Source: Arthrobacter sp. Marseille-P9274 (GTDB lineage Bacteria > Actinomycetota > Actinomycetes > Actinomycetales > Micrococcaceae). From it: a stretch of 64,000 nucleotides of DNA. The translations under genes and the position numbers were made by a program. The notes beneath the pieces were generated by a model, which searched no databases, had not been told where the DNA came from, and was given only the letters and a program-made list of their open reading frames with translations. The stretch covers positions 1 to 64,000 of the forward strand of contig NZ_CAMPOV010000004.1 in NCBI RefSeq assembly GCF_946892675.1. The letters run 5' to 3'. Positions 1 to 64,000 of the stretch are shown in pieces; the first letter of the stretch is position 1; every line of letters starts with the position of its first letter.

Positions 1-180
1 TTCAAATCCAGGCTAAAAAACATCGCAGCACACCACGGGGGTGGCACACCACGACAATAATTCAACCAATAAAACAATTGGTATCAACAAACTTGGCACA
101 CTATTGAGTTCTCAAACAACAGGAGCACCCAGCACCAGCAGAACCCCCACAAGAGGGCCCTCCATCGCTCCGGAGCAACT
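1..180 (-). other. leader of an rRNA operon (16S gene lies off the left edge)
   Basis: Read on the minus strand this AT-richer stretch contains the conserved actinobacterial rrn leader block TTTGAGAACTCAATAGTG (about 97-115), followed by TGCCAAGTTT. This block is the boxA-like antitermination and processing region found just ahead of 16S rRNA in Arthrobacter and relatives. No part of the 16S gene itself is inside the window. Tandem promoters at 186-332 point into it, so this is the head of the operon and not an internal spacer. The assignment rests on recalled family sequence, not on a search. Confidence 0.8.
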
Positions 181-185
181 TTCCT

Positions 186-214
186 AACTTACCTGCGCTT
201 CCCGTTCCCGTCAA
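186..214 (-). promoter_or_regulatory. rrn promoter, proximal
   Basis: On the minus strand TTGACG (209-214) and TAAGTT (186-191) are separated by exactly 17 nt. It is the promoter nearest to the rrn leader and directs transcription off the left edge. Confidence 0.6.
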
Positions 215-253
215 ATCGCCCTGCCCCGCTTCGTGCCGTCCGATCTTTGACCG

Positions 254-281
254 GAGCTACACGCGGGATTCGGGCTGTCAA
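254..281 (-). promoter_or_regulatory. rrn promoter, middle
   Basis: A perfect -35 TTGACA (276-281, minus strand) stands 16 nt from a weak -10 TAGCTC (254-259). The -35 is convincing and the -10 is not. It is the second of three tandem promoters, an arrangement usual for actinobacterial rrn operons. Confidence 0.45.
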
Positions 282-303
282 CGTTCCGTTCAGCGCGATA
301 AAA

Positions 304-332
304 ACTATACACCTCGGTTACGGGAATGTAAA
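304..332 (-). promoter_or_regulatory. rrn promoter, distal
   Basis: TTTACA (327-332) and TATAGT (304-309) on the minus strand are separated by 17 nt and are both close to the sigma-70-type consensus. This is the strongest-looking of the three rrn promoters. It starts about 100 nt beyond the end of the maltokinase-glgB gene, which is also on the minus strand. Confidence 0.6.
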
Positions 333-386
333 TTCCGGGTGCCGCCTTGGCAGAGCCAGCTGGTTCCGCCACCGAGCAGCGGCCGA

Positions 387-404
387 CGGGGCCTGTAGGC
401 CCCG
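387..404 (-). terminator. candidate terminator after mak-glgB
   Basis: A 7-bp GC-only stem CGGGGCC / GGCCCCG with a TGTA loop lies about 30 nt beyond the glgB stop. There is no T-run on the minus strand, so it may act only as a weak or factor-dependent terminator separating glgB from the rrn promoters. The rest of 333-434 shows nothing recognisable. Confidence 0.4.
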
Positions 405-434
405 CCGGCCCGAGGATCGGATTCGGCCCTCGGG

Positions 435-3400
435 TCAGGCCCGCGGCGTGGGCTTGAGGTAGAGCGCGCCGAGCGGCGGGACGTTGACAACCGCGGAGGC
501 CGGATGTCCGTTCCAGGCACCCTCGGTGCCTTCGATGCTTCCCTTGTTGCCGACCCCGGACCCGCCGAACTCCTCGTCGTCGGTATTGAGCACCTCGCTC
601 CAGCTGCCGGCCCACGGCAACCCGAGGCGGAAGCTCTCGTGAGGGTGCCCGGCGAAGTTCACGACGCAGACCAGCGGGTTTCCGTGGGTATCCCAGCGGA
701 TGAACGACAGGGTGTTGCGGGTGCCGTCGTTCTCATCAATCCACTGGAAGCCCGCGGGCTCGTTGTCCCGCTCGTACAGGGCGGGGGTCTCGGTGTAGAG
801 CGTGTTCAGCTGGCGGACCAGCTTCTGCAGGCCCTTGTGCGGCACGTTTTCCGCGAGCCACCAGTCCAGCCCGTGCTGTTCCGACCACTCGGATTCCTGG
901 CCGAATTCGGTGCCCATGAAGATCAGCTGCTTGCCCGGATGGGCCCACTGGAACGCCAGGTAGGCACGGAGGTTGGCCAGCTGCTGCCAGCGGTCCCCCG
1001 GCATCTTCCGGAGCATCGAGCCCTTGCCGTGCACGACCTCGTCGTGGCTGATAGGCAGCAGGAAGTTCTCTGTGTAGGCGTAGACCATCGAGAACGTGGC
1101 CTTGTTGTGGTGATAGACGCGGTACATCGGGTCCTCGGCGATGTACTCGAGGGTGTCGTGCATCCAGCCCATGTTCCACTTCAGCCCGAAACCGAGGCCG
1201 CCCGCGCTGGTTGGCCGGGTCACGCCGTCGAACGCTGTGGACTCTTCCGCAATGGTGACGATGCCCGGGACGCGCTTATACGCCGTGGCGTTGACTTCCT
1301 GCAGGAACGAGATCGCCTCCAGGTTCTCCCGGCCGCCGTGGACGTTAGGGAACCATTCACCGTCCTTGCGCGAGTAGTCGCGGTAGAGCATCGAGGCGAC
1401 CGCGTCGACCCGCAGCCCGTCGATATGGAATTCCTCGAGCCAGTACAGCGCGTTGGCGACCAGGAAGTTGCGTACCTCCGTGCGGCCGAAGTCGAAGATG
1501 AGCGTGCCCCAGTCCGGGTGCTCGCCCAGCCGCGGGTCCGCATGCTCGTACAGCGGTTCCCCGTCGAACCTGGCGAGCGCCCAGCTGTCCTTGGGGAAGT
1601 GCGCGGGCACCCAGTCGACGATGACGCCGATCCCGGCGGCGTGCAGTTTGTCCACCAGGTACTTGAAGTCGTCGGGGTGGCCGAACCGGGAAGTCGGCGC
1701 GAAGTACGACGTGACCTGGTAGCCCCAAGAGCCGCCGAACGGGTGCTCCGCCACGGGCATGAACTCGACGTGGGTGAAGCCGTGCCACCGGACATAGTCG
1801 ACCAGTTCTTCGGCCAGGTCGCGGTAGTCCAGCCCGAGCCGCCAGGAGCCGAGATGGACCTCATAGACGCTCATGGGCGAGTTGTGCGGGTCCCGGGCCG
1901 CGCGGCGGGCCATCCATTCCGAATCCGTAAAGCTGTAGCGCGAATCCACCACGCGGGAGCCGGTCAGCGGGGGCACTTCGGTCCAGCGGGCGAGCGGGTC
2001 CGCCTTTTCGTGCCAGTGCCCGTCGCGGCCGAGCAGTTCGAACTTGTAGATGCTGCCGGAGGCGACGCCGGGAATGAACAGTTCCCATACGCCCGACCCG
2101 CCCATGGAGCGCATGCCGTGGATGCTTCCGTTCCAGCCGTTGAAATCGCCCTTCACGCGAACGGCCTGGGCGTTGGGGGCCCACACCGCAAAGCTCGTGC
2201 CGGTCACCTCGCCGAGCGTCGAGGTGTAGTGCCGCACGTGGGATCCCAGGACGGTCCACAGCGTTTCGTGCCGGCCTTCGCCGATCAGGTGCAGGTCGAT
2301 TTCTCCGACGGTCGGCAGGTAGTGGTACGGATCGTCCACGATCTCGGGGGCACCGCCGCTGTAGGCGACCTGCAGCCGGTAATCCGGCACGTGGCCGGCG
2401 CGTTCGGCTGGCAGCGTGGCGACCCAGATGCCGTCCTGTTCATGCCTCATCGGCACGCGCGCGGCCGGGGTGACCAGCGTGACCGAATCGGCCAGCGGCC
2501 GCAGCGTCCGGACCGTTACATTGCCGTGGTCGTCGAGGTGCGCTCCCAGCACGGCGTGCGGTTGGTAGTAGCTTCCGTGTGCGACGGCGGCGAGGACGTG
2601 TGAGTCGATGTGTACGGGATCGCCGGCGAGGGTGGAGGTCTCCGCGAGTGGCAGTGACGCGGCGGCCGGCTCAGCCGCGTGCTTCGGGCCGTCGGGCTGG
2701 CGGCGCGCCCCGCTGGTTCCGCCGCGGAGCTGCTCCAGGCCGCGGCGCACGGCCTTGACCGGCACGTTGAGCCACTGGGGCCGGTTCCGCTGCTCGTAAA
2801 CGACTTCATAGAGTGCCTTGTCCAGCCAAAGGCCGAGGAACAATGGGGAGCCGCTGTCCACCTGCGTGCCCGATTCGCTCTCATAACCAGCGGTGAAGGC
2901 CCGGGTGGCAGCATCGACCCAGCGCTCCGCGGCGGCTTCCGTCTCCGCCGCGTTATCGCCGGCGGCCGAGGTGACGGCCACGCCACCGGCATAGTCGAAG
3001 GACCGGAGCATGCCGACCACGTCCCGCAGCACCACGTCATCGGCGCCGCGGCTACTCAGCGGCCGCAGCGGCTCGCCCTCGAAGTCCAGCACGACCCAGC
3101 CGCGCTCGGCGGAGTGCAGCACCTGGCCCAGATGGTAGTCCGCGTGGATGCGCTGGACCTCCGGCCGTTCCTTCAGCTCGGCGAGCCGGGTCAGCAGGTC
3201 CTCGACGGTGTCGTTGTAGGGACCGACGGCGGCGCCCGCCTGCTGCCAGCCCCAGCGGATCCGCTCCTGCAGGTCGCGCACCAGAACCGCGAACTCCTCG
3301 TCCGTGGCCTGGTGGCCGCCGAAACCGTCCCGCAGCCGGCGGTGGATCCGGGCGGTGGTGCGGCCCAGTTCCTCCGCCTCGCTGGTGAAGTCGGTGTTGG

Positions 3401-4151
3401 CCACGGCCGCCGCGGACGCGCTGCGCCAGGCGTCTTCGCTGTTGCTGATGTACTCGCGGAGCACGCTCAAGTGGCCGGAGTCCCACAGTTCATCGGCCTC
3501 GGAAGAGGCATCCTGGCCGGGAGTCAGCCAGCCGCCGGTGACCCAGCCGTACGTGGCCGGAACTTCGTGTGCCCCCGTTTCGCTGAGGACAGCGCCGATC
3601 TCCACATCCGGGTTGGGTCCGGCCTCGAGCACGCGGAAGAACTTCACGATCAGGGCTTCTTCGTCGCGCTTGACGACGACGGAGGTGTTGGACTGTTCGC
3701 CGGGCAGCACCGAGGCGTCGAGCGGCAGAGTGAAAGGCTGGCGGTCCGCGAAGCCGGCGCCGGCGTGGCCGCGGGTCCGGCCGTCGGAGGTCTCCGATTC
3801 CGCCCGCATCAGCTCCAGCCAGGCCGCGATGAAGACCGGGTCGTGGGTGCCGTCGTAGACCCACCGCTCGTCCACGTGTTCGGCATCCGGCCCGAGCTTG
3901 CCGATCAGGGCCTGGTCACCGCCCTCGAGGGGCCGTGTGCGGATGCTGACCGGCACGTTGACGACGAGGGAGTCCTCGTCGGTCTCGACGGCGGCGATGT
4001 GCACTTCGAGGCCGGCCTCGCCGCTTGGGTCCTGTAGCCGCACCCCGCCGAGGCGCTGGAGCGAGATGTCCTTGCCTTGCGCGGGGAACCAGCGCTGGCC
4101 GGGCAGCCAGTCGCGCAGCAGTTCGGGCAGTGTCAGTACGGGAGTCTTCAC
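435..4151 (-). CDS. glgB: maltokinase-like domain fused to 1,4-alpha-glucan branching enzyme
   Basis: Two enzymes in one 1238-residue chain. Residues 1 to about 480 resemble maltokinase (Mak/Pep2): the cap motif [13 protein letters not shown] lies near the start, the kinase motif IHADYHLGQ at about 335-343 and DFEGEP at 356-361. Mak phosphorylates maltose to maltose-1-phosphate, the donor for GlgE. From about 520 on it is a GH13 branching enzyme: FGGSWGYQ near 805, GLRVDAV with the nucleophile Asp916, AEEST with the acid/base Glu near 969, and [11 protein letters not shown] later. The GTG start at 4151 is chosen because it overlaps the treS stop as GTGA and because [12 protein letters not shown] opens the cap domain. 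The fusion puts maltose activation and branching on one protein directly behind treS and glgE. Domain assignment is confident; activity of both halves is inferred. Confidence 0.93.
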
Positions 4152-5944
4152 GGGGATTCGACCTCTGTTCGGGTGCTCACCGGAGTGATCACGGGGATGG
4201 CTTCGGTCACCGGCGATGCCGGATTGGATCGGGCTGAGCGGATGCGCAGCCAAAAGAAATCGTGGCTTCCCAGGGTTAGTGTCACCTGGCCGGCGTCATC
4301 GAGGACGGGGAACGGCAGGCCGCCGAAGAGATCACGGAGGCCGCGTCCGGCGAACTGGGGCAGCCGCAGCGATGCCGCGACCGGGTGCTGGGAAAGATTG
4401 AAGATGCAGAGCAGGGACTCCGGTTCGGCACCCGAGGGATCGTCCGCCGGGATTTCCCGCAGGAACGCCAGCACCGTTTCCGCCTCGGTCGGCACGTTGC
4501 GGTAGATGCCGAGGCCGAAGGCGGGATGTGACTTGCGGACCGCGAGCATCTGCCGGACCCAGTGGAGGAGCGAGCTGCTGTGGGCCAGCTGGGCCTCGAC
4601 GTTGACGTAGTTGTAGTTGTAGACGAGCGACTGGACGACCGGCAGGTAGAGCTTGCCGGGGTCGGCGGTGGAGAAGCCGGCGTTGCGGTCCGGATTCCAC
4701 TGCATGGGCGTCCTCGAGGCATCCCGGTCGTCGAGCCAGATGTTGTCGCCCATTCCGATCTCGTCCCCGTAGTACAGGAACGGGCTGCCCGGGAGGGACA
4801 GCAGCAGCGCGTGGATGAGTTCCAGTTCGGCGCGGGAATTGTCCAGCAGCGGCGCCAGCCTCCGCCGGATGCCGATGTTCGCACGCATCCGGGAGTCCGG
4901 AGCGTACCAGCCGAGCATGGCTTCCCGCTCCTCGTTGGTCACCATCTCGAGCGTCAGCTCGTCGTGGTTCCGCAGGAAGGTGCCCCACTGCGCCCCCGTC
5001 GGGATGTCGGGCGTTTCCTCCATGGTCCGGATGATCGGTGCGGCCTTCTGGTCCCGCAGCGCGTAGAAAAGCCGGGGCATGATCGGGAAGTGGAAGCACA
5101 TGTGGCACTCGGGAACGAAGCCGTCCGCGTCGTCCCGCTGCCCGAAGTACTCGACCACTTCGTTCGGCATCTGGTTCGCCTCGGCGATGATGACGCGGCC
5201 GGGGTATTCGGCGTCCACCATGGCGCGCAGGTCCTGCAGGAACCGGTGCGTCGCGGGCAGGTTCTCGCAGTTGGTGCCGTCTTCCTCGAACAGGTACGGA
5301 ATGGCATCGGCCCGGAAGCCATCGATGCCCTGGTCCAGCCAGAACCTGACCACGTCGAAAACGGCCTCGATGACCTTGGGGTTCTCGTAGTTCAGGTCCG
5401 GCTGGTGGCTGAAGAATCGGTGCCAGAAGAACTGGCGCCGGATCGGATCGAACGTCCAGTTCGATTCCTCGGTGTCGACGAAGATGATGCGCGCGTCCTG
5501 GTACTTCTCGTCCGTGTCGCTCCAGACGTAGAAGTCGCCGAACGGACCATCGGGTTCCCGCCGCGAAGCCTCGAACCAATGGTGCTGGTCCGAGGTGTGG
5601 TTCAACGGAAGGTCGATGATGACGCGCACGCCCCGGGCGTGGGCTTCGGCGACGAGGCGCTTGAAATCGCTGATCGTCCCGAACTCGTCCAGCACATCGT
5701 AGTAGTCCGCAATGTCGTAGCCGCCGTCGCGCAGCGGCGACTTGAAGAACGGCGGGATCCACAGGCAATCGATTCCCAGCCACTGCAGGTAGTCAAGCTT
5801 CTCGATCAGGCCGGAGAAATCGCCGGATCCGTCCCCGTTCGCATCGGCAAACCCGCGGACCAGCACTTCGTAGAAGACCGCTTTGCGGTACCAGTGCGGA
5901 TCATGGGCGAGGCCGGGTGCGTGCAGTTGGAACGGATTGGCCAC
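4148..5944 (-). CDS. treS: trehalose synthase (maltose alpha-D-glucosyltransferase)
   Basis: A 598-residue GH13 enzyme that interconverts trehalose and maltose, feeding maltose to maltokinase. The N-terminus [16 protein letters not shown] and [10 protein letters not shown] are diagnostic of TreS. The catalytic triad is visible as Asp213 (GFRADAI), Glu255 (IIAEANQ) and Asp328 (FLRNHDEL). No kinase domain is attached; in several actinobacteria maltokinase is fused to TreS, but here it sits on GlgB. The GTG start at 5944 shares one base with the glgE stop (TAGTG) and has a good GGAGGAG ribosome site at 5951-5957. The TGA stop overlaps the next gene's GTG by 4 nt, so glgE, treS and mak-glgB look translationally coupled. 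Confidence 0.95.
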
Positions 5945-7995
5945 TAGCGGCTCCTCCGGATGTGCAGGACGTGGGCGGGCTCCCGGTAAGCGTCCAGGCG
6001 GACGTAGTTGTGCTCGCCCCAGCGCCAACTCTCGCCGGTGATGAGGTCATCCACCCAGAAGAGGCCGTCCTCGCCCAGATCCTGCTGGTCAAGGCCAAGC
6101 GCACCCAGGTTCAGGCTGACCGTCGATTCGCGGGCGCTGTGCGGGTCCACGTTGACGACGACGATGATCGTGTCCTTGCCCCCGCCCGGCAGGTCTTCCT
6201 TGTGTTTGGAGTAGACCACGGTCGCGTCGTCCGTGCTGCTGTGGACGGTCAGGTTCCGCAGTTCGCCGAGCGCCGGGTGGGATCGCCGGATCCCGTTGAG
6301 CCTGGTCAGGTAAGGCGCCAACGAGCGGCCCTCGGCCTCGGCGGCCGTGAAGTCGCGGGCCTTGTACTCGTACTTCTCGTTGTCGATGTACTCCTCGGCG
6401 CCGGGCCGGGCGACGTGCTCGCACAGTTCATACCCGGCATAGACACCCCAGAGCGGGCTGCCGGTCGCGGCCAGCACTGCGCGGATCTTGAACGCGGCCG
6501 GTCCCCCGTACTGCAGGTACTCGGTGAGGATGTCCGGGGTGTTCACGAAGAAGTTCGGCCGGAAGTAATCGGCGCTGTCGTGGCTGACCTCGCTGAAGTA
6601 CTCCTCGATCTCCTGCTTCGTATTGCGCCATGTGAAGTAGCTATAGGACTGCTGGAAACCGGCGCGGCCCAACGCGTGCATCATCGCGGGCCGGGTGAAG
6701 GCCTCGGCGAGGAAGACGACGTCCGGATCGGTGCGGTTTACCTCGCCGATCAGCCATTCCCAGAACCAGACCGGCTTGGTGTGCGGGTTATCCACACGGA
6801 AGATCTTCACGCCGTGGCTGATCCACAGCCGGACGATGCGGAGCACTTCCTCCGAGAGGCCGTCCGGATCGTTGTCGAAGTTCAGCGGATAGATGTCCTG
6901 GTACTTCTTCGGCGGGTTCTCGGCGTAGGCGATGGTGCCGTCCAGCCGCGTCGTGAACCACTCCGGGTGTTCGGTGGCCCACGGGTGGTCCGGCGCCGCC
7001 TGGAGCGCCAGGTCGAGCGCCACTTCGAGGCCGTTCGACGCGGCGGCCGCGACGAAGGCATCGAAATCGTCGAAATTGCCCAGGTCCGGGTGGATGGCGT
7101 CGTGGCCACCGGACGCGGCACCGATGGCCCACGGCGAACCCGGGTCCATCGGACCGGCGTGCAGCGTGTTGTTCGGTCCCTTGCGGTTGATGAACCCGAT
7201 CGGGTGGATCGGCGGCAGGTAGATGACGTCGAAGCCCATGGCGGCCACGGCCGGAAGGCGACGCGCCGCCGTCGTGAAGTTACCCGAAGTCCAGGTGTTT
7301 GCGGCATGGTCGAAGACCGCGCCCTCAGAACGGGGGAAGAACTCGTACCATGCGCCGCGGCCGGCCCGCTCGCGTTCCACCAGCAAGGGGTACTTTTCCG
7401 ACGTCGTGACGAGGCTGCGGATGGGATGGCTGCGGACCGCGGAGAGCACCTCGTGCGAGCCGCCGGCGGCCAGTCGCTCCTCCACCGAACGGCCGCCGTC
7501 GGCGAGGATACCGGCCGCCTGGCGCAGCACTTCGGCGTTGTCCGCGGGCCTCCCCTCCTGCGCCGCGGCTTCGTTGAACAGGTGGACGCCCTCGGCCAGC
7601 ATCAGGTCCACATCGACGCCGGCGGCAATCTTGACTTCAGCGTTGTGGTGCCAGGTGGCGTAAAGGTCCGCCCAGCCTTCGATCGCGAAGCTCCAGAGTC
7701 CCGGGGCGCCGGGGCGAACGACGCCGTGCCAGCGGTCCAGGCCCTTGGCGGGCGGATCCAACTGGCGGCGCTGCACGGCGTTGGAGTCCGGGTCATAGAG
7801 GACGACCGTGACGCCGATCCGGTCGTGGCCCTCGCGGAAGACCGTAGCGGCGACGGGGATGTCTTCGCCCTCGATCGCCTTGGCCGGGAAGCGGCCGCTT
7901 TCGATCACCGGGGCGACGTCGGTGATCGGAATCCTGCCGAAACGCAGGTGGGCCTGGGACGGGGCTGGGCGCGGATCCTCGGTGAATGTGCTCAC
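5944..7995 (-). CDS. glgE: alpha-1,4-glucan:maltose-1-phosphate maltosyltransferase GlgE
   Basis: A 683-residue GH13_3 enzyme that extends alpha-1,4-glucans with maltosyl units from maltose-1-phosphate. The nucleophile Asp402 lies in [10 protein letters not shown] and the acid/base Glu431 in FLAEAFTRP, 29 residues apart as in characterised GlgE. The N-terminal part (about 1-200) carries the expected beta-sandwich and helical dimer regions. It starts at a GTG with no ribosome site but with a minus-strand TAACGT (8003-8008) 7 nt upstream, suggesting a leaderless mRNA. It is first in the glgE-treS-mak/glgB operon and divergent from glgP, an arrangement resembling Mycobacterium glgB-glgE / glgP. 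Confidence 0.95.
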
Positions 7996-8127
7996 ACGCT
8001 AGACGTTAGCGACAAAAAGGGCCGTTTGCTAAGGCCAAGCCCGAAGCCGGAACAAAAACGACGCGTTCGCGTAGCGTTTACAATTCCGAAACCATGCGCC
8101 GGCGTGATCTGCGCTACCGTAGGCCGG
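7996..8127. promoter_or_regulatory. divergent promoter region glgE / glgP
   Basis: This 132-nt gap serves both directions. For glgE a minus-strand -10 TAACGT is at 8003-8008, 7 nt before the GTG. For glgP a plus-strand TACCGT is at 8115-8120, 7 nt before its GTG. Neither has a clear -35 or a Shine-Dalgarno site, so both transcripts may begin at the start codon. No obvious operator palindrome was seen. Confidence 0.5.
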
Positions 8128-10755
8128 GTGAAGGCAATCCGCAGGTTTACCGTCCGCACTGTACTTCCCGAGCGAATCCAGCCGCTGGCGCGGCTGGCGA
8201 GCAATTTGCGCTGGTCCTGGCATCGGCCAACCCAGCAGCTGTTCGAGCGCCTGGATCCCAAGCTGTGGCGGCAGAGCCACGACCCGGTGGCGCTGCTCGG
8301 CTCCTTCAGCCGCGAGCAGCTGCACGCGCTCGCCGCGGACGAGGACCTGGTCGCGCGGGTCCACGAGGTGAGCCAGGACCTGGACCGCTACCTGACCGGC
8401 AGCCGCTGGTACCAGAGCCTGGGCGCCGATGCGCCGAAATCCATCGCCTATTTCTCCCCCGAGTACGGCATCGCGTCGGTGCTGCCGCAGTATTCCGGCG
8501 GCCTGGGCATCCTCGCGGGCGACCATCTGAAGGCCGCGTCCGACCTGGGCGTGCCGCTGATCGGCGTCGGGCTGCTGTACGCCGCCGGTTACTTCAAGCA
8601 GTCCCTGAGCCGCGACGGCTGGCAGCAGGAAACCTACCCGGTGCTGGACCCGGACGGGCTCCCCCTCTCGCTGCTGCGCGAGGCGGACGGGACCCCTGCA
8701 CAGGTGGAACTGCCGCTCCCCAACGACCGCCGCCTGCTGGCGCACATCTGGCGCGCCGACGTCGGACGCGTCCCGCTGCTGCTACTCGACTCGAATGTGG
8801 CCGGCAACGACGAGGCTGCCCGGCACATCACCGACCGGCTCTACGGCGGCGGCGGCGACCACCGGCTGCAGCAGGAACTCCTGCTCGGCATGGGCGGCGT
8901 CAAGGCGCTGCGCATCTTCCAGCGGCTGACCGGCTGCGCGGCGCCCGAGGTCTTCCACACGAACGAGGGCCACGCCGGCTTCCTCGGCATCGAACGCATC
9001 CGCGAGCTCATGGACGAGGGGCTCAGCTGGGACGAGGCCCTCGCGGCGGGCCGGGCCAACACGGTCTTCACCACCCACACTCCCGTGCCGGCCGGCATCG
9101 ACCGCTTCGAGCGGCTGCAGGTGGGGCACTTCTTCCGGGCCGGGCTGGCACCGAACGTCCCCATCGACAAAATCCTGGCGCTCGGCGAGGAGAACTACAG
9201 CGGCGGGGATCCGATCAAGTTCAACATGGCCGTGATGGGCCTGCGGCTGGCACAGCGGGCCAACGGCGTGGCCAAGCTGCATGGCGTAGTCTCGCGGGGG
9301 ATGTTCTCGGGGCTGTGGCCGGGCTTCGACACCAACGAGGTGCCGATCAGCTCCGTCACCAACGGCGTCCATGTGCCGACCTGGGTGGATCCGCGCATCG
9401 CCGAGCTGGCCCTGGCCAAGTTCGGTAACGGCAGCGTCCGGGAACGGCAGTGGGACAGGGTCTACGACGTCTCCGACGCCGAAATCTGGCAGCTGCGGCG
9501 TGAACTGCGCGGCAACCTGATCGAGGACGTCCGCCGCCGGCTGCGTTCCTCCTGGAAGAAGCGCGGCGCGACCGACGCGGAACTCGCCTGGACCGACCAT
9601 GTGCTGGATCCGGACGTCCTGACCATCGGCTTCGCCCGGCGCGTGCCGACGTACAAGCGCCTGACCCTGATGCTGCGCGACCCCGCGCGGCTGAAGGCGC
9701 TGCTGCTGCATCCGGACCACCCCATCCAGCTGGTCATCGCGGGCAAGTCGCATCCGGCGGACGAGCAGGGCAAGCGCATGATCCAGGACCTGGTCCGCTT
9801 CACCGACGACCCGGAGATCCGCCACCGGATTGTCTTCCTGCCCAACTACGACATCGCCATGGCCCGCACGCTGTTCCCGGGCTGCGACGTCTGGCTGAAC
9901 AATCCGCTTCGTCCGCTGGAGGCCTGCGGCACCTCGGGCATGAAGGCGGCGATCAACGGCGGCCTCAACCTGTCTGTGCTGGACGGCTGGTGGGACGAAA
10001 TGTACGACGGCGACAACGGCTGGGCGATCCCGACCGCCAACCCGTCGACCGCGAGCGGGGCCGATTCGCTGTTCAGCGCCGACGAGCGGGACGACATCGA
10101 GGCCTCGGCGCTGTACGGGCTCCTGGAGAACCACGTGGCGCCGCGCTTCTACGCGGACGAAGCCGCCGAGGGCGCCGGGGCCGCGGGCCCTTCCGAGCCC
10201 CTGGCCACCGACGATCAGCTGCCGCATCAGTGGATCGCGATGATCCGGCACACCCTCGCGAACCTGGGGCCGGCCGTTTCTGCCGAGCGGATGGTCGAGG
10301 ACTACGTGCGCCAGCTGTACACGCCGGCCTGCACCTCGGGCCGAATGATCAGGAAGAACGGTTTCTCGGCGGCGCGGAACCTCGCCGGCTGGACCACGCG
10401 CATCCACCACACGTGGAAGGACGTCGCCGTCGAGCATGTGGACTCCCTCGGGATGCAGGACGACCCGCAGATCGGCGATCTCGTCCGCGTCAGTGCCTTC
10501 ATCCAGCTCGGTTCCCTGGTCCCCGATGATGTCTGTGTGGAAGTTGCGCACGGCAAGGTCAGCGAGGGCGATGAGCTGCTCGATACCTCCTTCGACCAGC
10601 TCGCGCTGAAGGAAGACCTCGGCGACGGCCGCTTCCTGTTCTCCGGCGAGGTCCAGATCGACCGCTCCGGCTCCTTCGGCTACACGGTCCGTGTCCTTCC
10701 GCACCACCCGTCGCTGGCCTCCAAGTCGGAACTGGGCCTGGTCACCAACGCCTGA
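8128..10755 (+). CDS. glgP: alpha-glucan (maltodextrin/glycogen) phosphorylase, GT35
   Basis: Releases glucose-1-phosphate from the non-reducing ends of alpha-glucans. The 875-residue protein has the N-terminal DUF3417-type region starting VKAIRRFTVRTVLPERI, then AYFSPEYGI and QYSGGLGILAGDHLKAASD. The PLP-binding lysine is Lys606 in CGTSGMKAAINGGLNLS, followed by the substrate-site stretch DGWWDEMYDG. This is the short actinobacterial and archaeal type, not the E. coli MalP/GlgP type. The open frame runs far upstream without a stop, but homology begins at the GTG at 8128, which also carries the -10 at 8115-8120. It provides the breakdown arm opposite the GlgE synthesis arm. Confidence 0.93.
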   Translation: MKAIRRFTVRTVLPERIQPLARLASNLRWSWHRPTQQLFERLDPKLWRQSHDPVALLGSFSREQLHALAADEDLVARVHEVSQDLDRYLTGSRWYQSLGADAPKSIAYFSPEYGIASVLPQYSGGLGILAGDHLKAASDLGVPLIGVGLLYAAGYFKQSLSRDGWQQETYPVLDPDGLPLSLLREADGTPAQVELPLPNDRRLLAHIWRADVGRVPLLLLDSNVAGNDEAARHITDRLYGGGGDHRLQQELLLGMGGVKALRIFQRLTGCAAPEVFHTNEGHAGFLGIERIRELMDEGLSWDEALAAGRANTVFTTHTPVPAGIDRFERLQVGHFFRAGLAPNVPIDKILALGEENYSGGDPIKFNMAVMGLRLAQRANGVAKLHGVVSRGMFSGLWPGFDTNEVPISSVTNGVHVPTWVDPRIAELALAKFGNGSVRERQWDRVYDVSDAEIWQLRRELRGNLIEDVRRRLRSSWKKRGATDAELAWTDHVLDPDVLTIGFARRVPTYKRLTLMLRDPARLKALLLHPDHPIQLVIAGKSHPADEQGKRMIQDLVRFTDDPEIRHRIVFLPNYDIAMARTLFPGCDVWLNNPLRPLEACGTSGMKAAINGGLNLSVLDGWWDEMYDGDNGWAIPTANPSTASGADSLFSADERDDIEASALYGLLENHVAPRFYADEAAEGAGAAGPSEPLATDDQLPHQWIAMIRHTLANLGPAVSAERMVEDYVRQLYTPACTSGRMIRKNGFSAARNLAGWTTRIHHTWKDVAVEHVDSLGMQDDPQIGDLVRVSAFIQLGSLVPDDVCVEVAHGKVSEGDELLDTSFDQLALKEDLGDGRFLFSGEVQIDRSGSFGYTVRVLPHHPSLASKSELGLVTNA

Positions 10756-10776
10756 TCGGTCACGCTGCCGGGCCGG

Positions 10777-11142
10777 TCAGCCGTCCTGTACCGGGCCGGC
10801 GGCGGAGGGCGTCGGCCCGGTGGTGAAACCGGTGAGCTTGTGCGTGCCGTCGCAGTAGGGCTTGATGGAAGATGCGCCGCAGCGGCACAGGGCCACGGTC
10901 CGGCGCAGGCGCGGCACCGGCTCGCCTGTTTCCGTCAGGATTTCGACGTCTCCGCGCAGCAGCAGCGGCCCGTTAGGACAGGCCACCACCGTCGCTGCCG
11001 CTGGCTTCGGGAGCGGTTCGACGGTCGGCTCTTCCGGTCGCCGCCCGGCCGCCGCAGCTGGCTCCGGGCGCGGTCTTGCTTCGGCCTCCTCCGGTTGGTC
11101 CGCTGTCGCCGCGGGCTCGGGGTTCGTTGCTCTCACAGCCAT
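10777..11142 (-). CDS. CDGSH-type iron-sulfur domain protein
   Basis: A 121-residue protein. Residues 1 to about 50 are rich in Ala, Pro and Glu and look disordered. The C-terminal half holds one CDGSH signature, CRCGASSIKPYCDGTH, giving the three Cys and one His that bind a [2Fe-2S] cluster. Many bacterial one-motif CDGSH proteins donate electrons or sense redox state; the partner here is unknown. ATG at 11142 has AGGAGG 8 nt upstream and lies 10 nt inside the end of the glycosyltransferase gene, so it is the last gene of a three-gene operon with the diiron oxygenase-like protein. Similar CDGSH and haem-oxygenase-fold pairs occur in other actinobacteria as I recall, but I could not verify this. 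Confidence 0.85.
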   Translation of the reverse strand: MAVRATNPEPAATADQPEEAEARPRPEPAAAAGRRPEEPTVEPLPKPAAATVVACPNGPLLLRGDVEILTETGEPVPRLRRTVALCRCGASSIKPYCDGTHKLTGFTTGPTPSAAGPVQDG

Positions 11143-12152
11143 GCTCGTTGGCCTCCTCGTTGTTGGATCGGAGCACCGGCGGCCTGCGTCCGATAGCGTC
11201 GTCGCAGTTGCCGGGCGGATGTCCCGGCCCGTGGAATCCGCCCGCCGGCATAGTGCACCCCGCCGGCCAGCCGCAGGCCGACGGCCAGCCAGCTGCAGAC
11301 CGCGCGCTCGAGCACCCAGCAGGGCGCCCACAGTGCCGAACCCGGCGGGAAGACCGCGGTGCCGTTGTGCCGGCGCCGCCCGGCCTCGGCCAAGGCGATC
11401 GAGGCGGCAAGCAGCGGGACCAGGCGCGCGGGCCTGCGCGCAGCCCAGCAGATGAGCGGCAGCAGCAACAGCTCGGCGGCAAGCCTTCCCGGCTGGGCGA
11501 AGCTGTCATAGGCCTGCCGGATCCGTTGTCGGCGAAAGTGCGCCGAGGCCGGGGGTATCCTGCCGACGTACAGGCCGTCCGCCCGCACCTGCCGCCCGCC
11601 CGCCGCCTCGACCGTGCGGATCAACTCCAGGTTCTCGAACAGGACCTCGCCGTCGTAGCCGCCGGTTGCCTCCAGCATGCTCCGCCGGACGCCGAGCGTC
11701 CCGGGATAGTCGGAGCCGAAGGCCCGGTTGAGCAGAGTCCGCGCGGTGTCCCACCGGGCGTGCCACGGCCACTCGAGGAAGTAGTTCTGCGGCCGCACGA
11801 GCTCTGCGTCCACGAGGAGTGCCACCAACCGGCGCAGGCCTTGCAGCGTGTACCGGACGTCGTCGTCCGCCAGGACCAGGAACTCGCTCTCGCTGCTGCG
11901 CACTCCGGTGATGACGCCGGCTGCCTTGCCATTGCGGCCGTGCCCCGGTTCCGGACGGATGTGGCGGACCAGGTCCTGCCACGCGCGCCGGTGTGCCTCG
12001 AACACCGCTGGCGGCGAGCCGTCCACCACGGTGATGCGGATCCAGCCGGAGAGCACCCGCAGGTAGTCGGTCAGCTCTTCGAGCCCCCCGTCCTCGGACC
12101 AGCGCAGCGGCAGAATGTACTCTGCCTCCGCCAGGTCCGGCGAGGCTGTCAT
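11133..12152 (-). CDS. family 2 glycosyltransferase
   Basis: A 339-residue GT-A fold protein. A nucleotide-binding start ITVVDGSPPAVFEAH and the metal-binding LVLADDDVRYT are visible in the first third, then a GT2-like GTLGVRRSMLEATGGYDG and FENLELIRTVEAAGG. The C-terminal part has hydrophobic stretches (LAAELLLLPLICWAA, LVPLLAASIALA) that could anchor it in the membrane. It starts at ATG 12152, overlapping the stop of the upstream oxygenase-like gene as ATGA, and ends 10 nt inside the CDGSH gene. Sugar and acceptor cannot be told from the sequence; the tight coupling suggests it modifies or anchors the product of the neighbouring oxygenase, which is inference. Confidence 0.85.
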   Translation of the reverse strand: MTASPDLAEAEYILPLRWSEDGGLEELTDYLRVLSGWIRITVVDGSPPAVFEAHRRAWQDLVRHIRPEPGHGRNGKAAGVITGVRSSESEFLVLADDDVRYTLQGLRRLVALLVDAELVRPQNYFLEWPWHARWDTARTLLNRAFGSDYPGTLGVRRSMLEATGGYDGEVLFENLELIRTVEAAGGRQVRADGLYVGRIPPASAHFRRQRIRQAYDSFAQPGRLAAELLLLPLICWAARRPARLVPLLAASIALAEAGRRRHNGTAVFPPGSALWAPCWVLERAVCSWLAVGLRLAGGVHYAGGRIPRAGTSARQLRRRYRTQAAGAPIQQRGGQRAWL

Positions 12153-13177
12153 GCCGGGGCTTCGGCGGGGACCAGGAGCGCCGACTGCCCCGCTTGCCAC
12201 GCCTCCAGCTGGTGCCGGCCGGCGAGCGCGTCCACTGCGAGCGCGGCGGCAGCCCCGAAGAAGATATCGGCCAGCAGCGCGGGCTCCGCTTCGGCGAGCC
12301 CGCCTGCCATGTCGCGGCCCGCAATCTGTTCGTGCACGGCGTCCGCCTCGACGTGCTCGTCGAAGTAGTCGCGGACGTCGGCCCCGTAGCCCAGCCGGCG
12401 GAACCCTCGGCTGTACAGCTTGTTGGGGATCGACGACGTCATCTCGTACGCGGCCAGATGCCCCACGATCGCTCCGCGGAGCCGGCGGTTGAGGCCGAAC
12501 AGCGACATCATGTTGACCGCGGCGAGGGTCACGGCGGGGACCGCGTCGATATAGGCGCCGTAGGCGTCCTCCAGCCCTGCTCCGCGCATCGCCCTGGCAA
12601 ACAGCCCCGAATGCATGCGCTCGGGCCGGCCGCCGCCGTATTCGTCCGACTGGATCTCGACCAGCGCTGCCTTGGCCCGTCCGCCCAGGCGCGGGATCGC
12701 CCAGCTGTGCGGGTCCGCCTCCTTCAGCTGGTAGATCGAGCGGAGGATCAGGAACTCGCGCAGCTGCTCGCTTGTTGCCTCCTTGGCGACGTACCGCGAC
12801 AGGCTGGGACCGCCGTCGTCCGCGGTGAGGGCGAACAGCCCAGCGGCAACGGGCTCCGCGGCAGGTTCGGGCAGCGGGGGCACTACAGCCATCCGGCGCA
12901 GAGCCCCTTCGAAGCTGCGCTCAAGGCCGGTCCTCGCCCGGATCAGCTCCGGGTGCCATTCCCAGCCGTCGGCGACGCCGTCCAGGCCCCCATAATGCAG
13001 TTCATAGAGGCAGAACAGCGCGAGCTGCACATCGCCGTCGTGCATAAAATCTTCCGGCTCAGGCCAGGTGTCCGGCCGGGGGTGCGGCAAAGGTTCCGGC
13101 AGCCTTTCCTGCGGGGCTTCGACCATGTTCGCGAGTAGTGCGCTGCTCAGCGGTCCCCGCGCTGTGGGTTTCCTCAT
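12149..13177 (-). CDS. iron-containing redox enzyme family protein (haem-oxygenase-like diiron oxidase)
   Basis: A 342-residue, mostly helical protein of the haem-oxygenase-like fold. Candidate metal ligands cluster as in diiron oxidases of this superfamily: Glu153 and His157 (LKEADPHSW), Glu174, Glu179 and His189 (DEYGGGRPERMHS), and Asp273, Glu274, His275, Asp279 and His282 (FDEHVEADAVHE). Members include the N-oxygenase SznF and the decarboxylase UndA, so an oxidative step on a small molecule is likely, but the substrate is unknown. It is the first gene of a three-gene operon. The start ATG has an AAAGGG site 5-6 nt upstream, and an AT-rich promoter-like patch lies at 13201-13230. Confidence 0.8.
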   Translation of the reverse strand: MRKPTARGPLSSALLANMVEAPQERLPEPLPHPRPDTWPEPEDFMHDGDVQLALFCLYELHYGGLDGVADGWEWHPELIRARTGLERSFEGALRRMAVVPPLPEPAAEPVAAGLFALTADDGGPSLSRYVAKEATSEQLREFLILRSIYQLKEADPHSWAIPRLGGRAKAALVEIQSDEYGGGRPERMHSGLFARAMRGAGLEDAYGAYIDAVPAVTLAAVNMMSLFGLNRRLRGAIVGHLAAYEMTSSIPNKLYSRGFRRLGYGADVRDYFDEHVEADAVHEQIAGRDMAGGLAEAEPALLADIFFGAAAALAVDALAGRHQLEAWQAGQSALLVPAEAPA

Positions 13178-13276
13178 TGTTGCCCTTTCTGCCCATCCCT
13201 CTTACTTATAAGCATACTTAGAAATAGCATGAGTCTTGTTCGCCCGTTTACACACGAAGCCGGGAAAGGAGGAGGC
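13178..13276. promoter_or_regulatory. divergent AT-rich promoter region
   Basis: A 99-nt gap between the oxygenase operon and yihY. Positions 13201-13230 are strikingly AT-rich for this genome and contain the palindrome CTTATAAG (13205-13212) and two ACTTA repeats. For the plus strand TTACTT (13202-13207) and TAGCAT (13225-13230) are 17 nt apart. The palindrome could be an operator for either side; no regulator gene is adjacent. Confidence 0.4.
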
Positions 13277-14350
13277 GTGGAGAAAGAGAACAGCTCGTCG
13301 AAAGCGGCGACGGCGCCCCATCCGGAGGATGAGCGGAAGCCGGACACTCCTGCCGAGGTCAAGAAGCCCTCGTGGAAGTACATCTTCCGCAAGTCCGTGC
13401 GCGAGTTCTCCGCGGACCAGTGCACCGACCTGGCCGCGGCGCTCACCTACTACGCTGTGCTGTCGTTGTTCCCGGCGCTGCTCGCCTTGGTGTCCATCCT
13501 CGGCATTGTCGGCCAGGGGGAACAGACAACGACGGCGATGCTGGACACGCTTCAGCGGGTAGCCCCCGGGCAGGCCGCCGACACCCTGCGGCAGCCGATC
13601 GAGCAGCTGGCAAATGCTCCTTCGGCCGGACTGGCGCTCGTCGTCGGCATCGCGGGCGCCCTGTGGTCCGCCTCGGGGTATGTCGGGGCGTTCGGCCGCG
13701 CGATGAACCGCATCTACGAGGTCGACGAAGGCAGGCCCTTCTGGAAGCTTCGGCCCGCCATGCTCCTGGTCACGCTCATCGTCGTGCTGCTCGCGGCCGC
13801 CATGATGCTGATCCTGGTGCTGTCGGGGCCGGTTGCCGAGGCGCTCGGCGCGACCATCGGCCTGGGCGATGCGGCGCTGACCGCTTGGAATATCGCCAAG
13901 TGGCCGATCCTCATTGCCTTCGCGGTGCTCGTGGTCGCCCTGTTGTACTACGCGACCCCGAACGTGAAGCAACCGAAATTCCGCTGGATGAGCATGGGCG
14001 CGTTCCTGGCCCTGCTGGTCCTGGCGGTCACCACGTTGGGATTTGCCTTCTACGTCGCGAATTTCGCGAACTACAACCGCACCTACGGCGCCATCGGCGG
14101 CGTGATCGTCCTGCTGCTCTGGTTCTACCTGTCGAATCTGTCGCTGCTTTTCGGCGCGGAATTCGACGCTGAGGCCGAGCGCGGGCGCCAGCTGCAGGCA
14201 GGCATCGGGGCGGAAGAGACCATCCAGCTGCCGCCGCGCGACACGCGCAAGAGCGACAAGCAACTCAAGAAGGAAAAGGAGGACATAGAGCGTGGACGTT
14301 CACTGCGTCGCGACCTCGGCGAGAGCCGCGAGGACAGCAGGCGCACCTAG
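13277..14350 (+). CDS. YihY/BrkB family inner-membrane protein
   Basis: A 357-residue protein with about six membrane helices between residues 50 and 290. The family signature QCTDLAAALTYYAVLSLFPA is clear, as are SASGYVGAFGRAMNRIY and NRTYGAIGGVIVLLLWFYLS. Both ends are charged; the C-terminal 60 residues are Lys/Arg/Glu-rich and cytoplasmic. Function is not established for the family (formerly called ribonuclease BN by mistake). The GTG at 13277 is preferred to an ATG 16 codons upstream because AAAGGAGGAGG stands immediately before it. It probably heads a run of envelope/stress genes up to 16390. Confidence 0.85.
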   Translation: MEKENSSSKAATAPHPEDERKPDTPAEVKKPSWKYIFRKSVREFSADQCTDLAAALTYYAVLSLFPALLALVSILGIVGQGEQTTTAMLDTLQRVAPGQAADTLRQPIEQLANAPSAGLALVVGIAGALWSASGYVGAFGRAMNRIYEVDEGRPFWKLRPAMLLVTLIVVLLAAAMMLILVLSGPVAEALGATIGLGDAALTAWNIAKWPILIAFAVLVVALLYYATPNVKQPKFRWMSMGAFLALLVLAVTTLGFAFYVANFANYNRTYGAIGGVIVLLLWFYLSNLSLLFGAEFDAEAERGRQLQAGIGAEETIQLPPRDTRKSDKQLKKEKEDIERGRSLRRDLGESREDSRRT

Positions 14351-14400
14351 TTTGCCCATCCGCCCCATCGACTGACCCGACTCCAGGAGAAGGAATTGCT

Positions 14401-15321
14401 ATGACGACCAACACCCCAGGAAACTACGACGACGACACCGCAGGCCTCGGCCCGACAGGCGGCACCTTTGGACGTCCGGGCGGAGTCGGCGGCGAGACCC
14501 TCCCGCCGGCGCGGCCGGCCGAGCCCCTCACCGAACCGGTAACGACCTACGAGCCGGAGCAGTCCAAGTCCGAAACGGCCAAGCAGGAAGCCAAGGAAGT
14601 GGGCCGCGAGGGCGCAGCCGCCGGCCAGCACGTGGCGGAAACCGCTAAGACCGAAGCGAAGCAGGTCGCCCACGAGGCCAAGGAACAGGCCCGCTCGCTG
14701 ATGTCCCAGCTCGGCGACAACGTTCACAGCCAGGCCGGTGCCCAGCAGCAGAAGGTTGCCTCCGGCCTGCGGTCCATCGGCGAAGAGCTCGCGTCGATGG
14801 CGCGGAACTCGGAGCAGTCCGGCAACGCGACCCATCTGGTCAGCCAAGCGTCCGACAAGGCCCGCTCCGTCGCCGATTGGCTGGAGAACAGGGATCCCGG
14901 TTCGCTGCTCGACGAGGTCAAGCGGTTCGCGCGGCAGCGGCCCGGCGCGTTCCTGGCCATCGCCGCCGGCGCGGGCCTGGTCGCCGGCCGGCTGACCCGA
15001 GGGCTGACCGCGGATAGCGGCACCGGCGGATCGGCCCGCCGGGCGGGCACCACGGACTACGACACCCGGAGCGCCAGGGGCTATGCCGCACCGGGCAGCC
15101 AGGCCGGGGCCGGCTACGGCGGCGCCCCGGGCTACCCGGAGACGATCGGCTACCCCACTGCCACTCCGACCGGCGCCACGGATCGGTACGACACCTCCGG
15201 CTCCGTCGGCGGTGCCGCGGGGTCGCCGGAGAGCATCAGCTACCCGGAGACCGACACCGACCTGCGCCGCGGTACGGCCATCCCCGAGCGGGATCCCTTT
15301 GAAGGCGGTGGCAGCCGATGA
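14401..15321 (+). CDS. conserved actinobacterial protein, Ala/Gly-rich with one membrane segment
   Basis: A 306-residue protein of unknown function. The N-terminal third is low complexity, with an amphipathic Ala/Glu/Lys helix (about 55-110, AKQEAKEVGREGAAAGQHV) that resembles LEA-type stress proteins. A middle helical region ends in a hydrophobic segment PGAFLAIAAGAGLVAGRLTRG near residue 185. The tail is Gly/Tyr/Pro-rich. ATG at 14401 has AAGGA 7 nt upstream. It overlaps the next gene by ATGA. The operon with a DUF1469 and a DUF3618 protein is typical of Micrococcales and suggests a role in membrane or osmotic stress, by context only. Confidence 0.75.
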   Translation: MTTNTPGNYDDDTAGLGPTGGTFGRPGGVGGETLPPARPAEPLTEPVTTYEPEQSKSETAKQEAKEVGREGAAAGQHVAETAKTEAKQVAHEAKEQARSLMSQLGDNVHSQAGAQQQKVASGLRSIGEELASMARNSEQSGNATHLVSQASDKARSVADWLENRDPGSLLDEVKRFARQRPGAFLAIAAGAGLVAGRLTRGLTADSGTGGSARRAGTTDYDTRSARGYAAPGSQAGAGYGGAPGYPETIGYPTATPTGATDRYDTSGSVGGAAGSPESISYPETDTDLRRGTAIPERDPFEGGGSR

Positions 15322-15770
15322 GCGAACGCTACCCGGAAGCCGGAAACGTTCCCCCGACGCAAGCCGAAGTCAAGGCCGAAACCAGCTCGCTCGGCGATCT
15401 GCTCTCCGACGTCTCGCGCGACATGTCCGTGCTGATGCGGCAGGAACTGGAGCTGGCGAAGGCTGAGGCCAAGGAGTCAGCCACCCGTGCCGGCAAGGGC
15501 GCGGGAATGCTGACCGGCGCGGGCATCGCCGGCCACTTCGTGCTGCTCTTCCTCTCGATCGCCCTCTGGTGGGGGCTCGGCCTCGTCATGGGCCAAGGTT
15601 CAGGCTTCGTCTGGTCCGCGATCATCGTGGCCGTCATCTGGGCGATCATCGCAGCGATCCTCGCGGCCGTTGGCAAGAAGCAGCTGAAGAGCGTCCAAGG
15701 TATCCCCCGGACGCAGGAATCCGTCAAGAAAATTCCCGAAACTCTCAAACCCAGTGAGGATGCACGATGA
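15318..15770 (+). CDS. phage-holin-like superfamily III protein (DUF1469)
   Basis: A 150-residue membrane protein with two hydrophobic segments (about 60-90 and 95-120) joined by a short loop, preceded by the conserved helix LLSDVSRDMSVLMRQELELAKAEAKE. This matches the DUF1469 putative actinobacterial holin-X family. Despite the name these proteins are chromosomal and not tied to phage; nothing phage-like is nearby. It overlaps its neighbours by 4 nt on each side (ATGA), so the three genes are translated as a unit. Confidence 0.85.
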   Translation: MSERYPEAGNVPPTQAEVKAETSSLGDLLSDVSRDMSVLMRQELELAKAEAKESATRAGKGAGMLTGAGIAGHFVLLFLSIALWWGLGLVMGQGSGFVWSAIIVAVIWAIIAAILAAVGKKQLKSVQGIPRTQESVKKIPETLKPSEDAR

Positions 15771-16390
15771 GCCAGTCACCTGAAGAAATCCGGGCCGATA
15801 TCGAACGCACCCGTGGCCGCTTGGGCACCGATGTGGACGCCGTAGCCGAGAAGGTCTCGCCGTCGAACATCGTGCACCGGCAGACCGACAAAGTAAAGGA
15901 CACGTTCAGCCGGGCCAAGGACAAGGTCATGGGAAGCGCGGACGACACCGTCGGTTCCGCCAGGTCCACCGTCCGCGACACGGCGGATTCCGCCCGTTCC
16001 GCGGCGCACGACGCCGGCCATGCCGTCCAAGAGGCGCCGCACACCATTGCCCGCAAGACCGAGGGCAACCCGCTGGCGGCCGGCCTGATCGCCTTCGGGG
16101 CCGGCCTGCTGGTTTCCTCCCTATTCCCGGCTACCAGGGCCGAACAGCGCGCCGCCGAGCGCGTGAAGGAAGAGGCCCAGCCCCTTGTGGAGGAAGCCAA
16201 GGGTTCCGCCCAGCAGGTCGCCCAGGGCTTGAAGGAGCCGGCCCGCGAGGCGGCGGAACAGCTCAAGTCCTCGGCGCAGGATTCCGCCGAGCACGTCAAG
16301 GAAGAAGGCAAGTACGCCGCCGAGGACGTGAAGTCGCGAGCCGATGAGGCCCGCACCAACGTCCAGGAGGACCAGCCGCGGCAGTACTAG
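15767..16390 (+). CDS. DUF3618 domain protein
   Basis: A 207-residue protein. The first 35 residues are the DUF3618 signature (SPEEIRADIERTRGRLGTDV). A membrane segment PLAAGLIAFGAGLLVSSLF lies near residue 110, followed by a long Ala/Glu/Lys amphipathic helix to the C-terminus. It is the last gene of the DUF1469/DUF3618 operon, and a very strong hairpin follows. The function is unknown; in related genera such proteins are linked to cell envelope and stress by position only. Confidence 0.85.
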   Translation: MSQSPEEIRADIERTRGRLGTDVDAVAEKVSPSNIVHRQTDKVKDTFSRAKDKVMGSADDTVGSARSTVRDTADSARSAAHDAGHAVQEAPHTIARKTEGNPLAAGLIAFGAGLLVSSLFPATRAEQRAAERVKEEAQPLVEEAKGSAQQVAQGLKEPAREAAEQLKSSAQDSAEHVKEEGKYAAEDVKSRADEARTNVQEDQPRQY

Positions 16391-16408
16391 AGCGCCGGCG
16401 GCACTGAA

Positions 16409-16452
16409 GGCGACAACGACGGCGGACCTTGGGGTCCGCCGTCGTTGTCGCC
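16409..16452. terminator. bidirectional terminator, 20-bp perfect stem
   Basis: Arms 16409-16428 and 16433-16452 are exact reverse complements over 20 bp with a TTGG loop; TTTGT follows on the plus strand. It sits between the convergent DUF3618 gene (plus) and glgX (minus), so it can end both transcripts. Confidence 0.85.
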
Positions 16453-16470
16453 TTTGTACTGTACGGGGAT

Positions 16471-18549
16471 TCAGGCGCGGTAGATGCTGATGGAATTGGC
16501 GCCGATGATTTCGCGTTCCCCGCTCCCGATCCGCGCGCCGCGGCGGCGTTCGTCGTAGTCGGAGGTCGTCAGGAGCAATTCGAAGGTCCGGCCGTGGTTC
16601 TCGGCCACGCCGAAATCCCGCAGGGCCGCGGAGCTGGGCATCATGATCTTCCGCGGCTCGAGCCGGCCGTTGAGAACCACCAGCCCGTCGATGGTGCCGC
16701 TGGGAGATCCCATCAGCAGCTGGACGGTGCGGCTGGACGGGTTCGTCCACTGGTCCTGGGTCATCGGCTCGCCGGACTCGTTGAACCACAGCAGGTATGA
16801 GCCGTGTTCCGTGGCCGGATAGCCGTACGGCTGGTTGGCCAGGAAAACCTTGCGGATCCGCAGCAGCCGCCGGGTAGTTCGGAGCAACTGCTCCTGCCGG
16901 TCGTCCAGCAGCCAGTGCAACCAACTGAGCTCGTTGTCCTGGCAGTACACGTTGTTGTTGCCGTGCTGGGTCTTCCCCAGCTCGTCCCCGGCGGTGATCA
17001 TCGGGACGCCGAGCGAGAGCAGCAGGGTGGCCATCAGGTTCCGTGCCGCGCGGGCCCTGGCGTCCAGCAAGGCGCTGTCCCCGGTGGCGCCTTCGACACC
17101 ATGGTTGTAGCTGCGGTTGTGGTTGGTGCCGTCCCGGTTTTCCTCGCCGTTGTCCTCGTTGTGCTTGCGGTCGAAGGATGTCAGGTCCGCCAGGGTGAAG
17201 CCGTCGTGGGCGGTGACGAAATTGATCGATGCAAGCGGCCCGCGGCCGGAACCGGCGAAGACCTCGGCCGAGCCGGCGAGGCAGCTGGCCAGCCGCGCGA
17301 CCGAGGAGCCGCTCCCGCCGTGGTTCAGCGCGTTGGCGTCCTCCAGCCAGAAGCTGCGGGCCGCATCCCGGAACCGGTCGTTCCAGTCCGCCCAGCCCTG
17401 CGGGAAGTTCCCGGTCTGCCAGCCGCCCGGGCCGACGTCCCACGGTTCGGAGATCAGCTTGGCCCGGGAAACCACCGGATCGGCGGCGATCGCCGCGAGG
17501 AAAGGGTGGTTCGGGTCGAAGTGGTTGTTCTCGTCCCGGGCCAGGGAGACGGCCAGGTCGAAGCGGAAGCCGTCGATGTGGAATTCTTCGATCCAGTAGC
17601 GCAGCGAATCCATGACCAGCTGGAGTACCCGGGGCTCGTTGAGGTTGAGGGTGTTGCCGCAACCGGTCGTGTCCAGGTAGTTGCCGTGCGCGTCGTGGCG
17701 GTAGTAGGCATGGTCGGCCAGGCCGCGGTACGAGTAGGTGCGCTGGTGTTTGCCGCCCTCGGCCGTGTGGTTGTACACCACGTCCAGGATCACCTCGAGC
17801 CCGGCCTCGTGCAGGGTCTTCACCATGGTCTTGAATTCGTCGTGCACGGCCTTCGGCCCCGCCCGGCGCGACGCGGTCGTCGCGTACTCCTCGTGCGGGG
17901 CGAAGAAGCCGAGGGTGTTGTATCCCCAGTAGTTGGACAGGCCGAGCTCCTGCAGGTGCGGCTCGTCCAGATGGAAGTGTACGGGCAGCAGCTGGACCGA
18001 GGTGATGCCGAGGTTCAGCAGGTAGTCAATCATCACCGGATGGGCCAGCCCGGCATAGGTGCCGCGCAGTTCCGCCGGAATCTGCGGGTGCAGCATGGTC
18101 TGGCCCTTGACGTGGCACTCATAGATCACCGTGTCGCGCCACGGAACCTGCGGGGGCCGCGCGCCGTCCCAGTCGAAACCAGGTTCGACGAACACGGAAT
18201 GGAAGGTCCCGCCGTCGTCCGTGATGGCGCGCGCGTACGGGTCCACCAGCAGCTGGCCGTGCCTCACTTGGCCGCCGCGGGGCCAGAAGCCGTAGCGGCT
18301 CCCCTCCCCCAGGCCGGACACCACCCCGTGGTGGACGCCGTCGGTCAGCTCGGTCAGCGGGGCGCTGGACCACCGTCCGCCGGCCTTGAAGTGGACATCC
18401 ACCGCCTTCAGCTCCGGGGCGAAGACGGCCACGTTCACCAGGCCGCCGGCATCGATCCCCGCGTCGCTGACGCCCAGCGGAAAGGGCCGCGACAGGTGGT
18501 CGCGGCGGAGCCGGAGTTCGGCGGGGATCTTTTCTTGTGGTTCGGCCAA
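16471..18549 (-). CDS. glgX: glycogen debranching enzyme GlgX (isoamylase type)
   Basis: A 692-residue GH13_11 enzyme that cleaves alpha-1,6 branches, acting after GlgP. An N-terminal CBM48 domain (about 20-120, RPFPLGVS onwards) precedes the catalytic barrel. VIYECHVKG is near 141, the nucleophile Asp331 is in DGFRFDLAV, the acid/base Glu368 in LISEPWDVG, and the third Asp in FVTAHDGFTLADL. The start is taken as TTG 18549 because the family N-terminus begins only about 20 residues later and the rlmB stop lies 23 nt upstream; the precise start is uncertain. It follows rlmB closely on the same strand, so read-through expression is likely. Confidence 0.93.
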   Translation of the reverse strand: MAEPQEKIPAELRLRRDHLSRPFPLGVSDAGIDAGGLVNVAVFAPELKAVDVHFKAGGRWSSAPLTELTDGVHHGVVSGLGEGSRYGFWPRGGQVRHGQLLVDPYARAITDDGGTFHSVFVEPGFDWDGARPPQVPWRDTVIYECHVKGQTMLHPQIPAELRGTYAGLAHPVMIDYLLNLGITSVQLLPVHFHLDEPHLQELGLSNYWGYNTLGFFAPHEEYATTASRRAGPKAVHDEFKTMVKTLHEAGLEVILDVVYNHTAEGGKHQRTYSYRGLADHAYYRHDAHGNYLDTTGCGNTLNLNEPRVLQLVMDSLRYWIEEFHIDGFRFDLAVSLARDENNHFDPNHPFLAAIAADPVVSRAKLISEPWDVGPGGWQTGNFPQGWADWNDRFRDAARSFWLEDANALNHGGSGSSVARLASCLAGSAEVFAGSGRGPLASINFVTAHDGFTLADLTSFDRKHNEDNGEENRDGTNHNRSYNHGVEGATGDSALLDARARAARNLMATLLLSLGVPMITAGDELGKTQHGNNNVYCQDNELSWLHWLLDDRQEQLLRTTRRLLRIRKVFLANQPYGYPATEHGSYLLWFNESGEPMTQDQWTNPSSRTVQLLMGSPSGTIDGLVVLNGRLEPRKIMMPSSAALRDFGVAENHGRTFELLLTTSDYDERRRGARIGSGEREIIGANSISIYRA

Positions 18550-18572
18550 GGCTGTCTGCTTCCGACGAAAGG

Positions 18573-19559
18573 CTACTGCCCGGCGCGCTGCCGGGAGACC
18601 TCGTAGAGGCTGATGCCCACGGCCATGGATGCGTTCAGCGATTCCATGTCGGAATCGATGGGGATGGAGACAATCTGGTCGCAGTGCTCGCGCACCAGGC
18701 GGGAGAGGCCCTTGCCTTCGGAGCCCACCACCAGGCAGAGCGGCTCCGTGGCCAGTTCCAGCCCGGGCAGCGAAACGTCGCCGCCGCCGTCGAGGCCCAG
18801 GACGAAGATTCCCATGGACTTGAAGGCCTTCAGGGTGTTGTTCAGGTTGGCGGCGCGGGCCACCGGGACGCGGACGGCCGCACCGGCGCTGGTCTTCCAC
18901 GCCGAGGCCGTCATGCCGACCGCCCGTCGTTCGGGCACGATCACGCCGTGGCCGCTGAACGCTGACACCGAACGGATGATGGCGCCCAGGTTGCGCGGAT
19001 CCGTGATGCCGTCCAGCGCGACGAAGAGCGGTGCGTTGCGGATGTAGCCCTTGGTGAACTTGGCCATGGTGTCCTCGGCCAGGTCCAGCGCGTCCGGGTA
19101 ATCGTAGGGCGGCACCTGCAGGACCAGGCCCTGGTGGACGGCGTCCTCCGTCATCCGGTCCAGTTCCGGCTTCTGCGCCTCCAGCACGGGGATGCCGCGC
19201 TCGGCCGCGATCTTCAGCGACTCCTTGACCCGGTCGTCCATCTCCACGCGGACGGCGACATACAGTGCCTTCGCGGGCACGCCGCCGCGCAGCGCTTCCA
19301 CCACGGAGTTGCGCCCGGTGACCATCTCCTCGGCCGCCTTGCCGCCGGCACGGCGGGTGGGAGCGGACTTGCCGCCGGCACGACGGGCGGAGGAACGCTC
19401 GGACAGCTGCTTGGCACGGTAGGCCTTGTGGTAGGGCCGGTCCTCGGCCTTTGGCGTCGGGCCCTTGCCTTCGAGAGCCTTGCGGCCGTGCCCGCCGGTG
19501 CCCGTGGTGGGGCCCTTCTTGGACTTGCGCACCGCTCCGGGGCGGGGTTTGTTGGCCAT
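18573..19559 (-). CDS. rlmB: 23S rRNA (guanosine-2'-O-) methyltransferase, SpoU/TrmH family
   Basis: A 328-residue protein. Residues 1 to about 80 are a basic, disordered, RNA-binding tail rich in Lys, Arg and Gly, usual in actinobacteria. An L30e-like substrate-binding domain (TGRNSVVEALRGGVPAKALYV) follows, then the SPOUT knot domain with DGITDPRNLGAIIRS, GVIVPERRAVG, VGSEGKGLSRLV and the final SIPIDSDMESLNASMAVGI. The expected reaction is 2'-O-methylation of G2251 in 23S rRNA. GAAGG precedes the ATG by 8 nt. It lies downstream of cysS, as in Mycobacterium (the Rv3579c-Rv3580c pair). Confidence 0.92.
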   Translation of the reverse strand: MANKPRPGAVRKSKKGPTTGTGGHGRKALEGKGPTPKAEDRPYHKAYRAKQLSERSSARRAGGKSAPTRRAGGKAAEEMVTGRNSVVEALRGGVPAKALYVAVRVEMDDRVKESLKIAAERGIPVLEAQKPELDRMTEDAVHQGLVLQVPPYDYPDALDLAEDTMAKFTKGYIRNAPLFVALDGITDPRNLGAIIRSVSAFSGHGVIVPERRAVGMTASAWKTSAGAAVRVPVARAANLNNTLKAFKSMGIFVLGLDGGGDVSLPGLELATEPLCLVVGSEGKGLSRLVREHCDQIVSIPIDSDMESLNASMAVGISLYEVSRQRAGQ

Positions 19560-19643
19560 GATACTTACCTTCGATCAGCTGGCAGCGTCTGCACCGACTC
19601 GGCGGACGCCGGTCGCATTGGGATGATGCCGGTCAAATAGAGT

Positions 19644-21116
19644 TTAGCGGTCTGCCACGGACCACGTGGCGCCGTCGGCGGAGTCCGCCACCGTGATCCC
19701 CGCCGCAGCCAGGGTGTCCCGGATGGCATCCGCCCGCGCCCAGTCCTTGGCCTCACGGGCCGAGCGTCGTTCCTCGAGCTGCGCACGGACGAGGGCATCC
19801 AGAGCCTGGTGCTCGACCCCGTCGCCGGAGCCGCTGCTCCAGTGCGGGTCCAGCGGATTGATGTACAGCACGTCCGTCATGGCGATGACCTGGTGCAGGG
19901 CACGGTCCGCCGCATCTTTGTCCTTGGCGTCCAGGCCGGTGTTGCCGGCGCGCACCGCCTCGTGCACGGCGGCCAGCGCCTGCGGCACGTTCAGGTCGTC
20001 GTTCATCGCCGCCTCGAAGGCCTCCGGCACGCGCTCCCGGGCTGCCGGCACGGCGGACCCCTCGCCATAGAGGAAGGCCAGGGCCCGCTGCATGAAGCCT
20101 TCAATGCGCTCGACGGCGGCTGCGGCCTCCGCGAGGGAGCCCGGGTTGTAGTCCAGTGCCGAGCGGTACTGCGCCTGCCCGAGGTAGTAGCGCACCACCA
20201 GCGGACGGGCGATCGCGAGCATCTCGGCCGGGGTCACGATGTTGCCGACCGACTTGGACATCTTTTCGCCCTCGTAGGTGACCATGCCGTTGTGCATCCA
20301 GAAGCCGGCGAACCCGTGGCCGGCCGCCCGCGACTGCGCCACCTCGTTTTCGTGGTGCGGGAACCGCAGGTCCAGCCCGCCGCCGTGGATGTCGAATTCG
20401 GTGCCCAGGTACTTAGTGACCATGGCCGAGCACTCGAGGTGCCAGCCCGGGCGGCCCGTGCCCCACGGGCTGGGCCAGCTGGCGGTGGCCGGTTCGCCCT
20501 CCTTGTACCCCTTCCACAGCGCGAAGTCGCGGGGATCGCGCTTGCCCCGGGGACCGGCGTCGGGTGCGGCCTGCATGTCCTCGATGTTCTGCCGCGTGAG
20601 CGAGCCGTACTCCGCCCAGGAACGGACGTCGAAGTACACGTCGCCGGAGTCGTCCAGCGCCGGGTAGGCGTGGCCCCGGTCGATCAGCAGCTGGATCAAC
20701 TGGTGCATCTCCGGGATGTGCCCCGTGGCTCGGGGCTCGTAGGTGGGCCGCGCGACACCCAGCGTGTCGTATGCGCGCTGGAAGGCCTGCTCGTAGCGGT
20801 ACGCCAGCGCCCACCAGGGCTCGTTGGCGATGGCTGGCGCGTCCTGGTCGGCGGGGTCGAAGGGCTCGAACGAGGCTGCGGACTTGGCGAGGATCTTGTC
20901 GTCGATGTCCGTGACGTTACGGACGACCGTGACCTCGTAGCCGCTGTAGCGCAGCCACCTGGTCAGCTGGTCGAAGGCGATCCCCGAGCGGATGTGGCCG
21001 ACATGGGGATCCCCTTGCACCGTGGCGCCGCAGTAGTACAGGCCTACTTTGCCCGGCTGAAGCGGGACGAACTCGCGGACTTCTGCGGCGGCGGTGTCAT
21101 AGAATCTCAGGCTCAC
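19644..21116 (-). CDS. cysS: cysteinyl-tRNA synthetase
   Basis: A 490-residue class I synthetase. [14 protein letters not shown] contains the zinc Cys and the HIGH-type motif (HVGH, 38-41); [14 protein letters not shown] and [15 protein letters not shown] supply the other zinc ligands; [10 protein letters not shown] is the KMSKS loop. The C-terminal DALR-type region is short but complete. MshC, the mycothiol ligase, is related but shorter, so CysS is the better call. The GTG start overlaps the ispF stop as GTGA. The order ispD-ispF-cysS-rlmB is conserved across Actinobacteria. Confidence 0.97.
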
Positions 21117-21643
21117 CGCTCCAGATTAGCCGCGCCTGCGGCTTGGGGCGCAACTGCCATGACGACGGCGGTGGCGACGGCGGCGATGCCCTCGCCGCGG
21201 CCGGTGAAGCCGAGTCCGTCGCTCGTGGTCGCCGAGACGCTGACCGGAGCGCCGGCCGCCTCGCTGAGCACCGCCTCGGATTCCCCGCGCCGGGGGGCGA
21301 ACTTGGGCCGGTTGCCGATGACCTGGACGGCAACGTTACCGATCTCGAAGCCGGCGCTCCGCACTATCCGCGCCGCCTCGCCCAGCAGGCGGGTACCGGA
21401 GGCACCGGCGTACTCCGGGCGGTCGGTACCGAAATGCGTTCCCAGGTCCCCCAGGCCGGCGGCGGAGAACAGCGCATCCGCGGCAGCGTGGGCAACGGCG
21501 TCTCCATCGGAATGCCCGGACAGGCCGCGCTCACCTTCCCAGAGCAACCCGCCCAGCCAAAGGGGCTGCGGCTCGTCGTCAGGGGCGAAGGCGTGCACGT
21601 CGACACCGATGCCGGTGCGCGGGAAGTTGCTGGAGCCGCTCAT
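21113..21643 (-). CDS. ispF: 2-C-methyl-D-erythritol 2,4-cyclodiphosphate synthase
   Basis: A 176-residue enzyme of the non-mevalonate isoprenoid pathway that forms the cyclic diphosphate from the CDP-ME phosphate made by Isp[16 protein letters not shown] holds the metal-binding Asp and His near the start; [17 protein letters not shown] and [15 protein letters not shown] are family signatures. It overlaps ispD upstream and cysS downstream by 4 nt each. IspE is not in the window. Confidence 0.97.
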
Positions 21644-22416
21644 TGTTGGCCTTCCTGTCCGGGGGCAGCAGCGGACGCGAGCCGGCGGGCGGCCAGTGCC
21701 TCCGCCGTCATCAGGTCCAGCTCGGTGGTGATCTTGAGGGCCTCTTCGGAACCGGGCACCAGGAAGACCGTCACTCCCCGCCGCTCCACGAGCATCGCGT
21801 CATCCGTGATCCCTGCGGCGTCTTCGCCGGCCGACTCCAGCCAATCGTGGGCCTCCGCCAGGATCCGGGCATCGAAGCCCTGCGGGGTCTGGACGGCGCG
21901 AAGGATTGCCCGCTCGGGAGTCCCGGCAACCTTCTCGCCGGCGATGCTGCGCTCCTGCTGCGAACTGGGACTCGCCGCCTTGATCGTGTCCGCCACCGGG
22001 ACGGCGGGGATGACGGCCTGCGCACCGGAGGCCAGCGCTGCTGCGACGCGGTTGAAGACCTCGGGCGGCGTCAGCGCGCGTGCGGCATCGTGGACCAGGA
22101 CGGCATCCAGCCCGGACCCCAGCCCTGCCAGTGCCCTGCCGACGGACTCCGCCCGGCTGCTGCCGCCCTGCACCGCCGCTACCGGGGTCTTCCCGCCGGC
22201 GCGCGCGCAAATGCCGCGGAGCCTGGTGTCGCCCGGAGGGACCGCGACGCAGACGCGGGCGGCCACGCCGGATGCAAGGACCGAGTCGAGCGCATGTTCC
22301 AGCAAGGTGCGCCCGGCCAATTCGACCTCGGCCTTGGGGATGCCGTAGCCGAGCCGCTGGCCGGAACCCGCGGCGACGATGACAACGCCGATGCGCAGCG
22401 TGGGAGGTGTAGACAC
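21640..22416 (-). CDS. ispD: 2-C-methyl-D-erythritol 4-phosphate cytidylyltransferase
   Basis: A 258-residue nucleotidyltransferase. The CTP-binding loop [35 protein letters not shown] and the late [12 protein letters not shown] region are clear. It makes CDP-methylerythritol for isoprenoid synthesis. The GTG start at 22416 has no ribosome site. A minus-strand TAGGCT (22423-22428) lies 6 nt upstream, so ispD probably has its own leaderless promoter just after the carD terminator. Confidence 0.96.
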
Positions 22417-22441
22417 GCGTCAAGCCTACCGGCACGAAAAA

Positions 22442-22469
22442 GGCGGCCGGTCCGCTGGGACCGGCCGCC
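22442..22469 (-). terminator. terminator of carD
   Basis: A perfect 12-bp stem (22442-22453 with 22458-22469, loop GCTG) is followed on the minus strand by five Ts (22437-22441). It is a textbook intrinsic terminator between carD and ispD. The leaderless ispD -10 begins about 9 nt after the T-run. Confidence 0.9.
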
Positions 22470-22495
22470 GGGGCCTTTAGGGGCAGTCTAGGCTG

Positions 22496-22978
22496 CTAGG
22501 ACGCAAGCACCTCGTCCAGCACTGCCGCCGCCTTGTCTTCGTCTGTCTTTTCCGCAAGGGCCAGCTCCGAAACCAGGATCTGCCGGGCCTTGGCCAGCAT
22601 GCGCTTTTCGCCTGCCGACAGGCCGCGGTCCTGTTCGCGCCGCCACAGATCGCGCACTACCTCGGCAACTTTGATAACGTCGCCGGATGCGAGCTTCTCC
22701 AAGTTGGCCTTGTAACGGCGCGACCAGTTCGTGGGTTCCTCGGTGAACTCGGCACGGAGTACGTCAAACACGTGCTCCAGGCCTTCCTTGCCCACCACAT
22801 CGCGAACGCCTACCAGATCTACGTTCTCTGCCGGAACCTCAATGGTCAGGTCACCCTGAGCCACTCGGAGCTTGAGATACATCTTCTCTTCGCCCTTGAT
22901 GGTGCGCATCTTGATCTCTTCGATCTTCGCAGCACCGTGGTGAGGGTAAACAACCGTCTCGCCGACCTCAAATACCAT
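22496..22978 (-). CDS. carD: CarD family RNA polymerase-binding transcription factor
   Basis: A 160-residue global regulator that binds the RNA polymerase beta subunit and stabilises open complexes, notably at rRNA promoters. The N-terminal RNAP-interacting domain starts [17 protein letters not shown]. The C-terminal helical domain holds [16 protein letters not shown] with Trp85, the residue that wedges the upstream fork in Mycobacterium CarD. The ATG at 22978 matches the family start; AGGGGA lies about 9 nt upstream, so unlike ispD it has a leader. It is divergent from the LpqE-like lipoprotein, as in Mycobacterium. Confidence 0.97.
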
Positions 22979-23231
22979 GTGGACTTTCCCCTTTCCCACA
23001 GACAAGTTTATCATGCCGCTTACGGTCTCCCCGGGCCGCCCGGACGGCGCCGATCCGCGCCATTGCAGCGATCCCGCGGTGGTCACCCCTTGACGAAGAG
23101 CGGATTTGATGCATGCGGGCAGGTTGGTTACGCCGGAGGAATCCAACTTTTGCCGGGACTGCCGGTAGGCTATGGCTGAGCTGTGTACAGCTCCCGCTCG
23201 ATGTAAAGCCTTTGAATGAGGAGTCCCTGCC

Positions 23232-23789
23232 GTGAAGATTGCGCCGAAGAACCGTGTGCAGCGTGCCCTAGCTATCGGCACCGCCTCGCTAGCCCTCCTG
23301 GGGTCCGCTGGGTGCAGCAGCATCAACGACCAGGCGACTACCTTCTCGTACGCCGCAAGCGACGGCATCGTGGCCAACGTCGACCCGATCCTGCTGCGCA
23401 ACCTGATGCTGGTCGCCGCCGACGGCGACTCGCAGGCACGGGTGCTGGGCACCGCCAGCAACACCTCCGACTCCCCCGTGCAGCTGACCCTGACCGGTCC
23501 GGGCAGCACGGCGAGCGTCACGGTTCCGGCGAACGGCCAGATCCGCTTCGAGCAGGCTGAGAACGAAACTGTCGTCGACACCCCGGGCGCCGACCCGGGA
23601 GCACTGGTGAACCTCGATGTAAAGGTCAACTCGGAGTCCACCGAGCTCGGTGTCCCCGTCCTGGACGGCTCGCTGGCCGAGTACAAGCCCTTCGTCCCGA
23701 GCTCCGCCGCGACCCCGGCTCCGGCCGGTTCGGCCACCCCGGCTCCCTCCGGTTCCGCCACCCCGGCACCGACCGAGACCGCTCCGTAA
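23232..23789 (+). CDS. LpqE-like lipoprotein
   Basis: A 185-residue secreted lipoprotein. Signal peptide 1-27 ([16 protein letters not shown]) ends in a lipobox with Cys28. The mature part (about 30-150) is a single small beta-rich domain, and residues 159-182 are three 8-residue SATPAPxG repeats. GTG 23232 has GAGGAG about 9 nt upstream. Its place opposite carD matches lpqE (Rv3584) of M. tuberculosis, also a small lipoprotein of unknown function; the homology call rests on position, size and lipobox and should be checked by alignment. Confidence 0.75.
23706..23777 (+). repeat. three 24-nt tandem repeats in the lipoprotein C-terminus
   Basis: Three imperfect 24-nt units encode [16 protein letters not shown] and SATPAPTE. 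A Pro/Ala-rich flexible tail of this kind is variable in copy number in other surface proteins. Confidence 0.8.
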
Positions 23790-23816
23790 TCGGCAGCCCC
23801 CGAACGGACTGACGAA

Positions 23817-23850
23817 GGAGGGCCGCATCCCTGAACGGATGCGGCCCTCC
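23817..23850 (+). terminator. terminator after the LpqE-like gene
   Basis: A perfect 14-bp stem (23817-23830 with 23837-23850, loop CTGAAC) is followed by TTTGTGTTT on the plus strand. It may also serve the convergent regX3 transcript. Confidence 0.85.
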
Positions 23851-23916
23851 TTTGTGTTTGCTTCGCCGGCGTGAGCTCCTATGTCCGCTCCGCGGCGCTG
23901 GCGCCGAGGCGGCTGC

Positions 23917-24597
23917 CTAGGGCTCGAACTTGTAGCCGAGCCCGCGGACCGTCACCAGGAAGCGGGGTGCCGACGGGTCCGGTTCGATCTTGCCGCGCAG
24001 GCGCTTGACGTGGACGTCGAGGGTCTTGGTGTCCCCGACGTAGTCGGAACCCCAGACCCGGTCGATGAGCTGCCCGCGGGTGAGGACGCGGCCCGCGTTG
24101 CGGAGCAGCATTTCGAGCAGTTCGAACTCCTTCAGGGGCAGCGAGACCGGTTCCCCGGAAACGCTGACCACGTGCCGTTCCACGTCCATCCGCACGGGGC
24201 CGGACTGCACCGTATTGGAAATCAGCTCTTCCGGCTCGCCCTGCCGGCGCAGCACCGCCCGCACCCGCGCCACGAGCTCGCGGGAGGAGTAGGGCTTGGT
24301 GACGTAGTCATCCGCGCCGAGCTCCAAGCCAACCACCTTGTCGATTTCGGCATCCTTGGCGGTCAGCATGATGACGGGCACGTTCGAGCGCTGGCGCAGC
24401 TGACGGCACACTTCCGTACCGGACTGGCCCGGGAGCATGAGGTCCAGCAGGACGAGGTCGGCACCCGAGCGGTCGAACTCCACAACGGCATCCAGCCCGT
24501 TGTCGACAACCTGTACTTCAAAGCCCTCTTTGCCCAGAAGGTAGCTGAGCGGATCGCTCAACGACTCTTCGTCTTCGACAACCAAAATGCGGGTCAA
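23917..24597 (-). CDS. regX3: two-component response regulator RegX3
   Basis: A 226-residue OmpR/PhoB-type regulator. The receiver domain has the acidic pair in VVEDEES, phosphoacceptor Asp52 (LLDLMLPG) and Lys101 (VTKPY). The winged-helix domain (about 130-226) ends RFLVTVRGLGYKFEP. It starts with TTG, overlapping the senX3 stop as TTGA; no other start fits because the receiver begins at residue 2. Paired with SenX3 and next to phoU, it should be the phosphate-starvation regulator. Confidence 0.95.
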   Translation of the reverse strand: MTRILVVEDEESLSDPLSYLLGKEGFEVQVVDNGLDAVVEFDRSGADLVLLDLMLPGQSGTEVCRQLRQRSNVPVIMLTAKDAEIDKVVGLELGADDYVTKPYSSRELVARVRAVLRRQGEPEELISNTVQSGPVRMDVERHVVSVSGEPVSLPLKEFELLEMLLRNAGRVLTRGQLIDRVWGSDYVGDTKTLDVHVKRLRGKIEPDPSAPRFLVTVRGLGYKFEP

Positions 24598-25802
24598 GCA
24601 CTAACTCCTTGCTCACGGGCACCGTTGGAGCCCTTTTTTGTCGGCTCAGCCGGCCCTCCGCCGGCCTCCGTTTCCTCTTCGGTCTGGTCCATCTCAGGCA
24701 GGCGGACGGTAAAGGTCGATCCCTGTCCCGGCTGCGACCAGACCGAGACCTCTCCACCGTGCTGGGAAATGATGTGTTTGACGATGCTCAGGCCCAGCCC
24801 GGTCCCCCCGGTCTGGCGGGACCGCGCGGCATCCACGCGGTAGAACCGTTCAAAGATGCGGTCCTGCTCTTCGGCCGTGATGCCCGGGCCCTGATCCGTT
24901 ACGGAGATCGTTGCCAGGCCTTCGCGGAACCGCAGGCCCACGCCCACCTTGGAGTGCTCCGGCGCATACCGGATGGCGTTCTCGATCAGGTTGCGCAGGG
25001 CTGTCATCAGCAGGTCGGGGTCCCCGTAGACCTTTTCCTCGACCTTGCCTCCCACGATGATCTGGATGTCCTTGCTGTCCGCAGTCAGCCGGTTGCGGTC
25101 CACGGCCTCTGCGACGACCGGGTTCAGGTCCACGGCCGTGCCGGTCTGGACGACGTCGGCACCCTGCAGCCGGGAGAGCTCGATAATGTCCTGCACCAGC
25201 GCGCCCAGCCGCGTGGCTTCCTTCTGCATCCGCAGTGCGAACCGGCGGACAGCCTGCTCGTCGTCAGCCGCGCCTTCGACGGCCTCGGCGAGCAGCGACA
25301 GTGCACCTACCGGCGTCTTCAGTTCGTGCGACACGTTCGCCACGAAGTCGTTACGCATGGCCTCGGTGCGGGTGATCTCAGTGCGATCATCGGCCAGCAG
25401 CAGGATGTAGTCATCGCCGATGGGGGCAACCCGCACCTGCACGATGATGCTGCCCTGCCCGAACGGGCCCCTCGGCAGTTCCAGCTGGCGCTCCTCGATC
25501 ACGCCGTCGCGGCGGACCCTCGCGGTCAACTCCAGCAGCTCCTTGTGGACCACGGTGTGGCCGCGCACCAGCCCGTAGGCGTAGGCGCCCGGGCTTGCCC
25601 GCACCACGCCGTCGATCACGTCCACAATGACATAGGCGCGTCCGACGACGGCGAGGACTTCCGCTGCGCCTTCACGGATGGTGGGCTCGGCAACCTCCAC
25701 TTGGCGTCGCTGGCGTTCGCTGAGCCGGAAGGCCAGCACGCCGAAGGCGCCCAGCAGCAGGCCGACCAGCCCGGCCAGCAGGGCGATCATCAGAGGTTCC
25801 AC
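24594..25802 (-). CDS. senX3: sensor histidine kinase SenX3
   Basis: A 402-residue membrane kinase. One N-terminal membrane helix (about 4-26) is followed by a PAS-like domain (about 45-140), the dimerisation helix with His159 in VANVSHELKTPVG, and the ATPase domain with NLIENAIRYAPE, DQGPGITAEE and GGTGLGLSIVKHI. A single membrane helix and no periplasmic domain are typical of PhoR/SenX3 kinases that sense phosphate through PhoU and the Pst transporter. The GTG start has TAAGCT (25809-25814) 6 nt upstream and no ribosome site, suggesting a leaderless senX3-regX3 mRNA. Confidence 0.95.
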   Translation of the reverse strand: MEPLMIALLAGLVGLLLGAFGVLAFRLSERQRRQVEVAEPTIREGAAEVLAVVGRAYVIVDVIDGVVRASPGAYAYGLVRGHTVVHKELLELTARVRRDGVIEERQLELPRGPFGQGSIIVQVRVAPIGDDYILLLADDRTEITRTEAMRNDFVANVSHELKTPVGALSLLAEAVEGAADDEQAVRRFALRMQKEATRLGALVQDIIELSRLQGADVVQTGTAVDLNPVVAEAVDRNRLTADSKDIQIIVGGKVEEKVYGDPDLLMTALRNLIENAIRYAPEHSKVGVGLRFREGLATISVTDQGPGITAEEQDRIFERFYRVDAARSRQTGGTGLGLSIVKHIISQHGGEVSVWSQPGQGSTFTVRLPEMDQTEEETEAGGGPAEPTKKGSNGAREQGVSA

Positions 25803-25863
25803 GCCTATAGCTTATGCCGCCGCAGACGTCACCCTCCGCGGTTTTGGTGGCATTCAGTCAGGG

Positions 25864-25885
25864 GTTCAACTAACGTTCACTTAGA
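25864..25885. promoter_or_regulatory. PHO-box-like direct repeat
   Basis: Two direct repeats, GTTCAACTAAC and GTTCACTTAGA, are spaced exactly 11 nt apart. This matches the actinobacterial PHO box (GTTCACC with 11-nt period); each 7-base core matches at 6 positions. It lies between senX3 and phoU, so phosphorylated RegX3 could control both directions. Confidence 0.65.
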
Positions 25886-25983
25886 GAAGCACCGGAAGTT
25901 AACGGCGCGGTGGCAGTCTCCACAGTGACTGTGACTACTGCGCGGTCGACGGAGTGTGGCTAATGACAATGAAAGGACGGCCT

Positions 25984-26643
25984 GTGCGAAAGGTATTTCA
26001 AGCGGAGCTCCATCAGGTAGGCGAACAACTGGTCGAGATCTCCCGGCTCGTGACCGAGGCCATTGAGAAGGCGAACACGGCTTTCACCACGGCGGATACC
26101 GAACTCGCGCAGGACGTCATTGCGTCAGATGCACGCATCGATTTCCTGCAGAACAACCTGGATGAACGTGCCATCGAGATCCTGGCTCTGCAGGGCCCGG
26201 TGGCCTCGGACCTGCGGGTCATCGTCGGTTCGCTGCGGATGAGCGCCTCACTCGAGCGCATGGGAGACTTGGCGCGCCATATCGCCCAGCTGGCCCGGAT
26301 GCGCTACCCGGAGATGGTGGTCCCGGAGCACCTGCGAGCAACCTTCGACGAGATCGCCGAGCAGGACATCGCCATCTCCCGGCTGCTGACCGAGCTGCTG
26401 GACACCCGCGAACTGGATCTGGCCCGCGACATCGCCCGCCGCAACGACAGGGTCAACGAACTCCACGCAGGAATTTTCAAGGCCATTGCCTCCCCGGACT
26501 TCTCCGCCTCGCCGGCGACCGCCGTCGATGTTGCCCTCGCCAGCCGCTACTTCGAGCGCTTCGCCGACCACGGCATCTCGGTGAGCCGCAAGGTGACCTA
26601 CCTGGTCACGGGCGAGTGGACGGCCAACGGCGACGCCGTCTAG
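25984..26643 (+). CDS. phoU: PhoU phosphate-signalling protein
   Basis: A 219-residue all-helical protein with the two repeated PhoU three-helix units. Each carries the metal-binding region: ALQGPVASDLRVIVGSLRMS with LERMGDLARHIA, and ALASRYFERFADHGISVSRK. PhoU links phosphate uptake to kinase activity. GTG at 25984 is chosen over an ATG 9 codons upstream because AAAGGA stands 6-7 nt before it and the family N-terminus begins here. It is divergent from senX3; the pst transporter genes are not in the window. Confidence 0.93.
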   Translation: MRKVFQAELHQVGEQLVEISRLVTEAIEKANTAFTTADTELAQDVIASDARIDFLQNNLDERAIEILALQGPVASDLRVIVGSLRMSASLERMGDLARHIAQLARMRYPEMVVPEHLRATFDEIAEQDIAISRLLTELLDTRELDLARDIARRNDRVNELHAGIFKAIASPDFSASPATAVDVALASRYFERFADHGISVSRKVTYLVTGEWTANGDAV

Positions 26644-26659
26644 CCAGCACTCGAGCAGA

Positions 26660-26696
26660 CAGAAGGCCGGTTCCCGCGCAGGGAACCGGCCTTCTG
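26660..26696. terminator. bidirectional terminator phoU / gpmA
   Basis: A perfect 16-bp stem (26660-26675 with 26681-26696, loop GCGCA) lies between two convergent genes. There is no strong T-run on either side. Confidence 0.75.
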
Positions 26697-26711
26697 AGTG
26701 TGCTGGGGCTG

Positions 26712-27467
26712 CTACTTCTTGCCCTGGTTGGCTACCGCCTCGATCGCTGCGGCTGCTGCGTCCGCGTCAAGGTAGGTGCCGCCGGCCTTGACCGGCTTCA
26801 GGTTCTCGTCGAGCTCGTAGACGAGCGGGATGCCGGTGGGGATGTTCAGCGCGGCGATGTCGTTGTCGCTGATGCCGTCGAGGTGCTTGACCAGCGCACG
26901 CAGGGAGTTGCCGTGGGCGGTCACCATGACGGTGCGGCCGCTGAGCACATCCTTGGAGATGTCCGATTCCCAGTAAGGCAGGAAGCGCTCCAGCACGTCC
27001 TTGAGGCACTCCGTACGCGGAACCGAGGCCAGGTCCGCGTAGCGCGGGTCCTTGGCCTGCGACCACTCGCTCGAGTCGTCCAGCTCGGGCGGCGGGGTGT
27101 CGTAGGAGCGGCGCCACAGCATGAACTGGTCGTCGCCGAACTCCTCGCGGATCTGCGTCTTGTCCTTGCCCTGCAGGGCGCCGTAGTGGCGCTCGTTCAA
27201 GCGCCAGCTGCGCTTGACGTCGATCCAGTCGCGGTCAGCGGCCTCGAGGGCGAGGTTCGCGGTGACGATGGCACGCTTGAGCCGGGAGGTGTAGAGCACA
27301 TCGGGGAGGATGCCTGCCTCGACCAGCAGCTCGCCGCCGCGCTTGGCCTCGGCCCGGCCCTGGTCGGTCAGGGGAACGTCCACCCAGCCGGTGAAGAGGT
27401 TCTTCTCGTTCCAGTCGCTTTGGCCGTGCCGCAGCAGAATCAACTTGTAGTTCGTCGAGGCAGTCAT
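26712..27467 (-). CDS. gpmA: 2,3-bisphosphoglycerate-dependent phosphoglycerate mutase
   Basis: A 251-residue glycolytic enzyme interconverting 3- and 2-phosphoglycerate. The phosphohistidine motif [36 protein letters not shown] and [16 protein letters not shown] are all present. ATG 27467 is preferred because AGGA stands about 8 nt upstream; another ATG three codons earlier is possible. gpm next to senX3-regX3 is also seen in Mycobacterium. Confidence 0.96.
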
Positions 27468-27581
27468 GGCGTTCATCCTATCCGCCAGCCCCTTCCCGGT
27501 TCTCTCCCGTGCCGTGACGTTACGCACTCAGGCGCACTGAATGGAAAAACCGGGCCGCCCGTCCGTCTATTCTGTTTTTTC

Positions 27582-28403
27582 GTGCCGAGCCCCCGTCCCG
27601 CAGCTGCCGTCCGCCCGAAACCCGCCAAGCCGATCGGAGCGGTCACGCGGGGCACCACCAATCCGAACCGGCTGCGCCGGATGGACCGCTGGCTGTGCGG
27701 TCCGCGCGGAGCCCTCCTGCGCAATGCCGCGGACCCTCTCGTGATCGACCTGGGCTACGGCGCGTCGCCGAGCACCGCCATCGAACTCCACCACCGGGTC
27801 TCCAGGCTGCGCGCGGACGTGGAGGTGATCGGCGTCGAGATCGAGCCGGAGCGCGTCCTGCGGGCGAAGCCCTTGGAACGCCCGGGGCTGAGCTTCCGGC
27901 AGGGCGGCTTCGAGATCCCGGTGCCGGGACGCCGGCCAGCCGTGGTGCGCGCCTTTAATGTCCTGCGGCAGTACGCCGAGTCCGAGTACGGCGCGCATTG
28001 GGACACGGTGCGGGACCGGCTGGCCCCCGGCGGGCTGTTCATCGACGGCACCTGCGACGAGATCGGGCGCCGGGCCACCTGGGTCGCGGTAGAGCCGGAG
28101 GGCCCTGTGTCGCTGAGCATCTCGCTGCGCTTCGGGGCGTTCGACCGGCCTTCCGATGTGGCCGAGCGGCTGCCCAAGGCGCTGATCCACCACAATGTCG
28201 CCGACGAACGCGTCCACGACTATCTGCAGGCGCTGGACCGGTGCTGGGCGGAGTCCGCCGCCGTGGCGCCGTTCGGGAACCGCCAGCGGTGGCTGTCCAT
28301 GTGCCGGATGATGCGGAAGGCCGGCTGGCCCGTGCAGGACGGCCCGGCGCGGTGGCGGCTCGGGGAAATCACCGTAGGCTGGGCCGCGGTCCGCCCGGAC
28401 TAG
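27582..28403 (+). CDS. class I SAM-dependent methyltransferase-like protein
   Basis: A 273-residue protein. VIDLGYGASPSTAIELHHR is a Rossmann-type SAM-binding loop (about 48-65), followed by the acidic strand end VIGVEIEPER and AFNVLRQYAE. The substrate is not recognisable. The GTG at 27582 has no ribosome site; TATTCT lies at 27568-27573, 8 nt upstream, so the mRNA may be leaderless. The N-terminal 25 residues are Pro/Arg-rich and poorly conserved in appearance. Confidence 0.75.
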   Translation: MPSPRPAAAVRPKPAKPIGAVTRGTTNPNRLRRMDRWLCGPRGALLRNAADPLVIDLGYGASPSTAIELHHRVSRLRADVEVIGVEIEPERVLRAKPLERPGLSFRQGGFEIPVPGRRPAVVRAFNVLRQYAESEYGAHWDTVRDRLAPGGLFIDGTCDEIGRRATWVAVEPEGPVSLSISLRFGAFDRPSDVAERLPKALIHHNVADERVHDYLQALDRCWAESAAVAPFGNRQRWLSMCRMMRKAGWPVQDGPARWRLGEITVGWAAVRPD

Positions 28404-28415
28404 GAAGTCCCCGGC

Positions 28416-28751
28416 CTACCAGGGGCCGTAGGGTCCGTAGGCGCTGCCGCCGGAGCCCTTGAGTTCATTCAGCGCCGGCTTGACGTCCGCCAGGTAGACG
28501 GAGGCGGCGATCACGGCGGCCAGCTGGAACAGCATCCAGGTGCCGAATCCTCCGCCGAGAAGGGACAGCCCGCCGACCGCGGCCGCAGCGACCGTCATGC
28601 CGATCCAGAACCCCTTGGTGCGCTTGAAAGCGGCCTGGAAATGCTCGCCCTTGCGACCCACGCAGTCGATGAGCGCCCACAGCTCGATGCCGAGGGCCAC
28701 GTAGCCCAGGCCCCGGTAGAGCCATTCCTGAATCTCATACGCAATCAGCAC
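28416..28751 (-). CDS. DUF2516 family membrane protein
   Basis: A 111-residue protein with about three membrane helices (LGYVALGIELWALIDCV, FWIGMTVAAAAVGGLSLL, WMLFQLAAVIAASVYLADV) and a Gly/Tyr-rich tail. It matches the small actinobacterial DUF2516 family of unknown function. The GTG start has TAGGCT (28758-28763) exactly 6 nt upstream and no ribosome site. Confidence 0.85.
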   Translation of the reverse strand: MLIAYEIQEWLYRGLGYVALGIELWALIDCVGRKGEHFQAAFKRTKGFWIGMTVAAAAVGGLSLLGGGFGTWMLFQLAAVIAASVYLADVKPALNELKGSGGSAYGPYGPW

Positions 28752-28779
28752 GTTTCCAGCCTAACGGTTCGAAGTCCTG

Positions 28780-29937
28780 TTAGTCCTGCACTTTCTGCAG
28801 CGCCCGGTCGAGGTCAGCCCACAGGTCCGCTGCGTTCTCGATTCCGACGGAGAGCCGCAGCAGGTGTTCCGGCACGGAGGCAGGCTCGTTGGCATGCCGC
28901 CGGCGGCGCTCGATCAGCGACTCGACTCCGCCGAGCGAGGTCGCGGGAGTCCACAACTGCAAATCGTCCACGACGGCGTCCGCAGCCTCGGCGCCGCCCC
29001 TGACCGTGATGGCGATGATGGAACCGAAGCCGTCCATCTGCGCCGCGGCCCGCTCATGTCCGGGATCGCCGGGCAGCCCCGGGTAGCGCACGGCCTCCAC
29101 GCGGGGGTGTTCCTGCAGCTTGCGGGCCAACTCCATGGCGGTAGCCTGCGAGCGATCGATCCGCAGCGCGAGGGTGCGCAGTCCGCGCAGGGCCAGCCAG
29201 ACTTCGAACGGCCCGGCGATGGCGCCGCGCAGCGAGCGGTAGGACAGCAGCCGGGTGCGGAGGGCGGGATCCGAGGTCACCACGGCACCGAGTACGACGT
29301 CGGAATGGCCGGCCAGGTACTTGGTGACGGAATGTACGACGACGTCGACTCCGCTTTTCAGCGGGCGCTGGCCCAGCGGGGTGGAGAAGGTGTTGTCGGC
29401 GATCACCAGGGCCCCGGCGTCGTGCGCTGCCGCGGCGAGGACGCGGATCTCGGCGATCTCCAGCATCGGGTTGGTCGGGCTTTCCAGCCACAGGGCGTCG
29501 GCGCCCTCCAGCGCGGCCTTGACCGCTTCCGTGTCGGCGATGTCCACCGGGCGGACCGTCAGGGCACCGCGGTCGGCCAGGTCCTGCGTCAGGGCCAGGC
29601 TGCCCTGGTAGCTGTGCCGCGGCATCACGACGACGCCGCCGGAGGGCACCAGCGACAGCGCGGCGGAGACGGCGGCGAGGCCGGAGGCGAAGACGAGGGC
29701 CGGAAGCTCCGAACCCTCCAGCTGGCCGAGGGTGTCCTCGAACGGATCCCAGCTCGGGTTCGAGTAGCGGCCGTAGGCACGGTCCCCTTCGTAGACCTCG
29801 CCCTGGCCGACGAACGTGGAGGACAGCACCACCGGCGGATTGACGGGGGCGTCGTGCGTGCGCTCGGGACGGCCGCCGGCCACCACAACGGTGTCCGGCG
29901 CCAAGGATTCGGGATGCTGGGACGCGTGCTGGGTCAT
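28780..29937 (-). CDS. Cys/Met metabolism PLP-dependent enzyme (cystathionine gamma-lyase or gamma-synthase)
   Basis: A 385-residue fold-type I PLP enzyme. GRYSNPSWDPFEDTLGQLEG, FASGLAAVSAAL, WLESPTNPMLEI and the PLP lysine in VVHSVTKYLAGHSDVVLG are visible; LRLSVGIENAADLWADL closes it. MetB and gamma-lyase cannot be separated by eye. The ATG at 29937 has a minus-strand TACCCT (29944-29949) 6 nt upstream and no ribosome site. It is divergent from tmk with a gap of only 81 nt that must hold both promoters. Confidence 0.92.
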   Translation of the reverse strand: MTQHASQHPESLAPDTVVVAGGRPERTHDAPVNPPVVLSSTFVGQGEVYEGDRAYGRYSNPSWDPFEDTLGQLEGSELPALVFASGLAAVSAALSLVPSGGVVVMPRHSYQGSLALTQDLADRGALTVRPVDIADTEAVKAALEGADALWLESPTNPMLEIAEIRVLAAAAHDAGALVIADNTFSTPLGQRPLKSGVDVVVHSVTKYLAGHSDVVLGAVVTSDPALRTRLLSYRSLRGAIAGPFEVWLALRGLRTLALRIDRSQATAMELARKLQEHPRVEAVRYPGLPGDPGHERAAAQMDGFGSIIAITVRGGAEAADAVVDDLQLWTPATSLGGVESLIERRRRHANEPASVPEHLLRLSVGIENAADLWADLDRALQKVQD

Positions 29938-30018
29938 GAAAGAAGGGTAGACCCGGCGGCTCTCCACAGGATAACTGTGACTTCTTCGGCTCCCCGTCGG
30001 ACCGGATAGGCTGGTCTG

Positions 30019-30696
30019 GTGACTTCCGAGAGCCATCCCCTGCCTGTCCCTGCGGAGGCCGCCGCGCCGGCGGGGAACGGCGGCTTGTTCATCGCTTTCG
30101 AGGGCGGCGACGGGGCCGGAAAGTCCACCCAGGCCGCCGCGGTCCAGGCCCGCCTTGAAGCACTCGGCCGCACCGTGCTCCGCACCCGGGAGCCGGGCGG
30201 CACACCCGTGGGCGAGAAGCTGCGCGCGCTGGTCCTCGAGCACGGCCATGGGGACATCGATGCGCGCACCGAAGCCCTGATCTTCGCCGCGTCGCGTGCG
30301 GCGCACGTCCGGCAGGTCATCGTTCCGGCGCTGGAACGCGGCGAGACAGTCCTGTGCGACCGCTTCATCGACTCTTCCGTTGCGTACCAGGGCGCCGGCC
30401 GCGGGCTCGGGCTCGACGCCGTCCGCGACCTCAATCTGTGGGCCACCGACGGAATCCTTCCGGACCTCACCGTCCTCCTGGACGTCGACCCGGAACGCGG
30501 CCGCGACCGCCGCGCCGCGGAGGGCACCGAGGACCGGATGGAATCGGAGCCGGATGATTTCCACTCGCGCATCCGCGCGGCCTTTTTGGAGCTCGCGGCC
30601 GCGCGTCCCGATCACTACCTGGTGCTGGATGCCGGCCAGGACCGGGCAGGGCTGACGGAAGCCATCATGGAACGGATCAGCGGGAGGCCGGCATGA
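30019..30696 (+). CDS. tmk: thymidylate kinase
   Basis: A 225-residue P-loop kinase phosphorylating dTMP. FIAFEGGDGAGKSTQAA is the P-loop, RTREPGGTPVGEKLR the DRX-type region and CDRFIDSSVAYQGAGRGLG the substrate site. GTG 30019 has TAGGCT at 30007-30012, 6 nt upstream, and no ribosome site. It overlaps holB by ATGA, the usual tmk-holB pair. Confidence 0.96.
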   Translation: MTSESHPLPVPAEAAAPAGNGGLFIAFEGGDGAGKSTQAAAVQARLEALGRTVLRTREPGGTPVGEKLRALVLEHGHGDIDARTEALIFAASRAAHVRQVIVPALERGETVLCDRFIDSSVAYQGAGRGLGLDAVRDLNLWATDGILPDLTVLLDVDPERGRDRRAAEGTEDRMESEPDDFHSRIRAAFLELAAARPDHYLVLDAGQDRAGLTEAIMERISGRPA

Positions 30697-31832
30697 GCGT
30701 CTGGGCCGACCTTCCCGGGCAGGCTGCCGTAGTGGAGCAGCTCAGCCGCGCTGCGGCCGCAGAGCACCCGCACCATGCCTGGCTGTTCACCGGGCCTCCC
30801 GGTTCCGGCCGCTCCAATGCGGCCCGCTCCTTCGCCGCCGCGCTGGTCTGTGAGCAGCCCCGGGCCAAGGACCGCGGCTGCGGGGAGTGCCATTCCTGCC
30901 GGACGGCGCTGGCCGGCTCCCACGCCGACGTGTCCGTCATGGCCACCGAGAACGTCACCTTCCGGATCGAGGACGTGCGCGAGTGGGTGACCAAGGCGCA
31001 GGACAAGCCATCCTCGGGACGCTGGCGCGTGATCATCATCGAAGACGCGGATCGCATGACCGAACGCACCACCAACGTGCTCCTCAAGGCCATCGAGGAG
31101 CCCCCGCCGCGCACCGTCTGGTTGCTCTGCGCGCCGAGTCCGGCCGATGTCCTGGTCACGATCCGCTCGCGCTGCCGCCCGGTTGGACTGCGGATCCCGT
31201 CGATCGGCGACGTGGCCGAACTGCTGGTCCGCAGGGACGGGGCCACCCCCGAGCTGGCCGAGTTTGCTGCCCGTGTCTCGCAGAGCCACATCGGAGTGGC
31301 CCGTCGCCTGGCCCGGAACGAGGACGCCCGGGCCCGCCGGGACACCATCGTCCGGCTGCCCCTCCGCCTCCGCGGCGTCTCCGATGCCGTGATGGCCGCG
31401 GGCGAACTGGTGGAACTTTCCAACGCGGAAGCAGCGGCCGCTGCCGAGGAACGCAATGCAGCCGAGCGGGAGTCGCTGCTGCACACCTTGGGAGCGCCGG
31501 AAACCGGAACGCTGCCGCCGGCCATCCGCAGCCAGCTCAGGGCGCTGGAGGAAGAGCAAAAGCGCCGGGCCAAACGCAGCCTGAGCGACTCGCTGGACCG
31601 GGTGATGATCGACCTGACCACGTTCTTCCGCGACGTACTGACCCTGCAGATGGGAACCCGGACGGAGCTCGTCAACGAGTACCTGAGGCCGGAGCTGGCG
31701 GCCTTCGCGGAACAATCTTCCCCCGAACAAACGTTGGGCAGATTGGACGCCATTGCCCAGGCCCGCAAGCGCCTGCAAACCAACGTGGCGCCCGTGCTTG
31801 CCATGGAAGCCATGGTGGTCAGCCTGCTGTGA
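30693..31832 (+). CDS. holB: DNA polymerase III delta' subunit
   Basis: A 379-residue clamp-loader AAA+ protein. The zinc module CGECHSC, the SRC arginine finger (TIRSRCRPVGL) and IIEDADRMTERTTNVLLKAIEE are present. The Walker A position reads GPPGSGRS, with Arg40 where Lys is normal, consistent with a delta' that does not hydrolyse ATP. Coupled to tmk by a 4-nt overlap. Confidence 0.94.
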   Translation: MSVWADLPGQAAVVEQLSRAAAAEHPHHAWLFTGPPGSGRSNAARSFAAALVCEQPRAKDRGCGECHSCRTALAGSHADVSVMATENVTFRIEDVREWVTKAQDKPSSGRWRVIIIEDADRMTERTTNVLLKAIEEPPPRTVWLLCAPSPADVLVTIRSRCRPVGLRIPSIGDVAELLVRRDGATPELAEFAARVSQSHIGVARRLARNEDARARRDTIVRLPLRLRGVSDAVMAAGELVELSNAEAAAAAEERNAAERESLLHTLGAPETGTLPPAIRSQLRALEEEQKRRAKRSLSDSLDRVMIDLTTFFRDVLTLQMGTRTELVNEYLRPELAAFAEQSSPEQTLGRLDAIAQARKRLQTNVAPVLAMEAMVVSLL

Positions 31833-31887
31833 AGCAGCGTCCGGTCCCCGACTCCCCTTGCCGCCGACCCAGGAGTGGAATCCTTTA

Positions 31888-33426
31888 ATGCGCCTATCAC
31901 CGCGCCGAAGCCGCCGTGCCCTCACGACCGGAGCGGCCGTCGTCGTACTCCTGATGCTCACCGGGTGCGGGCTGCTCCCCCAGCCGCAGGAGCCGCCCGG
32001 CTCCGGGAACGCAGCGGATCCCGGCACGGTTGATCCGGCGCTCAAGTCCTACTACACGCAGGACGTTGCGTGGGAGGACTGCGAGCAGCAGTTCCAGTGC
32101 GCCAAGGTCGAGGTGCCGGTGGACTACGCCGAGCCGGACGGCGAACGGATCGAGATCGCGGCCATCCGCAGCTCGGCCGGCAACGGCTCCAAGGGCTCCA
32201 TCCTGCTGAACCCGGGCGGCCCCGGCGGCTCCGGCTATGACACGGTGAAGGACTCGCTGGCGTACATGACCACCGAGGAGCTGCGCCGGAACTACGACAT
32301 CGTCGGCTTCGACCCGCGCGGCGTGAAGCGCTCGGCTCCGGTGAAGTGCATGTCGGACAAGGAGAAGGACGAGGCGCGGCAGGTCCAGTACGACCTGGAC
32401 ACGGACGCAGGCCTGGCCGAGGCAGCGCGGGACTCCAAGGAGCTGGCCCAGCAGTGCGCCGAGCAGACCGGCGAGGTGCTCGGCCACGTGGACACGGTCA
32501 GCGCCGCCAAGGACATGGACATCCTGCGGGCCGCGGTGGGCGACGCGAAGCTGAACTACCTGGGCTTCTCCTACGGCACCTTCCTTGGCGCCACCTACGC
32601 CGACCTGTTCCCCGAACGCGTGGGCCGCCTGGTGCTGGACGGAGCACTGGATCCGTCGCTGAGCAACGCCGACGTCACTCTGGGGCAGGCCAAGGCGTTC
32701 GAGGCCGCTATCCGCAGCTACGCGGAGAGCTGCCTGCAGTCGTCCGACTGCCCCATGGATGGGTCCGCGGATGACGCGGTGGGCCAGATCCGGGACCTGA
32801 TCGCCGCGGTGGAGGACAACCCGATGACGGCCTCGGACGGCCGGCTCGTCACCGTAGGCATGTTCGTTTCCGGCCTCATCGTCCCGCTCTACAACGACCA
32901 GAACTGGCCCGCCCTGACCGCGGCGCTCAAGGGCGCCTTCGGCGGGGACCCGACGGAGATGCTGAGGCTGTCGGACCTCGGCGCCGAGCGGCAGCCTGAC
33001 GGCAGCTACACCGGCAACAGCACCGAGGCCTTCACCGCGATCAACTGCCTCGATTACCCGATGGAGTCGGGCCTCGACGCCATGCGCGAGGAAGCCAAGG
33101 CACTGGAAGACGCCTCCCCGACCCTCGGCCGCTACCTGGCCTACGGCGGGACAACCTGCGAGAACTGGTCCTACGATGCGGTGCGGACGCCGGCGCCGGT
33201 GAAGGCCGAGGGCGCGGACCCCATCCTGGTGGTCGGCACCACCGGAGATCCGGCGACGCCGTACGAGTGGGCCGAATCCATGGCGGCAAACTTCGAGTCC
33301 GCCTCGCTGCTGACCTTCGAAGCCGAAGGCCACACCGCCTACAGCCGCGGCAACAAGTGCGTGCAGGACGCCGTGGACGGCTACTTCATCGAAGGCACCA
33401 TGCCGAAGGACGGGGCGGTTTGCTAA
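31888..33426 (+). CDS. secreted alpha/beta-hydrolase lipoprotein, tripeptidyl aminopeptidase (S33) type
   Basis: A 512-residue exported peptidase. A signal peptide with twin Arg residues and lipobox LTGC (Cys27) leads to the SlpD/SlpE-type fold: SILLNPGGPGGSGYD, VGFDPRGVKRSAPV, the nucleophile Ser228 (GFSYGTFLG), Asp454 (VVGTTGDPATP) and His482 (AEGHTAYSR). These enzymes trim tripeptides outside the cell. ATG 31888 follows AGGAG by 13 nt, a long spacing, so the leader is slightly unusual. Confidence 0.9.
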   Translation: MRLSPRRSRRALTTGAAVVVLLMLTGCGLLPQPQEPPGSGNAADPGTVDPALKSYYTQDVAWEDCEQQFQCAKVEVPVDYAEPDGERIEIAAIRSSAGNGSKGSILLNPGGPGGSGYDTVKDSLAYMTTEELRRNYDIVGFDPRGVKRSAPVKCMSDKEKDEARQVQYDLDTDAGLAEAARDSKELAQQCAEQTGEVLGHVDTVSAAKDMDILRAAVGDAKLNYLGFSYGTFLGATYADLFPERVGRLVLDGALDPSLSNADVTLGQAKAFEAAIRSYAESCLQSSDCPMDGSADDAVGQIRDLIAAVEDNPMTASDGRLVTVGMFVSGLIVPLYNDQNWPALTAALKGAFGGDPTEMLRLSDLGAERQPDGSYTGNSTEAFTAINCLDYPMESGLDAMREEAKALEDASPTLGRYLAYGGTTCENWSYDAVRTPAPVKAEGADPILVVGTTGDPATPYEWAESMAANFESASLLTFEAEGHTAYSRGNKCVQDAVDGYFIEGTMPKDGAVC

Positions 33427-33433
33427 GCCTGTT

Positions 33434-33463
33434 TTGACCCGCGCGCGGATGCTCTCTTATAGT
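33434..33463 (+). promoter_or_regulatory. promoter of tRNA-Thr
   Basis: TTGACC (33434-33439) and TATAGT (33458-33463) are 18 nt apart and lie 43 nt before the tRNA. Confidence 0.65.
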
Positions 33464-33506
33464 TATTCCTTGTGGATTCCGCTTGGCACCGCCGAGTGAA
33501 TCCTCC

Positions 33507-33579
33507 GCCTCCTTAGCTCAGTCGGTAGAGCGTTTCACTCGTAATGAAAAGGTCGCCAGTTCGATTCTGGCAGGGGGCT
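33507..33579 (+). tRNA. tRNA-Thr (anticodon CGT)
   Basis: A 73-nt cloverleaf. The acceptor stem GCCTCCT pairs with AGGGGGC (33572-33578, one G-T pair), the D-arm region is TAGCTCAGTCGGTAGAGC, the anticodon loop CTCGTAA reads CGT, and the T-arm is GCCAGTTCGATTCTGGC. CCA is not encoded. Confidence 0.97.
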
Positions 33580-33584
33580 CAACA

Positions 33585-33623
33585 GAAACGCCCTTGGGAT
33601 CTATCGGATTCCAAGGGCGTTTC
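33585..33623 (+). terminator. terminator after tRNA-Thr
   Basis: A 13-bp perfect stem (33585-33597 with 33611-33623) with a 13-nt loop begins six nt after the tRNA. There is only a weak pyrimidine tail. Confidence 0.7.
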
Positions 33624-33856
33624 CGCTTTCCGTTGCCTCCCCGCCTGATGGCCTCACGGCAGGTAGCAGCCGAACTCCGCGATGTACAGGCCCCGCAAAG
33701 GGAATCAAGCCGCGCACAGGCGTTGTTCATCTGCGCGGCTTGCGCCTCTGTAACGTCCCTCACTTTCAAAAATAAATGCCCTCGTCGGTCTGTAAATGGG
33801 CTGGTCATCCCGCATACCGTGGTCGCGACCCTTGCACCTCGAATGATGGGAAGCGT
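33624..33856. other. non-coding spacer downstream of tRNA-Thr
   Basis: There is no credible gene in this spacer. A hairpin AAGCCGCGCA / TGCGCGGCTT (33707-33716 with 33732-33741) is visible, and 33760-33800 is AT-richer than its surroundings. Reading frames across it on either strand are translations of the tRNA and its flank. It could be an old integration scar because it adjoins a tRNA, but no attachment repeat or integrase was found. Confidence 0.4.
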
Positions 33857-36256
33857 GTGACCCGACGAAACGACCACTCTGCTGTTTCGGGCACTTCCGA
33901 AAGTCCTGCCGGTGACAGGAGGCGGCCGGCCAGCGGCCTCACCAGACTCAGGTCCTTACCGCTGCTGAACAACCTGGGAGCCGACCTCCCCGCGTCGCTT
34001 GTCGTCTTCCTCGTGGCCCTTCCGCTGTCCCTCGGCATAGCGGCCGCGTCCGGGGCCCCGGTCATGGCAGGCCTGATCGCTGCCGCCGTGGGCGGCATTG
34101 TGGCCGGAAGCCTCGGTGGTTCGGCGCTGCAGGTCAGCGGGCCGGCCGCCGGCCTCACCGTCGTCGTCGCCGGGCTGGTCGAACAGTTCGGCTGGCAGGT
34201 GACCTGCGCGATCACTGCCGCCGCCGGCGTCGTGCAGCTCTTGCTGGGCGTGAGCAGGGTCGGGCGGGCCGCTCTGGCCGTTTCGCCCGTCGTGGTCAAG
34301 GCGATGCTGGCCGGGATCGGCATCACAATTGTGCTCCAGCAGGTCCAGGTCCTGCTCGGTGCGCAGCCGGAAGATTCGGCGCTCGCGAACGTCGCCGCTC
34401 TCCCCGCCGCCGTAGTTGCGCTCGAGTTGCACGCCTTCCTCCTCGGTTCGGCCGTCGTAGCCGTCCTGCTCGGCTGGAAGTATCTGCCCCGTCCGGTGCG
34501 GCGGGTGCCCGGGCCGCTGGCGGCGGTAGCCCTCGGAACGGCGCTGTCGGTGCTGATGGCCGCGGACGTCGAACGGATTTCGTTCAGCGGTTCGATTTTC
34601 GACGCGGTCTCGCTGCCGAGCCTGCCGGAGGATAACTGGCGCGGGGTCGCGCTGGCCGTCGTTTCGGTGGCCATGATCGCCAGCATCGAGTCGCTGCTCT
34701 CCGCCGTCGCCGTGGACAAGATGCAGACCGGCCCGCGCACGAACTTCAACCGGGAGCTCGTGGGCCAGGGGTCCGCCAACGTGGTTTCCGGCATGCTGGG
34801 CGGACTGCCGGTCACCGGCGTCATCGTCCGCTCCGCCACCAATGTCGAGGCCGGCGCCGCGTCCCGGGCCTCGGCGGTCCTGCACGGCGTCTGGATCCTC
34901 CTTTTCTCGGCCCTGTTCGCCTGGCTGATCCAGCTGATCCCCATGGCAGTGTTGGCGGGTCTGCTGGTCGTCATCGGGGCGCGGCTGGTCAAGCTGGCCG
35001 ACATCAAGACCAGCCGCCGCACCGGAGACCTCCTTGTGTATGTCACGACGCTCGGGTGCGTGGTCTTCCTCAACTTGCTGGAAGGCGTGCTGATCGGTCT
35101 GGCCCTGGCGGCGGCGTGCGTGCTGTGGCGGATCCTGCGGGCGCCGATGCAGGTCCACGAACCGGCCATGCCCACGGCGCCCTGGCGGGTCACGATCGCC
35201 GGGTCCTGCAGCTTTTTCGCCCTGCCCCGGCTGAACCACGTGCTCGATTCCCTGCCTGCAGGCCGGGACGTAGTGGTGGAACTCAACGCTGACTATCTTG
35301 ATCATTCCTTCCGCGAGGCCCTGCTCGCCTGGCACGACCAGTACCTGGCCTGGGGCGGATCCGTCGTGCTGGAAGAGCACGGGACGACCGTGTTCCGGGA
35401 TGCCGCCGACTGCACGCCCGAGCGCCGGGAACCGCGGGAGTTTCCGCTGCCTCCCCGAGCCTCCTGGCAGCCGGGGCCGGGGACCGTGCCTGGAGCGCCG
35501 GCCGGAGCTGCGGCCGCAGCCGACGGGGAATCCGTAGCCGCGGGCGCGGAGGGGAACGACGACGGCGGCGCGCCTCCCCTGCGGTCCATCCTCTTGGGCA
35601 TTGACAAGTACCACCGCCGGCATGCTGACAAGGTCCGCCCGCTGGTGCAGGACCTGGCGGACGGCCAGGACCCGGACACTCTGTTCGTCGCGTGCGTCGA
35701 CTCGCGGGTCAACCCCAACCTCATTACCAGCAGCGGCCCCGGCGACCTCCTGACCCTGCGCAACATCGGCAACGTGGTCTGCAGCGATTCCAGCGATGCT
35801 TCCATCGACTCGGCGCTCTCCTTCGCCGTGCACGGGCTGTCCGTGGACTCGATCGTGGTCTGCGGACACTCCAACTGCGGGGCCATGAAGGCCGTGTTGG
35901 CCGACGCGGAGGGCGGAGGTTCCCCCTCGCTCGGCAGCGGCTTCGACGCATGGCTCGAACATGCCCGGCCGAGCCATCGGGAGCTCAAGGCGGGCCATCT
36001 CGTGGCTCTCGCGGCGGCGGCCGCCGGCTACAGCAAGCTGGACCAGCTGAGCATGGTCAACGTTGCCCTCCAACTGCGCAAGCTCGAGGAGCATCCGGCA
36101 GCCGGACCTGCGCTGGCGGAGGGGCGGGTCCAGGCCATCGGTTTGTTCTACGACATCGCAACGGCCCGCGCCGTCCTGGTCACGCCTGACGGGATAGAGC
36201 CTCTGACTGCCGCCCCGGAAGCCGACCTCATGGGGCATGCGCAGCCTGTTGCCTGA
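33857..36256 (+). CDS. SulP family anion transporter fused to beta-carbonic anhydrase
   Basis: A 799-residue fusion. Residues about 35-440 form the SulP membrane domain with 10 or more helices (LPASLVVFLVALPLSLGIA, LQVSGPAAGLTVVVAGL, MIASIESLLSAVAVDKM). A cytoplasmic STAS-like stretch follows (about 460-540). Residues about 575-799 are a beta-carbonic anhydrase with zinc ligands Cys613, His671 and Cys674 and the Asp615/Arg617 dyad (ACVDSRV, CGHSNCGAM), all intact. The likely role is bicarbonate uptake coupled to CO2/bicarbonate conversion. GTG 33857 has GGGAAG upstream. The substrate is inferred from the fusion. Confidence 0.92.
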   Translation: MTRRNDHSAVSGTSESPAGDRRRPASGLTRLRSLPLLNNLGADLPASLVVFLVALPLSLGIAAASGAPVMAGLIAAAVGGIVAGSLGGSALQVSGPAAGLTVVVAGLVEQFGWQVTCAITAAAGVVQLLLGVSRVGRAALAVSPVVVKAMLAGIGITIVLQQVQVLLGAQPEDSALANVAALPAAVVALELHAFLLGSAVVAVLLGWKYLPRPVRRVPGPLAAVALGTALSVLMAADVERISFSGSIFDAVSLPSLPEDNWRGVALAVVSVAMIASIESLLSAVAVDKMQTGPRTNFNRELVGQGSANVVSGMLGGLPVTGVIVRSATNVEAGAASRASAVLHGVWILLFSALFAWLIQLIPMAVLAGLLVVIGARLVKLADIKTSRRTGDLLVYVTTLGCVVFLNLLEGVLIGLALAAACVLWRILRAPMQVHEPAMPTAPWRVTIAGSCSFFALPRLNHVLDSLPAGRDVVVELNADYLDHSFREALLAWHDQYLAWGGSVVLEEHGTTVFRDAADCTPERREPREFPLPPRASWQPGPGTVPGAPAGAAAAADGESVAAGAEGNDDGGAPPLRSILLGIDKYHRRHADKVRPLVQDLADGQDPDTLFVACVDSRVNPNLITSSGPGDLLTLRNIGNVVCSDSSDASIDSALSFAVHGLSVDSIVVCGHSNCGAMKAVLADAEGGGSPSLGSGFDAWLEHARPSHRELKAGHLVALAAAAAGYSKLDQLSMVNVALQLRKLEEHPAAGPALAEGRVQAIGLFYDIATARAVLVTPDGIEPLTAAPEADLMGHAQPVA

Positions 36257-36448
36257 CCCCGCAGGTTCGCCCGCCCCGGCCATTGTCATCGTTCCGCAGG
36301 GAAGAGCACTATGGAACTAGGATTCCTGGGCAGACCTGTCGAATCCGCGCTATTTCGGATGACCGGGGCGAGTGTACGCCTGCCAGCCGAAATAACCGGA
36401 CGCAGTCCAGCGCCCGTTCAGCAACATGGCCGAGAAAGGAACGTCGTC

Positions 36449-36697
36449 ATGCCTGAGTTCATGGATGTTCATCACAACATGGTCGGGATCACCGCGGAGG
36501 CTTTGAGGGAAGCGCACAACGCGGACCTCGCCATTCAGGACGACGAGAAGGTCGTCTTCAAGCAGGCCTGGGCCGATCCGGAGAGCGGCGTCGTCTACTG
36601 CCTGTCCGAGGCGCCGTCGGCAGACGCCGTACAGCGGATCCACGAGCGCGCCGGCCACCGGGCGGACGAGGTGCACGCGGTACCGCTCGTGGTCTGA
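36449..36697 (+). CDS. SCO4226-family (DUF4242) small protein, putative nickel-binding
   Basis: An 82-residue single-domain protein beginning MPEFMDVHHNMVGITAEAL, with VYCLSEAPSADAVQRIHERAGH in the second half. This fits the DUF4242 ferredoxin-like family whose Streptomyces member SCO4226 binds nickel. ATG 36449 has AAAGGA about 10 nt upstream. The open frame upstream of it (from 36311) has no coding character. The biological role is unknown. Confidence 0.8.
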   Translation: MPEFMDVHHNMVGITAEALREAHNADLAIQDDEKVVFKQAWADPESGVVYCLSEAPSADAVQRIHERAGHRADEVHAVPLVV

Positions 36698-36733
36698 CCT
36701 CGCCGGAGCAGTGCGCTCCCCTGCCTTCAGAGC

Positions 36734-36766
36734 CGAATCCCTGCTTCCGCGCGAGGCGGGGATTCG
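36734..36766. terminator. bidirectional terminator
   Basis: The stem CGAATCCC / GGGATTCG (36734-36741 with 36759-36766) is extended inside by GCTTC/GAGGC. It lies between the convergent DUF4242 gene and the minus-strand gene that ends at 36782. Confidence 0.65.
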
Positions 36767-36781
36767 CCGTTTCGCGCAACG

Positions 36782-37243
36782 CTAGCGGCCGCCGGACTCC
36801 TCGAGCAGCCGGAGCGCCTCGCTGACGTCTTCGACGACGATGGCCGCCCGCCGTCGTACGCTTTCCGCCGCATGGGCCGAGCCTGCCGCATCGGTGGCCA
36901 GCCGCGCCATCGCGGCTGCCTCAGCGGCAGCCGCGAGGGAATTGCCGGCCTTGGACAGGCAGCGGTGGACGCCCGCGAGGCTGCCGCCGGGGATGTCCAG
37001 GCCGTCGCTCGGGTGCAGCTTCTGGGCCCCGGCGCAGCAGCCGCGGACCTGGGGCAGCTGGGCGGAGAGTTCGTTGGCGATCACGACCAGTTCGCCGTAG
37101 ACGGCGTCGTCCGCGATTCCCTCCAGGACCTGGTGGTAACGGTCCAGTCCGCGTTTGAAGCGGTCGTGCGTGCGCCGCCAGATGCCCTTGCCCAGCTCCT
37201 TGTCGTCCCGGCGGGCCTGCCGGGCAGCGCCGAAGAACTCCAT
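36782..37243 (-). CDS. conserved hypothetical protein downstream of bpa
   Basis: A 153-residue, mostly helical protein with no recognised domain. A basic N-terminus (MEFFGAARQARRDDKELGKG) is followed by a helical core with two Cys (RGCCAGAQK). It begins 3 nt after the bpa stop and must be translated with it. The pairing with a proteasome activator is the only clue to function. Confidence 0.75.
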   Translation of the reverse strand: MEFFGAARQARRDDKELGKGIWRRTHDRFKRGLDRYHQVLEGIADDAVYGELVVIANELSAQLPQVRGCCAGAQKLHPSDGLDIPGGSLAGVHRCLSKAGNSLAAAAEAAAMARLATDAAGSAHAAESVRRRAAIVVEDVSEALRLLEESGGR

Positions 37244-37246
37244 CCG

Positions 37247-37843
37247 CTACAGGTACTGGCCGGGACGCGGGTGGACCGGCGCGATTTCCGTTTCGGATCC
37301 TTCGGCGCGGCGGGGTTCGCCGTCCTCGCCGATGACGACGCCGGGCGCGATGAGGGTTCCCGGCGGCAGCTGGCGCAGCTGGAGGCGGGCGGCCATCTGC
37401 TGGGTGGCCGCCTGCTGGGCGGCGATGGCGGTCTGGATCCCGTGGAAGAGACCTTCCAGCCAGCCGACGAGCTGGGCCTGCGCGATCCGCAGCTCGGCGT
37501 CCGAGGGGACGGCATCGTCGCCGAAGGGCAGGTTGATGCGCTCGAGTTCGTCGATCAGCTCGGGCGCCAGGCCGTCCTCGAGTTCCTTGATGGACCGCTC
37601 GTGGATTTCCGCGAGGCGGGTGCGCGCGGCGTCATCGAGCGGGGCACTGCGCACTTCTTCGAGCAGTTGGCGGACCATGGTGCCGATGCGCATAACCTTG
37701 GCCGGCTCATCGACCAAGTCGTGGAGCGAGGTGCCCTTTTTCGTGCCGTTTTCCTTGGCCGTTTTCCGGTCGGCGCCCGTTTCGCCGGCCAGCGCTCCCT
37801 CGAGCACCGGATCGTCCGCCTGAGGTATCTGCTCGTCAGTCAT
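37247..37843 (-). CDS. bpa: bacterial proteasome activator Bpa
   Basis: A 198-residue helical protein of the Bpa/PafE family. The C-terminus is exactly GQYL, the motif that docks into the 20S proteasome alpha ring and opens its gate without ATP. The four-helix core (VRQLLEEVRSAPLDDAARTR, LVGWLEGLFHGIQTAIAAQQ) is clear. This implies the organism has a 20S proteasome elsewhere. ATG 37843 gives the family-like N-terminus; the ribosome site is weak. Confidence 0.92.
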   Translation of the reverse strand: MTDEQIPQADDPVLEGALAGETGADRKTAKENGTKKGTSLHDLVDEPAKVMRIGTMVRQLLEEVRSAPLDDAARTRLAEIHERSIKELEDGLAPELIDELERINLPFGDDAVPSDAELRIAQAQLVGWLEGLFHGIQTAIAAQQAATQQMAARLQLRQLPPGTLIAPGVVIGEDGEPRRAEGSETEIAPVHPRPGQYL

Positions 37844-37919
37844 GGTTTCATCTTGCCAGAGGATCAGGACATTCCGGCGGGACCTCCGGCAGGTACCGCC
37901 GACGTCGTCCGCGACAGAC

Positions 37920-37962
37920 GAAGGCACCGCCCGTTTGCTGCGCGCAAGCGGGCGGTGCCTTC
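37920..37962 (-). terminator. hairpin between ybdD and bpa
   Basis: A perfect 14-bp stem (37920-37933 with 37949-37962) has a 15-nt loop that can itself pair partly. It follows the cstA-ybdD operon and precedes bpa on the minus strand. No T-run was seen. Confidence 0.65.
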
Positions 37963-37975
37963 GGGTACCGGCACT

Positions 37976-38179
37976 TCAGCAGCAGCGGCCCTGGGGGTTG
38001 CGGTCCTGGCGGTCCGTTTTGTCCCGCCAGAACTCCCGCTCGGTCATCGGCGCGACGCCGGGGTGCGTCCGGCGGTGGTGCTCCAGGTAATCCCGGTAGG
38101 CGTTCTCTCCCATCACGCCCTTGAAGAACCAGACGAATCCGTGCCAGCCCTCGCGGGCACGTGCGAGTGCGTAGTTCAT
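37976..38179 (-). CDS. YbdD/YjiX family small protein
   Basis: A 67-residue protein with the family pattern MNYALARAREGWHGFVWFFK, GENAYRDYLEHHRRTHPG and MTEREFWRDKTDRQD. YbdD-type proteins accompany CstA/BtsT transporters and are needed for their function in E. coli. It overlaps cstA by ATGA. The last residues, GRCC, carry two cysteines. Confidence 0.92.
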   Translation of the reverse strand: MNYALARAREGWHGFVWFFKGVMGENAYRDYLEHHRRTHPGVAPMTEREFWRDKTDRQDRNPQGRCC

Positions 38180-40482
38180 GGCCGCCGCCCGTGGTGGTGG
38201 GCCCGCTCCAGGCGCAGCTCATCGGGCAGCTGGTTCCATTGCTTGTCCAGCTCGCGCTCGGCCGGCGTGGCGACCAGGCCGGCAGGCGCGTACGTGGCCG
38301 AGACGGTGGCCGGCTCCTCGTTGGTGATGCCTCCGCCGCGTTGCCAGGCCTTGATCGTGGCGGCGATCGCCGTCGTAATCACAATGATGGTCAGGACCAC
38401 GAACACGATGGACAGCGTGCCCTGCACCGTGGTGTTGCGGACGACCGCTTCCATCTCCGCGACCGACTTGGCGTTGCCGAAGCTGGTCTCGCCGGCGGCC
38501 AGCGCGTCCCGGTACGCGGCGTTGTTGGCCCAATAGCCCACGCGCACATCCGGGGAGAAGATCTTCAGGATGGACGCCCAGATGGTGATCACCGAGGCAA
38601 ACGCCAGCGGCAGTGCAACGATCCAGAGGTACTTGAAGGCGCCGCGTTTGGCCACGATGGCCAGGCAGACCGCGAGCGCGATCGCAGCCAGCAACTGGTT
38701 GGCGATGCCGAACAGCGGGAAGAACGTATTGATGCCGCCGAGCGGATCCGTGACCCCGAGGATCAGGATGTACCCCCACCCTGCGACCATGATGGCCGTG
38801 CAGACCCATACGCCCGGCCGCCAGGAGACGTCCTTGAACCGGGGAATGAAGTTGCCGATGGTGTCCTGCAGCATGAACCGCGCCACCCGGGTTCCGGCGT
38901 CGACCGCGGTCAGGATGAACAGCGCCTCGAACATGATGGCGAAGTGGTACCAGAAGCCCATCATGGCGACGCCGCCGATCAGGCCCTGCATGATCTGCGA
39001 CAGGCCCACGGCCAGCGTCGGCGCGCCGCCGGTGCGCGAGACCACCGATTCCTCGCCGACGTTCTGGGCCAGCTGGGTCAGCATGTCCGGCGTCAGGTTC
39101 ACGCCGGCGAGGCCGAGGCTGTTCACGAACGCCACGGCGCCTTCCACCGTGCCGCCGGTGGCCGCCGCGGAGGAGTTCATGGCGAAGTAGATGCCGCGGT
39201 CGATCGAGATCGCCGCGACCAGCGCCATGATGGCCACGAACGACTCCATCAGCATGCCGCCGTACCCGATGAAGCGGGTCTGCCTCTCCTTCTGCACCAT
39301 CTTCGGGGTGGTGCCGGAGGAGATCAGCGCGTGGAATCCGGACAGGGCGCCGCAGGCGATGGTCACGAAGAGGAACGGCCACAGCGCGCCGGGAACCACC
39401 GGCCCGTCCACCCGGCCGGCGAATTCGCTGAAGGCCGGGACGTTGATCTCGGGCCGGACCAGCACGATGGCCACGGCCAGCATGATGATGGTGCCGATCT
39501 TCATGAACGTGGACAGGTAGTCACGCGGGGCCAGCAGCAGCCATACCGGCAGCACCGCAGCGATGAAGCCGTAGACGATGATGCCCCAGGCGATGGTGGT
39601 GCGGTCCAGCGTGAACAGGGCCGCGCCCCAGTCGGTTTCGGCGATCCAGCCGCCGCCCGCGATGGCGGCGATCAGCAGCACGAACCCGATGATCGAGACC
39701 TCGCTGACCTTGCCCGGACGCAGGAAGCGCAGGTAGACGCCCATGAACAGCGCAATCGGGATGGTCATCGACACGGAGAAGACGCCCCACGGGGACTCGC
39801 CCAGCGCGTTGACCACCACGAGCGCCAGGATGGCCACGATGATGATCATGATGGCCAGCGTGGCGATCAGCGCCGCCGTGCCGCCGATGACGCCGAGCTC
39901 CTCGCGCGCCATCTGGCCCAGCGAGCGGCCGCCGCGGCGCATCGAGAAGAACAGCACCAGGTAGTCCTGCACCGCGCCGGCCAGGATCACGCCGATGATG
40001 ATCCAGATGGTTCCGGGCAGGTAGCCCATCTGCGCGGCCAACACCGGTCCGACGAGGGGCCCGGCGCCGGCGATCGCGGCAAAGTGGTGGCCGTACAGCA
40101 CCCGCCGGTCGGTGGCGACGTAGTCCTTGCCGTCCGCCTTGTACTCGGCCGGCGTCGCCCGCAGGTCATTCGGCTTCGTCAGCTTGTTCTCGATGTACTT
40201 CGAGTAGAAGCGGTACGCAATGAAGTAGGTACAGACCGCGGCGAAGACGAACCAGATGGCATTGATCGTCTCGCCGCGGACAAAGGCGATGATGGTCCAG
40301 CTCACGCCTCCGAGCAGGGCGACGCCGATCCAGATCGCGATTTTCGCGGGCGTCCATTTCCGGTCTTCGGCCGCGATAACCGCGGGGTCGAGGGCGACGG
40401 GCGGAAGGTTCGGGTCCTGGACCAACACTGTGGATTCCGGATCCGGGTCCCGTCCAGGCAGTGGTGCTGATGTCTGGCTCAT
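38176..40482 (-). CDS. cstA: CstA family carbon-starvation/pyruvate transporter
   Basis: A 768-residue membrane protein with about 16-18 helices. VLYGHHFAAIAGAGPLVGPV, TIWIIIGVILAGAVQDYLVL, FHALISSGTTPKM and FGIANQLLAAIAL are CstA signatures. The family imports pyruvate or peptides during carbon limitation. GGGAG lies 5 nt before the ATG. A minus-strand TATAAG near 40510 is a possible -10. The terminal ATGA overlap ties it to ybdD. Confidence 0.95.
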   Translation of the reverse strand: MSQTSAPLPGRDPDPESTVLVQDPNLPPVALDPAVIAAEDRKWTPAKIAIWIGVALLGGVSWTIIAFVRGETINAIWFVFAAVCTYFIAYRFYSKYIENKLTKPNDLRATPAEYKADGKDYVATDRRVLYGHHFAAIAGAGPLVGPVLAAQMGYLPGTIWIIIGVILAGAVQDYLVLFFSMRRGGRSLGQMAREELGVIGGTAALIATLAIMIIIVAILALVVVNALGESPWGVFSVSMTIPIALFMGVYLRFLRPGKVSEVSIIGFVLLIAAIAGGGWIAETDWGAALFTLDRTTIAWGIIVYGFIAAVLPVWLLLAPRDYLSTFMKIGTIIMLAVAIVLVRPEINVPAFSEFAGRVDGPVVPGALWPFLFVTIACGALSGFHALISSGTTPKMVQKERQTRFIGYGGMLMESFVAIMALVAAISIDRGIYFAMNSSAAATGGTVEGAVAFVNSLGLAGVNLTPDMLTQLAQNVGEESVVSRTGGAPTLAVGLSQIMQGLIGGVAMMGFWYHFAIMFEALFILTAVDAGTRVARFMLQDTIGNFIPRFKDVSWRPGVWVCTAIMVAGWGYILILGVTDPLGGINTFFPLFGIANQLLAAIALAVCLAIVAKRGAFKYLWIVALPLAFASVITIWASILKIFSPDVRVGYWANNAAYRDALAAGETSFGNAKSVAEMEAVVRNTTVQGTLSIVFVVLTIIVITTAIAATIKAWQRGGGITNEEPATVSATYAPAGLVATPAERELDKQWNQLPDELRLERAHHHGRRP

Positions 40483-40601
40483 GATGCTCCCTTGATCAAC
40501 GAAGCGACCTTATAATGGCAGGCTAACAGCAGCATGCTATGGGTCACAGCCTTTGATTGCTAAATCTGGCGCCGGCCGAGGACCATCCTGCTGACCTGCG
40601 G

Positions 40602-41585
40602 TTATTCCCCGACGGTCAGGAGAATCTTGCCGACGTGGTCGCCTGAATCGAAGTACTCGTGCGCCGCGGCGGCCTGCTCCAGCGGGAAGGTCCTGCCCAC
40701 CTGCACCTTGATGTCCCCGGAGGCCACCAGCGGCCAGACATGTTCACGCACCGCCCGCACAATGGCCGACTTCTCCTCCGCCGGCCGTGCGCGCAGGGTG
40801 GTGCCGATGACCGCGCCCCGCTTCGCCATCAACTTCCCCAAATCAAGCTCGGCCTTGGCCCCGCCTTGCAGCCCGATGACCACCAGCCGGCCGGCCGTGG
40901 CCAGCGCGTCGAGGTTGCGCTGCAGGTACTTGGCGCCGATGACGTCGAGGATCACGTCCGCCCCGCGGCCGCCGGTGGCTTCCTTGACCTTCTCGACGAA
41001 GTCTTCTTCGCGGTAATTGATCAGCAGCTGCGCGCCGAGCGGACGTACGACGTCGAGTTTCGCCTGGGAGCCGGCCGTCACCATCGGGATCCCGCCGAAG
41101 GCGCGCACCATCTGCACCGCCATCGTTCCGATGCCTCCGGCGCCCCCGTGGATCAGGACGCTCTCGCCCGCCTGCACTCCGGCCGCCATGAAGAGGTTGG
41201 AGAACACCGTCGCGGCAGTCTCCGGCAGGCTCGCGGCTTCCAGCAGGGAAACGCCTGGCGGCACCGGCAGCAGCTGGCCGGCCGGAACGGCCACCCTTTC
41301 CGCGTAACCGCCGCCGGACAGCAGGGCACACACCTCGTCGCCGGCCTTCCAGCCCTCCACTCCATTGCCCACGGAGGAGATCCGGCCGGACACCTCGAGC
41401 CCGGGAACGTCGCTCGCGCCGGGAGGCGGCGGATACACGCCGCGGCGCTGCTGCACGTCGGCGCGGTTCAGGCCCGCGGCGACGACGTCGACAATCACCT
41501 CGCCTGACCGGGGTTGCGGGGCCGGAACATCCCGCAGTTCAACCACTTCGGGTCCGCCTGCGCCCTGATAGAAAACGGCCTTCAT
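40602..41585 (-). CDS. zinc-free NAD(P)H-quinone oxidoreductase (PIG3/QOR type)
   Basis: A 327-residue medium-chain dehydrogenase/reductase. MKAVFYQGAGGPEVVELRDV, AGLNRADVQQRRGVYPPPPG and the nucleotide loop VLIHGGAGGIGTMAVQMV are typical of the TP53I3-like quinone reductase branch. Zinc-binding cysteines are absent. ATG 41585 has AGGAGG 6 nt upstream. No functional link to neighbours is apparent. Confidence 0.9.
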   Translation of the reverse strand: MKAVFYQGAGGPEVVELRDVPAPQPRSGEVIVDVVAAGLNRADVQQRRGVYPPPPGASDVPGLEVSGRISSVGNGVEGWKAGDEVCALLSGGGYAERVAVPAGQLLPVPPGVSLLEAASLPETAATVFSNLFMAAGVQAGESVLIHGGAGGIGTMAVQMVRAFGGIPMVTAGSQAKLDVVRPLGAQLLINYREEDFVEKVKEATGGRGADVILDVIGAKYLQRNLDALATAGRLVVIGLQGGAKAELDLGKLMAKRGAVIGTTLRARPAEEKSAIVRAVREHVWPLVASGDIKVQVGRTFPLEQAAAAHEYFDSGDHVGKILLTVGE

Positions 41586-41663
41586 CTGCGCCTCCTGGAG
41601 CCTCGGGGAAACAGGGCTGGTCTTTTGATATCTCCAGCGCCTCCATGCCACACTACTAGTCAG

Positions 41664-41751
41664 GGAAGGTTGTCCGAGCGGCCGAAGGAGCTGGTCTTGA
41701 AAACCAGTAGGCGGTAACCCCGTCTCATGGGTTCAAATCCCATACCTTCCG
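41664..41751 (+). tRNA. tRNA-Ser (anticodon TGA)
   Basis: An 88-nt type II tRNA with a long variable arm. Acceptor GGAAGGT pairs with ACCTTCC (41744-41750), the anticodon stem is CTGGT/ACCAG, and the loop CTTGAAA reads TGA at 41698-41700. CCA is not encoded. A possible -35 TTGATA lies at 41625-41630. Confidence 0.97.
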
Positions 41752-41768
41752 CTCCTGAGCACGGCGAG

Positions 41769-41790
41769 GGCCCCGGTAACGGGGCCTTTT
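41769..41790 (+). terminator. terminator after tRNA-Ser(TGA)
   Basis: The 7-bp stem GGCCCCG / CGGGGCC with loop GTAA is followed by TTTT. Between here and 42006 I see no gene, only the ribosome site of the next gene. Confidence 0.85.
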
Positions 41791-42006
41791 CCGTTTAAGG
41801 GGCCGGCTTCCTGCGGGCGGGCCGGGCTCTGTTACACGGCGGACCGGGCTTCCGCCTGGGGGCGCCCGGACGGCTCTTGTCCGTCCTCCCCGCCGCCGCT
41901 ATTGTCGGAATTGGGCCCCCGCCTGCGCGGCCGCCAGCCACACTTCCACACTCCTTCCGGCCCCTGAGCGGACCGTCTTCCTGGCTTCCCAGCAAAGGAG
42001 CTCCAG

Positions 42007-42774
42007 ATGTCAGACCGCGAAACGTTCCCCTCCGGCATTCCCTGCTGGATCGACCTGATGAGCTCGGACCCGGACAAGGCCCAGGCTTTCTACACCGGCC
42101 TCTTCGGCTGGACGGCCGGGACATCCGGCGAGGAGTACGGCAACTACGTCACCTTCTTCAAAGACGGCCTCCCGGTGGCCGGCCTGGCCAGGAACGAGCA
42201 GCCGGGCCAGCCCGACGCGTGGTCCGTCTACCTGTCCTGCCAGGACGTCTCGGCCACGACCAACGCCGCAGTCGAGGCGGGCGGCCGGATCCTGGCCAAG
42301 CCCATGAAAGTCGGGGACCAGGGCTCCATGGCCATCTTCCTCGACCCGACCGGCGCGGTCATCGGTGCCTGGCAGCCGGACCAGATGACGGGGTTCGGCC
42401 GCGAGGGCGACGAGGGCGCACCCGCCTGGTTCGAACTCTCCACCCGCGACCATGACACCGCCGTCGGGTTCTACGAAAAGGTCTTCGGCTGGAAGACCGA
42501 AGAGATGAGCGATGCGGCCGATTTCCGCTACACCCTGAACGCGCCCTTCGAGGAGTCCAGCGCCGGCATCTACGACGCTGCGGCCCATCTTCCGGCCGGG
42601 GCGCCCTCGACCTGGCAGGTGTACCTGGCCGTGGGGAACGCGGACGACGGCGCCGCCAGGGTCCTGGAGCTCGGTGGTACGGTGCTCCGGGAACCGTGGG
42701 ATTCGCCCTACGGACGCATGGCCCAGGTAGCGGACCCGACGGGAGCGGCGTTCATGATCAGCACAGTTAAATAG
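42007..42774 (+). CDS. two-domain VOC (glyoxalase/bleomycin-resistance fold) protein
   Basis: A 255-residue tandem VOC protein. Each half has the pattern of a strand ending in the sequence of AFYTGLFGW (about residue 27) and GFYEKVFGWK (about 155), and ends in DPTGAVIGAW or DPTGAAFMIS. Such two-domain proteins are annotated as hydroxylases or glyoxalases without proof. ATG has AAAGGAG 7 nt upstream. An 8-bp hairpin follows directly. Confidence 0.88.
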   Translation: MSDRETFPSGIPCWIDLMSSDPDKAQAFYTGLFGWTAGTSGEEYGNYVTFFKDGLPVAGLARNEQPGQPDAWSVYLSCQDVSATTNAAVEAGGRILAKPMKVGDQGSMAIFLDPTGAVIGAWQPDQMTGFGREGDEGAPAWFELSTRDHDTAVGFYEKVFGWKTEEMSDAADFRYTLNAPFEESSAGIYDAAAHLPAGAPSTWQVYLAVGNADDGAARVLELGGTVLREPWDSPYGRMAQVADPTGAAFMISTVK

Positions 42775-42776
42775 GC

Positions 42777-42802
42777 CTTCCCCTCTCCCAGTCAAGGGGA
42801 AG
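42777..42802 (+). terminator. terminator after the VOC gene
   Basis: The stem CTTCCCCT / AGGGGAAG (42777-42784 with 42795-42802) begins three nt after the stop codon and has no T-run. Confidence 0.55.
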
Positions 42803-42866
42803 CGTGACGAACGGCACGTCCTGAAGCCAATGTTTCAGGCAAGTATTCCCTGCGCCCTTACCGGCC

Positions 42867-42888
42867 GGTAACCTGTCGTTCATCCGGT
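42867..42888 (+). promoter_or_regulatory. weak PHO-box-like repeat upstream of the 5'-nucleotidase
   Basis: GGTAACC (42867) and GTTCATC (42878) are 11 nt apart and match the GTTCACC core at 5 and 6 of 7 positions. This would place a secreted phosphate-releasing enzyme under RegX3. The match is weaker than the site at 25864. Confidence 0.35.
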
Positions 42889-43000
42889 CGCGGTGGGGTG
42901 GTACAGGCGTGCGCGCGCGCTTCGAATCCTGCCGCAGCCGACCGCATCACCGCGCCGGCCGCGCCGCCGCACCGCATGGGGAATGAAACTGGAGAACAAA

Positions 43001-45376
43001 GTGCCGAAGGCTGCTTCACCCGTCAAGGCCACGTTGGCCGCTGCGCTGTCGATCGGCCTCCTCGCCGCTCCCTCCGCAGCCCTGCCCGCCGTCGCGAACA
43101 CCAGCGAGCCCGCGCCGGAGGTGTCCCCGCCCGCCGCCGGCGATACCCACGAGCTGAACCTGCTGGGCATCAACGACTTCCACGGGCGCATCGATGCCAA
43201 CACCGTCAAGTTCGCCGGCACCGTTGAGCAACTGCGTGCAGAGAATCCCGAGGGCACGCTGTTCACATCCGCGGGTGACAACATCGGCGCCTCGCTCTTC
43301 GCGTCCGCGGTCCAGGACGACCAGCCGACCATCGACGTCCTGGATGCGCTCGACCTGACGACCTCGGCCGTCGGCAACCACGAGTTCGACAAGGGCTTCG
43401 ATGACCTGACCGGCCGGGTCATTTCCGGCAAGGACCCGGCCGGATTCGCCCACCTCGGCGCCAACGTCTACGAGAAGGGCACCGAGACTCCCGCGCTGGA
43501 TGAATACGAACTGGCGGAGGTCGACGGCCTGACGGTCGGCATCATCGGCGTCGTCACCGAGGACACCCGCACCTTGGTCAGCCCGGGCGGCATCTCCACC
43601 ATCGATTTCGGCGATCCGGTGGAAGCGGTCAACCGGGTGGCGGTGGAACTGTCCGACGGCGAGGGCGACGAGGCGGACATCATCCTCGCGTCCTACCACG
43701 AGGGCGCGAGCGCCTCCGCGGACCTGGGCACCGCCACCGGCGCCAGCGCCGTGTTCAATCGGATCGTCAACGAGACCTCCCCCGAGGTAGATGCCATCTT
43801 CAACGGCCACACCCACCTCGGCTATACGTTCGACGCCCCGGTACCCGGCAGCGACGACACCCGGCCCGTGGTCCAGACAGGCCAGTACGGCGAGAACGTC
43901 GGCCAGATCAAGCTGACGGTGGCCGAGGGCGAAGAAGGCGGCGAGCCGACCTACGACGTCACCGACTACTCGATGGACATCGTCGAGCGCACCGCCGCCG
44001 ACGACGCCGCCCTGACCGAGGCCTACCCCCGGGTGGCCGAGGTCAAGGAGATCGTCGACGCCGCCCTCGCCGAGGCCAAAGACGTCGGCGCGCAGCCGGT
44101 CGGCTCCGTCACGGCGGACATCACCACCGCGTTCACGGACGGGAAGCGGGACGACCGGGCCTCCGAATCGACGCTGGGCAACCTCGTTGCGGACTCCTTG
44201 GCGGACACCCTTTCCGCCGAGGAGCTCGGCGGCGCCGAGATCGGCGTCGTCAACCCGGGCGGCCTCCGGTCCGAGCTCTACTACGTCGACGACCCGGCGC
44301 TGGATGAGGACGGGAGCACGGACGGAGAAGTCAGCTACGGCGAAGCCAACGCCGTCCTGCCGTTCGTCAACAACCTCTGGACCACCACCCTGACCGGCGC
44401 CCAGTTCAAGACCCTGCTCGAGCAGCAGTGGCAGCTGACCGCGGACGGCGAAGTTCCCAGCCGCCCCTACCTGCAGTTGGGCCTCTCGGACAATGTCAGC
44501 TACACGTACGATGCCGACGCCGAGCAGGGCGGCCACATCACCGGCGTCTGGATCGACGGGGAGCAGCTGGATCCGGAGCGCGAATACCGCATCGGCACCT
44601 TCAGCTTCCTGGCCCAGGGCGGCGACAACTTCCATGTGTTTGCCGACGGTGCGGACACCCGCGACTCCGGCCTGGTCGACCGCGACGCCTGGACCTCCTA
44701 CCTGGAAAAGAACAGCCCGCTGTCCCCGTCCTTCGACCGGCGTTCGGCCGCGCTCACCGGCGTCCCGGCAACGGTTGAACCCGGCCAGGAGGTTGAGTTC
44801 CAGGTTTCCAAGCTGGACCTGACCTCGCTCGGCTCCCCGGAAAACAAGACACTGACCCTGCGCTACGAGCCGGCGGAGAGCGGCGCCAGCGCCTTCTCGC
44901 GGGCCGTTTCCGCCGCGGCGCTTCCGGCGGACCTGGGTACCTTTGCCGTGGCCGACGGCGGCGCGACGGTTTCGTTCACCGTCCCGGCCGAACTTCGCGG
45001 CGGGGCGTTCACGCTGACGGCGGCCCCGTCCGGCACCGTGGTGCGGCTGCCGATCGAGGTGCCGACGGCGGGCATTCCTAGCGACGACGACAGCGGGCAG
45101 CCCGGGACCGGCGAGGAGCCCGGCGCCAGCGATCAGCCGACCGACCAGCCGCAGCCAGGCACCGACGAGCCGAGCGCTGAGCCGACCACCGGCCCGCTCG
45201 GCGGGGGTGGCAACCCCGACCCGAACGCGGGAGACCCGTCCGCTCCGGGCGACGGCACCCTGCCGCTGACCGGCGCCGGCGGCCTGCTGCCGCTCGGCAT
45301 CGGTGCGCTGGTCCTGCTCGGCGGAGGCACCGCCGTCGTCCTGGCCGCGCGGCGCCGCAAGCAAGCAGGACGCTAG
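43001..45376 (+). CDS. cell-wall-anchored bifunctional metallophosphatase/5'-nucleotidase
   Basis: A 791-residue exported UshA-type enzyme that dephosphorylates nucleotides outside the cell. A signal peptide (about 1-33) is followed by the calcineurin-like domain with INDFHGRID, SAGDNIGAS, VGNHEFDKG and NGHTHLGYT, and then the 5'-nucleotidase C domain with GNLVADSLAD, VNPGGLRSELY and FLAQGGDNFHVF. A Pro/Asp/Gly spacer leads to the sortase signal LPLTG, a hydrophobic stretch and RRRKQAGR. GTG 43001 is chosen because GGAG stands 6-7 nt upstream; ATG 42983 is the alternative. A secreted nuclease follows, so the pair could release phosphate and nucleosides from nucleic acids. Confidence 0.93.
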   Translation: MPKAASPVKATLAAALSIGLLAAPSAALPAVANTSEPAPEVSPPAAGDTHELNLLGINDFHGRIDANTVKFAGTVEQLRAENPEGTLFTSAGDNIGASLFASAVQDDQPTIDVLDALDLTTSAVGNHEFDKGFDDLTGRVISGKDPAGFAHLGANVYEKGTETPALDEYELAEVDGLTVGIIGVVTEDTRTLVSPGGISTIDFGDPVEAVNRVAVELSDGEGDEADIILASYHEGASASADLGTATGASAVFNRIVNETSPEVDAIFNGHTHLGYTFDAPVPGSDDTRPVVQTGQYGENVGQIKLTVAEGEEGGEPTYDVTDYSMDIVERTAADDAALTEAYPRVAEVKEIVDAALAEAKDVGAQPVGSVTADITTAFTDGKRDDRASESTLGNLVADSLADTLSAEELGGAEIGVVNPGGLRSELYYVDDPALDEDGSTDGEVSYGEANAVLPFVNNLWTTTLTGAQFKTLLEQQWQLTADGEVPSRPYLQLGLSDNVSYTYDADAEQGGHITGVWIDGEQLDPEREYRIGTFSFLAQGGDNFHVFADGADTRDSGLVDRDAWTSYLEKNSPLSPSFDRRSAALTGVPATVEPGQEVEFQVSKLDLTSLGSPENKTLTLRYEPAESGASAFSRAVSAAALPADLGTFAVADGGATVSFTVPAELRGGAFTLTAAPSGTVVRLPIEVPTAGIPSDDDSGQPGTGEEPGASDQPTDQPQPGTDEPSAEPTTGPLGGGGNPDPNAGDPSAPGDGTLPLTGAGGLLPLGIGALVLLGGGTAVVLAARRRKQAGR

Positions 45377-45385
45377 CGGCAACTC

Positions 45386-45417
45386 GAGGGGCTTCCTTCC
45401 GGTGGAGGGAGCCCCTC
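45386..45417 (+). terminator. hairpin between nucleotidase and nuclease genes
   Basis: The 11-bp stem (45386-45396 with 45407-45417, one G-T pair) lies 9 nt after the nucleotidase stop and is followed by CCCCTTTG. It may terminate or only attenuate transcription into the nuclease gene. Confidence 0.6.
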
Positions 45418-45462
45418 CCCCTTTGACCTAGTCCCCATCACCCGCACCAAGGAAAGAGAACC

Positions 45463-48039
45463 ATGACCAGGAAACCCTGGAAACCGGCAGCCTGCGGCGC
45501 CATCGCCGCCGGCGTTCTTGCCTCCGGCTTTGCAGCGCTACCCGCAGCCGCAGCCCAGCCCGCAACGGCAGCCCAGCCCGCAGGCATCAACACGGACGCC
45601 GCCGTCGTGATTAATGAGGCGTACGTCAATGGCGGCAGCGCCAACGCGCCGTACACCCACAAGTTCGTCGAACTGTTCAATCCCACCGACGCGCCGGTCA
45701 CACTCGACGGCATGTCGCTGCAGTACCGCTCCTCGGGCGGCACCTCCGCGCCCACCGGGGTGGTGGCACTGAAGGGCACCATCCCGGCCAACGGCTACTT
45801 CCTGGTCCAGGGCGGCAGCAACGGCGGCACCGGCGCGGCGTTGCCCGAGGCAGACCAGGCCAGCGGCGCGCTGAATCCTTCGGGCAGCTCCGGCACCATC
45901 GTGCTGGCCGGCCAGGCCACCGCGCTCACGGGAATGGCCACGGGTTCGGTGCTGGAGGACGAGCGGGTGGTGGACCTGCTCGGCTACGGCAGCTCCAACA
46001 CCTACGAGACGGCGGCGGCCGCCTCCCCCAACGGCACCACGAACCCGCTCTCGATGAACCGCTCCGGCGGGCTGGATACCGACAACAACGCCGAGGACTT
46101 CAGCCTCAGCGCTGCGGTCACCCCGGTTGCCTCCGGCGGAACCGCGCCGGAGTCCCAGCCCGAGCCGGAACCCGAGCCTGAAGCTCCGGCCCTGCGGACC
46201 ATTGCCGAAATCCAAGGCACGTCAAACGTTTCCCCGCTCGTCGGCCAAACCGTCGCCACCCGCGGCGTCGTCACCGCCGCCTACCCCAGCGGCGGGTTCA
46301 ACGGCTACTACATGCAGACTCCGGGCACCGGCGGCGAGGATAACGCGGCGGAGCGTACTGCGTCCGACGGCATCTTCGTCTACTCCCCCGCCACCGTGGA
46401 CGAGGTCGCCATCGGCGACCATGTCGAAGTGGCCGGCAAGGTCGCCGAGCACTTCGGCATGACCCAGCTGACCGTCAACGACGGGGGCCTCACCACGCTC
46501 GACGAATCGGCCGAGGCCGTCAAGGCCGCCGCCGTCGAGTGGCCCGCCACGGACGCGGACCGGGAGAAGCTCGAGGGCATGCTGCTGCGGCCCGAGGGTA
46601 GCTTCACCGTCACGGACAACTACGCGCTGAACCAGTACGGCGAGATCGGCCTGGCCGCCGGCGAGATGCCGCTCGTCCAGCCCACTGCCGTCGGCGCGTA
46701 CGGCTCGGACGCCTTCTGGGCCGAGACGGAGAAGAACGCCGCCCTCGCCGTGACCCTGGATGACGGCGCCAGCACCAACTTCCTGGGCAGCGACCGGAAC
46801 AAGGACATCCCGCTGCCGTACCTGACCCCGGAGGATCCGGTCCGCATCGGCTCCGCCGCCGACTTCACCGGCGACGTCGTCCTCGACTACCGCTTCGACC
46901 TCTGGCGCTTCCAGCCCGTGGGTGAACTGACGGGAGACGACAGCGCGGGCCTGCAGCCGGCGTCGTTCTCCAATACCCGCACCGACGCACCGGAGGAAGT
47001 GGGTGGCAACGTCAGCATTGCGTCCTTCAACGTGCTGAACTACTTCACCACCACCGGCGACCAGCTGGCCGGCTGCGAGGCCTACACGGACCGCGACGGC
47101 AACCCGGTCAGCGCGCGCAACTGCGACGCCCGCGGCGCCTATGACGCCGAGAACCTGGAACGCCAGGAAGCGAAGATCGTCGCCGCCATCAACGCCCTCG
47201 ATGCCGACGTCGTCGCCCTTGAGGAGATCGAGAACTCCGCAAAGTTCGGCAAGGACCGCGACGCCGCCCTGGCGACCCTGACCGCGGCCCTGAACGAGGC
47301 CCTGGCGGCCAAGGGCGAGCCTGCGGACTGGGACTACGTCCGGTCGCCGGAGGAACTGCCGTCCCTGGCTGACGAGGACTTCATCCGCACGGCGTTCATC
47401 TACAAGAAGGATGCGGTCCAGACCATCGACGAGTCCGTCATCCACAATGACACCGACGCCTTCGCCAACGCGCGCAAGCCGCTGGCGCAGACCTTCAAGG
47501 TCAAGGCCGGCGGCGCCGGCACCAAGTTCATCGTGGTGGCCAACCACTTCAAGTCGAAGGGCTCAGGCGGGGCTACCGGCGACAACGCGGACCACGGCCA
47601 GGGTGCCTGGAACGCGGCGCGGACCGCCCAGGCCGAGTCCCTGGTGGCCTTCGCCGACGGGCTGCAGGAGCAGTTCAGCACGGACAAGGTCTTCCTGACC
47701 GGTGACTTCAACTCCTACGCGCAGGAAGATCCCATCCGGGTGCTCCGCGACGCGGGCTACGTGGACCAGGGCGAAAAGACCGGCGAGCACACCTACAGCT
47801 TCGACGGCATGGTCGGCTCGCTCGACCACATCTTCGCCTCGCCGTCCGCCGACGCCACCGTGGCGGGGGCAGACGTCTGGAACATCAACTCGGTGGAATC
47901 CGTCGCGCTGGAGTACAGCCGCTACAACTACAACGTCACGGACTTCTATGCACCGGACGCCTACCGGGCCAGCGACCATGACCCGCTCATCGTCGGCCTG
48001 GACCTGCCAACGGCGAAGGAGCAGGCACACAGCCGCTGA
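45463..48039 (+). CDS. ExeM/NucH family extracellular nuclease
   Basis: An 858-residue secreted nuclease. A signal peptide (about 1-31, ending AAAAQP) precedes a lamin-tail domain (about 45-170, VVINEAYVNGGSANAPYTHK, FVELFNPT). An OB-fold region of the type found in these nucleases follows (TIAEIQGTSNVSPLVGQTV). Residues about 510-850 form an endonuclease/exonuclease/phosphatase domain with ASFNVLNYFTT, VVALEEIEN, LTGDFNSYAQED and ASDHDPLIV, so the catalytic set is complete. It has no wall-sorting signal, unlike the nucleotidase upstream, and is probably released. Confidence 0.93.
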   Translation: MTRKPWKPAACGAIAAGVLASGFAALPAAAAQPATAAQPAGINTDAAVVINEAYVNGGSANAPYTHKFVELFNPTDAPVTLDGMSLQYRSSGGTSAPTGVVALKGTIPANGYFLVQGGSNGGTGAALPEADQASGALNPSGSSGTIVLAGQATALTGMATGSVLEDERVVDLLGYGSSNTYETAAAASPNGTTNPLSMNRSGGLDTDNNAEDFSLSAAVTPVASGGTAPESQPEPEPEPEAPALRTIAEIQGTSNVSPLVGQTVATRGVVTAAYPSGGFNGYYMQTPGTGGEDNAAERTASDGIFVYSPATVDEVAIGDHVEVAGKVAEHFGMTQLTVNDGGLTTLDESAEAVKAAAVEWPATDADREKLEGMLLRPEGSFTVTDNYALNQYGEIGLAAGEMPLVQPTAVGAYGSDAFWAETEKNAALAVTLDDGASTNFLGSDRNKDIPLPYLTPEDPVRIGSAADFTGDVVLDYRFDLWRFQPVGELTGDDSAGLQPASFSNTRTDAPEEVGGNVSIASFNVLNYFTTTGDQLAGCEAYTDRDGNPVSARNCDARGAYDAENLERQEAKIVAAINALDADVVALEEIENSAKFGKDRDAALATLTAALNEALAAKGEPADWDYVRSPEELPSLADEDFIRTAFIYKKDAVQTIDESVIHNDTDAFANARKPLAQTFKVKAGGAGTKFIVVANHFKSKGSGGATGDNADHGQGAWNAARTAQAESLVAFADGLQEQFSTDKVFLTGDFNSYAQEDPIRVLRDAGYVDQGEKTGEHTYSFDGMVGSLDHIFASPSADATVAGADVWNINSVESVALEYSRYNYNVTDFYAPDAYRASDHDPLIVGLDLPTAKEQAHSR

Positions 48040-48061
48040 CTCTCCGCTGTGGAGACCGCGA

Positions 48062-48096
48062 GGGCCGGCGTCCGGGATTGTTCCGGGCGCCGGCCC
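48062..48096 (+). terminator. terminator after the nuclease gene
   Basis: A 14-bp stem (48062-48075 with 48083-48096, one G-T pair) is followed by TTGCC. It lies 23 nt after the stop. Confidence 0.75.
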
Positions 48097-48171
48097 TTGC
48101 CGTGTGCCAAGGCAGCGGTGAACGACGACGGCGGTCGCGCCTCCCGCCGCGTCCGTCTTGCTAGAGCACCG

Positions 48172-48198
48172 ACAATAGTGTGTGACACACAGTATTGT
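48172..48198 (+). promoter_or_regulatory. 27-bp palindromic operator overlapping the padR promoter
   Basis: The 27-bp dyad has half-sites ACAATA and TATTGT around a TGTGTG/CACACA core and breaks symmetry only at the centre and one pair. Its right end TATTGT (48193-48198) is also the -10, 6 nt before the padR ATG. A bound repressor would block polymerase completely, so PadR autoregulation is likely. Confidence 0.75.
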
Positions 48199-48204
48199 TT
48201 GACC

Positions 48205-48555
48205 ATGAGCACTGACGACAGCCTCTCGGGACACCTGCAGGAGCTGCGCCGCGGAACGGTGGTGGTCGCCTGCCTGGCGACGCTCTCGACCCCGGGCTAC
48301 GGCTACGCCCTGCTGGACACCTTGGAGCAGGCAGGGCTGTCGGTTGACGCGAACACGCTGTATCCGCTGCTGCGCCGCCTCGAGAAGCAGGGCCTGCTTG
48401 AGGCGGCCTGGAACACGGGCGAATCCCGGCCGCGCAAGTTCTACCGGACCAGCCCCGCCGGCACCCAAGTACTGGAGCAGCTGCTCGACGAATGGCAGTC
48501 GCTGCACCAGGCCATCACCGCCCTGCGCCCCACTCCGCCCGCCCGAGAATCCTAG
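48205..48555 (+). CDS. PadR family transcriptional regulator
   Basis: A 116-residue winged-helix regulator. LRRGTVVVACLATLSTPGYG, VDANTLYPLLRRLEKQGLLE and FYRTSPAGTQVLEQLLDEW are family hallmarks. There is no ribosome site; the -10 TATTGT ends 6 nt before ATG 48205, implying a leaderless mRNA. It sits directly under a 27-bp palindrome. The next gene, 8 nt downstream, encodes the membrane protein it most likely controls. The inducer is unknown. Confidence 0.92.
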   Translation: MSTDDSLSGHLQELRRGTVVVACLATLSTPGYGYALLDTLEQAGLSVDANTLYPLLRRLEKQGLLEAAWNTGESRPRKFYRTSPAGTQVLEQLLDEWQSLHQAITALRPTPPARES

Positions 48556-48563
48556 GAGCCACC

Positions 48564-49517
48564 ATGGCAACCCTCCCCCAACGCTACGTCGCCGCGGTGG
48601 CGCGCGGCGTCCCCGAGGACCAGCGTTCCGACGTCGAAAGGGACACCGCGGCCGCCATTGCCGACCTGACGGAGGCCCGCCTTGCCGCGGGCGAGGAACC
48701 GGACGCGGCCGAACGGGCAGCCCTGCTGGAGCTTGGCGATCCGGTCCGCCTCGCCGCCGAGTACTCGAGCCGCCCGCTGCAGCTGATCGGCCCGGCACTC
48801 TACCCGGACTATGTGCGGCTGCTGGCGGTGCTGCTTGCGGTGATCCTGCCGCTGACGGCCATCGGCGTCATCTTGGGCAACCTGCTGGCGCACGGCGACC
48901 CCGGCCAGACAGCCGCCAACGCCGTCACGACCACGCTGGGCGTATTCGTGCAGCTGTGCTTCTGGGTGACCGCGGTCTTCGCCGTGCTGGAACGGACCGG
49001 CAGCGGCAAGCCGCTCACCCGCTGGCAGCCGGAGCAGCTTCGCGACGTGCCTGCGCAGGGCCAGCCGCGGCTCGGAGACACCATCGTCTCCGTGGTGCTG
49101 TCCCTGGCCGTGGCAGGCTACATCGTCTGGCAGCAGTTCCGCTCGCCGTTCGTCGTCGACGGCGTGCCGGTGCCGCTGCTCGACCCCGCGCTCTGGAGCT
49201 TCTGGCTGCCCTACTTCATCGCCGTCATGCTGGCCGGCGCCGCGCTGGAAATCTTCCGGTACCGCACGGGCGGCTGGCGCTGGCCGCTGTTCGCCTTCAA
49301 CCTCGTGCTGGATCTGGCCTTCGCGCTGCCGGCCCTGTGGCTGCTGTCCGCCGACGCGCTGCTCAATCCGGAGTTCCTCGACCGGCTGACCTGGTGGACG
49401 TCCGCCGAGTCCTCGGTCGCCGCCACCGCCGTCGTCGTCATCGTCGGTGTCACGCTATGGGACGTCGTTGATACCTTCATCAAGACGCGGCGGGATGAAG
49501 CCGCCCGCAACCGGTAG
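48564..49517 (+). CDS. permease-prefix/HAAS-like membrane protein, partner of PadR
   Basis: A 317-residue protein. A cytoplasmic helical HAAS-like domain (1-75, RYVAAVARGVPEDQRSDVERD, LLELGDPVRLAAEYSSRP) is followed by about six membrane helices from residue 85 on. Such proteins are regularly paired with PadR regulators and are thought to sense or respond to envelope stress. AGGAG precedes ATG 48564. The last 63 nt overlap the end of the convergent FAD gene, an unusual arrangement with no room for a terminator. Confidence 0.85.
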   Translation: MATLPQRYVAAVARGVPEDQRSDVERDTAAAIADLTEARLAAGEEPDAAERAALLELGDPVRLAAEYSSRPLQLIGPALYPDYVRLLAVLLAVILPLTAIGVILGNLLAHGDPGQTAANAVTTTLGVFVQLCFWVTAVFAVLERTGSGKPLTRWQPEQLRDVPAQGQPRLGDTIVSVVLSLAVAGYIVWQQFRSPFVVDGVPVPLLDPALWSFWLPYFIAVMLAGAALEIFRYRTGGWRWPLFAFNLVLDLAFALPALWLLSADALLNPEFLDRLTWWTSAESSVAATAVVVIVGVTLWDVVDTFIKTRRDEAARNR

Positions 49518-51461
49518 CGGGTCTTCGGCTGCACCCAGGATGTGCCCGGCGATGTCGTCCGCGTCCTTGAGGGTGCGGCTGCCCTGTTCCGGTGGCGCCC
49601 CGGCCTCGGCGGCGATCGCCGTGCCCCACTGGGCGGAGGAGAGCTGCAGGCCCAGGACGTACAGGTTGCGGGTGGGCTGCCCGTTGGCCCCGACCGCGCG
49701 GTAGGGCGGCAGGGTCACGTCCAGTCCGGAGGTGGGCACCGGCAGGCGATCCGGCCCGAGCATCAGCTTGGTCCGGGCCAGACCGTCCTCGAGCAGGTGG
49801 CGCAGCAGCGGCGAGACGTTGTGGGCCACGCGGTTCGCCGGCATCATCGCTTCGACCAGGTAGGCGCCGGAATAGGAGGCGCCGTCCACCCAGGGCGAGG
49901 TGGCGCGGAAGCGGCCCGTCTCCGGCTCCACCTCGAAGTGCGGATCAGGCCCGACGAAGTCCACCAGGCCGGCGCGCGCCAGTGCCGCGAGTTGCTCGAT
50001 CCGCTGCGCCGGAGGGCCGCTGGCGAGCCCTTCCACCAGCGGTTCGAACCAGCCGCGCAGCTCGGCCAGCCACGACTCTTCGGTCAGGCCTCCGTCCGCG
50101 ACAATCTCTTTCAGCAGACTGCGGCCCGCGTTCAGCGCACCGATGGCCATCTTCAGCGGGTCGTCCTCCCCGCGGGCCGACCCGGCGGCATCCGCCTCGA
50201 GGTACCCGAGCATCGCCGCTTGGTACTCCTCGGCAGAGGCGAACTTCCGGCCGGCAAACGGCTTCGCCAGCGCCTCGACATCGAGCAGCCGTTCCGGCAG
50301 GATCCGCTCGGCAAGATAGGCGTGCACGGCGTTCAGCAGCACCCGGCTGCCCGGAGTGGACTTTCGCGCGAACAGCTCCTGCAGGCCGTCCAGGAAATCC
50401 CGCGCGGGCACGGACACGGCCTGCGGTTCCACGCGCACCAGCGTGGAGTAGTAGGCCCAGAGCACGTCCCGCTGCAGCAGCGGCCAGAGGTCATGGTCGA
50501 AGCCCGGCTGCACGCCGGTCTCCGCGAACAGCCGCGCCGCCGCCGGGGTGAACCAGCGCATGTCCAGGCTCGTCGGCAGGTAGCTCTCCAGCCTGGCCTT
50601 GGCCCGGTACGGCGTGCCGCGGCGCGACGCGGCAACGAGTCGGGGCTCCTTGCCCGACGGCAGGTACCGCAGGGGTTCGGAGTCCGACGCCGGCAGGAAC
50701 TTTCCGCCGCGGCCTTCGGTCAGCTGGATCATCACATCGAAAAAGTTCAGTCCCATGCCCCGGACCAGCACGGTGCGGCCCGCGGGGATCCGCTTGAAGT
50801 CCAGGTCCGGCGGCACGTTCGGCGGGAGGTAGTGCAGGCCGAAGCGGGCGGCCTCGTCTTGGAGGCGCTGCTGCTCCGGGTTCAGGGCGGTGGGCAGGTG
50901 CCCCAGCGCCAGGACGACGGCGTCCGCCTCCAGCTCGCCGCCGTCAGCCAGGTCCAGCCGGTAACCGCCACCGTGCCGGTACAGCCGCACGGCCTCGGTG
51001 GTGTGGACGGAGAGCGCCGCCCTGGCTCCGGCCTCCTCGGCCAGCCGGGAGAAGATCCACGCCAGGTAGCGCCCGTAGAGCAGCCTGCTGGGGAAGTCCG
51101 ACGGCGCCAGCGCCGCCGCCTCGTCCCGGTCTTCCGCGGGCACGCCGCCGATCGACCCGGCGGCCACGCCCTCGCGCCACGCATCGAAGGTGAGGCCGGC
51201 TACGGAAGGCACGGCACCGGCGTCGAGCCCGTCCCCGGGCACGACCGTGGGGAACAGCGACGGGGTATTCATCAGGAACAGCCGCGACTGCCCGTGCCGC
51301 CAGACGTGACCCGGGCCGGGCGGAAACGGGTCGATCAGATGGATCTGCGGTTTCCGTTCCTGCGGCCGCTGCGGGAGCCTAGCCAGGAGCCGTTCCAGCA
51401 CGGAGAGGCCGCGCGGCCCGGCGCCCACAATCGCCACGCGGTGGCCGTGCTCGGAATCCAT
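49455..51461 (-). CDS. FAD/NAD(P)-binding protein
   Basis: A 668-residue flavoprotein. The first glycine-rich loop VAIVGAGPRGLSVLERLL, the second-strand acidic region, LEADAVVLALGHLPTALN and AGRTVLVRGMGLNFFDVMIQ match the FAD-NAD(P)-binding domain family (HCP-like, PF13454). The C-terminal region YVLGLQLSSAQWGTAIAAEAG closes the FAD site. Its reaction is unknown. ATG 51461 has TAAGCT (51469-51474) 7 nt upstream and no ribosome site. Divergent from the prolyl oligopeptidase gene, 113 nt away. Confidence 0.88.
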   Translation of the reverse strand: MDSEHGHRVAIVGAGPRGLSVLERLLARLPQRPQERKPQIHLIDPFPPGPGHVWRHGQSRLFLMNTPSLFPTVVPGDGLDAGAVPSVAGLTFDAWREGVAAGSIGGVPAEDRDEAAALAPSDFPSRLLYGRYLAWIFSRLAEEAGARAALSVHTTEAVRLYRHGGGYRLDLADGGELEADAVVLALGHLPTALNPEQQRLQDEAARFGLHYLPPNVPPDLDFKRIPAGRTVLVRGMGLNFFDVMIQLTEGRGGKFLPASDSEPLRYLPSGKEPRLVAASRRGTPYRAKARLESYLPTSLDMRWFTPAAARLFAETGVQPGFDHDLWPLLQRDVLWAYYSTLVRVEPQAVSVPARDFLDGLQELFARKSTPGSRVLLNAVHAYLAERILPERLLDVEALAKPFAGRKFASAEEYQAAMLGYLEADAAGSARGEDDPLKMAIGALNAGRSLLKEIVADGGLTEESWLAELRGWFEPLVEGLASGPPAQRIEQLAALARAGLVDFVGPDPHFEVEPETGRFRATSPWVDGASYSGAYLVEAMMPANRVAHNVSPLLRHLLEDGLARTKLMLGPDRLPVPTSGLDVTLPPYRAVGANGQPTRNLYVLGLQLSSAQWGTAIAAEAGAPPEQGSRTLKDADDIAGHILGAAEDPLPVAGGFIPPRLDEGINDVP

Positions 51462-51574
51462 AGCCCCTAGCTTAACGGCGGCGCCGGCTCCGGTTTGGTT
51501 CCCGGCTCCCGCTCGAGCCGGAGCCGGGGCGCCGAAGCGGAGCCGAAAGACCGGGTCTGCCTAGGATGGGAGGC

Positions 51575-53638
51575 ATGACGGAACACGGCCACCTTCCCGC
51601 GGACGATTTCATCTGGCTCGAGGACACCCACGGCCCGGAGCCGCTGGAGTGGGTCCGCCGGCAGAACGCGCGAACGGAGGCCCGGCTGGTGGACGGGGAC
51701 TTCCGGCGGCTGGAGGAGGACATCCTCGGCGTGCTGGACTCCGAGGACCGGATCCCCTCCGTCACGAAGCGCGGCGGCTACTACTACAACTTCTGGCGGG
51801 ACCGGCGGAACTCGCGCGGCCTGTGGCGGCGGACCAGCTGGGCGGGCTACCTGGCGGACAGCCCGGAGTGGGAGGTCCTGCTGGATGTGGACGCGCTCGC
51901 GGCGGACGAGGGCATCGACTGGGTTTACGCGGGCGCGCAGTTCCTCCGCCCGGCGGACGGCACCAGCTACCGGCGGGCGCTGCTGCGGCTCTCCCCCGAC
52001 GGCGGCGACGCGGTGCGAATCCGCGAGTTCGACGTCGAGGAGCGCGCCTTCGTGCCCGGCGGCTTCGACATCCCCGCGGCCAAAAGCCGCTGCAGCTGGC
52101 TGGACGGGGACAGCCTGCTGCTCGGCACGGACTACGGGCCCGGCTCCATGACCGGTTCGTCCTACCCGCGCACCAGCCGCATCCTGCGCCGCGGGGCCGC
52201 CCTGGCGGAGGCCGAGCCGTACTTCGAGATCCCCGGGGACCATCTGCTCGCCCAGGCGGTGCACGATCCCACGCCGGGCTTCGAACGCGAACTCGCGGTG
52301 GACGTGATCGACTTCTTCAACGCCCGCACCTACCTGCGCCGCGGCGGGGACTGGCTGCCGATCGACGTGCCGACCGACGTGGAAGTCGGCCTGCACCGGC
52401 AGTGGCTGACGCTGCGGCCGCAGACGGACTGGCAGCCCGCCGAGGAAACCTTTCCGGCGGGGTCGCTTTTGGCCATCGGACTCGAGGACTTCCTGGCCGG
52501 CAGCCGGGACCTGGCCGTGCTGTTCCCGCCGGACGCGAACACTTCCCTGCAGTCCTGGAGCTGGACCGCCGGCTACCTGCTGCTGAATCTCCTGCAGGAC
52601 GTCTCGTCCCGGATCCTCGTGCTGGATCCGGCGGCGGGCTGGGCCGCCGAGGAACTGGACGCCTGCCCGCCGCTGCATTCGGTGGAGGCCTACGCGGTGG
52701 ACGAGGAGGACGGCGACGACTACTGGCTCGTGGCCACCGGCTTCCTCACCCCTTCCACGCTCTCGCGCGGCACGATCGGAGGGCCCGCGACGGAAGTGAA
52801 GCAGTCGCCGTCGTTCTTCGATGCCGCCGCCTACAGCGTGGAGCAGCACTTCGCGGTGTCCGCGGACGGCACCAAGGTGCCGTACTTCCAGATCGGGCCC
52901 AGGGACCTGGAGTACGACGGCGGCAACCCGACCCTGCTGGCCGGGTATGGCGGCTTCGAGGTGAGCCGCACTCCCGCCTACAGCGGCGTGACCGGGCGCG
53001 CCTGGCTGCAGCGGCGCGACGAGGCCGGACGCCGGGGCGTGTACGTGCTGGCCAACATCCGCGGCGGCGGCGAGTACGGGCCGGGCTGGCACCGGGCCGC
53101 CCTGCAGGCCCACCGGCACCGGTCGTACGAGGACTTCGCCGCCGTGGCGCGCGACCTGGTCGACCGCGGCGTCGCCTCGCGCGACTGCCTGGGCTGCGCC
53201 GGCGGCTCCAACGGCGGGCTGCTGGTGGGCAACATGCTCGCCGGCTACCCGGACCTGTTCGGCGCCGTCTCCTGCGGCGTGCCGCTGCTGGACATGGCCC
53301 GCTACACGCAATTGTCGGCCGGCTCCTCCTGGATTGCGGAGTACGGGGATCCCGCCGATCCGGCGCAGTGGGAGTTCATCCGCACGTTCTCCCCGTACCA
53401 CCTGCTGGAAGCCGGCGCGGACTACCCGGACACGCTCATCTGGACGGCGACCTCGGATGACCGGGTCGGGCCGGCGCAGGCCCGGAAGATGGCGGCCAGG
53501 ATGCTGGGGCTCGGCGTGGAGAACGTGTGGTTCCACGAGGCGCTGGAAGGCGGGCACGCCGGCGCAAGCGACAATAGGCAGGCGGCCCGGCTGCAGGCGC
53601 TCTCCCATGCGTTCCTGTGGCGCGCGCTCACGAACTGA
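51575..53638 (+). CDS. prolyl oligopeptidase family serine peptidase (S9A)
   Basis: A 687-residue cytoplasmic peptidase. The beta-propeller (about 70-400) is followed by the alpha/beta-hydrolase domain: oxyanion region IRGGGEYGPGWH, nucleophile Ser545 (GCAGGSNGGLL), the Asp in TSDDRV (about 628-629) and His661 (EGGHAG). There is no signal peptide. ATG 51575 has TAGGAT (51562-51567) 7 nt upstream; GGGAGG lies too close to the start to be a good ribosome site. Confidence 0.93.
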   Translation: MTEHGHLPADDFIWLEDTHGPEPLEWVRRQNARTEARLVDGDFRRLEEDILGVLDSEDRIPSVTKRGGYYYNFWRDRRNSRGLWRRTSWAGYLADSPEWEVLLDVDALAADEGIDWVYAGAQFLRPADGTSYRRALLRLSPDGGDAVRIREFDVEERAFVPGGFDIPAAKSRCSWLDGDSLLLGTDYGPGSMTGSSYPRTSRILRRGAALAEAEPYFEIPGDHLLAQAVHDPTPGFERELAVDVIDFFNARTYLRRGGDWLPIDVPTDVEVGLHRQWLTLRPQTDWQPAEETFPAGSLLAIGLEDFLAGSRDLAVLFPPDANTSLQSWSWTAGYLLLNLLQDVSSRILVLDPAAGWAAEELDACPPLHSVEAYAVDEEDGDDYWLVATGFLTPSTLSRGTIGGPATEVKQSPSFFDAAAYSVEQHFAVSADGTKVPYFQIGPRDLEYDGGNPTLLAGYGGFEVSRTPAYSGVTGRAWLQRRDEAGRRGVYVLANIRGGGEYGPGWHRAALQAHRHRSYEDFAAVARDLVDRGVASRDCLGCAGGSNGGLLVGNMLAGYPDLFGAVSCGVPLLDMARYTQLSAGSSWIAEYGDPADPAQWEFIRTFSPYHLLEAGADYPDTLIWTATSDDRVGPAQARKMAARMLGLGVENVWFHEALEGGHAGASDNRQAARLQALSHAFLWRALTN

Positions 53639-53646
53639 GCCGCCTC

Positions 53647-53661
53647 GGCGGGAGGCCCGCC
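53647..53661 (+). terminator. short hairpin after the peptidase gene
   Basis: The stem GGCGGG / CCCGCC with an AGG loop lies 8 nt after the stop, followed by CTTGC. It is a weak terminator candidate. Confidence 0.4.
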
Positions 53662-53687
53662 CTTGCTCCCCGCAGCCGGAGCTGGTT

Positions 53688-53716
53688 TTGATCTGGCCGG
53701 AAATTCTGGGTAGTCT
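53688..53716 (+). promoter_or_regulatory. promoter of tRNA-Ser(GCT)
   Basis: TTGATC (53688-53693) and TAGTCT (53711-53716) are separated by 17 nt and end 22 nt before the tRNA. Confidence 0.65.
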
Positions 53717-53738
53717 TGATGGGCTGGCAACAGCACCT

Positions 53739-53827
53739 GGAGACGTGCCAGAGCGGCCGAATGGACTTCACTGCTAATGAAGGGTCGGGGTTAAACTCGA
53801 CCGGGGGTTCAAATCCCCCCGTCTCCG
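53739..53827 (+). tRNA. tRNA-Ser (anticodon GCT)
   Basis: An 89-nt type II tRNA. Acceptor GGAGACG pairs with CGTCTCC (53820-53826), the anticodon stem is CTTCA/TGAAG and the loop CTGCTAA reads GCT. The long variable arm is GGTCGGGGTTAAACTCGACC-like and self-paired. CCA is not encoded. Confidence 0.97.
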
Positions 53828-53832
53828 CGTCA

Positions 53833-53872
53833 GGCCCCTGACGGTTCCGCAAGGACACCGCAGGGGCCTTTT
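53833..53872 (+). terminator. terminator after tRNA-Ser(GCT)
   Basis: The stem GGCCCCTG / CAGGGGCC (53833-53840 with 53861-53868) has a 20-nt loop and ends in TTTT. Confidence 0.75.
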
Positions 53873-53970
53873 GCGTTGGTGGCGGAGAAGGCCCCCGGCT
53901 GACGGTAGAATTCCGTCGTTATTCCCGACCTTTTTCGGCCGGGTTCTTCTGCACCGGGGGGTTTCACAAA

Positions 53971-54939
53971 GTGCCAATTGCTAAGCGGGTCAAACGTCTC
54001 ATCACGGGCGCTGCTGCCCAAAAGGTCGCGCTGATGCGCCAGCAGGCTGCCCTGCTCGAACAGCAGAACAGGTTGCTTGAACGGCACGGGAAGCTGCTGA
54101 CCGAACAGAACCGGTTCCTGCGGGAGGCCATCGATGGCCCGCTCGCGAAGACGTCGCTGGAGACCAAGCGGATGCGTGACGCCGTGGAAAATATCCGGCA
54201 CGTCAACATGGCTCCGATCCGCCGGGAGGTCGGCGAAGTCCTGCAGGTCCGCCAGCTCGGTTTCATGGAGACCATCGACGTGCTCCGCACCGAGCGAAAG
54301 AGCCTGGCCCGTTTCGGGGACGGGGAATTCCGGCTGATGTACCGGCTTGAGCACAAGCTGAAGTTCCACCGCAATTCGCCCGAGCTGATGCTGGCGCTCC
54401 AGCGCGTCCTGGTCAACCCCTCCGAGCACACGCTCCTCGGGATGCCGCAGGTTTTCATGGGCATCCATTGGTCGATCGTCTTCGCCGAGACCTGGCACTT
54501 CCTGAGGCCCATGGTCGCCACGCAGGAGCGGTTCGCGAACTCGCACGTCACCCGGCCGATGTTCTTCGAGCACCATGGCCAGGACGCCGTGGACGCCTGG
54601 CGCTCGGTGTGGGAAGGCCGCGACGCGGCCGTCGTGACCGGCCGCGGCTCCCGGTTCGACCTCGTGCCGGCCCTGTTCGACAACCTCGGCAGCGTCACCG
54701 AGGTCTACTCCACGCCGACGGACGCCTTCTTCGACCTGGACCGGCTGGTCGGCGAGATCGAGGACACGGGCCGCGACCTGGTCCTGCTCTCGCTCGGGCC
54801 GGCCGCCACCGTCGCCGCCGACATGCTCGCGGCCAAGGGCATCCAGGCGCTCGACATCGGGCATCTCTCCTCGAGCTACGAAAACGTCCTGGAGGGCGCG
54901 GACCTGCCCGAGCACGTCCCCGCGATCCGGGTCCGCTAG
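53971..54939 (+). CDS. GT-D fold glycosyltransferase-like protein
   Basis: A 322-residue protein. Residues about 15-55 form a Gln/Leu-rich coiled coil (QKVALMRQQAALLEQQNRLL). The C-terminal domain has the GT-D signature RFGDGEF with the DxE metal motif at 117-119 and later LVLLSLGPAATVAADMLAAKG and IQALDIGHLSS. GT-D (DUF1792-type) enzymes add sugars to glycoproteins or surface polymers. It stands alone after a tRNA with no other glycosylation gene nearby. The GTG start has only GGGGGG 10 nt upstream. Sugar and acceptor are unknown. Confidence 0.8.
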   Translation: MPIAKRVKRLITGAAAQKVALMRQQAALLEQQNRLLERHGKLLTEQNRFLREAIDGPLAKTSLETKRMRDAVENIRHVNMAPIRREVGEVLQVRQLGFMETIDVLRTERKSLARFGDGEFRLMYRLEHKLKFHRNSPELMLALQRVLVNPSEHTLLGMPQVFMGIHWSIVFAETWHFLRPMVATQERFANSHVTRPMFFEHHGQDAVDAWRSVWEGRDAAVVTGRGSRFDLVPALFDNLGSVTEVYSTPTDAFFDLDRLVGEIEDTGRDLVLLSLGPAATVAADMLAAKGIQALDIGHLSSSYENVLEGADLPEHVPAIRVR

Positions 54940-54967
54940 CCGGCGAGGGCCGCCCGCCGGCTGCCGG

Positions 54968-57106
54968 TCAGGCCTTGAGGGCCAGCACAAAGGGCAGCAC
55001 GGACGCGGCGCCGGCCCGGCGCAGGGCCCGGCCCGCGACGGTGAGCGTCCAGCGGCTGTCGGCGAGGTCGTCGACCAGGAGCACCGGTCCGGGGTTCTCC
55101 GCCAGCCAAGCCTCGCCGCCGTCCGGCACCTGGAACTGGTCCCAGACATCCGCCAGCCGGAAGGCGCTGTTGCCGCCCGGGCCGTTCCTCGGACCGCCCT
55201 GGGGAACGGCGAGCTCGCCCAGGTAGGGCAGCCGGCCGATCTCGGACAGGCCGCGGGCCAGCGACTGGACCAGCTGCGGGCGGCTGCGGGAAGGGACGCT
55301 CACGACCGCCACCGGGCGTTCGGTCCAGCCCCATTCGGCCAGGACGCGCACGCAGGCCTGCAGCGTCTGCGGATCCAGCGGGCCGTCCGCGGCGTCCCGG
55401 CCGAAGATCTCGCGCAGCCGGCCGCCCCAGCCGAGGTCCGTGAGGCGGGCCAGCGCGCGGCCGGTCGTATTCGCCTCGGCCGGGCCGATCTTGCCCTTGA
55501 CCTCCACCCCGAGCCGGGACATCCCGGTGGGCCACATGGCCCGGGGCTCCAGTTCGACGCCGGCGCGCTGCAGGGAGGCGCCGGCGCTTTCGGTCGCTTC
55601 GGCGGCCACGGTGTCCGGATACCAGGCCCCGGCGCAGGTGTCGCAGCGCCCGCACGGAGCCGCCGCAGGGTCGTCGAGCTCCCGTGCGAGGAACTCCATC
55701 CGGCAGCCGCTGGTATTCTCGTAATCCAGCATGGCGTTCTGCTCGGCCACCCGCGCCTTCGCGATCCGCGCGTAGCGGTCGCGGTCGTAGGTCCACGGCT
55801 GTCCGGTGCCTTCCCAGCCGCCGCCCACCTTGCGCACGGCCCCGTCCACGGACAGGACCTTGAGCAGCAGCTCCAGGGGCGAGCGTTTCAGGTTGACGAG
55901 GGTTTCCAGCGCGGCCGTGGAGAGCACGGTCCCGGGCGCCGCGAGCTCGCGCAGCACGGCGTGGGCGGTGCCCTCGTTCGGCATCGAGGCAGTCGCGAAG
56001 TACTCCCAGATGTCCCGGTCCTCCGCACCGGGCAGCAGCAGCACGTCCGCGTTGGGAGTACCACGGCCGGCGCGGCCCACCTGCTGGTAGTAGGCGACCG
56101 GAGAGGACGGCGCGCCGAGATGCACCACGAAACCCAGGTCCGGCTTGTCGAATCCCATGCCGAGGGCGCTCGTGGCCACCAGCGCCTTTACGCGGTTCTC
56201 CTTCAGCGCCGCCTCGGCCAGTTCCCGGTCTGCGGGATCGGTCCGGCCGGTGTAGGCGAGCACCTGGTGGCCGGCCTCGCGCAGCAGCCGGGCGGTATCT
56301 TCCGCGGCGGACACCGTGAGGCTATAAATGATGCCGCTGCCGGGCAGGTCCTCAAGGTGGGTCAGGAGCCAGCCCAGCCGGGCCCGCGGACCGGGGAGCC
56401 GAAGCACGCCGAGGCGGAGCGATTCCCGGGCCAGTGGTCCGCGGATGGTCAGCACCCCGCCGCCCGTGCCCGCGGCGGCACCCAGCTGCTCCTCGATGTC
56501 GTGGACCACGCGGGAGTTCGCGGTGGCCGTGGTCGCCAGCACCGGTACCGACGACGGCAGCTGCCCGATCAGGTCGCGGATCCGCCGGTAGTCGGGCCGG
56601 AAGTCGTGGCCCCAGTCCGAGATGCAGTGCGCCTCGTCGATCACCAGGAGGCCGGAGCTCTGCACGAGCCGGGGCAACTGCTCGTCGCGGAACTTGGGAT
56701 TGTTCAGCCGTTCGGGCGAGACCAGCAGCACATCGACGCTGTTCGCTGCCAGCCGCTCCTGCACCTCTTCCCACTCCAGCTGGTTGGCCGAGTTGATGGC
56801 GGCCGCGCGGACACCGGCGCGCTCCGCCGCGGCGACCTGGTCCCGCATCAGGGCCAGCAGCGGCGACACGATCAGGGTCGGACCGGCACCGCGCGCCCGC
56901 AGCAGCAGGCTGGCCACGAAGTACACGGCCGACTTGCCCCAGCCTGTGCGCTGCACCACCAGGGCCCTGCGTCCGCCGTCGACCAGCGCCTCGACCGCCT
57001 CGAACTGGCCGTCGTGGAAGCGGGCCGCCTCATTGCCGACCAGCCGGCGCAGGATCTCCGTCGCCTGGTCGACCAGCGGAACTGTCATGCTCTCGGTTTC
57101 AGCCAT
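54968..57106 (-). CDS. RecQ-type DNA helicase with C-terminal phosphoribosyltransferase-like domain
   Basis: A 712-residue fusion. The helicase part has Walker A RTGWGKS with Lys58 (a Trp replaces the usual Gly), DEAH at 157-160 in VIDEAHCISDWGHDFRPDYR, and motif VI YYQQVGRAGRG at about 339-349. Four cysteines (468, 485, 488, 491) form the RecQ zinc site. No HRDC domain follows. Instead residues about 595-712 carry a phosphoribosyltransferase-like fold with the PRPP-loop-type sequence VLLVDDLADSRWTLTVAG at 675 on. A 3'-5' helicase activity is expected; what the second domain binds is unknown. It is divergent from manB. Confidence 0.9.
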   Translation of the reverse strand: MAETESMTVPLVDQATEILRRLVGNEAARFHDGQFEAVEALVDGGRRALVVQRTGWGKSAVYFVASLLLRARGAGPTLIVSPLLALMRDQVAAAERAGVRAAAINSANQLEWEEVQERLAANSVDVLLVSPERLNNPKFRDEQLPRLVQSSGLLVIDEAHCISDWGHDFRPDYRRIRDLIGQLPSSVPVLATTATANSRVVHDIEEQLGAAAGTGGGVLTIRGPLARESLRLGVLRLPGPRARLGWLLTHLEDLPGSGIIYSLTVSAAEDTARLLREAGHQVLAYTGRTDPADRELAEAALKENRVKALVATSALGMGFDKPDLGFVVHLGAPSSPVAYYQQVGRAGRGTPNADVLLLPGAEDRDIWEYFATASMPNEGTAHAVLRELAAPGTVLSTAALETLVNLKRSPLELLLKVLSVDGAVRKVGGGWEGTGQPWTYDRDRYARIAKARVAEQNAMLDYENTSGCRMEFLARELDDPAAAPCGRCDTCAGAWYPDTVAAEATESAGASLQRAGVELEPRAMWPTGMSRLGVEVKGKIGPAEANTTGRALARLTDLGWGGRLREIFGRDAADGPLDPQTLQACVRVLAEWGWTERPVAVVSVPSRSRPQLVQSLARGLSEIGRLPYLGELAVPQGGPRNGPGGNSAFRLADVWDQFQVPDGGEAWLAENPGPVLLVDDLADSRWTLTVAGRALRRAGAASVLPFVLALKA

Positions 57107-57178
57107 GTCCCCCAGTATTACAGGCGCGGCTGACACTCCCGGTGGGTTGTCCACAGGCATTGCTTATATGCTGGCCGG
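57107..57178. promoter_or_regulatory. divergent promoter region recQ-like / manB
   Basis: The gap is 72 nt. For manB, TATGCT (57167-57172) ends 6 nt before the GTG. For the helicase gene a minus-strand TAATAC lies 8 nt before the ATG. Neither has a usable ribosome site, so both may be leaderless. Confidence 0.5.
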
Positions 57179-58597
57179 GTGACCAGTCTCGATCTCAGTG
57201 TTTCTTTCCAGGAGTCCTTCAAGGCTTACGACGTGCGCGGGATTGTCGGCGAGACGATCACCGCGGCCTCGGTCGAGGCCACCGGCGCGGCCTTCGTCGA
57301 CGTCCTCGGCCTGGCCGGACAGGCGGTGCTGGTCGGCGGCGACATGCGCCCCTCCTCCCCGGAATTCGCGGCGGCCTTCGCCCGCGGCGCCGCCGCCCGC
57401 GGCGCGAACCCCGTGATGCTCGGGCTGATCTCCACCGACGAGCTCTACTTCGCCTGCGGCACCCTGTCCGCCGCCGGCGTCGTCTTCACCGCCTCGCACA
57501 ACCCGGCCCAGTACAACGGCATGAAGATGGCCCTGCCCGGCGCCCTGCCGGTCTCCTCCGACACCGGCCTCTTCGACATCCGCGACGCCGCCGCCCGCTA
57601 CCTCGCCGAGGGCATCCCGGCCGCCGGCACCACCGGCAGCAGCAGCGAACGCGACGTCCTGGCCGACTACGCCGGCTACCTGCGCTCCCTCGTCGACCTC
57701 ACCGGCATCCGGCCGCTGAAGGTCGTCGTCGACGCCGGCAACGGCATGGCCGGGCTGACCACCCCCGCCGTCCTCGGCGACGCCATCCTCCCCGCCCTGC
57801 CGCTGGAGATCGAACCGCTCTACTTCGAACTCGACGGCACCTTCCCCAACCACCCGGCCAACCCGCTGGAACCGGAAAACCTCGCCGACCTGCAGGCCGC
57901 CGTCACCGCCCACGGCGCCGACCTCGGCCTGGCCTTCGACGGCGACGCGGACCGCTGCTTCGTGATCGACGAAACCGGCGCCCCGGTCTCCCCCTCCGCC
58001 ATCACCGCGCTCGTCGCCCGCCGAGAAATCGCCCGCGCCAAGGCCGCCGGCGAACCCGAACCCGTGATCATCCACAACCTGATCACCTCCCGCGCCGTGC
58101 CCGAACTCGTCACCGCGGACGGCGGCCGCGCGGTCCGCACCCGCGTCGGCCACTCCTTCATCAAGACAGTCATGGCCGCCGAGCAGGCGGTCTTCGGCGG
58201 CGAACACTCCGCGCACTACTACTTCCGCGACTTCTTCAACGCCGACACCGGCATGCTCGCCGCCATGCATGTCTTGGCCGCCCTCGGCCACCAGGACAAG
58301 CCGCTCTCCGAGCTCGCCGCCGAATACAGCCCCTACCACGCCTCCGGGGAGATCAACTCCACCGTCGCGGACAAGGACTCAGCCATCGAACACGTGCTCG
58401 ACGCCTGCCTCGGCCAGGACGTCACCATCGACAACCTCGACGGCACCACCGTCACCGCCACCGACGGCTCCTTCTGGTTCAACCTCCGCCCCTCCAACAC
58501 CGAACCCTTCCTCCGCTACAACGGCGAAGCCCGCGACCGGGCCACCATGGAACGCATCCGCGACCAAGTCCTCGCCCTCGTCAGGCAGGGCGCATGA
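57179..58597 (+). CDS. manB: phosphomannomutase/phosphoglucomutase
   Basis: A 472-residue alpha-D-phosphohexomutase. The phosphoserine Ser106 is in FTASHNPAQYNGMK, the metal loop is FDGDADRCFVID, the sugar-specificity loop GGEHSAHYYFRD, and the phosphate-binding site RPSNTEPFLRYNGEA. It supplies mannose-1-phosphate for mannosylated lipids and polymers. GlmM is a paralogue, but the GGEHSAHYYF loop fits PMM/PGM. A small gene follows with ATGA overlap, as manB and Rv3258c lie together in Mycobacterium. Confidence 0.93.
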   Translation: MTSLDLSVSFQESFKAYDVRGIVGETITAASVEATGAAFVDVLGLAGQAVLVGGDMRPSSPEFAAAFARGAAARGANPVMLGLISTDELYFACGTLSAAGVVFTASHNPAQYNGMKMALPGALPVSSDTGLFDIRDAAARYLAEGIPAAGTTGSSSERDVLADYAGYLRSLVDLTGIRPLKVVVDAGNGMAGLTTPAVLGDAILPALPLEIEPLYFELDGTFPNHPANPLEPENLADLQAAVTAHGADLGLAFDGDADRCFVIDETGAPVSPSAITALVARREIARAKAAGEPEPVIIHNLITSRAVPELVTADGGRAVRTRVGHSFIKTVMAAEQAVFGGEHSAHYYFRDFFNADTGMLAAMHVLAALGHQDKPLSELAAEYSPYHASGEINSTVADKDSAIEHVLDACLGQDVTIDNLDGTTVTATDGSFWFNLRPSNTEPFLRYNGEARDRATMERIRDQVLALVRQGA

Positions 58598-59067
58598 GCG
58601 TGTCCTGGCGCGACGGCGTCGATCCCGAAATCCTGAAAGACATCGACACCCTCTTCGGCACCGGCCTGGGCATGGCGCAGGAGCAGCTGGAAGAGCACGG
58701 CGCCTTCCTGCCCGCCGCCCTGGTCCTGGACAACGACGGCGAGCTGCGCCTGATCGCCGTCGCGCCGCCGGAGCCGGGGGACGGCGAAGAGTCCGGCGAA
58801 GTCGACGCGGACGCGATGATCCAGGACATCTACGCCGCGCTGCAGCAGCAGAAGGACGGCTTCCGCGCCGTCGCCGTGATCAGCGACATCTACCTGCCGG
58901 ACCACGACACGGACGCGATCCACGTCGCCACCGAACACAGCTGGGGCACGGCCATCGCCGCCATCCAGCCCTACAGCACGGATGACACCGGCCGGTGGAT
59001 CTATCCCGATCCCTTCATCGACCCGCAGGAACGCATCGTCTGGCCGGCCGGCGGCGGCAGCAACTGA
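58594..59067 (+). CDS. conserved hypothetical protein coupled to manB
   Basis: A 157-residue acidic cytoplasmic protein without recognised domain. It contains VDPEILKDIDTLFGTGLGMA and an Asp/Glu-rich middle, ending RWIYPDPFIDPQERIVWPAG. It overlaps manB by 4 nt (ATGA). A gene of similar size follows manB in other actinobacteria (Rv3258c in Mycobacterium), so a conserved partnership is plausible, but no activity can be assigned. Confidence 0.8.
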   Translation: MSVSWRDGVDPEILKDIDTLFGTGLGMAQEQLEEHGAFLPAALVLDNDGELRLIAVAPPEPGDGEESGEVDADAMIQDIYAALQQQKDGFRAVAVISDIYLPDHDTDAIHVATEHSWGTAIAAIQPYSTDDTGRWIYPDPFIDPQERIVWPAGGGSN

Positions 59068-59089
59068 CCCGCGGGGCTAAAATGCCAGC

Positions 59090-59551
59090 ATGCGGATCAA
59101 TGCCTTCGCCGACGTGTGCCTGCGCGCCCTGATGCTGCTCAGCGCGTCGCCGGAGGGCGAGCTGCTGACGACGCAGGCGATCGCCGACGGCGTCGGCACC
59201 CCGTACAACCACGTCAGCAAGGCGGTCCTCAAGCTGCGCTCGCTGGGACTCGTCGAGGCCGTCCGCGGACGTTCCGGGGGCGTGAGGCTGAGCGCGCGGG
59301 GACGCACGACGACGGTGGGCTGGCTGCTGCGCGAACTGGACGAGCGCGAAGACCTCGTCGAGTGCGAGAGCACCGAGGGCAGGAGCTGCCCGCTGAACCA
59401 CAACTGCGGCCTGCGCGGGGCCCTTCGCCGGGCCCGCGAGGCCTTCTACCGTGAGCTCGACGGCATCGTCGTCTCGAGCCTGCCGCACCAGTCACAAATG
59501 GAGCCGGTTTTTGTGATGTTGCACACACGCCGGCCGGAGCTTCCCCGCTAA
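59090..59551 (+). CDS. nsrR: Rrf2-family nitric-oxide-sensing repressor NsrR
   Basis: A 153-residue winged-helix regulator. Three cysteines, Cys92, Cys100 and Cys106 (VECESTEGRSC, PLNHNC), hold the [4Fe-4S] cluster, and Asp8 (MRINAFADVC) matches the fourth ligand known for Streptomyces NsrR. The gene directly precedes hmp, its classic target. No ribosome site is present; TAAAAT (59078-59083) ends 6 nt before the ATG, so the mRNA is probably leaderless. Confidence 0.93.
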   Translation: MRINAFADVCLRALMLLSASPEGELLTTQAIADGVGTPYNHVSKAVLKLRSLGLVEAVRGRSGGVRLSARGRTTTVGWLLRELDEREDLVECESTEGRSCPLNHNCGLRGALRRAREAFYRELDGIVVSSLPHQSQMEPVFVMLHTRRPELPR

Positions 59552-59562
59552 TTCAAAGGACT

Positions 59563-59581
59563 TTTCTACACGTTGTAGAAA
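59563..59581 (+). promoter_or_regulatory. candidate NsrR operator
   Basis: TTTCTACACGTTGTAGAAA is an 8-3-8 palindrome with perfect arms, 12 nt after nsrR and 7 nt before the -35 of hmp. It lies where an NsrR site is expected, although it is not the sequence usual in Streptomyces or E. coli. Confidence 0.65.
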
Positions 59582-59587
59582 CATGGA

Positions 59588-59615
59588 TTTAAACCCGCAT
59601 TTCCGGTGCTACTTT
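59588..59615 (+). promoter_or_regulatory. hmp promoter
   Basis: TTTAAA (59588-59593) and TACTTT (59610-59615) are 16 nt apart, 36 nt upstream of the hmp start. Confidence 0.5.
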
Positions 59616-59650
59616 TGAGGCGTCAAACACCTCTGACCCAAGGAGTAACG

Positions 59651-60823
59651 ATGCTCTCGGAGAAGTCCCGCCCCATCATCGAAGCCACTCTTCCCCTCGT
59701 CGGCGAGCGGCTCGGGGCCATCACCCCCAACTTCTACCGGCGCATGTTCGCTGCCCACCCCGAACTGCTAGACGGCCTGTTCAGCCGCGCCAACCAGCGC
59801 AACGGCGAACAGCAGAAGGCCTTGGCCGGTTCCATCGCCGCGTTCGCGTCGGCGCTGGTCGCCACCCCGGACCTCGCACCCGAGCAGATGCTCAGCCGCA
59901 TCGCCAACAAGCACACCTCCCTGGGCATCACCGAGGACCAGTACCAGATTGTGTACAAGTACCTCTTCGAAGCCATCGCCGAAGAACTCGCCGACGTCAT
60001 CAGCGCCGAGATCGCGGAGGCCTGGACCGAGGTGTACTGGCTGATGGCCGACGCCCTGATCAAGATCGAAAAGGGCCTCTACGCCCGGCAGGCCAACGAC
60101 AAGATGTGGGCCCCCTGGAAGGTCGTCGAGAAGACCCTTGCCGGCGCAGGCTGCGTCACCTTCGTCCTCGAACCCGCCGACGACACCCCGGTCACCCGGG
60201 CCGTTGCCGGCCAGTTCGTCAGCGTCAAGGTCGCCCTGCCCGACGGGCTGCGGCAGTGTCGGCAGTACTCGCTCTCCGCCGACGTGGATTCGACCACGCG
60301 CCGCGTCTTCACCACGAAGCGCGACGATGGCGGCGAGGTCTCCCCGGTGCTGCACAACAACGTGCAGGTGGGCGACGTGCTGGAGCTGTCCAACCCGTAC
60401 GGCGACGTCACCCTGGACGACGGCGACGGTCCGCTGGTCTTCGCGACGGCCGGCATCGGCTGCACCCCCTCGGCCTCGGCCCTCCGCTCGCTGGCGCAGC
60501 GGGGCTCGGACCGCGAGGTCATGGTGCTGCATGCCGAGAAGAGCCTCGAGGCCTGGGCGCTGCGCGAGCAGATGGTCGGCGACATCGAGCAGCTCGACGG
60601 CGCCAACCTCCAGCTCTGGCTGGAGGAGCCGACGGAGGGGTACAACAGCGGCTTCATGTCGCTGCAGGACGTCGAACTGCCCGCCGAGGCCAGCGTGTAT
60701 GTCTGCGGCCCCCTGCCCTTCATGAAGTCCATCCGCAGCCAGGCCATCGAAGCCGGCATTCCGGCGACCAGGATCCACTACGAGGTCTTCGGACCCGACC
60801 TGTGGCTGGCCTCCGCCAACTAG
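59651..60823 (+). CDS. hmp: flavohaemoprotein, nitric oxide dioxygenase
   Basis: A 390-residue enzyme oxidising NO to nitrate. The globin domain (1-140) shows the distal Tyr29 (NFYRRMF), Gln53 and proximal His88 (NKHTSLGITEDQY). The ferredoxin-reductase part has the FAD motif RQYSLS, the NAD site ATAGIGCTPSASALRS and the late VCGPLPFMKSI and YEVFGP. ATG 59651 has AGGAG 5 nt upstream. It follows nsrR and the palindrome at 59563, so it should be de-repressed by NO. Confidence 0.96.
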   Translation: MLSEKSRPIIEATLPLVGERLGAITPNFYRRMFAAHPELLDGLFSRANQRNGEQQKALAGSIAAFASALVATPDLAPEQMLSRIANKHTSLGITEDQYQIVYKYLFEAIAEELADVISAEIAEAWTEVYWLMADALIKIEKGLYARQANDKMWAPWKVVEKTLAGAGCVTFVLEPADDTPVTRAVAGQFVSVKVALPDGLRQCRQYSLSADVDSTTRRVFTTKRDDGGEVSPVLHNNVQVGDVLELSNPYGDVTLDDGDGPLVFATAGIGCTPSASALRSLAQRGSDREVMVLHAEKSLEAWALREQMVGDIEQLDGANLQLWLEEPTEGYNSGFMSLQDVELPAEASVYVCGPLPFMKSIRSQAIEAGIPATRIHYEVFGPDLWLASAN

Positions 60824-60836
60824 TCCCGGCCCGCAC

Positions 60837-60865
60837 CGGCCGCCCGGAACCCCTCCGGGCGGCCG
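60837..60865. terminator. bidirectional terminator hmp / phosphotransferase-like gene
   Basis: A perfect 12-bp stem (60837-60848 with 60854-60865, loop of 5 nt) lies between convergent genes. CTCGTTT follows on the plus strand. Confidence 0.8.
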
Positions 60866-60872
60866 CCCTCGT

Positions 60873-63377
60873 TTAACCGGCGGTGACGGTGCCCCGGTTG
60901 CCGTCCACCATGATGTGCTGCCCGTCGCGCAGCACGGCGGTGCCGTTGCCGGTCCCCATCACCGCCGGGATGCCGTACTCGCGCGCCACGATCGCCGCGT
61001 GCGACCCGAGCCCGCCGTAGTCCACCACCACGGCCGCCGCCCGCCGGAACAACGGCGTCCACGACGGGTTGGTGTACGGGCAGACCAGGATCTCGCCGCT
61101 GCGCAGGAGTCCGAACTCCTCAGGTCCCCGGACCAGCCGCACCCGTCCGGCCGCCTGGCCGCGGCTCGCGCCTGTCCCGGTCACCAGCGACCCCGGCTGC
61201 GGCCTGCGGCGGGCGAACAGGACCGCCGGATCCAGCAACGGGACGCCCTGCAGCTCGCGGCGCTTCGCCGCCCGCGCCCGCACCACCGCCCGGTAACGCT
61301 CCGCCGCCGCCGGAGGCAGCGCGCCGCCGTCGTCCGCCTGCCGGGTCAACTCCCCCAGCTCGCCAAACCGCAGGTGGTACACCTCCGCTGGGTCCGCCAG
61401 TACGCCCGCGCGGCCCAGCCGGCGGCCGAGCTCGGCGTATCCCCGGCGCAGCACCGGCAGCACCATGGTGGCGTAAAAGTGCGTATTCTCGCGGAACGCG
61501 ATGCCGCATTTCGCCTCCGCCACGGCGCTCAGGACGGCGCGGCGCAGCGGGGCGAACCGCAGCGCCGGGTGCCGACACAGCCGGGCCAGCGCCTCCCCCG
61601 ACCGGTCGCGCGCCGCGGGCCGCTCCCCCAGCATCGTGCGCACCAGGCCGAGCACCACCTCCGGCGCCTCGGCCCAGGTCGGCGCGCTGCTGAGCACGAT
61701 ACTCACGGTCTCGCGGTGCCCGTACTCGGCCAGGAACGCGTCGAGGGCCTCCCGGAAGCCGGAAAACTCCGGGTCCTGCCGCAGCCGGACCAGCAGCTGC
61801 GCCGGCTCGAGCTCGCGGAAGGCGCGCGCCAGGGCCGGCCGGGCCTTCACCCGTTCGGCCAGCGCCTCCAGCCCGCGGTTGGCCTGGCTGGTGCGGGTCT
61901 CGGCGCCGGCAACCAGCGCAGATCCGAGCCGCCCGGCGCCCAGCAGGGCCAGCAGCAGCCGCAGCTTCCCCAGCGGCAGGAACGCGGACGGCAGATAGGA
62001 CACCCGCAGCTCGGTAATCAGCGCCATCGCCGACAGCGCATCCTCCGCCGCGCCCAGCACGGCCCGCGCCGGCAGCGCGGCAAGGTCCCCCGCCCGCAGC
62101 CGCTCGACCTCGGCCAGGAAAGCCGCAAACCGCGGGTCCTCGGTCCACTGCGCCGCATCGAACCGGCGCGCGCGGCGCAGCACGGACAGCGGCGCTGCCA
62201 GCATCCGCAGCGTTGGGCGCGGCAGCGGCAGGATCAGCTGCACCACCACGCCGTCTTCCTCCGGCAGGAGCCGCGGCAGCGGCGGAAACCGCGCGCCCAC
62301 GCTGCCAGCCATCCGCTCCAGCATCGCCCCGATCCCGTGCTGCATCCAGCCCGACACATCCAGCGGGTACGGCCGCTGCTGGAACATCTCCAGGAAGAAC
62401 GGCCCCACCAGCCGCTGCAGGCGGTTCAGGCGCGGTGGCTCGGGCGGCAGCGCGGTCATCGGCCGGGCCTGCAGCACGTGGAGGCCGCCGTCCGCCAGGG
62501 CCCACTCGATGTCCTGGGGGCGCCCGAAGAGCTCCTGCACGCGCCCGGCCAGGCGGGCCAGCCCTTCCAGCTGCGCCGGGCCCAGCACTGCCCCGCCCTG
62601 CCCCGGCGTGAACCGCAGCAGCGCGCCGTGGACGTCCAGCACGTAGCTGTCCGGCGTGACCGCTCCGGAGACGACGGCCTCGCCGAGTCCGGCGGCCGCC
62701 TCCACCACCAGCTCACCGCGCGTTCCGGTGACGGGATTCGCCGTGAACAGGACGCCCGCGGCCTCCGCCGGCACCATGCGTTGGATAACGACGGCGATGC
62801 CCACCTCGTGCGGGTCGATCCCGTTCCGGGTCCGGTAGGCCATGGCCCGGTCGGTCCAGAGCGAGGTCCAGCACCCGGCCACGGCCCGGAGCACGGCCTG
62901 CTCGCCGTCGACGTCGAGGAAGGTGTCCTGCTGGCCGGCGAACGCAGCGCCGGGCAGGTCCTCCGCCGTCGCGCTGGAACGCACCGCCACGGGGCCGCCG
63001 CCCAGCTCCCGGTAGGCGGCGATGACCGCGGCGCGCACCCGGTCGGGCATGCTGGCGCCGGCGAAGAGATCCCGGATCGCCGCGCCGTCCGGGCCGGTGG
63101 CCGGTTGCCCCGCCGGCCCGGCAGCCATCCCGTCCGCCCCGCTGCGCGTCGTACCCGGCGGGCGGGACTCGCCGCCGGCTTCCAACAGACGCGCCAGCTC
63201 CCCGCCCAGCCCGGTCTCTGCGAGCAGCAGCCGGTAGGCGGCGGTGGTGACGACGAAGCCCGGCGGCACCGGGAAGCCGCCGCGCACCAGCTTCCCGAGG
63301 TTGGCCCCCTTGCCGCCCGCGGCCGCCACGTCGGCCGCCCCGAAGTCCGCCAGCGGCGCCGTCAGCTCCTCACGCAT
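60873..63377 (-). CDS. PEP/pyruvate-binding and swivelling-His domain enzyme, rifampicin phosphotransferase-like
   Basis: An 834-residue protein. Residues 1 to about 310 are the ATP-grasp/PPDK-type nucleotide domain (AGGKGANLGKLV, VAVRSSATAEDLPGAAFAGQ, VIQRMVPAEAAGVLFTANP, QARPMTALP). A long helical middle region of about 400 residues fits the rifamycin-binding domain of Rph. The C-terminus has the phosphohistidine domain GGLGSHAAIVAREYG with His793. PEP synthase would instead carry a PEP-binding TIM barrel, which is absent. Substrate identity is inferred. It overlaps by 8 nt the stop of an upstream MFS gene. Confidence 0.78.
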   Translation of the reverse strand: MREELTAPLADFGAADVAAAGGKGANLGKLVRGGFPVPPGFVVTTAAYRLLLAETGLGGELARLLEAGGESRPPGTTRSGADGMAAGPAGQPATGPDGAAIRDLFAGASMPDRVRAAVIAAYRELGGGPVAVRSSATAEDLPGAAFAGQQDTFLDVDGEQAVLRAVAGCWTSLWTDRAMAYRTRNGIDPHEVGIAVVIQRMVPAEAAGVLFTANPVTGTRGELVVEAAAGLGEAVVSGAVTPDSYVLDVHGALLRFTPGQGGAVLGPAQLEGLARLAGRVQELFGRPQDIEWALADGGLHVLQARPMTALPPEPPRLNRLQRLVGPFFLEMFQQRPYPLDVSGWMQHGIGAMLERMAGSVGARFPPLPRLLPEEDGVVVQLILPLPRPTLRMLAAPLSVLRRARRFDAAQWTEDPRFAAFLAEVERLRAGDLAALPARAVLGAAEDALSAMALITELRVSYLPSAFLPLGKLRLLLALLGAGRLGSALVAGAETRTSQANRGLEALAERVKARPALARAFRELEPAQLLVRLRQDPEFSGFREALDAFLAEYGHRETVSIVLSSAPTWAEAPEVVLGLVRTMLGERPAARDRSGEALARLCRHPALRFAPLRRAVLSAVAEAKCGIAFRENTHFYATMVLPVLRRGYAELGRRLGRAGVLADPAEVYHLRFGELGELTRQADDGGALPPAAAERYRAVVRARAAKRRELQGVPLLDPAVLFARRRPQPGSLVTGTGASRGQAAGRVRLVRGPEEFGLLRSGEILVCPYTNPSWTPLFRRAAAVVVDYGGLGSHAAIVAREYGIPAVMGTGNGTAVLRDGQHIMVDGNRGTVTAG

Positions 63378-64000
63378 CGGAGGTTCCTTCCGGCGGCAGC
63401 TCCTCGGAATACGCGGTGGTCCGGAGCCGGCGCTCGGGCAGGAACAGCGTCAGTACGAAGGCCACCGCGAGGATCGCGCCGGTATAGCCGAACAGCGGAG
63501 GAACGGCATCGGCGAAAGCCACCGCCACCGCGGCCCGGGCCGCCGCCGGCAGCTGCGCCAGCAGTTCCGGCGTGACCGAGTCCAGCCGGCCGCTGAGGCC
63601 CGCAGCCACCGCGTCGGGAAGAGCGGCGTTGAACCGCAGCGTGATCAGGGTCCCTAGGACGGCGACGCCGACGGCGGCCCCGATCTGCCGCAGGAATGTC
63701 ACCATGGAGGTGGCCGCGCCGAGGTCCGTCCGGGGGACGGTGTTCTGCACCACCAGGCCCGTGACCTGCATGACCAGCCCGATGCCGAGGCCGATCAGCG
63801 CTACCGACAGCACGATCCGGGCAAGGCTGCTGCCCGGCCGCACCCCGGCGAAGACCAGCATCCCGCCCGCGGCCGACAGTGTGCCGGCGATCGGGAAGAT
63901 CTTGTAGCGGCCCGTGCGCGTGATCAGCAGCCCGGACACAACGACTGAGAACAGGACCGCCAGCATGAGCACGAGCAGCAGGCCGCCCGAGCCCGTCGCC
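63370..64000 (-). CDS. MFS drug-efflux transporter, C-terminal part (runs off the window)
   Basis: Only the last 209 codons are visible; the 5' part lies beyond 64000. About five membrane helices are present, with GLGIGLVMQVTGLVVQNTVP, GAATSMVTFLRQIGAAVGVA and GTLITLRFNAALP, which are typical of the DHA2 (EmrB/QacA, 14-helix) group. The stop lies 8 nt inside the following phosphotransferase-like gene, so the two are translated together. An efflux pump with a putative antibiotic-modifying enzyme suggests a resistance operon. Confidence 0.85.
   Translation of the reverse strand, partial: ATGSGGLLLVLMLAVLFSVVVSGLLITRTGRYKIFPIAGTLSAAGGMLVFAGVRPGSSLARIVLSVALIGLGIGLVMQVTGLVVQNTVPRTDLGAATSMVTFLRQIGAAVGVAVLGTLITLRFNAALPDAVAAGLSGRLDSVTPELLAQLPAAARAAVAVAFADAVPPLFGYTGAILAVAFVLTLFLPERRLRTTAYSEELPPEGTSDA

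What the first reader, a model, noticed from the sequence alone, without database searches (positions are those of the whole stretch)
10777..13177. Compact operon of a diiron oxygenase-like protein, a glycosyltransferase and a CDGSH protein
Three minus-strand genes overlap by 4 and 10 nt, so they form one translational unit. A haem-oxygenase-fold metalloenzyme with a full set of Glu/His/Asp ligands, a GT2 enzyme and a [2Fe-2S] CDGSH protein make sense as oxidase, tailoring enzyme and electron donor or sensor, but I know of no described pathway with this trio. An AT-rich palindromic patch (13201-13230) precedes it.
Basis: partly seen in the sequence, partly recalled or inferred. Interest (0 to 1): 0.72.

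Follow-up and report, generated by a model that had tools for sequence, protein, structure and literature searches.

The report
Diiron oxygenase with dedicated CDGSH partner
Bacteria related to Arthrobacter, and many other actinobacteria, keep a probable two-metal oxygen-activating enzyme next to one small iron-sulfur protein that is probably its electron supplier, in what looks like a stress-linked gene pair.

Summary
The three genes are real and overlap as stated (4 and 10 nt). The conserved unit, however, is a pair, not a trio: a heme-oxygenase-like dimetal enzyme (HDO) and a CDGSH [2Fe-2S] protein. In 120 genomes of the window's family the same 48 carry both, and 49 of 50 CDGSH genes lie within 1.5 kb of an HDO gene. 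The glycosyltransferase comes and goes; 24 of 101 loci have a HemK2-like methyltransferase instead, none both. The HDO model is confident (pLDDT 93) and all seven SznF metal-ligand positions are filled, so the 'no second metal site' refutation fails. Its nearest solved relatives are the N-oxygenases SznF, HrmI and RohS. SznF-like HDOs of other phyla have a small Rieske protein in the same place (4 of 5 records), which favours electron donation. The palindrome before the operon is a conserved motif (6 sites in this genome, 0 in the control), also before a SigB/F-type sigma factor gene. Best reading: a stress-linked N-oxygenase-like enzyme with a dedicated CDGSH electron donor. Product and electron flow are inferred, not shown.

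The parts
12149..13177 (-). [quoted passage not shown] predicted ligands E153, E179, H189, E245, H275, D279, H282
   Evidence: PF14518 1.1e-60; ligands invariant in 38 aligned HDOs and in at least 100 of 101 each; AF2 pLDDT 93.2, pTM 0.92; Foldseek HrmI, SznF, RohS
11133..12152 (-). GT2-type glycosyltransferase, 339 aa, DDD at 96-98, invariant Q209-R210-x-R212-Q213, three long C-terminal helices; optional member
   Evidence: AF2 pLDDT 90.8; Foldseek PcManGT, cellulose and hyaluronan synthases, ArnC
10777..11142 (-). CDGSH [2Fe-2S] protein, 121 aa, CRCGASSIKPYCDGTH from residue 86 (3 Cys 1 His); the only CDGSH match in the genome
   Evidence: PF09360 5.4e-18; single match in own genome; motif
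13209..13220 (.). Conserved palindromic motif TAAGCATACTTA (TAAGYRYRCTTA) before the HDO, shared with the divergent YihY/BrkB-like gene
   Evidence: 16 of 37 core-motif hits in 120 loci lie within 200 nt upstream of an HDO, 0.4 expected; 6 sites in own genome, 0 for the reversed control pattern

Best explanation
The operon encodes a stress-linked two-protein oxygenase system. The HDO binds a diiron (or Fe/Mn) pair through E153, E179, H189, E245, H275, D279 and H282 and activates O2. The CDGSH protein, probably reduced by a flavin reductase encoded elsewhere, feeds electrons to the dimetal site for repeated turnover. By its nearest relatives the reaction is most likely an N-oxygenation of an amino-acid-like or amine metabolite. 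Where present, the membrane GT2 enzyme (here) or the HemK2-like methyltransferase (other lineages) modifies the product or a related acceptor. Shown: genes, overlaps, families, ligand residues, fold prediction, conserved HDO-CDGSH pairing, optional GT, conserved upstream motif. Inferred: electron flow, the metals, N-oxygenation, the substrate, the GT's role, stress induction in this genus.
For: Pairing: in 120 family genomes HDO and CDGSH occur in exactly the same 48; 49 of 50 CDGSH genes lie within 1.5 kb of an HDO gene. In 38 sampled genomes of the class, own included: 27 both, 1 HDO only (distant), 0 CDGSH only, 10 neither. G416 and G507, with a second HDO match of 207 residues or more, also have two CDGSH genes. 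A Curtobacterium plasmid carries the pair alone. Donor role: HDO relatives of other phyla have a small Rieske protein directly downstream in 4 of 5 plasmid records read, another [2Fe-2S] carrier in the same slot; the CDGSH cluster motif is kept in 155 of 157 ORFs; human mitoNEET passes electrons from FMNH2 to O2 or ubiquinone (PMC9490426, passages). N-oxygenase: profile hits SznF 3e-21, HrmI 4e-20, RohS 4e-17 against BesC 7e-7; the same three lead by Foldseek; in a genus without an HDO hit the same GT lies next to a GntA-family N-hydroxylase. Stress: motif also before a sigma-B/F-like gene and a PRC-barrel protein gene in this genome; SigF-type promoters before the HDO in 9 of 14 loci of unnamed family f6, which I take for Mycobacteriaceae.
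Against: No experiment. 25 of 181 loci have an HDO with no CDGSH ORF in the stretch held (some stretches end at contig ends) and 2 have it over 3 kb away; 16 of 65 HDO genomes of the phylum sample lack CDGSH. Of six plasmid records read from the P0001 search, three show CDGSH, one Rieske, two neither: Nostoc, and Gordonia with a split HDO. The review says HDOs studied to date need no protein effector, and names MboB as a redox partner of MboA (PMC13108848). HrmI also has a Glu at the E245 position yet is reviewed as 3H/3C, so E245 as a seventh ligand is uncertain. The GT looks like a membrane synthase. I found no substrate-making gene that is constantly near. The motif is shared with YihY; in G432 a site lies before YihY on contig 46 while its HDO is on contig 45.
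Confidence: 0.5

Rival explanations
1. The CDGSH protein is an iron or [2Fe-2S] donor that loads the labile dimetal site of the HDO, rather than an electron donor.
For: HDO sites are labile (PMC13108848, parts 1-2 of 6 read); NEET proteins are discussed for iron and Fe-S handling (PMC6006223, start of abstract in the listing). Would explain equally well why the two genes go together.
Against: In other phyla the slot is held by a Rieske protein, a fold known to me for electron transfer and not for cluster donation (recalled).
Confidence: 0.17
2. The pair removes O2 or H2O2 under stress: reduced CDGSH drives the dimetal site as an O2 or peroxide reductase, with no dedicated metabolite.
For: The HDO DtpC of Acinetobacter baumannii is co-transcribed with catalase, limits H2O2 in dried cells and needs its predicted metal ligands (PMC13232832; abstract, section 6 and part 1 of 2 of the discussion). 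In 32 of 101 loci CDGSH stands beside the HDO without GT, methyltransferase or GCS2 ligase. Stress contexts; flanking SigB/F/G sigma factors in one Streptomyces plasmid.
Against: Methyltransferase or GT neighbours in 46 of 101 loci suggest a product. The leading relatives with solved structures are biosynthetic. Relation of DtpC to this clade was not tested.
Confidence: 0.2
3. The HDO does other HDO chemistry (desaturation, C-C cleavage, decarboxylation) on a fatty or amino acid.
For: HDOs catalyse all of these (PMC13108848, parts 1-2 read).
Against: BesC is far weaker and UndA is not in the list (E up to 1) of the profile search; N-oxygenases lead in sequence and structure.
Confidence: 0.25
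4. The three genes share an operon by chance and have no joint function.
For: The GT is labile.
Against: The HDO-CDGSH match over 120 genomes (Fisher p 1e-34, not corrected for kinship) speaks against it for the pair. The GT label is also more clustered on the tree than in any of 500 shuffles.
Confidence: 0.03

Closest known systems
SznF (HDO domain), RohS, HrmI: HDO N-oxygenases
   Same: Fold (TM to the model about 0.7), all seven SznF ligand positions, best profile scores
   Different: No cupin domain here; CDGSH neighbour; 16-22% identity; I recognised no N-nitroso, azomycin or nitro-lysine gene cluster beside it
MboA-MboB of mangotoxin biosynthesis
   Same: HDO with a dedicated redox protein encoded in the same cluster (PMC13185094, passages)
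   Different: MboB is a flavin plus Fe2S2 reductase; here a CDGSH protein in which only zf-CDGSH was found
DtpC of Acinetobacter baumannii
   Same: HDO-like protein linked to desiccation and oxidative stress (PMC13232832)
   Different: Partner gene is catalase katE; the main text holds no 'CDGSH'; sequence kinship not tested
NEET/CDGSH proteins (mitoNEET, 3TBM, 3TBN, 3TBO)
   Same: 3 Cys 1 His motif; 6.9e-10 to 3TBM
   Different: Tied to one enzyme family; about 50 extra N-terminal residues rich in Pro, Ala and Glu
M. smegmatis MSMEG_1771-1773 of the SigF regulon
   Same: Methylase, then two unnamed genes, SigF promoters (PMC4694148 and PMC5445863, table passages); gene order and promoter resemble L104 (compared by eye)
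   Different: Methyltransferase, no GT

Membership tests
HDO superfamily | Heme-oxygenase fold | tested here: met
   AF2 model pLDDT 93.2 matches HrmI, SznF, RohS at E 6e-10 to 6e-7
HDO superfamily | 3H/3C ligand set on core helices | tested here: met
   E153, E179, H189, H275, D279, H282 invariant in 38 aligned HDOs and aligned with SznF E189, E215, H225, H311, D315, H318 (SznF ligand list recalled, paper not held)
HDO superfamily | Bound dinuclear metal and O2 activation | not testable with these tools
3H/4C subgroup (SznF type) | Extra Glu ligand (SznF E281) | tested here: inconclusive
   E245 invariant and aligned with E281, but HrmI, reviewed as 3H/3C, has a Glu there too
HDO N-oxygenases | N-oxygenation of a substrate | not testable with these tools
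   Only nearest-relative and context evidence
SznF proper | C-terminal cupin domain | tested here: not met
   342 aa, only PF14518 found at E up to 1
CDGSH/NEET [2Fe-2S] proteins | C-x-C ... C-D-x-[STA]-H cluster motif | tested here: met
CDGSH/NEET [2Fe-2S] proteins | Homodimer with redox-active cluster | not testable with these tools
   Needs protein
Dedicated HDO-redox partner pair (MboAB kind) | Partner gene found only where the HDO gene is | tested here: inconclusive
   Met in the family (48 of 48) and class (27 of 27) samples; not met phylum-wide, where 76 genomes have a CDGSH match without an HDO match
Dedicated HDO-redox partner pair (MboAB kind) | Partner needed for turnover | not testable with these tools
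   Biochemistry needed
GT2 glycosyltransferases | GT-A fold with Asp motif | tested here: met
   DDD 96-98 invariant; model matches GT2 enzymes at E down to 1e-10, TM only about 0.4-0.65; PF00535 below cut-off

The most novel reading that the evidence does not exclude
A CDGSH protein whose sole job in a whole bacterial lineage is to serve a heme-oxygenase-fold dimetal enzyme, the pair being a general-stress O2- or peroxide-consuming system (or the maker of a stress metabolite) that Actinomycetota use where Acinetobacter uses DtpC beside catalase.
Probability: 0.2. Interest if true: 0.82.

Novelty: new variant of a known kind. Interest (0 to 1): 0.66.

Why it matters
[quoted passage not shown] What bacterial CDGSH proteins do is open as well (my reading). 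In the family sampled here one CDGSH family and one HDO family share exactly the same genomes, so a single in vitro assay tests both questions. The Rieske-for-CDGSH swap gives a natural comparison, and the stress link suggests a role outside classical natural-product clusters.

Tried and rejected
Trio as the unit: rejected, the GT lies within 3 kb in 50 of 181 loci. GT as the fixed partner of the HDO: 14 of 20 GT genomes in the phylum sample have an HDO match, the other six are one genus. True GT-CDGSH fusion: one ORF of 446 aa in L122 (G479, same genus) joins both, but it keeps an in-frame ATG at the CDGSH start, so it may only be a lost stop; not used as proof. SigF-type promoter in the window's own family: the strict pattern hit one of these loci, L123, 188 nt upstream. 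Search for the printed M. smegmatis promoter sequences in the loci, up to 9 substitutions: no hit; identity of MSMEG_1771-1773 stays inferred. Paper searches for HDO with CDGSH: no listed paper treats the pair; searches list 21 of 26 and 15 of 54 papers, and papers outside the open library were not seen. VIA-align was not on the machine.

Full report
Observation. The three minus-strand genes are as described: HDO 13177..12149, GT 12152..11133, CDGSH 11142..10777, with overlaps of 4 and 10 nt. Pfam gives Haem_oxygenas_2 1.1e-60 and zf-CDGSH 5.4e-18; the GT reaches GT2 families only below their cut-offs. The CDGSH gene is the only one matched in the 4.78 Mb genome.

Conservation. HDO relatives occur in 65 of 396 genomes sampled from the phylum, a few of them weak matches, and in 48 of 120 of the window's family. 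CDGSH genes occur in 125 of 396 and in 48 of 120. In the phylum-wide searches only the best candidates of a first look were scored (5 per genome for the HDO and the GT, 17 for CDGSH), so absences there are less sure; in the family searches every candidate was scored. In the family the two sets of 48 are identical, and 49 of 50 CDGSH genes lie within 1.5 kb of an HDO gene; the exception, G493, has 11 kb between them. In the class (38 of the 396 genomes, own included) 27 have both, 1 (G352, 28% identical over about half the query) only the HDO, none only CDGSH, 10 neither. In the phylum as a whole 49 have both, 16 HDO only, 76 CDGSH only, 255 neither.

Neighbourhoods. CDGSH is within 3 kb in 154 (123 downstream on the same strand, 20 downstream opposed, 6 upstream same, 5 upstream opposed), absent from the stretch held in 25, and further away in 2. 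Arrangement changes while linkage stays, which points to selection for the pair. In the 101 window-plus-unnamed loci, by gene centres within 3 kb, CDGSH is near in 78, GT in 22, a HemK2-like methyltransferase in 24, and GT and methyltransferase never together. Over all 181 loci GT is near in 50. On a tree of 179 HDOs the GT label needs 32 changes, at least 17 forced by starred branches, yet is more clustered than in any of 500 shuffles (mean 43.8) (quick method). The GT is thus an optional member. Six plasmid records of the 15 found with P0001 were read: HDO, CDGSH and HemK2/MTQ2 methyltransferase in Streptomyces NBC_00984; methyltransferase, CDGSH and HDO flanked by SigB/SigF/SigG sigma factors in Streptomyces CA-256286; the bare pair in Curtobacterium; HDO and Rieske in Azospirillum; and no Fe-S neighbour listed in Nostoc or Gordonia, whose HDO looks split. 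The plasmid gene tables are incomplete.

The enzyme. Seventeen columns are invariant in 38 aligned HDOs, among them E153, E179, H189, E245, H275, D279 and H282; over 101 HDOs each of these is kept in 100 or 101. In the alignment to PDB 6m9r these fall on E189, E215, H225, E281, H311, D315 and H318 of SznF, which I recall as the SznF diiron ligands; the paper is not held. The model of the window protein on 42 sequences has pLDDT 93.2 and pTM 0.92. Foldseek ranks HrmI (5.8e-10), SznF (2.0e-9) and RohS (9.4e-8) ahead of FlcD, CADD and BesC; the profile search also puts these three first. All three are N-oxygenases. A caution: HrmI also aligns a Glu with E245 and is listed as 3H/3C in the 2026 review (PMC13108848, parts 1-2 of 6 and passages), so a 3H/4C site is likely but not certain.

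The partner. The CDGSH cluster motif is kept in 155 of 157 ORFs. The two that lack it are an ORF about 7 kb from its HDO (L075) and a second, weak ORF beside a normal CDGSH gene (L147). HDO relatives in Azospirillum, Gloeothece, Methylobacterium and Pantoea are followed at once by a gene annotated as Rieske protein, with ATP-grasp genes near in three and methyltransferase genes in two; Tistrella has none (4 of the 5 plasmid records with at least 80% cover; the other 7 of 12 were not read for this). I call them SznF-like for their cupin domain, tested in two: above cut-off in Azospirillum, below it in Pantoea. A different small [2Fe-2S] protein in the same slot is best explained by electron donation. 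Human mitoNEET does pass electrons from FMNH2 to O2 or ubiquinone (PMC9490426, passages). The review says HDOs studied needed no protein effector, while MboA needs MboB, a flavin and Fe2S2 reductase, for its second step (PMC13108848; PMC13185094, passages).

The glycosyltransferase. The model (pLDDT 90.8) is nearest to PcManGT, cellulose and hyaluronan synthases, ArnC and, lower, DPMS, with TM 0.4-0.65 and often high rmsd; DDD and QRxRQ are invariant, and three long C-terminal helices suggest a membrane enzyme. In the phylum sample the GT occurs in 20 of 396 genomes at E 1e-30 or better, 14 of them with an HDO match. The other six belong to one genus; I fetched five and printed four, and in all four a protein of the same look follows the GT, which in the one case scanned (L268) is a GntA-family heme N-hydroxylase (293.6 bits against a cut-off of 145). 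Two different N-oxygenase families beside one GT family is indirect support for an N-oxygenated product.

Regulation. Its core (AAGYRYRCTT) occurs 37 times in 120 family and named loci, 16 of them (in 14 loci, two pairs of which are the same genomes) within 200 nt upstream of an HDO, 0.4 expected. TAAGYRYRCTTA occurs 6 times in the own genome and 0 times as the reversed control; over 41 family genomes 73 sites in 16 genomes against 23 control sites, the excess lying in part of the genera. The own-genome sites lie beside HDO/YihY, a SigB/F-like sigma factor gene, a PRC-barrel protein gene, a MarR-like gene, a small gene before two others, and one unclear place (names from reading the sequences). 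Of 15 sites read in relatives, 8 have a gene starting close by in the right direction, among them GlsB/YeaQ-like, SDR, YihY and HDO genes as I read them; 7 do not. In unnamed family f6, which I take for Mycobacteriaceae, a SigF-type promoter precedes the HDO in 9 of 14 loci (16 of 182 HDO upstreams in all, against 0.5% of random windows). M. smegmatis MSMEG_1771-1773, down in a sigF mutant (PMC4694148, table passage) and listed in spray-drying tables (PMC5445863, passages), fit methyltransferase-CDGSH-HDO by order and promoter; not proved, and their printed promoter letters were not found in my loci. DtpC, an HDO-like protein co-transcribed with catalase in A. baumannii, protects dried cells (PMC13232832). 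So a stress role is likely; its mechanism may be a metabolite or direct O2/peroxide handling.

Verdict. A real and widely conserved HDO-CDGSH pair with optional further genes. Paper searches listed none that treats it; searches list only part of their matches. It is a new variant of a known kind, directly testable.

Noticed in passing
window 13229-16390 (+): Divergent genes for a YihY/BrkB-like membrane protein, a holin-like and DUF3618-like small proteins, typical of general stress clusters (names from reading the sequence).
   Followed up: partly
window 435-10755 and 16471-18900: Glycogen/trehalose genes (branching enzyme, trehalose synthase, glycogen phosphorylase, debranching enzyme; names from reading the sequence) flank the operon.
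   Followed up: no
L267, L268, L269, L271: In one genus without an HDO match, the same GT family is followed by a YqcI/YcgG-type protein (GntA-family N-hydroxylase in L268, the only one scanned) and preceded by a SAM methyltransferase-like ORF.
   Followed up: partly
L263, L274, L275, L276: Plasmid-borne HDO operons with Rieske protein; ATP-grasp ligase in three and methyltransferase in two (PRMT-like in Pantoea): possible unexplored N-oxygenation pathways.
   Followed up: partly
genome G000 C5:33064-33075, C3:13778-13789, C1:568377-568388, C2:628794-628805, C5:17618-17629: Other copies of TAAGYRYRCTTA, one before a SigB/F-like sigma factor gene: a possible stress regulator motif of Arthrobacter-like genera whose binding protein is unknown to me.
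   Followed up: partly
L066, L068, L070, L081, L089, L121 and six loci of the window's family: A GCS2-type carboxylate-amine ligase lies within 3 kb of the HDO in 12 of 101 loci.
   Followed up: no
L080 (G236): Two HDO genes back to back, divergent, one followed by the GT.
   Followed up: no
G428, G454, G496, G513: HDO matches of one genus each contain one TGA inside the aligned stretch; may be an alignment running past the gene end. Not followed.
   Followed up: no
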